DNA from: a virus
Length of the DNA: 40,651 nucleotides
Virus record (IMG/VR): IMGVR_UViG_3300034158_000122
Coordinates: 1-40,651 of that record
Strand: one strand, 5' to 3'
The position numbers and the translations under genes were made by a program. Of this stretch, positions 1 to 40,651 are shown one piece after another (position 1 is the first letter of the stretch; every line of letters begins with the position of its first letter). The notes under the pieces were generated by a model. The model saw only the letters and a list, made by a program, of their open reading frames with translations. It had not been told where the DNA came from and made no database searches.

Positions 1-123
1 ACGACCTCCCAGATCCAAAGCATTACCGAGAACCTGCAGGGCGATGGTTCGCAGTGGGTTTGGATGGATGCAGACAGCCAGCAGAACTCCCAGAGTGCAA
101 CCATTGCACTGCAGTCTCTGTAA
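1..123 (+). CDS. C-terminal fragment of a host protein (partial)
   Basis: An open frame enters from the left edge and ends with TAA at 121-123, giving 40 residues rich in Ser, Gln, Asp and Trp. The start lies outside the window. A strong terminator follows 25 bases later, which supports this as the real end of a transcription unit. The visible residues carry no motif I recognise, so no function is assigned. It is chromosomal, outside the prophage. Confidence 0.6.
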   Translation, partial: TTSQIQSITENLQGDGSQWVWMDADSQQNSQSATIALQSL

Positions 124-148
124 TCAACCCAAGCGTCTTAACGTCAAG

Positions 149-175
149 AAGGCCCCACAATGTGGGGCCTTCTTC
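149..175 (+). terminator. Rho-independent terminator
   Basis: An 11-bp perfect stem (149-159 with 161-171) is followed by a short T/C-rich tail. It lies just after the stop codon at 123 and ends that gene. Confidence 0.8.
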
Positions 176-814
176 TATCTGCCTGACGGTGCCTGAACAT
201 GGCATGGGAAAGGCGCAGCACCATCATCGGGCAGCGCGGCATCATACGTGAAGCCTGCACGCACTCACACCCTCCAGGCACACGGCGGCGACGCCCACCG
301 CAGCGTCTGCGCCACGCAATCCACGCTCTTCCGCTACCGCCTGCGGGCTGCATCAATAAATTTTTTTGCAAAAATGGATTACCGCAAAACCATAGGCCAA
401 GACCGCGCCAGATAAAGGATCTCGGGCGTGGTTAGGATCTGACAAGAAGGATCCTTTTGCGGTTTCTTACAGTTTCAAGGGGAGCTGGCTTAGGACGCTG
501 AAAACGTAACTCGTTGAATATATTTGGAAGGCTGTACTTTGTGTGGGGATTTAAATAATCAGGAAGGGTCCAGTTTGCCTCGAGGGAACAGCTGGAAGGC
601 TTTTTGTTTCAGTCGGTTAAGACTAATGAGGGCCGATTTGATAACTGAATTTTTGAAAGGGGCCGATCAGTCTTGATGCCCTTACCCTCCCCCACGATTG
701 TGCGGTCCGTTCCCCCAACAATGTGGACTCGCACACCCCCTGGAACATTGTTAAAGTGCCAGCCCGCATAAAACTCAACAACCTATAAAACGCGTAAGAC
801 TGAAGGCAAAAGCT
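176..814. other. Host intergenic region without a convincing gene
   Basis: About 640 bases with no open frame that has a ribosome site or protein-like composition. It holds a cluster of GGATC words at about 414-453 that resembles words near cos, and an 8-bp inverted repeat AACAATGT (717-724) / ACATTGTT (745-752) ahead of the next gene that could be a regulator site. No promoter was identified with confidence. Confidence 0.5.
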
Positions 815-1609
815 ATGGTGATAACAAAGTCGCTGGTATGCGCAACGATACCTACACTGCTGCTACAAGTGATCAGCTTTGGCACATGGGCTGAAGGAAA
901 ACAAGTCTGCTCGTCAAATCAACTAGCGGCCATCAAGACTCGTTTGACTTCAAACACCGAGCTGACAGCTAGTGCCTGTAAGACGTTGCCAAACCAGCCA
1001 GAGGTAACCTTAATCTCCTACATTTTCCCAGATAATGGGGAGCGCAATGATGATATATCTCTACCCACAAGTCTGTGGCGAGTAGAACTCATTTCCCAGG
1101 GGAAAGTAAGACAGCGGTTTGAGGAAATCATTGAAGAAGATGCCAGCATCCGTATCGGTAGCGCCAGTATATGGCTCGATACAGCGCCCTACCTACTGAC
1201 CAAAGTAGAACGAGCCTTTGGCGTAAGATTAGATATCGGCTATGGCCCCTCGTGCGCCGATGGTTTTAGGTCCAACTTTTTACACCTCTTCCGAGTGCAT
1301 GGCGGAACCCTACAGCGCATCATGAACGGCGCTCCGATGCTGCACACCTACATACGAAAAGGCATGCCTTGCTCACCAGAACCAATAGATTTAGAACGGG
1401 GCATGTCATATATCCAAGTCATGCCAGAGATGTCGAACGGTCTGCACGATCTTAAAGTTGTAACCAAAGCGAAAACCAAGACCATCGAGCAGGATGGATC
1501 CTCTCAAACTTCCAGTCAGAGAACATTGAATACCACCCTGCGCTTCAATGGCCATGAATACCCGATTGGAGAATGGGATAACTTACCGAGCAAGGAGTGG
1601 TGGAAGTAA
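815..1609 (+). CDS. Secreted or periplasmic protein of unknown function
   Basis: A 264-residue protein. The first 27 residues form a typical signal peptide: a Lys near the N-terminus, a hydrophobic stretch of about 18 residues, then a likely cleavage after Thr-Trp-Ala. The mature part has several Cys residues (for example near residues 32, 54 and 149), compatible with periplasmic disulfides. The ATG at 815 has GAAGG at 802-806, a good spacing. I recognise no domain. It is a lone chromosomal gene on the left flank of the prophage, and no partner gene is visible beside it. Confidence 0.75.
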   Translation: MVITKSLVCATIPTLLLQVISFGTWAEGKQVCSSNQLAAIKTRLTSNTELTASACKTLPNQPEVTLISYIFPDNGERNDDISLPTSLWRVELISQGKVRQRFEEIIEEDASIRIGSASIWLDTAPYLLTKVERAFGVRLDIGYGPSCADGFRSNFLHLFRVHGGTLQRIMNGAPMLHTYIRKGMPCSPEPIDLERGMSYIQVMPEMSNGLHDLKVVTKAKTKTIEQDGSSQTSSQRTLNTTLRFNGHEYPIGEWDNLPSKEWWK

Positions 1610-1767
1610 GCGGCTATACCCTGATCTAGGCGGTAAAATCGTCGGGTATGTACAGAACCCTGTAAAAGCCTCTCCTTCAGCAGGCTTTGCTGTTTTTGGC
1701 CGAAGGAGTACCACCACCGGTCCAATCCGCGAGACACAATCGCTATTGCCACCCAGTGGCCATTTGA

Positions 1768-1802
1768 CCAAAAACAAAAAGGCCACTATTGCTAGTGGCC
1801 TT
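1768..1802 (-). terminator. Terminator of the disrupted tRNA-Leu gene (minus strand)
   Basis: A 10-bp perfect stem (1779-1788 with 1793-1802, loop of 4) is followed, read leftward, by a T-rich tract (the A run at 1770-1780). It lies just downstream of the tRNA 3' end, so it was probably the tRNA terminator. After integration it would stop leftward transcripts leaving int. Confidence 0.75.
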
Positions 1803-1821
1803 CGTAAGTCTTTGATTTAAA

Positions 1822-1876
1822 TGGTGCCGAGGCCGGAATCGAACCGGCACGACGCGAACGTCGAGGGATTTTAAAT
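1822..1876 (-). other. attL: 3' part of a tRNA-Leu(UAA) gene
   Basis: Read on the minus strand, this is a tRNA from the anticodon loop (TTTAAAA, anticodon UAA) through the 3' anticodon stem, a long class-II variable arm, the T-arm (GGTTCGATTCC) and an acceptor end with encoded CCA. The 5' half is missing: right of 1876 there is no D-arm or 5' acceptor strand, and the sequence also breaks the anticodon stem pairing. This is the classic signature of a phage att core in the 3' half of a tRNA gene. The restored full tRNA is expected at attR, beyond 40651. Confidence 0.88.
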
Positions 1877-1988
1877 GCCTGAGCCCGGCCTTTAAAAACA
1901 AATAGTTACGTGAAAACAGTCACTTAAGTGCACGCCATTATGCGGAAAAATGCGGTGTTCTGTGAGCTGTGTGGATCAAATGTGGACA

Positions 1989-3047
1989 CTACCGCAGCTT
2001 GTTGACCGTCAGCGGATTGAGCCGCAAAGCATCCTCGAGGTGGTCTGGGGCAAAGTGTGAATAGCGCATCGTCATGGTGATGGTCGAATGCCCGAGTATC
2101 TTTTGCAGCACCAGAATGTTACCACCGTTCATCATAAAATGGCTGGCAAAGGTGTGCCGAAGAACGTGGGTACTCTGCCCTGCTGGTAGCTGGATCCCTG
2201 CCTTGTTAATGGCGGATTCAAAGTGGTGGTAACACTCACTGAACAGCTTGCCGCGTCGCTTGGGGATGATGTCGATCAGCTCCTGGTTGATGGGCACGGT
2301 TCGACGTTTGCCACCCTTGGTGTGAGTGAACGTCAACCGGTTGTTGGCAACCTGCGACTGGGTCAGATCTTGGATTTCCCCCCATCGCGCCCCAGTAGCC
2401 AAGCAAAGCCGCACCACGATACCCAAGTCAGAGTGGCTGGCTGAGTCGCAGGCATCCAGCAGGGCCTTGATCTCGTCAGGGTACAAAAACGCCAGCTCTG
2501 ATTCGGTAACCCGGTAAAGCCGCATCCCGGCCAGCGGATTCTCTGCCGTCCACTCCCCCAATCGTTTGAGTTCATTGAACACAGCCCGCAGGTAGGCATG
2601 ATCGCGGTTCACCGTCGACGCACTCACCCCCTTGCCATCCTGTGTGGCGGCACGGCGATCGCTCACTGCGCCAGAAAGTCGAGCCTCCCGGTACTTGGCA
2701 AAGTCATTGCCGGTGAACTCTCTGGCCAGCGGATTACCCAGGCTTTCGCAGATCAGCAGCAGTTTGGAGCGCCGCTGCTCACCATCACGCAAGCTCTGGC
2801 CATGCAGCCCATACCATCGCTCAACCAGATCGGCCAGCCGTCGGTTATCTGCCGCAAGTTCAGCGGTTTGCTCATCATCCCCCTGCCAAGGCTTCTCGGC
2901 GAACTGCTCAAGCTGCCACAGCTCCCACGCGGCCGCCTCGCCTTTGGTGGCAAATCGCTTGCGCCTGCGCGGCCCATTGCGACCACCTGGGCGAATATCA
3001 GCAAGCCAGAGCAGTGGCTTGCCGTCATCAAGTTTGCGAACGGTCAT
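1989..3047 (-). CDS. int: Tyrosine recombinase, phage integrase
   Basis: A 352-residue site-specific recombinase that integrates and, with Cox, excises the prophage at the tRNA-Leu core. The catalytic set is complete: Arg221 (in ATGARWGE), Lys244, His294-x-x-Arg297 (HVLRH), His320 (LGHS) and nucleophile Tyr329 (MRYSH). The N-terminal part (about 1-170) holds the arm-binding and SAM-like core-binding regions. Its stop lies about 110 bases from the att core, the usual attL arrangement. Its ATG overlaps the stop of the upstream gene at 3044, so the two are probably co-transcribed and translationally coupled. It runs leftward, as int does in P2. Confidence 0.95.
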   Translation of the reverse strand: MTVRKLDDGKPLLWLADIRPGGRNGPRRRKRFATKGEAAAWELWQLEQFAEKPWQGDDEQTAELAADNRRLADLVERWYGLHGQSLRDGEQRRSKLLLICESLGNPLAREFTGNDFAKYREARLSGAVSDRRAATQDGKGVSASTVNRDHAYLRAVFNELKRLGEWTAENPLAGMRLYRVTESELAFLYPDEIKALLDACDSASHSDLGIVVRLCLATGARWGEIQDLTQSQVANNRLTFTHTKGGKRRTVPINQELIDIIPKRRGKLFSECYHHFESAINKAGIQLPAGQSTHVLRHTFASHFMMNGGNILVLQKILGHSTITMTMRYSHFAPDHLEDALRLNPLTVNKLR

Positions 3048-3499
3048 GAGAGCAGACCCACTCCCAACCCAATTATCTGACCCAATACCGAGCGGCCGAC
3101 CTCCCGGGAATCCGCCTTGACGGCCTCGACCAATCGTTCCCCCAAACTCCCTTGCAGGCTATCGGGGGTGGCCTTGAGCACCTCCAGTCCCTTCGCAGTC
3201 AGCACTGCATTGAGGATGCCGTCATACGCCGCTGGTGTGCCATGCAGATATCCAGCATCAACCAACCATCTCAGGCTTTCGAACGCAAATTCCTTACGCT
3301 TAAAATAAGGATAATTACGGTGAAGGCCTTCAGCGAACAAAAGTTCTTCCTCCTCTGGTGAAAGACAGTCAATGTGCTCGCCATCCTCGGTGACGATAAA
3401 GTTGCTGGATGCCAGAAGCTGGGGCACCGGAAAACGGCTATACAGTTCTGCCAGTGCCAACACCACAATGGTATCGAATCGTTCAATATTGGAGACCAT
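3044..3499 (-). CDS. Phage protein of unknown function, upstream of int
   Basis: A 151-residue acidic protein without a domain I recognise. The C-terminal residues (about 136-151, rich in Gly, Leu, Val, Ile) are hydrophobic and could touch the membrane. The ATG at 3499 has GAAGGA on the minus strand (3505-3510) at ideal spacing. The last codons overlap the int start by 4 bases, which suggests a two-gene unit. Its start codon abuts the start of a divergent gene (CATATG at 3497-3502), so its promoter and ribosome site must lie inside that gene. Confidence 0.75.
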   Translation of the reverse strand: MVSNIERFDTIVVLALAELYSRFPVPQLLASSNFIVTEDGEHIDCLSPEEEELLFAEGLHRNYPYFKRKEFAFESLRWLVDAGYLHGTPAAYDGILNAVLTAKGLEVLKATPDSLQGSLGERLVEAVKADSREVGRSVLGQIIGLGVGLLS

Positions 3500-3742
3500 A
3501 TGAATCCTTCATTTAAAGAGACATTTGCCGATCATCAGCGTAGGTACGAACTGACCGACATCATGAAGAGGCACATCGTGTCGCAACTCAACGGCTCCGT
3601 GGACGCCGTGCGAGCCCGTGCCTTTTGGCGCACCCATCTGCCAAACCTCGCAGAAGCGGAAGGGACCGAGCAACTGGCGGAAGCGCTTGCATCGGCACTT
3701 GAAGAAGTGCACAGAAAACTTATTCCCCCCCTGGCCGGTTGA
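3500..3742 (+). CDS. Small phage protein of unknown function, divergent to the int unit
   Basis: An 80-residue, largely helical protein starting at ATG 3500 with GGAG at 3491-3494, 5 bases upstream. An in-frame upstream extension exists, but the internal ATG has the better ribosome site. It runs opposite to its neighbours on both sides. Its leader is antisense to the start of the 151-residue gene. I see no motif. The stop overlaps a further ATG (TGATG at 3740-3744). Confidence 0.6.
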   Translation: MNPSFKETFADHQRRYELTDIMKRHIVSQLNGSVDAVRARAFWRTHLPNLAEAEGTEQLAEALASALEEVHRKLIPPLAG

Positions 3743-3938
3743 TGTGCTCCCAAACTCAAGACCTACTTGCCCAGTTCGGCCGACTTGCTCAGCCAGGTTC
3801 CTGTACAAGCGAGGTAGTAGATTACATGGTCATGAAAACCTGCAAAGTTTGCCCAGCAGCATCACAACTCTTGCCTAGCAAAATGCTCATCTTCCTGATA
3901 AATATTTGTTTTTGTACAATTACAGAGCCAGACATCCA

Positions 3939-4970
3939 TCACCGAATAAAACAATTGAAGTTGTGCTCATTTAATACATTGCTACGAACATCAAATCTAG
4001 AGAACAACGCAAGCTCACACACAAATTCATTTGTCTCCCCATCAACTATCGCACTATAAACACCAGCGTCCTTTACCCTAGAAATATAAAAATCAAAAAC
4101 CTCTGTTCTTAAAGACCTATACGCATTCATGCTATAATCTGTAAATACGCTTGATGGAAGTGTGCATTCGGTGTTAATGCAATCAAGGACTGCATATTTT
4201 TCAATGTACTTTTGATACTCGCTAAACTTCTCATCGTATACCGATATAACAGCCATGAAATATATTTCAGCGTCAGCCAAATTGGTTTTTAATACTTCGA
4301 CATAAAATTGTTTTTTTTCATTAGATATCAACATTGATTCATCGATGTACTTTAATAACTTCAACGCTAATGACACAGGGGAGATGACAGATTGCATATT
4401 AGAAATATTCATTGCTCTATCATAGCCTGAATGATTAAATCCGTTGTAGTTTTGCAAATCAATCTCTGCATTCATTGTGTAATAAAATATATTCCAAGCT
4501 TCTCTTCCTTGAGTTTCCCCAGTGCGTATCTTGGCGGACTGTTCTTTATAAAATCCAAGCAACTGAAATACTGTCCCTTCAAATAACTGTTGATTCATCA
4601 CCTCGGTTTGAATTTTGAACAAACCACTTTGGGATGTCATTTCATCCCGCGTCATCTTAAGTTCTAATTGGGACACTGCCAGTTGCCGTTTTTGAAGCAG
4701 TAAAGTCACAACAACGGCCGAAAATGCCAAGCCAGAAAAAAGTGTATTCAGTGCTCCATACATGTCACCAAACACACCAATTTCGGCATACTCTGTTACT
4801 GGACTTCTGCCCTGCAAATACCAAACAATTTTTGGATAGTGAAACCAAAACAAAAATATAATTGAAGGTAAGGACACCGCGACGAAAAGCCAATGTGTTA
4901 GTATCATCCTAATATAGGAAAACAATGTCCACAGCTTAGCTAAACATGTGTTATCACCTACAGGTCTCAT
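3939..4970 (-). CDS. putAbiC-like membrane protein, candidate phage-exclusion factor
   Basis: A 343-residue protein with two membrane segments (about 22-44 and 72-92), followed by a charged coiled-coil stretch (about 92-125) and a mostly helical cytoplasmic region. The order FGDMYGALN, second membrane helix, LELKMTRDEM, then F-Q-L-L with Y-K-E and G-R-E-A-W matches the layout of the putative phage abortive infection family (putAbiC, Pfam PF16872), recognised by eye. Family members are predicted anti-phage proteins. The gene is much richer in AT than its phage neighbours, a sign of recent gain. It lies 29 bases after the EACC1-like gene on the same strand. ATG 4970 has a weak ribosome site; Met22 is an alternative start. 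The exclusion role is inference. Confidence 0.6.
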   Translation of the reverse strand: MRPVGDNTCLAKLWTLFSYIRMILTHWLFVAVSLPSIIFLFWFHYPKIVWYLQGRSPVTEYAEIGVFGDMYGALNTLFSGLAFSAVVVTLLLQKRQLAVSQLELKMTRDEMTSQSGLFKIQTEVMNQQLFEGTVFQLLGFYKEQSAKIRTGETQGREAWNIFYYTMNAEIDLQNYNGFNHSGYDRAMNISNMQSVISPVSLALKLLKYIDESMLISNEKKQFYVEVLKTNLADAEIYFMAVISVYDEKFSEYQKYIEKYAVLDCINTECTLPSSVFTDYSMNAYRSLRTEVFDFYISRVKDAGVYSAIVDGETNEFVCELALFSRFDVRSNVLNEHNFNCFIR

Positions 4971-4999
4971 ATTAATATGCCTATTCCATTATTGTTTTT

Positions 5000-5359
5000 T
5001 TATGGCTCACTCTTATCGTTTCTGGAGTCAAGGATGATGTTTGCAATATCATCTCCACTCAAGATGGTCGCAATCTGCTTTTCTGTAAGACCTTGTAGTG
5101 AGATCTTTGAACCATCTTTTCTCACCACTTCAATCGAGCCTTTTCGACGATTATGCAGCCATGCGACAATAACTCCTGCCAGTGGAACGACAACACCAGT
5201 CAAGTTACCAATTAACTCCAGAATGGCATGGGGTGAACCAGCGCTAAACTGTAGTCGATAGTCGTGAGCGATCGCTTCCTGATTCAACATCTTGTCTAAA
5301 TCGGTTGCATCTCCATAAACCAGAAAGGTTAGGCCGCCATGTTCACTGTAGTGTGCCAT
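5000..5359 (-). CDS. EACC1-like small membrane protein
   Basis: A 119-residue protein with an N-terminal beta/alpha segment (about 9-45), one membrane helix (about 52-68) and a C-terminal strand-turn-strand-helix part with W-L-H-N-R-R, IEVVRKDGSKISL and a final helix. This order resembles the effector-associated constant component EACC1 of predicted NTP-dependent conflict systems. I judge this by eye only. ATG 5359 has a strong GAGGGGAG ribosome site. It is the first gene of a two-gene leftward unit with the putAbiC-like gene. No NTPase or other conflict-system partner is nearby, so if the match is right this would be a pared-down form. Confidence 0.5.
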   Translation of the reverse strand: MAHYSEHGGLTFLVYGDATDLDKMLNQEAIAHDYRLQFSAGSPHAILELIGNLTGVVVPLAGVIVAWLHNRRKGSIEVVRKDGSKISLQGLTEKQIATILSGDDIANIILDSRNDKSEP

Positions 5360-5653
5360 TCAACTCCCCTCGCATACTTTGAGAGACATCCTCGAACAGA
5401 TGCCGTTTTACTGACCATGACGCCTAGAGGTCTTGTCAGACGGTTTACTCTATTTATCTATCTGGTACTTTGCGCAATCACGGCGCTTCTATGCCGCCAG
5501 CTCATACTGCGAATTCACCAAGATAGTTATCCCATCACTTGTACCGGCCTTCATTGGCACACCTTCGATCAACTTCAGCACTTTGCCTTTCAATGCCTGC
5601 TGCTAAGGCATGCCAGACTGCTGATTCTTGCACCCGCTAAAACCTGACAATGC
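5360..5653. other. Intergenic region between the cargo pair and cI
   Basis: About 290 bases without a credible gene. An open frame on the plus strand here is Cys/His/Leu-rich, has no ribosome site and overlaps the start of the EACC1-like gene, so I reject it. The promoter of the leftward cargo pair should lie here because the cI terminator insulates it on the right. Confidence 0.4.
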
Positions 5654-5675
5654 AAAAAGGGCGCATTAGCGCCCT
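5654..5675 (-). terminator. Terminator of cI (minus strand)
   Basis: A 7-bp perfect stem (5658-5664 with 5669-5675, loop ATTA) is followed leftward by a T run (the A run at 5654-5658). It overlaps the cI stop codon and should end the repressor transcript. Confidence 0.8.
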
Positions 5676-6357
5676 ATCGTTTTCTAAAAATTCGGTGTTC
5701 TACCATGACTCCGATGATCTCGATTTGCTGCCGGTCGGAGTGCATGGGGGGGTAATCGTCATTGAGGGGGACAAGCTCAAACACCTCTTGCCCGTTCTCA
5801 TCGATGCCGCGGGGTCGGTACTTCTTGAAAGTGGCCTCTTCGCCGCCGTTCTTGGCAACGACATAATCGCCAGGACGAGGTGACTCATCGGGGTCAACGA
5901 TGATCAGATCCCCTTCATTGAAGAGCGGGGTCATGGAATTGCCGCGCAGCCAGAGGCCAAACCCACAAGGGCCAATATCGATACTGGCAGACACATACTC
6001 GACATTGCCATCGAAGGTAGTGGCCTGCTCGCACATCTCCCGCCAGTTACCCGCCTGGACATAGCTCAGAATCGGCACCCGATTCCCCTGGGGAATAACA
6101 GCAGGCTCGACGTTATGGTAACCAGGGGGATGTGCATCGGTCATCCCAACGACACCGCCCTCTTTACCAGTCAGCAGCCAATCAACGGATACACCAAGTG
6201 CCGCCGCCAAGTCATTGAGGTAGCGCCCTTTCGGCTGATTTAGTCCCGACTCCCATTTCCCCACAGATACACCACTGATCCCAATTTTTTTGGCCAGAGC
6301 GACTTGGGTCAAAGACAGGTCTTTTCGTCTAGATGCAATACGGTCACTTATGTTCAT
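5674..6357 (-). CDS. cI: CI-type repressor with S24 self-cleavage domain
   Basis: A 227-residue lysogeny repressor. Residues 5-63 form an XRE-type helix-turn-helix (LTQVALAKKIGISGVSVGKW). Residues about 92-220 form a LexA/UmuD-like S24 peptidase: cleavage site Ala102-Gly103 (YVQAGNW), nucleophile Ser141 (GNSM) and general-base Lys178 (ATFKKY). RecA-stimulated self-cleavage is therefore expected, making the prophage directly SOS-inducible; P2 itself has a non-cleavable C protein, whereas lambda-type CI cleaves. It is divergent to cro across four operator-like repeats, one of which covers its own ribosome site, pointing to self-repression. The C-terminus overlaps a terminator stem. Confidence 0.93.
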   Translation of the reverse strand: MNISDRIASRRKDLSLTQVALAKKIGISGVSVGKWESGLNQPKGRYLNDLAAALGVSVDWLLTGKEGGVVGMTDAHPPGYHNVEPAVIPQGNRVPILSYVQAGNWREMCEQATTFDGNVEYVSASIDIGPCGFGLWLRGNSMTPLFNEGDLIIVDPDESPRPGDYVVAKNGGEEATFKKYRPRGIDENGQEVFELVPLNDDYPPMHSDRQQIEIIGVMVEHRIFRKR

Positions 6358-6458
6358 AAAACCTAAGTTACATCAAAAGAATGAAACTTGGGTTTGTGCC
6401 AGAGACAACCCTAAGTTATATTCAACCCATAAACTAACTTAGGGTTGCTTGGTGGGTT
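6358..6458. promoter_or_regulatory. cI-cro operator region with four related dyads and the rightward promoter
   Basis: Four variants of one element lie between the divergent genes: AACCTAAGTT (6360-6369), AACTTGGGTT (6385-6394), AACCCTAAGTT (6407-6417) and AACTTAGGGTT (6436-6446). The last two are exact reverse complements. Each is an imperfect palindrome. A rightward promoter fits TTGTGC (6394-6399), a 17-base spacer and TATATT (6417-6422): the second operator abuts the -35, the third fills the spacer, and the fourth lies just after the start site. The first covers the cI ribosome site. This is the expected layout of a CI/Cro switch. Confidence 0.8.
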
Positions 6459-6650
6459 ATGAAAAAGACAGACGTTATCGATTACTTCGGCAGCATCGGG
6501 GCTACTGCAAAAGCCTTGGGCATTTCTCATGTCGCTGTTGGGAAGTGGGGGGCAGCCATCCCCAAAGGCCGTGCCTACCAAATCGAAGTGCTGACCGGTG
6601 GCAAGCTGAAAGCCGACCCCGCTGCACAACCCTCGACCCCGGCACAGTAA
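6459..6650 (+). CDS. cro: Cro-like repressor
   Basis: A 63-residue helix-turn-helix protein. The sequence DVIDYFG, A-T-A-K-A-L-G-I-S and a recognition helix with AVGKW, followed by IPKGRAYQIEVLTGGKLK, is the P22/lambda Cro-type layout. It should bind the same operators as CI and turn the lysogeny side down after induction. ATG 6459 has a GGTGG-type ribosome site. It is the first gene of the rightward early operon. Using Cro here where P2 has Cox directly opposite C is a mosaic trait. Confidence 0.85.
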   Translation: MKKTDVIDYFGSIGATAKALGISHVAVGKWGAAIPKGRAYQIEVLTGGKLKADPAAQPSTPAQ

Positions 6651-6660
6651 GGAGATCGCC

Positions 6661-7023
6661 ATGACGATGGAAAACCATCCTGCCGAGCCCTTCACCGAGG
6701 TACTGCGTGAGCTGGCTGCCATCAAGCAAGGGTTGGCCCTGCAGTCACTGCCGGCCATCCCGCTCGATGCCTTTCTGGAGATGCTGCTCGACGTTTACAA
6801 CTTCAAGCTCCCCAAGCGTACCGCCCAAGACATGATTGCCGATGGCCGCATTCCCATCATTCCCAAACTGCGGGCTGGCGATCAGCCCTGGGTCAATCTG
6901 GTGCGCTGGCGCGATATGGCCAGAGAGCCAGAACAGTATTTCAAGTTGGTCAATGAGAACACTGGCCGCCGGTTGGCCAGCAGTGCCTTGGCCAAGAAGT
7001 CCACTCCCCGCTCTGTGGCTTGA
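6661..7023 (+). CDS. cox: Cox-like regulator / excisionase
   Basis: A 120-residue protein. The central part, I-P-L-D-A-F through T-A-Q-D-M-I-A-D-G-R-I-P-I-I-P-K and W-V-N-L-V, matches the Cox family of P2, HP1 and K139: a winged-helix type protein in which D-M-I-x-D-G-x-I/L-P marks the recognition part. Cox directs Int toward excision and can also repress transcription. It lies 10 bases after cro with AAGGAGA just upstream, so it is expressed with the lytic early operon, as excision needs. Confidence 0.75.
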   Translation: MTMENHPAEPFTEVLRELAAIKQGLALQSLPAIPLDAFLEMLLDVYNFKLPKRTAQDMIADGRIPIIPKLRAGDQPWVNLVRWRDMAREPEQYFKLVNENTGRRLASSALAKKSTPRSVA

Positions 7024-7056
7024 TCTCACAGTAGCGGCTACGAACAGGAGCCGAAA

Positions 7057-7575
7057 GTGTCTAAACATCAACAAAACCTACACAGTCACTTTGCCGGTGC
7101 GTGTGACCGCTTCAAGCAGGCACACAACCTGACCCAGTTGGCCGCCGAGATCGACATGAACGCCGATGTGCTGCGCAACAAGTTCAACCCGGCGCAAGAG
7201 CGGCACAAGCTGACCGCCCAAGACTTGATCACTCTCTACCATGCCACCGGGGACGACACCCTGTTTGATGGTCTGCTGTTTGAGTGCGGCCTGACTGCCG
7301 TTCGCCTCCCCTCTACCGGCGCCGCCATCACCACAGAGGCCCGCGCCCAGCAGGCACTCAACGCTGGCGCCCAGATCATGGGCGTCACTGCCCAGGCGAC
7401 CACCATCCTCGCCGGTGACCGCGTCACCAAATCCAACAGAAACACCGTCGTCGGCGGCTTGTGGGCTGGCATCGAGCACCTCGTGCTGCTGGCAACCGAG
7501 ATCGAAGACCGCTTTCACGCCGTCCCTAGTCTTGCGTGTGCTGCCGACATGGCCCGCGCAGCCCTGGGCGCATAG
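7057..7575 (+). CDS. cII: Phage regulatory protein CII (CP76 family)
   Basis: A 172-residue protein matching the phage CII/CP76 family (Pfam PF06892) of phage 186 and relatives: N-D-A-D-V-L-R-N-K-F-N-P-type recognition region (about 32-45), H-K-L-T-A-Q-D-L, then the C-terminal half with G-D-R-V-T. In 186, CII activates the establishment promoter for the repressor. The start is GTG at 7057 with CAGGAG 6 bases upstream; no ATG fits as well. It is third in the early operon, after cro and cox. Confidence 0.8.
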   Translation: MSKHQQNLHSHFAGACDRFKQAHNLTQLAAEIDMNADVLRNKFNPAQERHKLTAQDLITLYHATGDDTLFDGLLFECGLTAVRLPSTGAAITTEARAQQALNAGAQIMGVTAQATTILAGDRVTKSNRNTVVGGLWAGIEHLVLLATEIEDRFHAVPSLACAADMARAALGA

Positions 7576-7586
7576 GAGACCAGACC

Positions 7587-7811
7587 ATGAGATTGATTTG
7601 CCCGCACTGTGGTTCCCGCGCCAGCACTCGCACATCCACCCGGATGAGCCCGCTGTGCGGCATCGCCACTTACCAATGCAGCAATGTGGATTGCGGCCAC
7701 ACCTTCAAGGCGGGGTTCGAGATCATCGCCACCATCAGCCCCAGCGCCATGCCCAATCCGGCCATTGTGCTGCCCATGGTCCCGCGCAGGGTAAAGGCGG
7801 TGGCCCAGTGA
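7587..7811 (+). CDS. ogr: Ogr/Delta-type zinc-finger activator of late genes
   Basis: A 74-residue zinc-binding protein. Cys5-x2-Cys8 and Cys31-x4-Cys36 with the spacing and T-Y-Q-C-S-N-V-D-C-G-H-T-F context match the Ogr/Delta family (Pfam PF04606). In P2, Ogr binds dyads upstream of late promoters and recruits RNA polymerase. ATG 7587 has TAGGAG upstream; longer frames lack this. It sits 11 bases after cII, in the early operon, not after gene D as in P2. Likely targets are the three dyads at 19937, 28213 and 33326. Confidence 0.88.
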   Translation: MRLICPHCGSRASTRTSTRMSPLCGIATYQCSNVDCGHTFKAGFEIIATISPSAMPNPAIVLPMVPRRVKAVAQ

Positions 7812-7860
7812 TCCCCTCACTGGCCGCCAAATTCTGCGCCCAGGTGAAGGAGAAACCAGC

Positions 7861-8313
7861 ATGCAACACACCCAACACGACCCACGCAACATCGCCGGTC
7901 TGACCGCCGAAGAGCAGGTGCTGATGAATACCGCAGGCATTGCGCTGTTGCGGGAGCACCTCAACCGGGCGGGTTCAAACCTCGACGGTGATTGGCTCAA
8001 TGCGTCCAAGACCAAGCGCGTCGCCATTTGCGCCATCGCCCGCCAGCCATGGGATTCGCTGATGATGGCGACCCTCTCTGCCCTGCCCTATCAGCAACGT
8101 GAGGCGATCCGCCTTGCGGTGATTGCGCTGGATTATCAGTCGCTGTTTCACAGCGGGTGTGATCCCAAGGTGTGGCACCCGTCGGTGAAGGTGACGCCGG
8201 CTGAACTGGCCGAGCGGAAAAAGAGAGAACAGGCCAAACGCCAGCGACTTGATCATGCGGTGCATGTCGCTGGCCAGATTAGCCAAGAAGGCCCGAGACC
8301 AATCGGGCACTAA
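7861..8313 (+). CDS. Early phage protein of unknown function
   Basis: A 150-residue protein with a basic, Lys/Arg-rich helix near the C-terminus (about 117-130, AELAERKKREQAKRQR). AAGGAG precedes ATG 7861. No domain is recognised. It is followed within a few bases by a terminator-like hairpin at 8316, which is odd within an early operon that should reach gpA. Confidence 0.7.
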   Translation: MQHTQHDPRNIAGLTAEEQVLMNTAGIALLREHLNRAGSNLDGDWLNASKTKRVAICAIARQPWDSLMMATLSALPYQQREAIRLAVIALDYQSLFHSGCDPKVWHPSVKVTPAELAERKKREQAKRQRLDHAVHVAGQISQEGPRPIGH

Positions 8314-8315
8314 AA

Positions 8316-8354
8316 AGCCCGCTTAATGGAGGTGCAACTCCAAGCGGGCCTTTA
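8316..8354 (+). terminator. Terminator-like hairpin inside the early operon
   Basis: A two-part stem: 8-bp outer GC-rich arm (8317-8324 with 8342-8349) and an inner 5-bp arm (8327-8331 with 8338-8342), followed by CTTTAT. It lies 3 bases after the stop of the preceding gene. Reading on to gpA would need leakage, antitermination or another promoter. Confidence 0.65.
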
Positions 8355-8378
8355 TCAACAACGTATGAGGAAGTCGAC

Positions 8379-8567
8379 ATGACAACTTTAGCGATCCCCT
8401 GCGCCCTGCGCAACCTTCGCATCCAGCAACGCAAGCTGACGGGCCGGTATGGCGCCCGTCTTAGCCAACACCCGGACGGTGTTGCGCTTATCGAGCGGTC
8501 AACCGCACTGGCTTGGGCTTCTCTGTTCAGCTGCATCACTCCCTGCACTACTTCACAAGGAGCCTGA
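8379..8567 (+). CDS. Possible small early protein (62 residues)
   Basis: ATG 8379 has a GAGGAAG ribosome site and the stop at 8567 is 2 bases before the next start, which supports it. The protein has no motif, and two strong hairpins (8439-8459 and 8466-8484) fall inside it, so the region could instead be an untranslated leader or regulatory RNA. Confidence 0.4.
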   Translation: MTTLAIPCALRNLRIQQRKLTGRYGARLSQHPDGVALIERSTALAWASLFSCITPCTTSQGA

Positions 8568-8569
8568 CC

Positions 8570-8830
8570 ATGACCACACAACCGACCCAAATCAATCTGC
8601 TCAACCACCATGCCGCCAAGCGCCTGCGCCAGTTGCGGGAACAGTTGAAGCTGAGCCGCCCGAAGTTTGCCGATCTGCTGGGCATTCCACCCACCACGCT
8701 CAAGAACTACGAGCTGGGGTACCGCGAGATTGGCGGCGGTTTGTTCCTGCTGATTGCCAACCACCTGGAGCTGAAACGGCACCTCGACTGGCTGCTGACC
8801 GGCATCGCTACGCCGGAGGTGCAGCCATGA
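8570..8830 (+). CDS. XRE-type DNA-binding protein
   Basis: An 86-residue protein. Residues about 15-65 form a helix-turn-helix of the XRE class: R-L-R-Q-L-R-E-Q-L-K-L-S, KFADLLGIPPTTLKNYE, with the Trp/Leu-rich end D-W-L-L-T-G often seen in phage XRE proteins. AAGGAG precedes ATG 8570. It has no repressor catalytic domain. It is probably an accessory early regulator; targets are unknown. The stop overlaps the next start (ATGA). Confidence 0.7.
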   Translation: MTTQPTQINLLNHHAAKRLRQLREQLKLSRPKFADLLGIPPTTLKNYELGYREIGGGLFLLIANHLELKRHLDWLLTGIATPEVQP

Positions 8831-9024
8831 GACAGCTCTTCCATCCCGTATCCCAACAGGAGGCGCTGGCAGAGTTGCCGCGCCTTCAGCAACGGCTGAC
8901 AGCCAAAGCTCGCCCTGCCTCTTTTACCTATCGGGGGTCAGAGGGCAAATCCCTGTTAGTCCAAGCGCAGCAGTCATTGCGCTGGCACCAGTTGTTTCAC
9001 CACCTCAACCGGAGGGGCCACTAA
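8827..9024 (+). CDS. Small early protein of unknown function
   Basis: A 65-residue basic protein rich in Gln, Leu, Arg and His. It overlaps the previous stop (ATGA at 8827-8830) and its own stop overlaps the next start (TAATG), a chain of coupled small genes typical of the P2-family stretch between cox and A. No motif is seen. Confidence 0.6.
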   Translation: MRQLFHPVSQQEALAELPRLQQRLTAKARPASFTYRGSEGKSLLVQAQQSLRWHQLFHHLNRRGH

Positions 9025-9230
9025 TGAGTGACGCAGTCAAGATTGCCAGCCTGGCACCCAAGGTGATCGAGGGCCTGCTGGCCGAGATGTTTGCCGCACA
9101 CGCCGAGGATAACCGCATCGCCCTGGGCGAACTCTACTCGGGGGATGAATACATCCAGGTGCAACTGGTGGTGACCAGCAAGCCTGCGGATCTGCTCGAT
9201 GACGATTTGGTGATGGGGGATGAGGCATGA
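9024..9230 (+). CDS. Small acidic early protein of unknown function
   Basis: A 68-residue acidic protein (many Asp and Glu, ending D-D-D-L-V-M-G-D-E-A). GGAGGGG precedes ATG 9024. It is coupled at both ends by 1-base and 4-base overlaps. Strand-rich central part; no family recognised. Confidence 0.65.
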   Translation: MSDAVKIASLAPKVIEGLLAEMFAAHAEDNRIALGELYSGDEYIQVQLVVTSKPADLLDDDLVMGDEA

Positions 9231-9427
9231 GTACCACGCTGTTCACCCTGGCCAGCCTGAAAGAGTGGCTGACCCAGAACGAATCGAAACTGCTGCCGAC
9301 AGCCCCGCTCTGCTGTGGTGGTGAACTCGGTATCTCGATCCGCATCGAGGCGGGCCATATCGCCATCGATGAGCCGGACTTTCAGGCAATAGATGAGGCA
9401 TGCGATGAGCAACTTCGAACTGTTTGA
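9227..9427 (+). CDS. Small early protein of unknown function
   Basis: A 66-residue protein starting in an ATGA overlap with the previous gene. The C-terminus is acidic (D-E-P-D-F-x-A-I-D-E-A). It contains a Cys-Cys pair near residue 29. It overlaps the next gene by 23 bases. No family recognised. Confidence 0.6.
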   Translation: MSTTLFTLASLKEWLTQNESKLLPTAPLCCGGELGISIRIEAGHIAIDEPDFQAIDEACDEQLRTV

Positions 9428-9716
9428 ACTGGATGCGCAACAAGAGCAGAACGAAACAGGCCCTGCACATATGCAGCCCACCACACCGGTCAGCCAGCTG
9501 AGCACCCACTGGTTTGCCGCCCGCGCCGAGTTTATCGCAGCGGGCATCGATGCCAGAGGCAACCGGGATCAGGTGGCCGAGCTGCTAGCGCTGGGCGCAA
9601 TGCGCACCGTCTATTGGTTGGCCGTTGCCAATGTGGAGTTGGCACTGGCCCGGGAAATTGCCGAGTGGTGGGCCGAGTGCGCACCACTGCATGGACAGGG
9701 GGAGACCATCAAATGA
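9405..9716 (+). CDS. Early protein of unknown function
   Basis: A 103-residue protein. ATG 9405 is preferred over the in-frame ATG at 9393 because GAGG (9395-9398) sits at ideal distance from it. The C-terminal half is helical with several Trp and Ala (Y-W-L-A-V-A-N-V-E-L, E-W-W-A-E). It is coupled to the next gene by a 4-base overlap (ATGA). No motif is recognised. Confidence 0.65.
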   Translation: MSNFELFELDAQQEQNETGPAHMQPTTPVSQLSTHWFAARAEFIAAGIDARGNRDQVAELLALGAMRTVYWLAVANVELALAREIAEWWAECAPLHGQGETIK

Positions 9717-9970
9717 ACCACCGCCTGATATCAGACATGGAGCGGAACTTGGGTTGGTGGTGGGAAGACCTTCGTGGTGCCAGTGCGCGCCTGCGTGGGT
9801 ATCAGCGCCAGCTCATCGAGTGCCGCCAGATCTCGCCACGACCACGGGCCACCATCGCGCTGACCCTGCGCCAGTGCGCAGCCGCCCGCCGGATATGTGC
9901 TCACACCACCCTCGTTATCAAGGCCCGCCGTGGCGGTCTGAGTTCACTGTTAGGTTCTGCTGCACAATGA
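9713..9970 (+). CDS. Small basic early protein
   Basis: An 85-residue Arg-rich helical protein (R-R-I-C, K-A-R-R-G-G), starting at ATG 9713 after GGGGGAG. It overlaps the gpA start by 4 bases. The basic nature could suit nucleic-acid contact, but that is a guess. No family recognised. Confidence 0.6.
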   Translation: MNHRLISDMERNLGWWWEDLRGASARLRGYQRQLIECRQISPRPRATIALTLRQCAAARRICAHTTLVIKARRGGLSSLLGSAAQ

Positions 9971-12300
9971 CCAACAAACAAAAAACAGAGCCAACCGCCG
10001 AGGCTGGCCAGCTTGGTTTTGCCATCACCCGCCTGCCAACGCCAAAGCTGAACCAGCTGCCGCTGTCTAAAAAGACCCTCAAGGCACGCATTGATGCCCT
10101 CGCCAACTCCATGCCGGGTACCAAGTTGGAGGCCACCTTTGTAGGGGCGCCTGGTGAATCAGATCTGGTCTGGGCTGTGCAGCTGCTCGATGGCCTCTCC
10201 ACGCAGTTCACCCAGATCCTGTTCAAACAGTACGTGCGCCGCCGCAAAGATGGCACCGCTCGCAACTGCCGCAGCGCCAATATCTGGCTACGGGAGCGGG
10301 TGAAGTGGGTTCGCTCTCTGGTAATGGCACTGCCGGTCGATGCCCAGCACCTGCGCGATGATGACGGCCGCAAGCGGGTAGCCCACCAGTTCGCCAACCA
10401 GACCGCAGCCATCTGGAAAAACATCGAGCAGTACACCACCGCCGGTGAACTGGATCTGATGGAGACATGGGAAGTCATCAAGCAGCCCGCCGACCAGTGG
10501 GGATTCATCGGCAAGGTGCCGAAATTCCAAACCAAAGAGGCGCGGGATAACTGGATCTTGAGCGTGATGGTGCGCCTGCTCGCCGCCAAGTGGTGGGAAA
10601 AGCGCGTTAACCGCTGCTGGGATCGGCTGCAAGAGCACATCGCCATCCTGCTGGGCAAGGTACGCAAGGGTGTCTCCGCCTACGTCTCGAACGCCACCAT
10701 GAAGGTGGTGCGCGAGCGTAAGCGGGCCATGATGCGCTGGCTGGCCGAGTCGGAAGTGATGAACGGCCAGCATGATCTGGTGATCTCGATGAAGGACTGC
10801 TGGGAAGCGAGCATCTCCAACCCGGTCAACCGCCGCAACGAAATGATGACCCGCATGAGGGGCTTTGAGGACTACGCCGAGCAGCAGGGCCATCTGGGGG
10901 TCTTCTTCACCTGGACTGCACCGAGCCGCTACCACGCCTGGAAGACCGCTAGCAACGGCAAGACTATCGAGAACAAGCATTACCAGGGCTCTACACCGCG
11001 CAAAACCTGCGCCTATCTGGCCAAGCTGTGGAGCCTTACCCGCGCCTCACTCAAACGCAATGAGTTACCTGTCTACGGCTTTCGGGTGTGCGAGCCTCAC
11101 CATGACGGCACCCCGCACTGGCACATGCTGCTATTTATGCGCCCGTCAGACCGCAATAAGGTGATCAGCACCCTGCAGCACTACGCCCTTACCGACGACA
11201 AGGCCGAGCTGGTGCGGGTCCCCATGGCCACCCCAACCTTCACCGATATCACGCCCCGGTTCGACTGGAAGATGATCGACCCGGCCAAGGGTGATGCGAC
11301 CGGCTATCTCGCCAAGTACATCGCCAAGAACATCGACGGCGCCTATGTCGGTGACGATGAGGAAGCGAACACCCCAGCCGACCAAGGCGCTCTGCATGCT
11401 TGCGCGTGGGCCAGTTGGTGGGGGATCCGCTCCTTCCAGCAGATCGGCGGCGCACCGGTCGGGGTATGGCGTGAGCTGCGCCGCATCAGCAACGCCAAGA
11501 AGAACGGCGATCTGGTGGGGCCACCCAAGCCGGTGCTGCAAGACCCCCGCTTTGAGGCGGCCCGTTATGCCGCCGATAACGCCATCTTTCGTTGCTACCT
11601 AGAAGCCATGGGCGGCGCGCTGGCTACCCGTGCCGAGCACCCCATCAAACTAGCCCACCTCATCGAGGAACAGGCCAACAGCTACGGCGAAGACATTAAG
11701 CGCCTTATGGGGCTGCACACCGCTCGCCTGGGTATCAAGACCCGCCTGCAAGGGTGGGAAGTGGTACCAGCAGGCACCTATGAGGCCGCCAAGGCCGCCG
11801 GGGATTCGGGTTGGGGTGTAGGTGTTCAGTCGGGCGACAGCCCGGCTCCTTGGAGCTCTGACAATAACTGTACGCGGCCGGATCCTGAGGCCTTCGCAGA
11901 CCAGATCATGAGGGAACAATGGGGGTTATCACCCTTCTCCATTGACCGTTTACGGTCAGGTGCCAGCGTAAGAGCAGACGGTTTCACCCTCTGGCTGGAG
12001 AACGGGCAGCTGCAGTCAGGCCGCGCACTACCAAGCGAGCCGGATTGGCAACAAGAAGACCAGCAGCCAGTCGAACAGGACGAGTTCGATGCATACGCGG
12101 TACCGGAAGGCGATACGGACTGGCCGATGCTGGTTGAGCTGTGCGGCAAGGTCTATGAGGCACAAGGCCACGCCGGGGCGCACCGCTGGATCGAGATGCT
12201 GCCGCAACCATACCAGTCAGAGATGTGGCGGATGCTGGAGGGGCTGGATACGCCGGAATGGATGCAGGAACAACACGACTGCCGCAAGGTACTCACATGA
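9967..12300 (+). CDS. A: Replication initiator gpA, HUH rolling-circle endonuclease
   Basis: A 777-residue protein, close to P2 gpA in size. It nicks the origin and binds the 5' end covalently to start rolling-circle replication. The metal-binding HUH motif is His384-Trp-His386 (HHDGTPHWHMLL). The catalytic tyrosine pair is Tyr447 and Tyr451 (GYLAKYIAKN), the YxxxY arrangement of P2 A and phiX174 A. The start at ATG 9967 overlaps the previous stop (ATGA); a longer frame extends upstream but runs antiparallel to good coding sense. In P2 the origin lies inside gene A; I could not place it here. Variable cargo follows downstream. Confidence 0.95.
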   Translation: MTNKQKTEPTAEAGQLGFAITRLPTPKLNQLPLSKKTLKARIDALANSMPGTKLEATFVGAPGESDLVWAVQLLDGLSTQFTQILFKQYVRRRKDGTARNCRSANIWLRERVKWVRSLVMALPVDAQHLRDDDGRKRVAHQFANQTAAIWKNIEQYTTAGELDLMETWEVIKQPADQWGFIGKVPKFQTKEARDNWILSVMVRLLAAKWWEKRVNRCWDRLQEHIAILLGKVRKGVSAYVSNATMKVVRERKRAMMRWLAESEVMNGQHDLVISMKDCWEASISNPVNRRNEMMTRMRGFEDYAEQQGHLGVFFTWTAPSRYHAWKTASNGKTIENKHYQGSTPRKTCAYLAKLWSLTRASLKRNELPVYGFRVCEPHHDGTPHWHMLLFMRPSDRNKVISTLQHYALTDDKAELVRVPMATPTFTDITPRFDWKMIDPAKGDATGYLAKYIAKNIDGAYVGDDEEANTPADQGALHACAWASWWGIRSFQQIGGAPVGVWRELRRISNAKKNGDLVGPPKPVLQDPRFEAARYAADNAIFRCYLEAMGGALATRAEHPIKLAHLIEEQANSYGEDIKRLMGLHTARLGIKTRLQGWEVVPAGTYEAAKAAGDSGWGVGVQSGDSPAPWSSDNNCTRPDPEAFADQIMREQWGLSPFSIDRLRSGASVRADGFTLWLENGQLQSGRALPSEPDWQQEDQQPVEQDEFDAYAVPEGDTDWPMLVELCGKVYEAQGHAGAHRWIEMLPQPYQSEMWRMLEGLDTPEWMQEQHDCRKVLT

Positions 12301-12423
12301 AGAATTAAGTAGCTATCAACCACCAAATACAGGGGGGCAATTGAATACATATAGACAGCTTGTGCATCCCAGTAATATCATGATTTTAAAATAATTTTTT
12401 TGTGAGTAGCATAGAGAATAATC

Positions 12424-12909
12424 ATGAACTTTGATCTGAACGTTATTGCGACTGGTCTCGCGGCTCCTGTGGCAGTGCTAATTGTTAAGACTCTCTTGGA
12501 TCTCAGCCTGGCTCGCTGGTTCGTGAAGTACTTTTTTTGGCTTCCCGTAAGGGGATTCTTTCGAGATCACCCGCAAGATCTTTCAGGCAAGTGGGAACAG
12601 ACATGGGAGCCTGGGGGCAGCGAAACCTTTATTAATCCAACCGATAGGCACAGCTATACAGATATCAAGCAATTTGGTCGCTATGTCTACGCAGAGTTTG
12701 ATTCTAAAGGAAGGACCTACTGCATGTTCGGAAGAATCCGGAACGGCTATGTAATTGGTGAGTGGTACGACAAAGCAGATCGATACGCATACTTTGGTGC
12801 CATGCAATTACGCATCGTTGGTGGCAATGTTCTTAAAGGGCTGTACATAGGTCATTCCTTCCGTACAAGCGAGGTTGGTTATGACGAATGGAACTGGAAA
12901 AAAAACTAG
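12424..12909 (+). CDS. N-terminal membrane segment plus beta-rich domain, candidate defence effector
   Basis: A 161-residue protein. Residues about 8-46 are hydrophobic (one long or two short membrane helices). From L-S-G-K-W at about 53 on, the sequence alternates as in a lipocalin-like beta barrel (Y-T-D-I, Y-V-Y-A-E-F-D, T-Y-C-M-F-G-R-I, Y-V-I-G-E-W-Y, L-R-I-V-G, L-K-G-L-Y-I-G). Membrane helices plus such a barrel recall Cap15-type CBASS effectors, but no CD-NTase is nearby and the likeness is only by eye. It lies in the A-cos interval where P2 carries tin and old, has its own AT-rich leader (12301-12423), and faces umuC tail to tail. Confidence 0.5.
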   Translation: MNFDLNVIATGLAAPVAVLIVKTLLDLSLARWFVKYFFWLPVRGFFRDHPQDLSGKWEQTWEPGGSETFINPTDRHSYTDIKQFGRYVYAEFDSKGRTYCMFGRIRNGYVIGEWYDKADRYAYFGAMQLRIVGGNVLKGLYIGHSFRTSEVGYDEWNWKKN

Positions 12910-12980
12910 GAGTAATATGGCTAACCAGCCGCTCTAACCGAGTCACTTCTGCAAGCCATATTTATACTCGTAGATAAGGA

Positions 12981-14258
12981 TTACTTAACTACCGGTAGCT
13001 CGCCGAGCGCGGTGGTATAGCGGGGGCTTAGCTGCTCCCGTTTCATCATCCACTCTCGAGTATCCCGGCCGCAGGCCGCGAAGTAGACCTTCCCCAGCCG
13101 TCCTTGGTTGATGTTGTCGATGACCTGCATCAGCGCCTCGCTGCGCGGGGATTGCTGCTGTGCGGCAAACAGGTCGCCCTGCTGCATGCTGGCGGGGGTG
13201 AATTCGGCCAGCATGACGCCCCCTTTCTGGTAACGCTGCTCGTCGCGCCAGATGCGGGGGAGGAGTTCCGGGATCAGAGCCAGCAGCGCCCGGGTGTCAT
13301 GGGTGGGCATCGCCAGCTTGGTGCTCACCTGGTTGCCGTAATAGGGCTCCCGGTCGCTGAACGGGCTGGTGCGAATGAACAAGGTGACATGGCGGCAGCA
13401 CATCCCCTCCCCCCGCAGCTTCTCGGCGGCACGCTCCATGTAACCGGCCAGCGCCTGGTGCATGGGGCCGATCTGGGTGATACGCTCGCCAAACGAGCGT
13501 GAGCAGATGATCTGCTGCTTGGCCTGGGCCTCTTGTTCCAGCTCGGCGCAGGGGATCCCCCGCAGCTCCTGCACCGTGCGTTCGACCACCACGCCATAGC
13601 GGCGCCGCAGCGCCTTGGGGTCGGCAGCGACCAGGTCGGCCACGGTCTTGATGCCCTGTGCCTCCAGCTTGGCCGACAGCCGCCGGCCAATGCCCCATAT
13701 CTCGTCCACCGGGGTGATCGCCATGAGCCGGGCGCGCCGCGCTTCATCCCGCAGATCCACCACGCCGCCGGTGGCGGGCCACTTCTTGGCGGCGTAGTTG
13801 GCAAGCTTGGCGAGCGTCTTGGTGGGGCCGATGCCGACCCCCACGGTCAGCCCAGTCCACTGCTGCACCCGCTCGCGGACTTGGCGGCCATAGGCCACCA
13901 GGTCGCCCGCCCAGCGCTCGCTCAGCTCGATAAAGGCCTCGTCGATGCTGTAGGCCTCCACCGCCGGGGCCATCCCCTCCAGAATGGTCATCACCCGGTT
14001 CGACATGTCGCCATAGAGAGCGTAGTTGCTGGAGAACCAGACCCCGCCCATGGCCTCGAAGCACTGGCGGATCTGGAAGTACGGCACCCCCATCTTGATG
14101 CCGAGCGCTTTGGCCTCTGCCGAGCGGGCCACCACGCAGCCATCATTGTTGGAGAGCACGACGATGGGCCGCCCCTTCAAGTCAGGGCGGAACAGTCGCT
14201 CGCAGCTGGCGTAGAAGTTGTTCACGTCGACCAAGGCAACGGCGCAGTGCTTGTTCAT
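12981..14258 (-). CDS. umuC: Y-family DNA polymerase V catalytic subunit
   Basis: A 425-residue error-prone polymerase for translesion synthesis. Metal-binding residues are present: Asp11 ([13 protein letters not shown]) and Asp106-Glu107 (AYSIDEAF). The helix-hairpin-helix region and little-finger domain follow, and QGDLF at 360-364 fits a beta-clamp binding motif. ATG 14258 overlaps the umuD stop, so UmuC is coupled to UmuD. Its codon use fits the phage neighbourhood. It is cargo in the A-cos interval; UmuDC on a prophage could raise mutation or survival of the lysogen under SOS. Confidence 0.95.
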
Positions 14259-14677
14259 GGGGTATCCATCTGATGTACGACGAAAGCCACCACCCCGAAA
14301 ATCTCCAGCTCCTGCCCCTCGCAAAAATGGATGGGCCGATAGGCCGGGTTACCCGGGAGCAGCGCGACCGATGGCACTAGCTGCAACTTCTTCACCGTGA
14401 ACTCGCCATCGACCGCGGCGACCACCACGCAGCCATGCATCGCCTTGCGGCTACGGTCGACGACCAGCAGGTCGCCATCGTGGATCCCGTGGTCGACCAT
14501 GCTGTCACCGGCCGCCCGCACGAAGTAGGTGGCCGCCGGGTGGGCAACGCACAACTGATTGAGGTCGATAGTTTGCTCTGTGTAGTCCTGCGCCGGCGAC
14601 GGAAAGCCGCAGGCCACCGGGGAGAGAAACAAAGGGAGCTCCAACAAGGGAGCGTCTGGGGTGGATTGAGCAAACAT
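14255..14677 (-). CDS. umuD: UmuD, S24 self-cleaving subunit of DNA polymerase V
   Basis: A 140-residue protein, almost the length of E. coli UmuD (139). The cleavage site is Cys23-Gly24 (VACGFPSP); the catalytic pair is Ser59 (AGDSM) and Lys96 (GEFTVKKL). After RecA-aided cleavage UmuD' joins UmuC. I chose ATG 14677 because AAGAG sits at proper distance; the ATG at 14686 directly abuts that sequence. A perfect LexA box ends about 20 bases upstream. Its stop overlaps the umuC start (ATGA). Confidence 0.93.
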
Positions 14678-14696
14678 GATGGCCATCTCTTAGGCG

Positions 14697-14712
14697 CTGT
14701 ATATATAAACAG
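14697..14712 (-). promoter_or_regulatory. LexA (SOS) box of umuDC
   Basis: CTGT-N8-ACAG with an all A/T middle, flanked on the minus strand by TA, matches the gammaproteobacterial LexA consensus. Its position directly ahead of umuD implies SOS control by host LexA, with the start site falling a few bases before the gene. Confidence 0.92.
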
Positions 14713-15008
14713 TATAGCAAGCAGCCCAAAGAGGATCACCGTTCGGCGTTTGGCTCCTATCCACCGCGACCACGACGGACAGCACCTGATCCCCCACCTG
14801 CACAGCCTACCGATGCCAAAAAGTTGGTAATGTGAACCCGGTCAGTGAAATTTTTGGGGGCCCTAGCCCCCTTCAATCGACAATTTTTAGGGCTTAAGGC
14901 AAGATAACCAAACTTACAATAAGTGCATCATTTTCAGCAGGTTCCAGTCAGTCAGCATATGAAAATCGGTGTGGGTTGTTATAACCACAAAAGCATGGGT
15001 AATCGAAT

Positions 15009-16697
15009 ATGAATAAGTCTGAACTACCAGAAGACATCACCGCACTGATAAAAGCAGCCGAGGGTGGGGATGCAGTTGCACAGTTTACTCTTGGTACAAG
15101 ATATGACTTTGGAGAAGGCGTCGAACAGAATGACGGCAAAGCTTTCGAGTGGTATCGCAAAGCCGCCGATAAAGGGATCCTACCAGCCCAGATCAATCTG
15201 GGTCTTATGTACCAGAATGGCCAAGGGGTAGCGAAAAACGATAGCAAGGCTGTCGAGTGGTATCGCAAAGCTGCAGAACAAGGGTCAGATTCTGCCCAGT
15301 GCGCTATGGGGTTTATGTACGAAGAAGGCATAGGAGTCGAACAAAGCTATAACATAGCGGCCGAGTGGTATCGCAAGGCTGCCGAACAAGGGCTCGCCGA
15401 TGCCCAGTGCAATCTGGGAACGCTGTACGATCAAGGCAAAGGGGTAGAACAAAGTGATGATACCGCTGTCGAGTGGTATCGCAAGGCAATTGAACAAGGG
15501 AATGCACGTGCTCAATGTAATCTGGGGGTTATGTACGCAAAAGGCCGTGGGGTAGAGCTAAACGATAAAACTGCTGTCGAGTTGTTTCGCAAAGCTAGCA
15601 AGGCAGGAGAAGGACAGAGCACCATCAATCTTGGCCTGATGTATATGGGAGGAGACGGTGTCAAACAGAGCTATGCAAAGGCAAGAGCCCTGTTTCGCAG
15701 AGCAATCAGAAATCCCCAACCCCAAATTCGACTTCAAGCTATTGAATTTCAAGACAAAGCAGAGCGTTATACGCTATCACTTCATATATCCGAAATTCGA
15801 GAAAAAATCCTAGAGAAGCTGAAAGTCCCATCAGGGAGCACCATGACCCACTACACCTCGCTGCAGGTCGGCAATGCCTTGTTACTGGAGGAAAGCCCTC
15901 TACGGCTGGGGCATATCAATGCGCTCAATGACCCCAATGAAGGGAAGCTGCTCTGGCACTATCTTGGCCATACACAGGTTGAAAGCAAACCAGCCTTTGT
16001 CGGATGTTTCCTGCCAGAGGAAGACAGCCTGAATATGTGGCGATTTTACAGCAAAGACCATCAAAGAGAAGACGCCTGCGGATGCGCCATTACTTTTTAT
16101 ACCGACAACTTTTTCGAATTTGATCTGTTGAAAAATAAACTTGGCGATGTAGCGCAAGATGAAAAAACCTTGTCGTTCCCCAATTCAGGGAAATCACCGC
16201 AAGAGAGTGCAGCTTTCTATCGCGTCGTTTATATCAAAGGTCAAATGCAGATTCGTGGCGAAGATGAAGGCGGGCCTCTCACACAGTTATTTGTTGAGTT
16301 AAAGAACGAAGTCAACAACTTTTTGGGTGCCACAAAAGATACGGAAAAACTCCGGCAACTATCGCGGCTATTGGGACCGTTACCCTATTTGCTCAAAGAT
16401 GCGGACTATGAAGCAGAGAAAGAGCACCGCATTATCGTCACCCATCTGGAATACGGTGCCAAAGAAATAAAAGTACAAGTACCTGACTTGATAAAAGGCA
16501 TCCCTCCCCGACTCTATCTTGAGCTGCACCGAACCAACCACCTTGCCCCGGTCAAACATGTGACCTTGGGCCCCAAGTCCCCCCATCAGGAGATGATAGC
16601 CCCCTACTGGCATCATCAGCTGGCCAGCAAATTCTCTGATCAACTCAATGCCAAGCCAGATTTTTATATCAAAGCGTCTAGGTGCGCTTATCAGTGA
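15009..16697 (+). CDS. Sel1-repeat protein with C-terminal DUF2971-like domain
   Basis: A 562-residue protein in two parts. Residues about 12-250 hold six Sel1 repeats of 36 residues, each with the G-x-x-Y-x-x-G-x-G and A-x-x-W-Y-R-K-A pattern. Residues about 278-480 resemble DUF2971 (Pfam PF11185): M-T-H-Y-T-S near the start, N-A-L-N-D-P-N-E-G, N-M-W-R-F-Y-S-K-D-H and a late E-K-E-H-R-I-I. Sel1 repeats normally mediate protein contacts; the DUF2971 activity is unknown. Standing between umuDC and cos, at the P2 tin/old position, it is a candidate exclusion protein with a sensing and an effector half. That role is inference. The 330-base leader shares space with the umuD promoter. Confidence 0.75.
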   Translation: MNKSELPEDITALIKAAEGGDAVAQFTLGTRYDFGEGVEQNDGKAFEWYRKAADKGILPAQINLGLMYQNGQGVAKNDSKAVEWYRKAAEQGSDSAQCAMGFMYEEGIGVEQSYNIAAEWYRKAAEQGLADAQCNLGTLYDQGKGVEQSDDTAVEWYRKAIEQGNARAQCNLGVMYAKGRGVELNDKTAVELFRKASKAGEGQSTINLGLMYMGGDGVKQSYAKARALFRRAIRNPQPQIRLQAIEFQDKAERYTLSLHISEIREKILEKLKVPSGSTMTHYTSLQVGNALLLEESPLRLGHINALNDPNEGKLLWHYLGHTQVESKPAFVGCFLPEEDSLNMWRFYSKDHQREDACGCAITFYTDNFFEFDLLKNKLGDVAQDEKTLSFPNSGKSPQESAAFYRVVYIKGQMQIRGEDEGGPLTQLFVELKNEVNNFLGATKDTEKLRQLSRLLGPLPYLLKDADYEAEKEHRIIVTHLEYGAKEIKVQVPDLIKGIPPRLYLELHRTNHLAPVKHVTLGPKSPHQEMIAPYWHHQLASKFSDQLNAKPDFYIKASRCAYQ

Positions 16698-16873
16698 GTG
16701 AATAGACCGTGGAAGTGCTGTGCCGACTCCCGAGCGGAGGGTGAAAGGATCTGACGGAAAGTGAAGGATCGCAAAAAGGATCTGATAACCCGCGCGCGGC
16801 CAGTGCTGGCGCGGGGAGCCGATACCCTCCCCCAGTCTTTCACCCGCATGATTTTCCACACATGAAGCGCGCA

Positions 16874-16892
16874 GGCGAGGCGGGGTCCCGAT
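16874..16892 (+). other. cos: cos-like cohesive end site
   Basis: The first 12 bases, GGCGAGGCGGGG, are identical to my recollection of the start of the 19-base P2/P4 cohesive end, and a GCGCGC tract follows at the same distance as in P2. It lies upstream of the Q terminator and Q, exactly as in P2. The remaining bases of the core (16886-16892) differ, so cut positions are inferred. Confidence 0.75.
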
Positions 16893-17040
16893 TGCGCGCG
16901 CTGGGTGTTGAGGGGCCTTTAGAGGCTCCGCTCATGCTCGCAGGTGCGTGTGAAGGATCTCGGGAGTGTGGTTGCGAAGGGATGGCCGGCGATGGCCTGT
17001 AACGCGACTGGTGAGCTCTGGCTGGATGGGATCCCAACCA

Positions 17041-17068
17041 AAACAAAGCCCCTGGGTAGGGGGCTTTG
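17041..17068 (-). terminator. Terminator of the Q-P late operon (minus strand)
   Basis: An 8-bp stem (17046-17053 with 17061-17068) is followed leftward by a T-rich stretch (complement of 17041-17045). It lies 55 bases past the Q stop, matching the terminator between cos and Q in P2. Confidence 0.75.
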
Positions 17069-17122
17069 AATTAAATCATGGAGGAATTTGGAGGAATTCC
17101 AATTTGAAGATAGCCAAGGTTT

Positions 17123-18127
17123 TCAGCTTTGCACTGTCAGATCTGACAGTCGATAGGAGGTGAATCGGATTATCTCCTCCCCTGCCCATTCGTTGAACTG
17201 CGCAAAGTTCGCCTTCATGCTGTCGATCTCGTTGACGTCAAACACCTGGGCTGCTTTGGTCACATCCCCAAACCCGCCCGTATTATTCGGTACGACCCCC
17301 ATCAGTTGCGGCGGTACCCGATGGGCCGCCAGCTGGTCATCCCGGCTCACCCCCTTGATGGAAAGAAAATCATCCTTGGCCGCAATCTCGGCCACCGGGA
17401 TCAGCTTGACCGAATCCGCCTTACCACCCGGGGTGTAGAGCAGCAGGTTGCGAAAGTTGCCCGGCCCCTTGCTGTTTTGCAGCGCCGTCTTGAGCGCGGT
17501 GATATCGCCCTCATTCTGCAAGGCATCGCTGATATGCAGGATGAACCCCGCATGACTGCCATTCTCGTAGTGGCGACGGCGAAACAGCGTGGCCGACTCG
17601 TTGAGCAGTGCCGAGTTCAGGCTGGCCACGTAGTCAGGGATGCCGTAAATCTCCTGGTTAACGTCAGCCTCCATCACATGCCCCACATCACCGGCGGGCA
17701 GCTCCACCTCATCCCCAGGCCTTGGCACCCACCAGTAGCGATCCAGGTCAAGGGAGCGGCGAGTGTACTTTGCCGGCATCTGGTCATAGCGCAGCGTGCC
17801 CCCCAGCCGGTTTCGCACCCGCTGCATGTGAGCGTTGCCGAAGATCTCGTAGTCCATCACCAACCCGGTGAAGGCGGCCAGGCTCAGTTTGGGATGAGGG
17901 ATGAAACAGCCGCGCAAGATATTGCGCTTCACCTGGATGGCCGAAGCGTGATGCACTGCCGCCCGATAGACCCGCGCCAGCCCGTGCAGGCTCAGAGGAT
18001 GCTCATACCAGCGGCCGTTGTGCATCGACTCCAGGTAATCGAACACCTCCCGCTGGGATAACACCGGGATAGCCTCCCCAAACGTAAACGCCTGCACACC
18101 GGCAGGCGAGTTGATCTGCTCACTCAT
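17123..18127 (-). CDS. Q: Portal protein gpQ
   Basis: A 334-residue portal protein of the PBSX/P2 class, forming the dodecameric channel for DNA entry and tail joining. Recognisable parts include the N-terminal F-T-F-G-E-A-I-P-V-L segment, R-Y-W-W-V-P, the G-I-P-D-Y-V-A-S-L-N-S-A stretch followed by R-R-R-H-Y-E-N-G-S-H-A-G-F-I-L, and P-P-Q-L-M-G-V-V-P-N-N-T-G-G-F-G-D. Length is near P2 Q (344). Its start overlaps the P stop, so P and Q form one leftward late operon. Confidence 0.93.
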   Translation of the reverse strand: MSEQINSPAGVQAFTFGEAIPVLSQREVFDYLESMHNGRWYEHPLSLHGLARVYRAAVHHASAIQVKRNILRGCFIPHPKLSLAAFTGLVMDYEIFGNAHMQRVRNRLGGTLRYDQMPAKYTRRSLDLDRYWWVPRPGDEVELPAGDVGHVMEADVNQEIYGIPDYVASLNSALLNESATLFRRRHYENGSHAGFILHISDALQNEGDITALKTALQNSKGPGNFRNLLLYTPGGKADSVKLIPVAEIAAKDDFLSIKGVSRDDQLAAHRVPPQLMGVVPNNTGGFGDVTKAAQVFDVNEIDSMKANFAQFNEWAGEEIIRFTSYRLSDLTVQS

Positions 18128-19893
18128 CAGTAAATCTCCATAAAGCCGGAATTGGTGCCGGTCTGCCCCTCAAGGGGCTCGTGTAAAAGGGCTTGCATGG
18201 TTGCCCAGGCAATATCGGCGTGGCTGGTCTCATCAGAGCGGCTGGCCTCGAAGGTGGGCAGCTTGCCGCTTTGGGTCACGGCGCGGCGGATGCTCATAAA
18301 CGCCTGGGCCAGATCGGTCCAACCGCTGTCAAACTCCAGTCGCCCCTTGTTCATCACATCCTGTGCCTTCATCACCATCCGCATCTTCACGTTGGGGTTG
18401 TACTGGATGGCGGTCACTGCCGGGTAAAACTGCTTCACCAGCTGATAGACCCCCTCCCCGATCCCGGTGGTATCGATGCCGATATAGGCGACGTTGTAGC
18501 GATCGCAGATGGCGCGAATGGATTTGGCCTGGGCGTCAAAGTCCATCCCCTGCCAGCGGTGGCGCTCCAACACCCGAAACTTGCCGCCGGGCACCAATGG
18601 CGGAGCCAGCACCGCGCAGCCGGCGCTGTCACCTTTGCCCCCCTTGGCCGGGTCATAGCCGATCCACACCGCCCGGTTGGCCAGCGGCCGCAAGGTGTGG
18701 GGCTTGTAGTCCTCCCACACCAGCCAGCTGTCGACCATGCAACGCTGCAGCGTCGCCAGCGGAAACAGACTCTCGGTGTCATCCATGAATTCGCACATCA
18801 ACAGGTTGCGGTATTCATCCTCGGAATACTCACTGCGCAGTTGATCCAGGTCGAACAGGTTACAGCCGCCGCGCACCGCATCCTCCACCGTGACTATCTG
18901 CCGCCACTGGCCATCGGCGCACAACTTGCCGGCAGACAAATTGGCGTGGCTCAGGTCCATCTCGACCCGGTCGGCCTTGGCCTTGCCGCGGTTAAAGTTG
19001 GCGCCAGACCAGAATCCATAAGCGGGATGAGAAAGGCTGGAGGGGGTGGAGATGTAGGTCTGGCGCCACTTCTTGTGCATCGCCATACCGGACGCCACCT
19101 TTCGAAACTCCAGAAAGCCGTGGATCCAGAAATACTCATCCATGTAGATGTTGCCGTGGTAGCTCTGGGCGGTGCGGGCATTGGTACCGAGAAAGTAAAG
19201 GTGCGCCCCGTTCGGCAGCACCATGGGGTCACCTTTGAGCTCAACCCCCTCCTCCTTGGCAAACTGGATGATGTACTGCTTGAACATGTGGGCCTGCGCC
19301 TTGCTGGCTGACAGGAAAATCTGGTTGCGCCCGGTCACCAGGGCATCAATGAACGCCTCGAAGGCAAAGAAGTAGGTCGCCCCGATCTGCCGCGATTTGA
19401 GCAGGTCGCGGATCCGGCACTCCTGCCCGGCCTGATACCAGACCCGCTGGTAATCGAACATGGTCGACTCAAACCGCTCGATGAGCCGCTCTTGCTGCTC
19501 GGGCTCGACCACGTTGCGCTCGGGCGCCTTCTTCGGCCCCTTGTTGCGGTTGGCCACCTTGGGGTTAAGGTCGGCCTCGTTGCCACCGTTGCAGTACTTG
19601 TTGACCCGGGCGATACGCTCGAGCTGGCGGCCCAGCAGGTCAATCTCCTTGAAGTCGCCGCCGCTCTTGGTCTCCTTCATTACCAGCTGGATCATGCGCG
19701 CCTCGATGGCGCTATCCACCCGGTCTATCGGTTTGATGTCCTCCCAGCCGTCGCGTTTCTTCCAGGTCGAGACGGTACCCTCCGGCGTTTGCAGCAACTC
19801 GGCAATGGCGCGCAGCGGGTACCCCTGAAAGAACAGGTACATGGCCTGCCGTCTGGGGTCGAGATGGGGAAAGATGATGGGTGCTGTTGTCAT
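18127..19893 (-). CDS. P: Terminase large subunit gpP (ATPase and nuclease)
   Basis: A 588-residue packaging motor. An N-terminal helix-turn-helix (about 27-46), an ATPase with a Walker-A-like segment at about 166-173 (K-S-R-Q-I-G-A-T) and Walker B Asp252-Glu253 (IYMDEYFW), then a nuclease domain with Asp414 (IGYDPAKGGKGDSAG) and Asp474 (IGIDTTG). It matches P2 gpP in size (590). It is the first gene of the leftward late operon. No ribosome site precedes ATG 19893, and a late dyad is centred 57 bases upstream, so its mRNA may be leaderless. Confidence 0.95.
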   Translation of the reverse strand: MTTAPIIFPHLDPRRQAMYLFFQGYPLRAIAELLQTPEGTVSTWKKRDGWEDIKPIDRVDSAIEARMIQLVMKETKSGGDFKEIDLLGRQLERIARVNKYCNGGNEADLNPKVANRNKGPKKAPERNVVEPEQQERLIERFESTMFDYQRVWYQAGQECRIRDLLKSRQIGATYFFAFEAFIDALVTGRNQIFLSASKAQAHMFKQYIIQFAKEEGVELKGDPMVLPNGAHLYFLGTNARTAQSYHGNIYMDEYFWIHGFLEFRKVASGMAMHKKWRQTYISTPSSLSHPAYGFWSGANFNRGKAKADRVEMDLSHANLSAGKLCADGQWRQIVTVEDAVRGGCNLFDLDQLRSEYSEDEYRNLLMCEFMDDTESLFPLATLQRCMVDSWLVWEDYKPHTLRPLANRAVWIGYDPAKGGKGDSAGCAVLAPPLVPGGKFRVLERHRWQGMDFDAQAKSIRAICDRYNVAYIGIDTTGIGEGVYQLVKQFYPAVTAIQYNPNVKMRMVMKAQDVMNKGRLEFDSGWTDLAQAFMSIRRAVTQSGKLPTFEASRSDETSHADIAWATMQALLHEPLEGQTGTNSGFMEIY

Positions 19894-19936
19894 GGCGCCA
19901 GTCTACCCAGCCGCTACTACCCCAAACGCCCCACTG

Positions 19937-19963
19937 CCAGTGTGTAGCGCCATCACACACTGG
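19937..19963. promoter_or_regulatory. Late activator dyad between P and O
   Basis: CCAGTGT-N13-ACACTGG, an inverted repeat centred at 19950 in the gap between the divergent P and O genes. In P2 one such region serves both late promoters and binds Ogr. The flanks and spacing are the same as at 33326 and close to those at 28213. Confidence 0.8.
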
Positions 19964-20042
19964 CCCCGGATTGCACGATCCCGCCGCTCACCCAGACCAT
20001 AACCGCGACATCACTACCCAATTACCAAAGGGATCCCAGCAC

Positions 20043-20846
20043 ATGCCTAAGTCCAAATTCTTCCGTGTTGCGGTTGAGGGGGGCACCACCGACGGTCGCG
20101 CCATCACCCGCGAATGGATTGAGCAGATGGCCCAGCGCTACAACCAGGCCACCTATGGCGCACGGGTCAATATTGAGCATATCCGGGGCCTCGACCCCAA
20201 CGGCTTGTTCAAGATGTACGGCGACATCACCGCCGCCAAGACCGAAGAGGTCACCATCGAAGGGGAACAGCGGCTGGCCCTGTTCGTCCAGATTGACCCG
20301 ACGCCGGAGCTGATCGCGCTGAACAAGAAGCGCCAGAAGGTCTACACCTCCATCGAGATCCACCCCAACCTGAACGACAAAGGGGCCTACATGATGGGGT
20401 TGGCCGTGACCGATAGCCCGGCGAGCCTTGGCACCGAAATGCTGCAGTTCTGCAGCAAGGCCGCGGTCAACCCGTTGGCCGACCGCAAATACCATCCGGA
20501 ATGCCTGTTTACCGAAGCCCTCGAAACCGTCATCGAGTTTGAAGATGAGCAGGAGAAAGGCCCGGGCCTGCTTGAACGGATCAGCGCCATTTTCACCAGT
20601 CACAAGCAGCAATCGACCGCCGATTTCAGCGAGGTGCATCAGGCCGTGGAAGCCGTGGCCAAAGAGGTGACCAGCCTCGATACCGACCTGCAAACCAAGT
20701 TCAACGAACTGACGGCCCGGCAAACGGCGACCGCCAACGCCCTGGCCGACCTGACCACCCAGCTCGAGCGCCAGGAAGATTTCAGCCACAAGCGCCAGCC
20801 TGCCACCGGTGACGATGGCACCAAGCCAACCAACACCGATTTTTAA
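20043..20846 (+). CDS. O: Capsid scaffold and maturation protease gpO
   Basis: A 267-residue protein with an N-terminal serine-protease part and a C-terminal scaffold helix. Likely catalytic residues are Asp17 (TTDGRAI), His46 (NIEHIRG) and a Ser in KVYTSIEI (Ser103), by analogy with the Asp/His/Ser triad of P2 gpO. Residues about 195-250 form the coiled-coil scaffold (V-E-A-V-A-K-E-V, L-T-T-Q-L-E-R-Q). It guides assembly of gpN and trims capsid proteins. First gene of the rightward head operon; ATG 20043 fits the P2 alignment, not the longer frame that would overlap P. Confidence 0.92.
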   Translation: MPKSKFFRVAVEGGTTDGRAITREWIEQMAQRYNQATYGARVNIEHIRGLDPNGLFKMYGDITAAKTEEVTIEGEQRLALFVQIDPTPELIALNKKRQKVYTSIEIHPNLNDKGAYMMGLAVTDSPASLGTEMLQFCSKAAVNPLADRKYHPECLFTEALETVIEFEDEQEKGPGLLERISAIFTSHKQQSTADFSEVHQAVEAVAKEVTSLDTDLQTKFNELTARQTATANALADLTTQLERQEDFSHKRQPATGDDGTKPTNTDF

Positions 20847-20858
20847 GGGACCCCGATA

Positions 20859-21917
20859 ATGCGCAACGATACCCGTCAGCAATTCGAGCAGTACACCAGC
20901 CAACTGGCGAGCCTGAATGCCGTCAGCTCGGCCATGGTGCAATTCAGTGTCGAGCCCAGCATCCAGCAAAAGCTGGAAACCAAAATGCAGGAGTCCGTCG
21001 ACTTCCTCAGCATGATCAACATCGTGCCGGTGGATGAACTCAAAGGGGAAAAGGTCGGCATCGGCATCAATGGCACCATTGCCTCTCGCACCGATACCAG
21101 TGGCGGCAAGGCCCGCGTCCCGTTCGACCCGACCGGACTGCAAAACACCAAATACGAGTGCGAAAAGACCAACTACGACACCAGCATCGGTTACGCCAAG
21201 CTTGATGCCTGGGCCAAGTTCAAAGACTTCCAGATCCGCATTCGCGATGCCATCGTCAAGCGCCAGGGCCTGGACCGCATCATGATCGGCTGGAACGGTA
21301 AACTTGCCGCGAAAGACACCGATCGCGTCCAGTTCCCCATGCTACAAGACGTCAACATCGGCTGGATTGAGCACACCCGCCATGATGCTCCCGCCCAGGT
21401 AATGAGCGAAGGGGATGCGGGCACCGGCCATATCTACATCTACCAGCCCAAGAGTGAAGCCGACACCAAAGAGGGGGATTACGGCAACCTCGACGCCCTG
21501 GTGTTCGATCTGGTCAACAGCAAGATCAAACCCTGGTACCAGGACGACACCGATCTGGTGGTGATCTGCGGTCGCAAACTGCTGGCCGACAAATACTTCC
21601 CCATCCTCAACGAGACCCGAGACAACCAGAACAAGCTGGCCGGTCAGGTGCTGGTGAGCCAGAAGCAGATCGGCGGCATGCTGGCGATCCGCGTCCCCTT
21701 CGTGCCGGAAGACACCCTGATCGTCACCCGCCTCGACAACCTCTCCATCTACTGGCAGATCGGCGGCCGTCGTCGCCACCTGGAAGAGCAGCCGAGCCTC
21801 GACCGCATCGTCAACTGGGAATCCTCCAACGATGCCTACGTGGTCGAGGATTACGACTGCATCGCCGTCGCAGAAAACATCACGCTGGGCGCCAAACCTG
21901 CGCCTGCAGGCGGTTAA
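20859..21917 (+). CDS. N: Major capsid protein gpN
   Basis: A 352-residue P2-class major capsid protein. The N-terminus (T-R-Q-Q-F-E-Q-Y) is the region cut during P2 maturation; G-T-I-A-S-R-T-D-T and the later E-D-T-L-I-V-T-R-L-D-N-L-S-I-Y-W-Q segment with E-S-S-N-D-A-Y-V-V-E-D-Y are typical of the family. Length is close to P2 N (357). It lies 12 bases after O and 9 before M. Confidence 0.95.
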   Translation: MRNDTRQQFEQYTSQLASLNAVSSAMVQFSVEPSIQQKLETKMQESVDFLSMINIVPVDELKGEKVGIGINGTIASRTDTSGGKARVPFDPTGLQNTKYECEKTNYDTSIGYAKLDAWAKFKDFQIRIRDAIVKRQGLDRIMIGWNGKLAAKDTDRVQFPMLQDVNIGWIEHTRHDAPAQVMSEGDAGTGHIYIYQPKSEADTKEGDYGNLDALVFDLVNSKIKPWYQDDTDLVVICGRKLLADKYFPILNETRDNQNKLAGQVLVSQKQIGGMLAIRVPFVPEDTLIVTRLDNLSIYWQIGGRRRHLEEQPSLDRIVNWESSNDAYVVEDYDCIAVAENITLGAKPAPAGG

Positions 21918-21926
21918 GGAGCCACG

Positions 21927-22688
21927 ATGACACCTGCACAACGACACACCGCCCGCATCATGGCCGCCCTGCAAGGGGCGGCCAATCCCGAGCAGGATCG
22001 CGCCGCCGCCAACCAGTACGAACTCCAGCTGATGCAGCTGGCCGAGCACCGTCGCACCCTCAAGGGTATCCAGAGCCTCGAGCGCAAGATTGACGCCAAA
22101 CGCACCATGCTGGCCACCTACACACCGTGGATTGATGGCCTGCTGGCCGCCGATCGCGGTGGTCAGGATGACGTCATGGTGACAGTGATGCTGTGGCACC
22201 TCGACACCGGCGATCTGGCTGGCGCCCTGCCAATGGCCGACTACGTGATCCGCCACGGCCTCAATACCCCGGACCAGTACGAACGCACCGCCCCCACCCT
22301 CATCGCCGAAGAGGTGGCCGACACCGCCATCAAGCTGCAAGAGGCGGGCAATGGCCCATCCCTGCCATTGCTCAGCAGCTACATGAACATGCTGGCTGAC
22401 TGCGACATCTTCGACCAGGTGCGCGCCAAGTTGCACAAGGCGGTGGGCCGATCCTGTTATGCCGAAGGGCTCAAGGAGCAAGCGGTCGACCACTACCGCC
22501 GCGCCATCGAGCTGCACGACAAGGTGGGCATCAAGCGAGAGCTGGAAGATCTGGTGCGCGAGATCAAAAAGGATAAAGCCGCCGCCGGTCAGCCCGCCAA
22601 CGAACCGGCACCGCAGCCGGACGCAGAGCCTCAATCCGAATCACAGCCACCCGAACAGCCTGACCCCGCCCCCGGCGAGGCCCGCTAA
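21927..22688 (+). CDS. M: Terminase small subunit gpM
   Basis: A 253-residue protein of the P2 gpM family: an N-terminal coiled-coil part (about 20-60), then the D-x-L-L-x-A-D-R-G-G-Q-D-D-V-M-V-T-V-M-x-W-H-L-D segment typical of the family. It recognises cos and works with P. The C-terminus (about 215-253) is Pro/Glu/Gln-rich and probably disordered. GGAG precedes ATG 21927. Confidence 0.92.
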   Translation: MTPAQRHTARIMAALQGAANPEQDRAAANQYELQLMQLAEHRRTLKGIQSLERKIDAKRTMLATYTPWIDGLLAADRGGQDDVMVTVMLWHLDTGDLAGALPMADYVIRHGLNTPDQYERTAPTLIAEEVADTAIKLQEAGNGPSLPLLSSYMNMLADCDIFDQVRAKLHKAVGRSCYAEGLKEQAVDHYRRAIELHDKVGIKRELEDLVREIKKDKAAAGQPANEPAPQPDAEPQSESQPPEQPDPAPGEAR

Positions 22689-22796
22689 CCGAGCGAACCC
22701 CGCACCCTGGGCGGCTCGGGCCTGACGAATGCCAGCGGCATACCAGACGGCCCGACCACCGCCCAACATGCGGCGCAACCTCACATCAGGAGCACC

Positions 22797-23273
22797 ATGA
22801 GCACCGGATTTTTAGCCACCAACCCGACCCCGGCCGCCACAGAAGAGGGCGACATCACCAGCGCCCCCTTCTGGCCGGCGATCTCGCTCTGCGCGCTGCG
22901 CGACACCGTCCGGCTCGATGGCACCGTCACTACCGCCCGCCTCAGCCATGCGGTGATCGACGCCATCACCAGCGTCAACCGGGATCTGGCCCAGTGGCGC
23001 AGCGCCAGAGAAAGTGAAGGTCACGCCACCCTGGCCGCCGTACCCGCCGAGCCCATCAATGGCGAATCGACATACCTGCACAGCTACCGGCGCGCCGTCT
23101 ACGCCATGACCCGCGCCAATCTGCTCGAGCGCTACACCGACTACAGCGCTACCGGCGATGGCGTCAAAGGGGCCGATGCCAAAGAGATAAGTTCGGATGA
23201 CCTCTATCGCGACACCCGGTTTGCCATCCGAGACATCATCGGCACCACCCACACCACGGTGGAGCTCATCTGA
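22797..23273 (+). CDS. L: Head completion protein gpL
   Basis: A 158-residue head completion protein: F-W-P-x-I-S-L early, R-L-S-H-A-V-I-D-A-I-x-S-V-N-R-D-L, and Y-R-R-A-V-Y-A-M-T-R-A-N-L-L-E-R-Y-T-D-Y match the P2 gpL family. It closes filled heads at the portal. AGGAG precedes the ATG. A 108-base gap before it has no gene. It overlaps X by one base. Confidence 0.9.
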   Translation: MSTGFLATNPTPAATEEGDITSAPFWPAISLCALRDTVRLDGTVTTARLSHAVIDAITSVNRDLAQWRSARESEGHATLAAVPAEPINGESTYLHSYRRAVYAMTRANLLERYTDYSATGDGVKGADAKEISSDDLYRDTRFAIRDIIGTTHTTVELI

Positions 23274-23476
23274 TGCAACTGCGCAGCCTGCAGGGCGACA
23301 CCCTCGATCTCATCCTGTTTCGTCACTACCGCTACACCGCAGGCATCACCGAGCAGGTGCTCAACCTCAACCCCGGTCTGGCAGCGCTCGGCCCCATCCT
23401 GCCGACCGGCACCCTCATCAACATGCCAGCGGCCCCCACTCAAGCCGAACAGCCGCTGATCCAGCTATGGGACTGA
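23273..23476 (+). CDS. X: Tail protein gpX
   Basis: A 67-residue protein with the P2 gpX layout: G-D-T-L-D-L-I-L near the N-terminus and L-N-P-G-L-A-x-L-G-P-I-L-P-x-G-T-x-I-x-M-P, a LysM-like fold that helps form the tail. Its length equals P2 X. It overlaps the L stop by one base. Confidence 0.9.
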   Translation: MQLRSLQGDTLDLILFRHYRYTAGITEQVLNLNPGLAALGPILPTGTLINMPAAPTQAEQPLIQLWD

Positions 23477-23504
23477 CTGTCATGCGACAAAAGAGAACAC
23501 CGAC

Positions 23505-23735
23505 ATGAGCCGCCTCGACGACGAACTCGAACGACTGGCCAACATCAGCGAACAGCAACTGGCTGCCCGCATCCATGCCGCCCGCATTGCGGGCACTGGC
23601 CCCCACTACTGCATCGACTGCGACGACCCGATCCCGCAAGAGCGCCGCGAGGCGATCCGGGGCTGCGAGCGCTGCGCCGACTGCCAGACCATCCACGAAT
23701 TCCAACTCGCCCGCCACTGCGGCAGCAAACGATAG
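23505..23735 (+). CDS. TraR/DksA-type zinc-finger protein
   Basis: A 76-residue protein with Cys36-x2-Cys39 and Cys54-x2-Cys57, the C-terminal zinc finger of the TraR/DksA family, after a short helix. TraR-like proteins enter the RNA polymerase secondary channel and mimic DksA with ppGpp. The acidic tip (D-D-x-L near the N-terminus) is in keeping with this. Situated among late genes between X and the holin, it could bias host transcription during late growth. Confidence 0.85.
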   Translation: MSRLDDELERLANISEQQLAARIHAARIAGTGPHYCIDCDDPIPQERREAIRGCERCADCQTIHEFQLARHCGSKR

Positions 23736-23744
23736 GAGAGCACG

Positions 23745-24116
23745 ATGCCAGAACCGATTTCCTCCAGCGCCGCAACCAGCACCCTCACCGGTCTGGCCTT
23801 GCTGTTCACCCTGCCCGGGGTGGATCCCTCCGTGGTGCTCGGCGCGCTCACCGGCGCGGTGCTGTTTATCTCGGCCGCCGAAGAGCAGGGACGCCTGCGC
23901 CGGATTGCCCTGTTTGTCGCCTCGTTTATCAGCGGCCTGCTGCTGGCCGGCTTTACTTGCCAACTGCTGGAGGTACTGCTGCCCGCCAGCGTCCAGGTCA
24001 GCAATGCGATCGGCTCGCTGATCGCCTCCGCCATGATGGTGCGCCTGCTGCAGCTCATCATGCGCAATCAGGATCGGCTACTTGAAGCCTTGTTTAACAA
24101 AAGGGGGCAACCATGA
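23745..24116 (+). CDS. Putative holin, first membrane protein of the lysis set
   Basis: A 123-residue protein with three hydrophobic segments (about 14-26, 31-44 and 54-80) and a charged C-terminus (N-Q-D-R-L-L-E-A-L-F-N-K-R). Position directly before a second membrane protein and the endolysin points to a holin. It overlaps the next start by 4 bases. Confidence 0.65.
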   Translation: MPEPISSSAATSTLTGLALLFTLPGVDPSVVLGALTGAVLFISAAEEQGRLRRIALFVASFISGLLLAGFTCQLLEVLLPASVQVSNAIGSLIASAMMVRLLQLIMRNQDRLLEALFNKRGQP

Positions 24117-24454
24117 TCCCGACCACTCCGACCGGTGTGTTTATCTACACCGCCCTTTACGCCCTGATCTGCGCCGCCATCTTCCTGCGGGTCATGCTGT
24201 TTGACCGCAAAGGTGGCGAGTATCGCGCCCTACCCGCCTGGATGGCGTGGCTGCTCTGCGTACTGTCAGGCTCCATTCCGCTGCGCTTTTTGTTTGGCGG
24301 CATTCCGGTGCCAGACCCGGCCTCCTTCGGGCTTGCACTCTTCCTGCTGTGCGCAGTGCTCAACACCCGCGGCTCGGTGCACCACCTGCTGCCCCGGGGC
24401 AAACCCTCCAGCACCGGCCATGCCCGGGATATTTACCGGAGGTACCAGCCATGA
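24113..24454 (+). CDS. Putative holin or antiholin, 3TM family
   Basis: A 113-residue protein with three membrane segments (about 8-27, 42-60 and 69-85) and a basic C-terminal tail. It resembles putative three-TM phage holins. Two adjacent small membrane genes before the endolysin suggest a holin/antiholin pair; which is which cannot be told from sequence. Confidence 0.65.
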   Translation: MIPTTPTGVFIYTALYALICAAIFLRVMLFDRKGGEYRALPAWMAWLLCVLSGSIPLRFLFGGIPVPDPASFGLALFLLCAVLNTRGSVHHLLPRGKPSSTGHARDIYRRYQP

Positions 24455-25272
24455 GCCTGAAAAAAGGGGATACCGGCACCGCCGTGGCAGACCTGCAACG
24501 CCGCCTCACCGCCGCCGGTTATCCGGTGGCAGTCGATGGCTGGTTTGGTGAGGCAACCGAGCAGGCGCTGATAGCCTTCCAGCGGGATTACATGATCGCC
24601 GCCATCGGTCAGGCGGGCCCGCGTACCCTCGCCGCCCTGCTCGTCAGTGAGCGCGGCAACCAGCTGACCATCAACCACATGCAAGCTGGTGCCGATCTGC
24701 TGGACGTGCAGCTGGCCACCATGGCTACCGTTGCCCAGGTCGAGAGCATCGGCGAAGGCTTCACCCAGGCCATGCGCCCGGTGGTGCTGTTCGAGCGGCA
24801 TGTGTTCTACAAGCAGCTCACCAAACATCTGGGCAAGGCGGCCGCCGACCAGTTGGCAGTCAATTACCCCAACCTGGTCAACCCCAAACGCGGCGGCTAT
24901 GCGGGCGGCGCAGCAGAGTGGGAGCGGCTGCAACTGGCCATCAGCCTGCATCGGGACGCGGCCATCGAGTCGGCCAGCTGGGGCATGTTCCAGATCATGG
25001 GCTACCACTGGCAACCGCTGGCCTTTGCCTCTGCCAGCGACTGGCAGGCGGCTATGCAGCGCAGCGAGGTCGAACACCTCACCGCCCTGTGCCGCTTTAT
25101 CCAGCAAGACCCCGCCATGCACAAGGCGCTGCAGGGGCGAAAGTGGGCGGATTTCGCCCGCCGCTACAACGGCCCGGCGTTTAAGGAGAACGACTACGAC
25201 ACCAAGCTGGCCAAGTGGTTTGCGCACTTTACCAAGGTCTATCAGCTGCAGGAGGTGGCCAATGTGGCGTGA
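24451..25272 (+). CDS. Endolysin: peptidoglycan-binding domain plus N-acetylmuramidase
   Basis: A 273-residue lytic enzyme. Residues about 3-62 are a PG_binding_1 domain (G-D-T-G-x-A-V-x-D-L-Q-x-x-L, D-G-W-F-G-x-A-T). Residues about 88-265 match the N-acetylmuramidase family (DUF3380/PF11860): V-E-S-I-G-E-G-F with likely catalytic Glu98, L-F-E-R-H-V-F, S-A-S-W-G-M-F-Q-I-M-G and F-A-R-R-Y-N-G-P. No signal peptide, so it needs the holin. This modular enzyme is unlike P2 gene K. ATG 24451 has GGAGG; the longer frame upstream overlaps the holin gene. Confidence 0.92.
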   Translation: MSLKKGDTGTAVADLQRRLTAAGYPVAVDGWFGEATEQALIAFQRDYMIAAIGQAGPRTLAALLVSERGNQLTINHMQAGADLLDVQLATMATVAQVESIGEGFTQAMRPVVLFERHVFYKQLTKHLGKAAADQLAVNYPNLVNPKRGGYAGGAAEWERLQLAISLHRDAAIESASWGMFQIMGYHWQPLAFASASDWQAAMQRSEVEHLTALCRFIQQDPAMHKALQGRKWADFARRYNGPAFKENDYDTKLAKWFAHFTKVYQLQEVANVA

Positions 25273-25735
25273 TCTGTTGGGCTCCCCCCTCAGCTGGTTG
25301 CTGCTGGCGTTGGTTGTCGCTCTTGGTGGCTGGGGCTGGTCAGCCCGCTCAGCGGCCAAGGCCAAAGGGGACGTCACCACCCTGCAAACCAGTCTCAAGG
25401 CAGCCAACGAGAAAACCAGAGAGGCCCAGCGGCGCGAACAGCTTAAAGAGACCGCCATCGCCACCCTCACCCGGGAACTGACCACCCAGGCACAAGCGGC
25501 GCAGCAGCTGCAGGGCCAGCTCGACCAGCTGGCGCAGGCCGCCGCCACCCGCGCCGACACTATCAAGAGGCTCAAACGTGAAAATACCGAACTCAAGGCT
25601 TGGGCTGATCGCCCTCTGCCTGATCCTGTTATCAGGCTGCTCCAGCGCCCCGCCCTCACCGGCGCCGCAGATTATCAGGCTCACCTGTCCGGCCCCGAGC
25701 CCCTGCCAGCTGCAGCCGGCGGCACCACTCAATAA
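25262..25735 (+). CDS. lysB: Inner-membrane spanin (LysB/Rz-like)
   Basis: A 157-residue protein with one N-terminal membrane anchor (about 9-27) and a long periplasmic coiled coil (about 36-115), the i-spanin design. It overlaps the endolysin by 11 bases at its start. The o-spanin gene begins inside its 3' third in another frame, the classic nested arrangement. The two would fuse the inner and outer membranes in the last step of lysis. Confidence 0.82.
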   Translation: MWRDLLGSPLSWLLLALVVALGGWGWSARSAAKAKGDVTTLQTSLKAANEKTREAQRREQLKETAIATLTRELTTQAQAAQQLQGQLDQLAQAAATRADTIKRLKRENTELKAWADRPLPDPVIRLLQRPALTGAADYQAHLSGPEPLPAAAGGTTQ

Positions 25736-25868
25736 CGGTGACTTGCTCGACCAACTGAGCCAGACCGAGGCCGCCTGGGCCAGTTGCGCCGCCAAGGTCG
25801 ATAGCCTCATCACCTGCCAGACACGACAACAAGGGAGCGAAAATGGAAAAGCCAAAACAGATCCGTGA
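25578..25868 (+). CDS. lysC: Outer-membrane lipoprotein spanin (LysC/Rz1-like)
   Basis: A 96-residue lipoprotein. The signal peptide ends in the lipobox L-L-S-G-Cys21; the mature part is Pro-rich, as in Rz1 proteins. The start is GTG 25578, inside lysB in another frame. It runs 133 bases beyond lysB and overlaps gene R by 26 bases. Confidence 0.82.
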   Translation: MKIPNSRLGLIALCLILLSGCSSAPPSPAPQIIRLTCPAPSPCQLQPAAPLNNGDLLDQLSQTEAAWASCAAKVDSLITCQTRQQGSENGKAKTDP

Positions 25869-26313
25869 GGTGCTGACCCGCTGCGTGCCGCACCTCAAGA
25901 CCAACCCGGACAAGCTGCACATCTTTATCGCCCCAGGCAATATCGAAAGCACCGGCGCCCGCTCCCTCTCGTTCGAGTGGCAATACCCCCTCACCATCGG
26001 TATTGAAGACTTTGCGGGCCACCCGGATCAGATCATGGTGCCGCTGCTGGCCTGGCTGCGCCAACACCAACCCGAGCGGATGACCAACGACGAGCAGCGC
26101 AAAGATGGCATCACCTTCGAGGCCGAATACCTCGCCAACGACCTGATGGATCTCATCATCACCGTCAAGCTGACCGAGCGGGTCAAGGTATGGCAGAACG
26201 AACAGGGGATAGGCTGGGAGCATCTGCCAGAGCCACCGGAAGACCCTTATGACGGCATCACCTGGGAGCTCTTTATCAACGGGGAACCGCAGCCATGGCC
26301 ACCGACGACCTGA
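25843..26313 (+). CDS. R: Tail completion protein gpR
   Basis: A 156-residue protein of the P2 gpR tail completion family: K-P-x-Q-I-R-E-V-L at the start, N-P-D-K-L-H-I-F, F-E-W-Q-Y-P-L-T-I-G-I-E-D-F-A-G-H-P-D and F-E-A-E-Y-L. Length matches P2 R (155). The start overlaps lysC by 26 bases and the end overlaps S by 19. Confidence 0.92.
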   Translation: MEKPKQIREVLTRCVPHLKTNPDKLHIFIAPGNIESTGARSLSFEWQYPLTIGIEDFAGHPDQIMVPLLAWLRQHQPERMTNDEQRKDGITFEAEYLANDLMDLIITVKLTERVKVWQNEQGIGWEHLPEPPEDPYDGITWELFINGEPQPWPPTT

Positions 26314-26744
26314 GCCGGCTGGTCAGCTGGGCCGATGCTCTGCTGGCCAGCATGACACCGGCCGCCCGCCGGCAACTGATGGGGGAAATGGCCCGCAACC
26401 TGCGCGCCAGCCAGAGCAAACGGATCAGGGCCAACATCCAGCCGGATGGCAGCCCCATGACTCCGCGCAAGCCGCTCAAAAAGCTGGCGAAAAAACGTGG
26501 CACCACCCGCCGCAAGATGTTTCAGCATCTGGTCAGCCCCCGCTGGCTCAAGGCGACAAGCACCGAACATCAAGCCGTGGTCGAGTTTGTCGGCTCGGCC
26601 AACCGCCTCGCTACCATTCATCAGTACGGCCTCAAAGACCGTATCAAGGGCCGCGAGATCAGCTATCCGGCGCGGGAATTATTGGGGATTACCACTGACG
26701 AGATAGAACTGTTGGAAGATCTGTTACTAGCTCGGTTGGCCTAA
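26295..26744 (+). CDS. S: Tail completion protein gpS
   Basis: A 149-residue protein of the P2 gpS/virion morphogenesis family: R-Q-L-M-G-E-M-A-R-N-L-R-x-S-Q, I-R-A-N-I-Q-P-D-G-S-P-M-x-P-R-K and the ending I-S-Y-P-A-R-E-L-L-G-I-T. Length equals P2 S (150). In P2 it is followed directly by the V operon; here 1.5 kb of AT-rich DNA intervenes. Confidence 0.92.
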   Translation: MATDDLSRLVSWADALLASMTPAARRQLMGEMARNLRASQSKRIRANIQPDGSPMTPRKPLKKLAKKRGTTRRKMFQHLVSPRWLKATSTEHQAVVEFVGSANRLATIHQYGLKDRIKGREISYPARELLGITTDEIELLEDLLLARLA

Positions 26745-26808
26745 TTGAAATTTGCTGGAGCACATCAATAAACCATATTATTTAATAACCTCACTAATTA
26801 ATCCTGTG

Positions 26809-27873
26809 TCAGGATGAATAAACTCTTTTTTTAGATGCGTGTTTTTCAACTATTTTCTTCCCAAAATTGATAGCGGGTAACTCCACGTATTTATAAGAAA
26901 GAAAACCAAGAACCAGACAAATACTCAGCGAAAGCAAAGCATTTATATTGTGAGTAAAATTGGGGAAATAGTGTGCTACAGTTTGTTGAATCATAAAACC
27001 ATATATGTATATCCCATACGAAATATCATATTTCATTTTCAGCATTAAAACAAACTTCAAACTGGCAATTGTTATTAATGATATCGCAACAGTTAAGTAA
27101 AATAAATATTCAAATGCAATACTATCTTTTAAAATGACACTTGCACATATAAATGCAAACATTACCTTTGAATTAATAAAAAACACATCTTTCCATATTG
27201 CAAATAAACAACCAACAGAGAAATACATTGGTAAATAAAGCATTGCTGGATTTACCCCTAGCGTATTAGTTAACCAAGGCTGTCTTGTTACGACTGATAA
27301 TATCACAACAACACATGCTAGCGTTGCAAAAAACTTATTTCTAAGAAAGCCCACAAGGCCTGCGAACAAAAGAAAAATATAGCATATAACTTCCCATCTC
27401 AGCGTCCATAAAGACCCATTGACTGAATTTGCGTAGTGATTGTCTCCAAAAACGCCGGGTAGCTCATATCTAGTATCCAGCAACATATTACTGACAAAAT
27501 AGCCATATGTTTTTACGTTTAAAAAATAATCAAAAAAAGTAAGATTAGTAACTAATGGACCTATCAAAAACACGGTCAATAAAATCATTATAAATAATCC
27601 GGGGAATATTCTGAAAAATCTTGAAGATATATAGCCTATGAAGTTATGGCTTTTCATCAAGCTATTACAAACCAGCATGCCACTAATAAAGAAGAACATT
27701 GCTACAGATAAACCACCAGATGAGACAAACCCGACAAGCGACCTTATCAAATCTTGTTTTGGATCATCACCAGTTATAGTATAAGCATGATAATAAATCA
27801 CCATACTAGAAAGTAGAGTTCTGATTAAGGTTAAATTGTTGTTTTCATGCTCTAAAAAACTGGAAATTTTCAC
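26809..27873 (-). CDS. Acyltransferase-3 (AT3) membrane protein, cargo gene
   Basis: A 354-residue integral membrane protein with about ten hydrophobic segments. The start N-L-T-L-I-R-T-L-L-S-S-M-V-I-Y-Y-H-A is the AT3 signature (conserved R and H in helix 1), and F-F-F-I-S-G-M-L-V, S-R-F-F-R-I-F-P-G and S-L-W-T-L-R-W-E complete the pattern. AT3 proteins transfer acyl groups, often O-acetyl, to surface sugars, and several phage forms alter O-antigen. It is strongly AT-rich, opposite in direction to the flanking late genes. The start is GTG 27873 with AGGAG. Role in lysogenic conversion is inferred. Confidence 0.85.
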   Translation of the reverse strand: MKISSFLEHENNNLTLIRTLLSSMVIYYHAYTITGDDPKQDLIRSLVGFVSSGGLSVAMFFFISGMLVCNSLMKSHNFIGYISSRFFRIFPGLFIMILLTVFLIGPLVTNLTFFDYFLNVKTYGYFVSNMLLDTRYELPGVFGDNHYANSVNGSLWTLRWEVICYIFLLFAGLVGFLRNKFFATLACVVVILSVVTRQPWLTNTLGVNPAMLYLPMYFSVGCLFAIWKDVFFINSKVMFAFICASVILKDSIAFEYLFYLTVAISLITIASLKFVLMLKMKYDISYGIYIYGFMIQQTVAHYFPNFTHNINALLSLSICLVLGFLSYKYVELPAINFGKKIVEKHASKKRVYSS

Positions 27874-28212
27874 TAACTTACTCCTAACATATTATTTTTA
27901 TCAATACATGCACTTACATTATTAAATTCATAATATCTATATGGTTGTCTTTAGCGCCAAGAAATTTCCGCATTATAGCAACTCAATATTATGCAACGAA
28001 TCCTATGACTTGACGTTGTATAGTCTGATTCTTCTATCATACCTAGCTACAGAGCTCACCGCGATAACGATCCGTCTGAAATGCCGAGCAATGCACTAAA
28101 GCCCATCAACAAAACAAACACATGCCATTGATTTTTAAGAACTTATTTCTCGTGGCGAGCATGATAAACATCATGCTTATACAGACTAGCGAACAAAAGT
28201 ATGCCTTTATCA
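27874..28212. other. AT-rich leader of the acyltransferase gene
   Basis: About 340 bases between the divergent acyltransferase and V. The left two thirds are AT-rich and must hold the leftward promoter of the acyltransferase. A 7-bp perfect inverted repeat GCATGAT (28159-28165) / ATCATGC (28170-28176) might be an operator or mark the edge of the insert. No gene is credible here. Confidence 0.45.
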
Positions 28213-28239
28213 TCAGTGTGTAGTCCCGTTACACATTGA
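28213..28239 (+). promoter_or_regulatory. Late activator dyad upstream of V
   Basis: TCAGTGT-N13-ACATTGA, centred at 28226, the same element as at 19937 and 33326 with small changes in the right arm. It sits where P2 has the Ogr-dependent V promoter. A poor -10 (AACAAT, 28270-28275) follows. Confidence 0.75.
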
Positions 28240-28281
28240 TCCTTAATCGCCTTCCCCTCCATTGCCCAAAACAATGGCTCC

Positions 28282-28833
28282 ATGCAACCGACCCCAACCG
28301 AACTCAAACGCCTGATCGACAACCTGATCCGCATTGGCACCGTCACCGCCGTGCGCTCCGGAGAATGTCGCGTCAAAACCGGCAACATCACCACCAACTG
28401 GCGGCCCTATACCACAGACAGGGCCGGGGCTAACCGTACTCGCCACCGCCTGAGCCTGGGCGAGCAGGTCATTTTGCTCTCGGTCAGCGGCGATCTGCGC
28501 AATGCCTATATCGTCGGCCGCCTCAATGCTGACAGCTTCCCCGAGCCGTTGGCCGAAGATGACAACCCGGATCTCGATCGCACCGAATACGCCGATGGCG
28601 CCATCATCGAATACGACCCTCAAACCGGAGCACTCAACGCCACCGGCATCAAGCAGGCCCACATCGCTGCCAGTGTCAGCGTAACACTCGATACCCCCAA
28701 GACCATCTGCACCAACCTGCTGCAGGCCAAGCGCCTCACCTGCAACACCGCCAAGGTGGGCGACATCGAAGTGACAGAACACGGCCATGAAAAGGTGCAG
28801 CCGGGTGACGGCAAATCAGGAGGCCCGGTATGA
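28282..28833 (+). CDS. V: Baseplate spike gpV
   Basis: A 183-residue central spike at the tail tip. The OB-fold start (L-I-R-I-G-T-V-x-A-V, G-E-C-R-V-K-T-G), D-R-A-G-x-N-R-T, the G-E-Q-V-I-L-L-S-V-S-G-D-L segment and the D-G-A-I-I-E-Y-D beta region match P2 gpV. His167-x-His169 near the C-terminus fits the iron-binding tip motif of the P2 spike. There is no ribosome site before ATG 28282, and the late dyad is centred 56 bases upstream. Confidence 0.93.
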   Translation: MQPTPTELKRLIDNLIRIGTVTAVRSGECRVKTGNITTNWRPYTTDRAGANRTRHRLSLGEQVILLSVSGDLRNAYIVGRLNADSFPEPLAEDDNPDLDRTEYADGAIIEYDPQTGALNATGIKQAHIAASVSVTLDTPKTICTNLLQAKRLTCNTAKVGDIEVTEHGHEKVQPGDGKSGGPV

Positions 28834-29189
28834 ACTGGTTCGGCATGAATGCCGCCAATGGCCGCGCCATCAGCGCCACCGACCACATTATCCAGTCGGT
28901 GCGCGACATCCTCATCACCCCGGTGGGTTCGCGGGTGATGCGCCGCGACTACGGTAGCGAGCTCTTTTACCTCATCGACATGCCCCAGCATCAAGCCACC
29001 CGCCTGCGCCTGATGGCCGCCACCGTGCAAGCCCTTATCAACTGGGAACCCCGCATCACCGTCACCCGCGTCGATGTGCTTGGCGGCGGCCTGGATGGCG
29101 CCTTAACCATCGAGCTCACCTGGCAGCGCAAAGATGGTGGCGTGTTGGAGTCTGCAACCATCCCCATATCCACAGGAGCCGCCCAGTGA
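28830..29189 (+). CDS. W: Baseplate wedge protein gpW
   Basis: A 119-residue protein of the gp25/gpW baseplate family: D-H-I-x-Q-S-V-R-D-I-L-I-T-P-V-G-S-R-V-M-R-R-D-Y-G-S is the family hallmark. It overlaps V and J by 4 bases each. Confidence 0.93.
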   Translation: MNWFGMNAANGRAISATDHIIQSVRDILITPVGSRVMRRDYGSELFYLIDMPQHQATRLRLMAATVQALINWEPRITVTRVDVLGGGLDGALTIELTWQRKDGGVLESATIPISTGAAQ

Positions 29190-30067
29190 GCACTGTAGAC
29201 CTGACCCAGCTCCCACCACCGGAAGTCGAGGAAACCCTCAACTTCGAGGCCATCTTCGCCAAGCGCAAAGCCACCCTGATCAGTTACTACCCGGCAGACC
29301 AGCAGGCGGCCATTGCTGCCACGCTGGAACTTGAATCCGAACCGCTCAACAAGCTGCTGCAAGAGAACGCCTATAACGAAATGATCCTGCGGGCCCGCAT
29401 CAACGATGCCGCCAAGCAGACCCTGCTCACCTTTGCCAGTGGCACCACCCTGGACCATGTCGCCGGTGAGTACGAAATCAAACGCCTGCTGGTCACCCCG
29501 GGCGATCCATCAGCAACCCAGCCCATCGAGCCGGTGTATGAATCTGATGACCGCCTGCGCATGCGCTGCCAAATGGCTTATGAGGGCATGGCAACGGCGG
29601 GCCCGGTCAATGCCTACAAGTTTCACGCCCTCTCGGCCAGTGCCGAGGTGGCCGATGTCGCCGTCGACAGTCCCACCCCGGGCACCGTCAGAGTGACCAT
29701 CCTCTCACCGGCAGGCCAGCCGAGCGCCGACACCCTCAATCTGGTCGAGCAGGAGCTATCTGCCGAAGACGTTCGCCCGCTCTGCGATCTGGTAGCAGTC
29801 GAACCCGCCCAGATCAAACCCTATGCCGTTGATGCCACCCTCAACGCCATCGGCCTGGGTAAAGAGCAGGCCATTGCTGCCGCGAAAGATGCCATGGCCA
29901 AAACAGCCGCCGCTTACTACCGGGTCGGGGCCACCGTCCCGCTTTCCGCCATCTATGCCGCCCTGCACCAGCCGGGGATCGACAGCGTCACCCTGCGCGC
30001 GCCGCTGGCCGATGTCACCTGCAGCAAGCAGCAGGCCGCCAAACTCACCACCCTCCACCTCGACTAA
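29186..30067 (+). CDS. J: Baseplate assembly protein gpJ
   Basis: A 293-residue protein of the P2 gpJ/baseplate J family: L-P-x-P-x-V-E-E-T-L-x-F-E-A-I, L-E-S-E-P-L-N-K-L-L-Q-E-N-A-Y-x-E-M, then G-T-T-L-D-H-V-A and D-D-R-L-R-M-R. Length is near P2 J (302). Confidence 0.93.
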   Translation: MSTVDLTQLPPPEVEETLNFEAIFAKRKATLISYYPADQQAAIAATLELESEPLNKLLQENAYNEMILRARINDAAKQTLLTFASGTTLDHVAGEYEIKRLLVTPGDPSATQPIEPVYESDDRLRMRCQMAYEGMATAGPVNAYKFHALSASAEVADVAVDSPTPGTVRVTILSPAGQPSADTLNLVEQELSAEDVRPLCDLVAVEPAQIKPYAVDATLNAIGLGKEQAIAAAKDAMAKTAAAYYRVGATVPLSAIYAALHQPGIDSVTLRAPLADVTCSKQQAAKLTTLHLD

Positions 30068-30077
30068 GGACACCACT

Positions 30078-30479
30078 ATGGCAAACGCCCTCTATGACAA
30101 AGGCCGCGAGAAGTTTCTCACCGGCGCCATCAATGCCAGTGCCGACACCCTCAAGTGTGCCCTGCTCAAGAGCACCTATTCCCCAACCCTCGCCAGCGAT
30201 GAGTTTTACAGCGGGATCTCGGCCCATGTGGTCGGCACCCCGCAGACCCTCACCAGCAAAACCGTGGCCGCTGGCGTGCTCGATGCGGCCGATGTCACCT
30301 TCACTGCGGTGCCAACCGCCAACGTCAACTACTGCGCCATCTACAAAGACACCGGCAACGCCGCGACCAGCCCGCTGATCGCCCTGTTTGATACGGCGGC
30401 GGGCCTGCCGGTCAGCACCAACGGCGGCGACATCATCATCGCCTGGGATAACGGCCCCAATAAGATCTTCAAGCTCTGA
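30078..30479 (+). CDS. Phage virion protein, not present at this place in P2
   Basis: A 133-residue beta-rich protein starting M-A-N-A-L-Y-D-K-G-R-E and ending W-D-N-G-P-N-K-I-F-K-L, a form I recall from hypothetical structural proteins of several phages. AAGGA precedes ATG 30078; the longer frame overlaps J. It lies between J and I, so a baseplate or fibre-related part is likely. The stop overlaps the next ATG (TGATG). Confidence 0.7.
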   Translation: MANALYDKGREKFLTGAINASADTLKCALLKSTYSPTLASDEFYSGISAHVVGTPQTLTSKTVAAGVLDAADVTFTAVPTANVNYCAIYKDTGNAATSPLIALFDTAAGLPVSTNGGDIIIAWDNGPNKIFKL

Positions 30480-31894
30480 TGGCAACCCTCTATCCCGTCT
30501 GGCGCGGGTCGCTCACCTATCACGATGGTGCCCTGTCACATGAAGGGGCGGCCCTCTATCGGGGCACCGTGCAAGGACCGGATGATCCGGCGCCCGACGC
30601 CATTGCCGGGGTCAATGTCGGCCTGACAATCGCAGGGATAGAAGCAGGCCAAGCCGGGATGGCATCGCTCACTCAGTGCGCCAAGCCAACGGGGATCAGC
30701 CAGTTTGCAGCCGGGGCCAACAAGCTGGCCAGCCGCGCCAAGGCCATCGCTATCACCGATGGCGCACAGGGTGATCCAGCGACGACCATCCGGGCCACGG
30801 TTGCAACAATGGGCGATCTGCTCGCCATGGGGGCGGCTGACATGTCAACACAGATAACCCTTGTCGGGCTTGATGCGGGGATTATCGGCACGGCGGGGGT
30901 AAGAACCCGGCTCGGTACCGGCGGATTACAGCCTGATGCCATCGAGGTGCCGACCATTCAGCAACGGCTGGCTCCTGCCGGGTTCGATCTCGGCGCTATC
31001 GGCAGCCACAAGGCCAAGGTGCGACAGACCATCGGTGATCTGGCTGACAGTCAGCAAGGTGAGCCATTGCTGAAAACCAAGCTGGCGCAAGCGGCAACCG
31101 CCTTTACCGGCGCCATGGGCACACCGATCGCCAAGTACGCCCAGATCATCTACCCGATGGCACCTGCCCTGCCAGCAGCAACCCAGCCAGCCCTGACCAT
31201 CACCCTGGCACACGATGGACTTGAGCCCCCATTGGTAAGCCCGTTCACCGCCATCACTCGCTTGGCTACCCAAGGGGTCGATGCCGGTGGCATGGGATCG
31301 CACAAGGTGCATCGCCTGCCACTGGCAACCCCAGCAACCCGGGATCTGCTGCCCCCCTCTGCAACCCGACTGGAGCACCTGACTGCCGTCACCTTGGCCT
31401 ACAACCTGACCCCGGAGCTCATCACCTCCACCCGCTTTGCAGACACCTGCCCAGCGCCGTTGCTGCCCTGGCTGGCATGGGCCCGCTCGGTGGACTGGTG
31501 GGAACTGGCAGAATCGGAAGACCAGCAACGAGCGCTCATCAAAGCCTCGTTCCGGTTGCATCAGCGCAAGGGAACCCCATGGGCCATCAAGGAGGCGCTG
31601 AACGTGCTGGGCTTTGGTGACAGCACCATCATCGAGCGCGCCACCGGCCGCCGCTATGACGGCACCCTCAGCTACAACGGCAACGAACCCCACGGCGATC
31701 CGACCCGCTGGGCGGTCTATCGGGTCATCCTGACCCGCCCGGTCACCACCGAACAGGCCAACCGCATCAAGCGCCTGTTGGCAGAAATGGCCCCAGCCCG
31801 CTGCCACCTCTCCGCGCTCGATTACACCAGGGCGCCCGTTACCTACAACGGCGCCGCAACCTACAACGGCAACTACAACCACGGAGCCTCGTGA
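30479..31894 (+). CDS. I: Tail protein I with a long repeat-bearing N-terminal extension
   Basis: A 471-residue protein, against about 176 in P2 I. Residues about 300-450 match tail protein I (P-L-L-P-W-L-A-W-A-R-S-V-D-W-W, K-G-T-P-W-A-I-K-E-A-L). Residues 1-30 (L-T-Y-H-D-G, L-Y-R-G) resemble the C-terminal tail (L-S-Y-N-G, V-T-Y-N-G, A-T-Y-N-G). Between lie four copies of G-[ILFV]-[DE]-[AL]-G-x-x-G at 53-60, 130-137, 168-175 and 266-273. The extension may form a fibre-attachment arm; that is inference. Confidence 0.82.
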   Translation: MATLYPVWRGSLTYHDGALSHEGAALYRGTVQGPDDPAPDAIAGVNVGLTIAGIEAGQAGMASLTQCAKPTGISQFAAGANKLASRAKAIAITDGAQGDPATTIRATVATMGDLLAMGAADMSTQITLVGLDAGIIGTAGVRTRLGTGGLQPDAIEVPTIQQRLAPAGFDLGAIGSHKAKVRQTIGDLADSQQGEPLLKTKLAQAATAFTGAMGTPIAKYAQIIYPMAPALPAATQPALTITLAHDGLEPPLVSPFTAITRLATQGVDAGGMGSHKVHRLPLATPATRDLLPPSATRLEHLTAVTLAYNLTPELITSTRFADTCPAPLLPWLAWARSVDWWELAESEDQQRALIKASFRLHQRKGTPWAIKEALNVLGFGDSTIIERATGRRYDGTLSYNGNEPHGDPTRWAVYRVILTRPVTTEQANRIKRLLAEMAPARCHLSALDYTRAPVTYNGAATYNGNYNHGAS

Positions 31895-31895
31895 T

Positions 31896-32828
31896 ATGGC
31901 GAATTTACAAGAGGTCGTCAGCTGGGAGGCTGGCATCTACCAACTCGAAACCGGTGATCCGGTACTGGGTGGCCCGGGCGGCATCTCCAACAAGCAGGCA
32001 CAAGCGCTGGCCAACCGTACCGCCTACCTGAAAAAACACGTCGATGATATCGAAGGGGGCAACACGGCGGCGGGCAAGGCCAACAAGCTCAGCACCGCCC
32101 GCAATATTGCCCTGGCTGGCGATGTGACCGGTCAGGCGGCATTTGATGGCAGCGGCAACATCACCATCACCGCCACCTATAAAAACTCGGGGGTCGTGGC
32201 GGGTACCTATCGCTCGGTCACCGTCGATGCCAAGGGCAACATCACCGCCGGCAGCAACCCCACCACCCTGGCGGGCTACGGCATCACCGATGCGGTTTCA
32301 TCAACGCAATATGCCACTGAGGCAACGAGAGGCATCGCGCCAGTAGCCACACAGGCAGAAGTAAATACCGGCAGTGACGACACTAAATTCGTTACCGCCA
32401 AGAAGTTGTTTGCATGGGTTAAGCAGGCATCAGAAACGGTACTCGGGATGATGAAAGTGGCCACCCAAGCACAAACCAATGCGGGATCAGCCGATGATGT
32501 GGCCATTACCCCGAAAAAGCTGCGGTTTGGCTTCTCAATCCTGCTGGATAACAACGGCTATATCGTTACCCCATCATGGATGGGGGGATGGATGCTGGCG
32601 TGGGGTACAGGCGTTATCCCGCCAAATAGCCAAGCGGTGACCCTGACCTACGCCTTGGCATTTCCGACCAAAGTGCTGGGCGGTGGGGCTTTCCATAACA
32701 ACGGTACCGTTCCCGCATTCACCCTGGATGCTAACACCAGAGTATCGACCACCCAGATTGCCATTAAATCAAGTGCCATGACGGCAGCAGGGGCCATCGG
32801 CGTGAACTACATCGCCATCGGCTACTAA
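31896..32828 (+). CDS. H: Tail fibre protein gpH
   Basis: A 310-residue receptor-binding fibre, shorter than P2 H (669). The N-terminus (about 15-60, G-D-P-V-L-G-G-P-G-G-I-S-N-K-Q-A-Q-A-L-A-N-R-T-A-Y-L-K) is a common fibre attachment region; the middle holds L-A-G-D-V-T-G and V-T-V-D-A-K-G-N-I-T-x-G repeats typical of fibre shafts; the last 90 residues (W-M-L-A-W-G-T-G, ending V-N-Y-I-A-I-G-Y) resemble gp53-like fibre tips. It sets host range. Confidence 0.88.
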   Translation: MANLQEVVSWEAGIYQLETGDPVLGGPGGISNKQAQALANRTAYLKKHVDDIEGGNTAAGKANKLSTARNIALAGDVTGQAAFDGSGNITITATYKNSGVVAGTYRSVTVDAKGNITAGSNPTTLAGYGITDAVSSTQYATEATRGIAPVATQAEVNTGSDDTKFVTAKKLFAWVKQASETVLGMMKVATQAQTNAGSADDVAITPKKLRFGFSILLDNNGYIVTPSWMGGWMLAWGTGVIPPNSQAVTLTYALAFPTKVLGGGAFHNNGTVPAFTLDANTRVSTTQIAIKSSAMTAAGAIGVNYIAIGY

Positions 32829-32839
32829 AGGAGGACGAC

Positions 32840-33247
32840 ATGTATCAATACTCACCCTCAACCAAAGGGTTCTATCTGGTCGGATTAAGTGTCCACATTC
32901 CCACCGATGCCATCAAAATCAGTGATGAAACATACCAACAGCTGCGCGAAGGCGAATCACAAGGGCTGGTCATCTCCATCAGCAACACGGGTCAACCGGT
33001 ACTGACATCTCCGCCCCCACCGACAGAACAGCAGTTACTTGAGCAGGCCATGCAGATACAACAGCAGAAGCTCAAAGAGGCATCCGTGCAGATGGAGCCC
33101 CTAATCTATCTGGATTCATTGGGGCAACTTTCAGCCCAAGAAACAGAGGTCCTGCGTCAATGGCGCCAATACACGGTCGATGTCAGCAGGGCTAATCAGC
33201 AACCAGATTGGCCAAGCCATATCACTTGGCCAGTCAAACCGGGCTAA
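32840..33247 (+). CDS. G: Tail fibre assembly chaperone gpG
   Basis: A 135-residue protein of the Tfa/gpG family: starts M-Y-Q-Y-S-P-S-T-K-G-F-Y, has D-A-I-K-I-S-D-E-x-Y-Q-x-L, a Gln-rich helix and a C-terminal R-Q-W-R-Q-Y-T-V-D-V-S-R and P-D-W-P region. It folds or trimerises the fibre coded just before. AAAGGAGG precedes the ATG. Confidence 0.88.
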   Translation: MYQYSPSTKGFYLVGLSVHIPTDAIKISDETYQQLREGESQGLVISISNTGQPVLTSPPPPTEQQLLEQAMQIQQQKLKEASVQMEPLIYLDSLGQLSAQETEVLRQWRQYTVDVSRANQQPDWPSHITWPVKPG

Positions 33248-33266
33248 CCCCTCATCTCATCACACA

Positions 33267-33290
33267 CCCCGCCCTGTGCGGGGAGTCTCG
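33267..33290 (+). terminator. Weak hairpin at the end of the V-G operon
   Basis: A 6-bp GC stem (33267-33272 with 33278-33283) with only a poor T tail. It lies 20 bases after the G stop, where the V operon should end. Confidence 0.45.
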
Positions 33291-33325
33291 TTACTGCCGC
33301 CCGTCAGCACATTGTCACCGCTGTT

Positions 33326-33352
33326 CCAGTGTATCTACGCCAGATACACTGG
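33326..33352 (+). promoter_or_regulatory. Late activator dyad upstream of FI
   Basis: CCAGTGT-N13-ACACTGG; the two arms pair perfectly over 11 bp with a 5-base centre (33337-33341). It sits 102 bases before FI, where P2 has the Ogr-dependent F promoter. Confidence 0.8.
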
Positions 33353-33440
33353 CCGCCGCTCGCCTGTCATCCCCAGCCCCTGCATCCTGACCCTGCTCGC
33401 ATCACATGCACCAAGCTCCGTCCGGACAACAGGAGAACCT

Positions 33441-34619
33441 ATGGCACTGGACCAATTTCACCACGGCGTGCGCGTCGTGGAAATCAACGAGGGCACCCGC
33501 ACCATCCGCACCGTCGCCACGGCGGTGATCGGCATGGTCTGCACCAGCGCCGATGCTGATGCTGCCTACTTCCCTCTCGACAAACCCGTGCTGATTGCCA
33601 ACCTGCCAGCAGCCATCGCCAAAGCAGGCAGCAACGGCAACCTCAAGAAGTCGCTGCAAACCATTTATGACACCGTCAACACCATCGTCATCGCCGTGCG
33701 CGTGGCCGACGGCGCCGACGCAGCAGAACTGACCAGCAACATCATCGGCACCATCAAGCCCGATGGCAGCTATACCGGCCTCAAGGCACTGGAACGGGCC
33801 GCCCCAGTCACCACCGTCAAGCCGCGCATCCTCTGCGTGCCGGACAACTGCACCCTGCCGGTGGCCACCGCCCTTGCTGGCATGGCCAAAAAACTGCGCG
33901 CCTTTGCCTACGTGCCGACCATCGCCGAAACCGTCGAAGCCGCCTTGGCCTATCGTGAGAACTTCGCCAGCCGTGAGTTGATGCTGGTGCATGCCGACTG
34001 GACGGCGTGGGACGTAGCAGCGAATGCCAGCGTCAAGCTCGATGCCTGCCTCAAGGCCGCTGCCATGCGGGCCCTTATCGACAAAGAGATCGGCTGGCAC
34101 AAGACCCTGTCCAACGTCGGCGTGACTAGGGTCGATGGCATGACCAAATCCCTGTTCTGGGATCTGCAAGACCCCGACACCGAAGTCGGCCTGCTCAACG
34201 CCAACGAGGTCACCGCCCTGATCCAGGCCAACGGGTTCCGCTACTGGGGCAACCGCACCTGTTCGGACGATCCCCTGTTCTGCTTCGAGAACTACACCCG
34301 CACCGCCCAGGTGCTGGCCGACACCATCGCCGACGCGCACATGTGGGCCGTCGACAAGCCCATGACCCCCACCCTGGTGAAAGACATCATCGAGGGCATC
34401 AAGGCCAAGGGCCGCGAACTGGTGACCGGCGGGTACCTGCTCGGCTTTGACTGCTGGTACAACGAGGAGCTCAACGACAAAGACACCCTCAAGGCTGGCA
34501 AGCTGCGCATCGATTACAACTACACCCCGGTACCGCCGCTTGAAGACCTCGGCTTCCAGCAGCGCATCACCGACTCCTATCTCATCGACTTCAGCGCCCG
34601 CGTCGCGGCTGCAGCATAA
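33441..34619 (+). CDS. FI: Contractile tail sheath gpFI
   Basis: A 392-residue sheath protein, close to P2 FI (396). Start M-A-L-D-Q-F-H-H-G-V-R-V, then T-A-V-I-G-M-V-C-T, F-P-L-D-K-P-V-L, and the C-terminal Y-x-P-V-P-P-L-E-D-L-G-F-Q-Q-R-I-T-D segment are family marks. ATG 33441 has CAGGAG upstream; a longer frame reads back through the late dyad and is not used. Confidence 0.95.
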   Translation: MALDQFHHGVRVVEINEGTRTIRTVATAVIGMVCTSADADAAYFPLDKPVLIANLPAAIAKAGSNGNLKKSLQTIYDTVNTIVIAVRVADGADAAELTSNIIGTIKPDGSYTGLKALERAAPVTTVKPRILCVPDNCTLPVATALAGMAKKLRAFAYVPTIAETVEAALAYRENFASRELMLVHADWTAWDVAANASVKLDACLKAAAMRALIDKEIGWHKTLSNVGVTRVDGMTKSLFWDLQDPDTEVGLLNANEVTALIQANGFRYWGNRTCSDDPLFCFENYTRTAQVLADTIADAHMWAVDKPMTPTLVKDIIEGIKAKGRELVTGGYLLGFDCWYNEELNDKDTLKAGKLRIDYNYTPVPPLEDLGFQQRITDSYLIDFSARVAAAA

Positions 34620-34628
34620 GGAGCGACC

Positions 34629-35147
34629 ATGGCACTGCCACGCAAACTCAAACGCCTGAACGTCTTCCTCAACGGCGATAACTGGGTCGGTGAAGCGGAA
34701 GATTTCACCCCGGCCAAGCTCTCGCGCAAATTCGAGGCCTATCGCGGCGGCGGCATGGGCGGCGCCGTCAACATCGACATGGGGCTGGATGACAGCGCCC
34801 TTGATGTCTCCTTCACCTTCGGCGGCTACGGCGACCAGCTCCTGCGCTGCATGGGTGAACCCAAGGCAGACGGCACCAGCTTGCGCTTTGCCGGTTCCGT
34901 CCAACGCGATGACACCGGTGAAATCGTCGCCGTCGAGATCGTCTGCCGTGGCCGCTTCAAAGAGCTCGACCGGGGCACCCTCAAGGCAGGTGACAACACC
35001 CAGGCCAAGGTCAGCATGGTCAACACCTACTACAAAGAGACCGTCAACGGCCAGGTGATGCATGAGATTGACCTGATCAACATGGTCGAGATCGGCCCCG
35101 ATGGCGTCGACCGCATGGCCGAACACCGCAAAGCCATCGGCCTCTAA
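34629..35147 (+). CDS. FII: Tail tube gpFII
   Basis: A 172-residue tail tube protein, equal in length to P2 FII: A-L-P-R-K-L-K-x-L-N-V-F-L-N-G at the start, K-F-E-A-Y-R-G-G-G-M-G-G-A-V and H-E-I-D-x-I-N-M. It forms the inner tube inside the FI sheath. Nine bases separate it from FI. Confidence 0.95.
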   Translation: MALPRKLKRLNVFLNGDNWVGEAEDFTPAKLSRKFEAYRGGGMGGAVNIDMGLDDSALDVSFTFGGYGDQLLRCMGEPKADGTSLRFAGSVQRDDTGEIVAVEIVCRGRFKELDRGTLKAGDNTQAKVSMVNTYYKETVNGQVMHEIDLINMVEIGPDGVDRMAEHRKAIGL

Positions 35148-35213
35148 CCCACCCAACAACCCAATGGGCGGTCAACAGCCGCCCTCACCACCTCAACATC
35201 AGGAAGAAGCACC

Positions 35214-35528
35214 ATGGAAAACAAAGTCACCCAACTCGAAACTCCCCTCCAGCGCGTCATCCACCTCGACAGCCCAATCCCACGCGGTAACACCACCCTC
35301 ACCGAGTTGGTCATCCGACCACCAAAGAAAGCGGGCCACCTGCGCGGCCTCAACACCATGGATATCGTGCAGATGAACGTCGACACCCTCATCAAACTGC
35401 TGCCCCGCATCACAGACCTGAGCGAGCTCGAAGTTGCAGATATGGACCCAGCTGACCTACTCAAGGCCGGGGTAGTGGTGGTCGGTTTTTTGATGGGCTC
35501 ACAGCAGGAGGCTTACCTCACTGCATAG
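35214..35528 (+). CDS. E: Tail assembly protein gpE
   Basis: A 104-residue tail assembly protein of the P2 gpE/Mu gp41 type. It carries V-I-R-P-P-K-K-A-G-H-L-R-G-L and the later D-M-D-P-A-D-L. Near its end is a slippery TTTTTTG that diverts some ribosomes into E'. GAAGAAG-type ribosome site upstream. Confidence 0.9.
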   Translation: MENKVTQLETPLQRVIHLDSPIPRGNTTLTELVIRPPKKAGHLRGLNTMDIVQMNVDTLIKLLPRITDLSELEVADMDPADLLKAGVVVVGFLMGSQQEAYLTA

Positions 35529-35668
35529 ATGACCTGATGGCAGAGATCGCCATCATCGCCCACTGGCCGCCATCCGAGATGGCGGCTATGGAAATCAGCG
35601 AGCTGATGGGCTGGCACCAACGCCTCGTTGAGACTCACAACCGCATCAACGGGGCCGAAGAACAATGA
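35214..35668 (+). CDS. E': E+E' tail assembly fusion by -1 frameshift
   Basis: Reading E to 35492, slipping back one base and continuing from 35492 gives a 151-residue fusion that ends at 35668. The -1 part has 58 residues and contains D-D-L-M-A-E-I-A-I-I-A-H-W-P-P-S-E-M, the P2 GpE signature. As in P2 and many tailed phages, both forms are probably needed as tape-measure chaperones. The stop overlaps the T start (ATGA at 35665-35668). Confidence 0.9.
35486..35492 (+). promoter_or_regulatory. Slippery heptamer for -1 frameshift
   Basis: T TTT TTG in the E frame, the same heptamer as described for P2 E. Both frames around it code for the expected parts of E and E'. Confidence 0.88.
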
Positions 35669-38100
35669 ACCCTCTCAAACTTCAAATCCTGCTCGGGGCG
35701 GTCGACAAGCTCACCGCCCCCCTCAAAGCAGTCAGCGGCCAAAGCCGCATCACAGCCAAAGAGTTGGTCGACACCAAGAAGCGCATCAAGGAGCTGGAAA
35801 CCCAGAGCGGCCAGATTGACGGCTATCGCACCCTGGGGCGCCAGATTGGCGCAACCCGATCTCAACTCACAGCAGCCCAGCGTGACGCCCAGCAGATGGC
35901 GCAGCAGTTCGCCAAGGTCGAGCAACCGACCAAAGCCATGACCCGCGCCATGGAGCAGGCCAAGCAGAAGGTGCGCGACCTCTCCCTGCAAGAGCGTGAA
36001 ATGGTCGCCCGCCACGGCAGCCTGAAACGCGCCATGAACGAAGCAGGTATCAACACCAAACAGCTCGGCGATCACCAGCGCCGCCTCAAGACTGACCTAG
36101 CTGCCGCCAACGGCCAGCTCGACCAGCAGCGCGCCAAGCTGGGCCAACTGGCTGACCAGCAAAAGCACCTTAACCAGATCAAAACCAACTACGACAAAAC
36201 CATGTCGATGCGCGGCACTCTGGCGGGCTATGGCGCTGCAGGGATGGCCACCGGGGCCGCCGCCATCTACAAGGGCACCAATATCGCGGGCAAGGCGATG
36301 GGCTTTGATGTCGATATGTCCAAGGTGCAGGCGATCACCCGGTTGAGCAAAGAGAGCAGCGAACTGGCCGCCCTGCGGGCTCAGGCGCGGGAGCTCGGCG
36401 CCAATACCGCCTTCACGGCGGGCGAAGCGGCGCAGGGCCAGGGCTTTCTGGCCATGGCCGGCTTCACCCCCAAGGCGATCCGTGACGCCATGCCAGGGGT
36501 GCTCGATATCGCCAAGGCGGGCGGCGTCGAGATTGCTGCGGCTGCCGATATCGGATCCAACATCCTGACCGGCTTCAAGCTACCGGCCAACCAGATGACC
36601 CGCTTGGGGGATGTGATGGTCGGCACCTTCACCCGCGCCAACGTCGACTTGCAGATGCTGGGCGAAACCATGAAATACGTGGGGCCGGTGGCGGCAGGGC
36701 TCGGGGTCGACCTTGAAACCGCCTCCGCCATGGCGGGCAAGCTGGGGGATGCGGGTATTCAGGGGAGCATGGGCGGGACTGCCATTCGCGCCATTCTCGG
36801 CCGCTTGGCCTCCCCGCCCAAGGCGGCTAACGATGCGCTAGCCGCCCTCAACGTCAAGACCGCCGATGCGGCGGGCAACCTGCGCGCCCTGCCAGATATC
36901 CTGGACGAGCTCTACAAGAAAACCAGCAAAATGGGGGATGCAACCCGCTCAGGCTACTTCAAGGCCATCGCCGGCGAAGAGGCATTTGCCGCCCTGACCG
37001 TGCTGACCGAGCAGGCCGGTTCAGGCAAGCTGCAGGAGCTGATCGCCACGTTGAAACAAACTCAAGGGGAAGCGGGCAAGGTCGCCAAGGTGATGGCCGA
37101 TAACGCCATCGGCGACTTGGACAACCTCACCTCCGCCTGGGACGACGTAGGGATCCAGATGATGGAGACCGAGAACGGCCCACTGCGCGGCATTATCCAG
37201 CGCGTCACCGAAATCATCCAGGTCACCGGCGACTGGATGCGGGCCAACCCCGATCTGACCTCGACCCTCACCCGTATCGCGGCGGTCACTGCTGTGGCCG
37301 CTGCCGCTGGCGGGTCACTGCTGCTGATTGTGGCAGGTCTGCTGGGGCCACTGGCCGCCATCAAAATGGGGCTTTCTACCCTGCTGGTCTATGGCGGCCC
37401 GCTGCTGACCTTCATTAAGGCACTGACCATGGGCATGGTCAGGCTCGGCATTGCCATGTTCACCACCCCGATCGGCTGGTTCATCATGGGGATTGCGGCA
37501 ATCGTTGCCGGAGCCTACCTGCTCTACAAAAATTGGGATGGGGTCACCAAGTGGTTCAGCGACCTATGGACTCAGTGCCAAGCTCCTGCTCTCGCATTCT
37601 GGGACCTGCTGAAAGAGCTCTTCTCATGGACCCCCATCGGCATGCTGAACATGCACTGGAACGAGATCTGGGCCTTCTTCGATACCCTGCCTGCGGGCGC
37701 CGCCAACAAGGGTAAGGCCATCATCGACGGCCTGATTGGTGGCATCAGTGCCAAGTGGGAGAGCTTGAAGAACAAGATCAAGGCCCTCACCGACCTGCTG
37801 CCGGACTGGATGAAGGGGGGCGGCGCAGTCACCGCCAGCGTCAATCCGTCCGGCTACCTCACCGGCAACTACAACACCCCGGCCATGGCGGGCGGTTCGG
37901 GCTATGGCCCGCGCATTGTCACCCCGGTGCGGCCAGTGGCCAGAGGCAACAGCACCACCCAGATCAACGCCCCGATCCACATCGTTCAGCAGCCAGGACA
38001 ATCCGGCGCCGATGTGGCGCAAGAGGTGCGCCGCGAACTGGACAAGCGCGAACGGCAGGCCGCCGCACGTGGCCGCGCCACTCTTGGCGATCGCAACTAG
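35665..38100 (+). CDS. T: Tail tape measure protein gpT
   Basis: An 811-residue protein, close to P2 T (815). Long coiled coils at about 25-185 (many Gln, Lys and Ala), the phage_min_tail core with A-R-E-L-G-A-N-T-A-F-T-A-G-E-A-A-Q-G and M-G-G-T-A-I-R-A-I-L at about 235-400, and hydrophobic segments at about 535-625 that may enter the host membrane. It sets tail length. Confidence 0.95.
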   Translation: MNPLKLQILLGAVDKLTAPLKAVSGQSRITAKELVDTKKRIKELETQSGQIDGYRTLGRQIGATRSQLTAAQRDAQQMAQQFAKVEQPTKAMTRAMEQAKQKVRDLSLQEREMVARHGSLKRAMNEAGINTKQLGDHQRRLKTDLAAANGQLDQQRAKLGQLADQQKHLNQIKTNYDKTMSMRGTLAGYGAAGMATGAAAIYKGTNIAGKAMGFDVDMSKVQAITRLSKESSELAALRAQARELGANTAFTAGEAAQGQGFLAMAGFTPKAIRDAMPGVLDIAKAGGVEIAAAADIGSNILTGFKLPANQMTRLGDVMVGTFTRANVDLQMLGETMKYVGPVAAGLGVDLETASAMAGKLGDAGIQGSMGGTAIRAILGRLASPPKAANDALAALNVKTADAAGNLRALPDILDELYKKTSKMGDATRSGYFKAIAGEEAFAALTVLTEQAGSGKLQELIATLKQTQGEAGKVAKVMADNAIGDLDNLTSAWDDVGIQMMETENGPLRGIIQRVTEIIQVTGDWMRANPDLTSTLTRIAAVTAVAAAAGGSLLLIVAGLLGPLAAIKMGLSTLLVYGGPLLTFIKALTMGMVRLGIAMFTTPIGWFIMGIAAIVAGAYLLYKNWDGVTKWFSDLWTQCQAPALAFWDLLKELFSWTPIGMLNMHWNEIWAFFDTLPAGAANKGKAIIDGLIGGISAKWESLKNKIKALTDLLPDWMKGGGAVTASVNPSGYLTGNYNTPAMAGGSGYGPRIVTPVRPVARGNSTTQINAPIHIVQQPGQSGADVAQEVRRELDKRERQAAARGRATLGDRN

Positions 38101-38112
38101 GGAGTAACCCCC

Positions 38113-38604
38113 ATGATGATGACCCTGGGCTGGTTCGTGTTTATGCGCTCGACCGTAGCCCCCCAATCCCAACAAGATGAATGGGCATGGCGCCACCCGG
38201 GCAATAACCGGGTCGGCGCTCGCCCTGCTTATCAGTTCCTCGGCCCCGATGATGAAACCAGCACCCTGAGCGGGGTGCTGCTGCCCGAGGTGACCGGCGG
38301 CCCCGTCTCCCTCGACATGCTGCGCCAGATGGGTGACAGCGGTGAAGCCTTCCCCCTGATCCAAGGCGATGGCGTCATGCGCGGGTCATTCGTGATAGAG
38401 GGCATCAGTACCACCCGTACCGAGTTTTTCGACGATGGCGCAGCCCGCAAGATTGAATTCAGCATCAAGCTCAAGCGGGTCGACGACAACAACCGCTCTC
38501 TCGGCAACACTCTGCTGGGCCGCACCGCTGGCAACCTGCTCGGCCGCCTGGGTGTGGGCAAACTGATCGGCAGTGTCGGCAACAAACTAGGGGGGCTGTT
38601 CTGA
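38113..38604 (+). CDS. U: Tail protein gpU
   Basis: A 163-residue protein of the P2 gpU family: M-M-T-L-G-W-F-V-F, P-A-Y-Q-F-L-G-P-D-D-E, and the I-E-F-S-I-K-L-K-R-V-D segment. Three Met codons in a row make the exact start uncertain by two residues. It overlaps D by one base. Confidence 0.93.
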   Translation: MMMTLGWFVFMRSTVAPQSQQDEWAWRHPGNNRVGARPAYQFLGPDDETSTLSGVLLPEVTGGPVSLDMLRQMGDSGEAFPLIQGDGVMRGSFVIEGISTTRTEFFDDGAARKIEFSIKLKRVDDNNRSLGNTLLGRTAGNLLGRLGVGKLIGSVGNKLGGLF

Positions 38605-39764
38605 TGGGTGCCTTAGACCAGTTCGGCAGTCGCCTGGCAGAGAACTTAGGTATCACCAACCCGCTCGACGCCCTGCGCCAAGGTCATCCGGTACCGGCTT
38701 ACCAGGTATTGGTCGATGGCAGTGACATCTCGGCAGCCATTCGCCCGCGCCTGATGTCGATGACCATCACCGACAACCGGGGCTTCACCGCCGACACCAT
38801 CGAAATAACACTCGATGACAGCGACGGTCAGCTCGACATGCCACGCCGTGGCGCCACCCTGCGCGCCTTCATCGGCTGGCAGGGTAGCGCCCTGGTCGAT
38901 AAGGGCACTTATAAAATTGACGAGGTGGAACACAACGGCGCCCCAGACATGCTCACCATCCGGGGCAAGTCGGCAGATCTTCGCGGCGGCATGAACAAAC
39001 TGCGCGAACGCAGCTGGCACCAGACCACCGTCAATAGCATCGTCGAACAGCTCGCCGCTCCCTACCAGCTCATACCCTGCGTGGGTGACTCGCTCAAAGG
39101 CCAGCTAATCGACCACATTGACCAGACCAACGAAAGCGACCTCGCCTTCCTCAGCCGCCTGGCGGGTCAGTGTGATGCCATCGCCACCGTCAAGTCTGGC
39201 CGCCTGATGTTCATCAAGGCAGGTCAGGGCATCACCGCCAGTGGCCAGCCCCTGCCGGCCATCACCATCACCCGCCAAGATGGCGATCAGCACCGTTTCT
39301 CGGTGGCCGACCGTGACGCTTACACCGGTGTGACGGCCTACTGGCAAGACAACAAGGCCGCCGAGAAAAAGAAAATAGAGGTAAAGCGCAAGAAAAAGAC
39401 CAAACCGAAACCGGAACGGCCACTGCCGCCTGGCGTGGTCGTCAACAAGAAGGAGCATGAACTGCTGGTCGGCGACAGCGAGAACGTCAAAGAGCTGCGC
39501 CATGTTTACGCCAATCAGGCCAACGCCATGCGTGCCGCCCGTGCGGAGTGGGAACGGATCCAGCGCGGGGTGGCCGAGTTCGACATCACCCTGGCCAAAG
39601 GCCGCCCAGAACTCTACCCGGAACAACCCACCACCGTCAGGGGCTTCAAACCCGACATCGACGCAGCCCCTTGGCTGCTCACCCAGGTGATGCACGACCT
39701 CACCAATCAGGGTTACACCAACCGCGTACAGCTCGAAGTGAAGCTGGAAGAACTGCCAGAATAA
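38604..39764 (+). CDS. D: Tail protein gpD (late control gene D)
   Basis: A 386-residue baseplate hub/tail protein equal in length to P2 D (387): P-A-Y-Q-V-L-V-D-G-x-D-I-S, D-N-R-G-F-x-A-D-T-I-E-I-x-L-D-D, Q-T-N-E-S-D-L-A-F-L-S-R-L-A and A-P-W-L-L-T-Q-V. A Lys-rich loop (about 250-275) is present. In P2 ogr follows directly; here it does not. Confidence 0.95.
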   Translation: MGALDQFGSRLAENLGITNPLDALRQGHPVPAYQVLVDGSDISAAIRPRLMSMTITDNRGFTADTIEITLDDSDGQLDMPRRGATLRAFIGWQGSALVDKGTYKIDEVEHNGAPDMLTIRGKSADLRGGMNKLRERSWHQTTVNSIVEQLAAPYQLIPCVGDSLKGQLIDHIDQTNESDLAFLSRLAGQCDAIATVKSGRLMFIKAGQGITASGQPLPAITITRQDGDQHRFSVADRDAYTGVTAYWQDNKAAEKKKIEVKRKKKTKPKPERPLPPGVVVNKKEHELLVGDSENVKELRHVYANQANAMRAARAEWERIQRGVAEFDITLAKGRPELYPEQPTTVRGFKPDIDAAPWLLTQVMHDLTNQGYTNRVQLEVKLEELPE

Positions 39765-39937
39765 ATAATGGTAGTCGCAACCCCGAGTAGAAATACGGGG
39801 GGAATTCCCAGACAACCATGCTCACGCCATCCACGGGGGAGAGGTGTTATCTCTTCTTTGGTGAATAGGGTTGAAATGTGGGTTATCAGGACCAACATCT
39901 TGTCTAAGCATACTGCTTTGAAAATTAGGGGAATTTT

Positions 39938-40135
39938 ATGATTGTTGACGCGGCATTTTCTGATGCACTTTTGAAGCTTCAAGCAACTGCTGATCGCCTT
40001 GAGGCTGAACTGGAAGCCATGTATCTCCAGTCACAGCCTTCATTAGAGGCTCTGCATGCAAAGACTAGAGAGTTCATGGAGGCGTACAAGTCCTTGAATG
40101 ACTTTGCATTGAAGGCGATCTCAGTGCGGGATTAA
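39938..40135 (+). CDS. Small helical protein after D
   Basis: A 65-residue protein, nearly all helical with a coiled-coil pattern (L-L-K-L-Q-A-T-A-D-R-L-E-A-E-L). AGGGGAA precedes ATG 39938. A 10-bp hairpin starts at its stop and a terminator follows, so it may be a separate small unit. It occupies the place of ogr in P2 but has no Cys and no relation to it. Function unknown. Confidence 0.6.
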   Translation: MIVDAAFSDALLKLQATADRLEAELEAMYLQSQPSLEALHAKTREFMEAYKSLNDFALKAISVRD

Positions 40136-40192
40136 TGCCGATAAAGCTAGTTATCGGCATTACACACCTAGGGGCCAACGTGGCCCTTTCTT
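40135..40192 (+). terminator. Hairpin and rho-independent terminator
   Basis: A perfect 10-bp stem (40135-40144 with 40151-40160) is followed by a second hairpin (40172-40177 with 40181-40186) and TTTCTT. The second is a proper terminator; the first may stabilise the mRNA end. Confidence 0.75.
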
Positions 40193-40345
40193 GCATTTGT
40201 AGCACACTGAAAACACTTTAAAAATCAGTTGGTTATTTAGTTATTCATGTATTAGAGGAGAAAAGCGGATCACATTCGCGATTCTCATCTCTCTGGTGTG
40301 GCAAACCTGTCCACTACCTAATGCCTACAACCCAAGGATGCGTCC

Positions 40346-40651
40346 ATGACTACCGACTATACCCATCAAGACTCTAAGCTGACGTTTTTGTTTCCAGAAT
40401 CGCTTGGGGTCAACCGTTTCAAGCTTGTTGAGCGGCGTGCAGACCATGTGCATGTTTTCACGTTCACATTGCTAGACGAACAGCCAGGCTCTCGGCTTAA
40501 TCAAGCTTTGTGCAAGGCCATCAGCGGCAAGACCCATGCTCGGGTAACAGTGATCCGTAATGACGGCGTAACCTGCAGCGAGAATGTTGTTGTGAAGGAA
40601 TCAGCGACTGAAGCCCCCAATGACTATTGCCTGAGCGTTGTGAAAGCATGA
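40346..40651 (+). CDS. Protein of unknown function at the window edge
   Basis: A 101-residue protein starting at ATG 40346 (AAGGA upstream) and ending with TGA on the last base of the window. It is strand-rich (H-V-H-V-F-T-F-T-L-L, R-V-T-V-I) with no motif I recognise. It could be a late cargo gene near attR or still phage core; the missing right end prevents a firm view. Confidence 0.6.
   Translation: MTTDYTHQDSKLTFLFPESLGVNRFKLVERRADHVHVFTFTLLDEQPGSRLNQALCKAISGKTHARVTVIRNDGVTCSENVVVKESATEAPNDYCLSVVKA

Follow-up and report, generated by a model that had tools for sequence, protein, structure and literature searches.

Late gene region and dyads of the window

The window (the whole stretch of DNA that was analysed, 40,651 nt) is a P2-like virus record, whose nearest named phage is Aeromonas phage vB_AsaM_LPM4 (Piscesmortuivirus) with 80% identity in the late head-gene region. 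Prophages encoding a gpP 87-99% identical to that of the window are found in Aeromonas veronii, sobria, eucrenophila, molluscorum and tecta. Three dyads are located in the gap between the divergent genes P (-) and O (+), ahead of V and ahead of FI (Table 1). The first-pass annotation had described three matching dyads in exactly these gaps, and both the sites and their positions were found as it had described them.

Table 1. Coordinates of the dyads, the predicted promoter elements and the genes discussed in the text.
Feature	Position	Strand	Remarks
Ogr/Delta zinc-finger protein, 74 aa	7587..7811	+	Pfam PF04606 Ogr_Delta, E=3e-17; putative dyad-binding activator
gpP terminase ATPase	18127..19893	-	ATG 57 bp from dyad centre; no Shine-Dalgarno; predicted leaderless
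-10-like hexamer TAGACT, P promoter	19900..19905	-	45 bp from dyad centre
Dyad CCAGTGTGTAGCGCCATCACACACTGG (CCAGTGT-N13-ACACTGG)	19937..19963	.	centre 19950; predicted operator common to the divergent P and O late promoters
-10-like hexamer GACCAT, O promoter	19995..20000	+	45 bp from dyad centre
gpO capsid scaffold	20043..20846	+	ATG 93 bp from dyad centre; Shine-Dalgarno present; leadered
Dyad TCAGTGTGTAGTCCCGTTACACATTGA (TCAGTGT-N13-ACATTGA)	28213..28239	+	centre 28226; predicted V late promoter operator
-10-like hexamer AACAAT, V promoter	28270..28275	+	44 bp from dyad centre
gpV baseplate spike	28282..28833	+	ATG 56 bp from dyad centre; no Shine-Dalgarno; predicted leaderless
Dyad CCAGTGTATCTACGCCAGATACACTGG (CCAGTGT-N13-ACACTGG)	33326..33352	+	centre 33339; predicted FI late promoter operator
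-10-like hexamer CATCCT, FI promoter	33383..33388	+	44 bp from dyad centre
gpFI tail sheath	33441..34619	+	ATG 102 bp from dyad centre; Shine-Dalgarno GGAG

The 27-bp pattern YCAGTGT-N13-ACAYTGR matched exactly at these three sites and at no others in the window, where about 0.002 matches are expected by our own arithmetic, and the reversed control of the pattern gave no match in the window; a background of many copies elsewhere was not seen. The bare TGT-N13-ACA motif was not above chance in the window (5 observed, 7.3 expected), and the same holds for the count of bare TGT-N12-ACA. Symmetric 27-mers of any kind with at least 10 pairs were in modest excess (14 in the window versus 6.7 under a Markov background), and symmetry alone is therefore weak evidence. 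The palindromes of the window exceed P2's own sites in length and perfection, and at the FI dyad, which has perfect arms of 11 bp, the symmetry extends past TGT/ACA. The P/O dyad is conserved at the same place in Aeromonas-type relatives.

When up to two mismatches were allowed, the 27-bp pattern gained one site (9944-9970, overlapping the start of gene A), which was rejected as a fourth operator and is probably a chance match, because comparison with seven distinct relatives showed no conservation of it. A perfect 27-bp palindromic hairpin at 147-173, AAGAAGGCCCCACA-TGTGGGGCCTTCTT, is terminator-like and was rejected as a related element, being unrelated to the dyads.

A scan of IMG/VR for CCAGTGT-N13-ACACTGG returned at least 119 stretches. 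Among the 119 matches listed, 63 carry homologues of the P2-like genes of the window, three of them weakly, leaving about 60, and in those 63 nearly all homologues adjoin the dyad at P, V or FI. The P and V starts lie at constant distances from the CCAG dyad among these 63 stretches.

Several further genes were observed in the window. An acyltransferase-like gene (PF01757; 26809-27873, - strand) is inserted between the O operon and V, directly upstream of the V promoter, where it occupies the place of orf30 in P2. A DksA/TraR-type zinc finger gene (23505-23735, +) is located within the late head/lysis operon, and the LPM4 annotation has one in the same place. The prophage also carries a UmuC-like Y-family DNA polymerase gene (PF00817; 12981-14324, -), a putative abortive-infection protein near the repressor region (PF16872, putAbiC; 3939-4970, -) and a Sel1-repeat protein (15009-16697, +) with an N-terminus weakly PtuA-like in PADLOC (E=8e-5).

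Promoter geometry

The spacing between the dyads and -10-like hexamers was analysed in eight promoter-by-clade sets (P, V, O and FI, each in Aeromonas-type and Dobby-type phages). In all eight, the best-scoring offset of the hexamer xAxxxT was +44 or +45 from the dyad centre; at the FI promoters of the Aeromonas set, a second offset scored equally well. In a column permutation allowing for relatedness, the pooled peak was strong at V (1/200) and FI (9/200) and was not significant alone at P (23/200) or O (68/200); the weight of the -10 argument therefore lies in the recurrence of the same offset.

In the P2 record, transcript starts are marked 55-56 bp from the activator sites, and the V start is the V ATG. 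By analogy with P2, and because a -10-like hexamer stands 44-45 bp away, the transcription start in the window is predicted to lie about 56 bp away from the centre of the dyad. Each of P, O, V and FI is preceded by a dyad centred about 55 bp from this predicted start, the arrangement of Ogr/Delta late promoters. P2 and 186 share with the window the same four genes, an activator placed some 55 bp ahead of the start and one site for the divergent P and O, whereas their sites differ in sequence: GTTGT-N12-CCA at P/O and F of P2/186 and TTGT-N11-ACAA at V of P2, as compared with CCAGTGT-N13-ACACTGG in the window. Pseudomonas phage Dobby (Citexvirus) resembles the window in having TGT-N13-ACA at all three places with the same -10 offset, and differs in its half-site (TTGTA) and Ogr type (RMRIRSSEG).

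The Ogr protein

The first-pass annotation had also noted that the phage codes for an Ogr/Delta zinc finger, which the Pfam match confirmed (Table 1); the motif CX2CX22CX4C is matched exactly. An Ogr was encoded in 17 of the 17 motif-bearing IMG/VR records of more than 28 kb that were searched. A structure model, built from a reduced alignment with four rows left out, has three strands and a pLDDT of 86. No fold in the PDB matched the model at E below 0.001; ZPR1 and the zinc-ribbon repressor NrdR were the strongest of the weak hits, and we therefore make no claim on docking of Ogr to DNA. A sequence search for solved structures likewise gave no Ogr relative.

Spacing of the half-sites

The consensus stated for P2 is TGT-N12-ACA (PMC3931495), and the first-pass annotation had suggested that the extra base, together with the conserved CCAG/CTGG flanks, may define a different specificity class. 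With respect to the extra base this was not upheld. All three sites of the window have N13 and not the 12-base spacer of the P2/186 type, and the enterobacterial P2/186 branch speaks for a class defined by N13: of the 25 distinct sequences upstream of O in this branch, 16 have N12 (8 with ACA at the end and 8 with CCA) and none has N13. In our survey of P2-like loci, however, TGT-N13-ACA preceded P in 122 of 164 distinct sequences, V in 110 of 135 and FI in 24 of 26, versus 8, 6 and 0 distinct sequences with N12. N13 is also already published for the late promoter motif of the Ralstonia phages phiRSA1/phiRSY1, TGTTGT-(X)13-ACAACA (PMC5694545); these phages share with the window four late promoter regions and an Ogr homologue, while their half-site is TGTTGT and that of the window CAGTGT. 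Moreover, the spacing accompanies several unrelated half-sites and Ogr types (TTGTA, as in Dobby, GGGTGT and CCAGTGT). That N13 itself marks a distinct specificity class is thus improbable. Since it is the majority spacing in the survey and published for phiRSA1/phiRSY1, TGT-N13-ACA is ordinary among P2-like phages, and it is N12 that sets the enterobacterial P2/186 branch apart.

Half-sites vary with the Ogr type in Aeromonas-type phages

The half-sites were compared with the Ogr proteins of 48 phages. Phages with more dissimilar half-sites tended to be more dissimilar in Ogr (r=0.61) and in gpP (r=0.70); family-wide, the partial correlation between half-site and Ogr was weak (r=0.12, 6/2000 permutations). 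In the 17 phages of the Aeromonas type, whose gpP proteins share at least 87% identity, half-site difference correlated with that of Ogr given gpP (r=0.57, 0/2000 permutations), and half-site with gpP given Ogr gave r=-0.02. G041 (36.9 kb) has exactly three GGTGT...ACACC (GGGTGT) dyads and G043 (66.6 kb) exactly three TTGTA...TACAA (GTTGTA) dyads, in both cases at P/O, V and FI and together with an Ogr type of their own. Where the half-sites switch jointly at all three promoters, gpP stays 88-91% identical. The pairing seen in G041 was also present in a prophage of an Aeromonas MAG (L441 with L467). A fourth half-site version, GCCATTGTGTAA, was observed at P/O in two partial records of the Aeromonas type (L168 and L171) and also at V in L168; no Ogr to pair with it was found in them.

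This covariation rests on few independent Ogr replacements. LPM4 has CCAGTGT-N13-ACACTGG dyads at P/O, V and FI that are nearly identical to those of the window, and differs in its fixed inner bases, TGTATC, and in its Ogr, which is 47% identical over the full-length alignment. With only 52% identity across the zinc-finger region, Ogr of the LPM4 type still goes with CCAGTGT, so that Ogr divergence alone is no predictor of the half-site. Because half-sites follow the Ogr type in phages whose late genes hardly differ, the part of the specificity-class proposal that concerned the CCAG/CTGG flanks finds partial support, and the flanks look like an Ogr specificity class. At Ogr residues 18-19, [T/N/Q/I/V][R/K] ahead of M20 accompanies CAGTGT and R[D/Q/P] accompanies other half-sites. 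As the independent events are few, we put this forward as a hypothesis only, in which these residues would be a candidate specificity position.

The dyads might instead bind another regulator of the host or the phage, such as a repressor or a nucleoid protein, with the positional match to Ogr promoters being secondary. The greater length and perfection of the palindromes relative to P2's sites would agree with this, but the joint switching of half-sites with the Ogr type at three promoters while gpP hardly changes, and a dyad to -10 spacing that fits the activator geometry mapped in P2, argue against it, and we regard it as quite unlikely. RNA hairpins or terminators, which the long perfect arms, above all at FI, might suggest in place of protein-binding DNA, are very improbable, as the dyads lie about 56 bp upstream of the predicted starts, lack a T-run, have a conserved outer half-site common to the promoters, and at P/O serve divergent promoters.

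Position, geometry and covariation are concordant, so that the dyads are likely late-promoter operators with Ogr as the likely activator. The Ogr-dependent late promoters predicted by the first-pass annotation agree with all three lines of evidence. We are highly confident in assigning the dyads as Ogr operators of four late promoters in a P2-like, Aeromonas-related prophage.

Predicted leaderless transcripts of P and V

Of 115 distinct P regions, 112 had an in-frame start codon, nearly always ATG, at a distance of 54-58 bp from the dyad centre. The ATG chosen as the start stood at 56-58 bp in 107 of 111 P regions and in 103 of 103 V regions; the search ranges were preset (40-75 bp for P and 45-70 bp for V), so that the informative part is the tightness within the range. 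In relatives the V start is located 56 bp from the dyad centre, and in Dobby the ATG of both P and V is 57 bp from it, resembling the window. A Shine-Dalgarno sequence of at least four bases was rare at P (8% of regions) and V (2%) and common at O (95%). Since start codons lie 56-58 bp from the centre and lack a Shine-Dalgarno, the P and V mRNAs are predicted to be leaderless across the family.

A leaderless gene in P2 is stated in a passage of PMC4633059, which cites the 1985 P2 late-promoter paper, and a leaderless V is already known for P2; V of the window, with its start codon at the predicted transcript start, is like that in the P2 record. P has a leader of 23 nt in P2, whereas in the window the P ATG is at the predicted start. 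No report of P as a second leaderless operon was found in the open-access literature searched.

The annotated GTG start of gene P in Dobby (L005, 5587-5607) lies upstream of the predicted transcript start. Seven codons further in there is a conserved ATG, at 57 bp from the centre of the dyad, which is the likelier start; many relatives are alike.

For FI, a Shine-Dalgarno was found in 100% of the Aeromonas set and in 0% of the Dobby set, in which FI is not leaderless either. In Dobby (17690-17730) and Dobby-type relatives FI has a leader of about 30 nt without Shine-Dalgarno, and this leader carries a conserved inverted repeat, GCCTGTGCAGTG...CACTGCACAGGC, that extends from near the predicted transcript start to just ahead of the ATG.

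Proposed model of late gene activation and implications

We infer a mechanism in which Ogr would bind to every one of the 27-bp palindromes, probably as a dimer whose subunits each contact one CAGTGT half-site, the CCAG/CTGG flanks representing the Ogr-specific half-site. P and O would share one operator, while V and FI would have one each. Centred about 56 bp upstream of the start, Ogr would recruit RNA polymerase to a poor -10 (xAxxxT) at a distance of 44-45 bp. The start point would coincide with the start codon at P and V, probably giving leaderless mRNAs, and the O and FI transcripts would have leaders with ribosome-binding sites. The dyads very probably represent the Ogr late-promoter system already known, in a clear form whose operator half-site is a variant.

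For the family, this yields a precise promoter model, with the -10 placed at +44/45 from the dyad and the start about +56 from it, that corrects where genes begin and from which conserved leaderless P and V mRNAs are predicted. We think it fairly probable that in most P2-like phages the P and V operons are leaderless, with the Ogr promoter fused to the start codon, that O and FI are leadered, and that Ogr and its three sites co-evolve as exchangeable specificity sets. The Ogr proteins paired with differing half-sites in near-identical phages form a natural series, in which a poorly understood mode of DNA recognition may be decodable by swaps. If the leaderless operons are true, translation of the packaging genes (P: terminase, portal) and of the baseplate genes (V) would respond to the state of the ribosome unlike that of the capsid and sheath genes.
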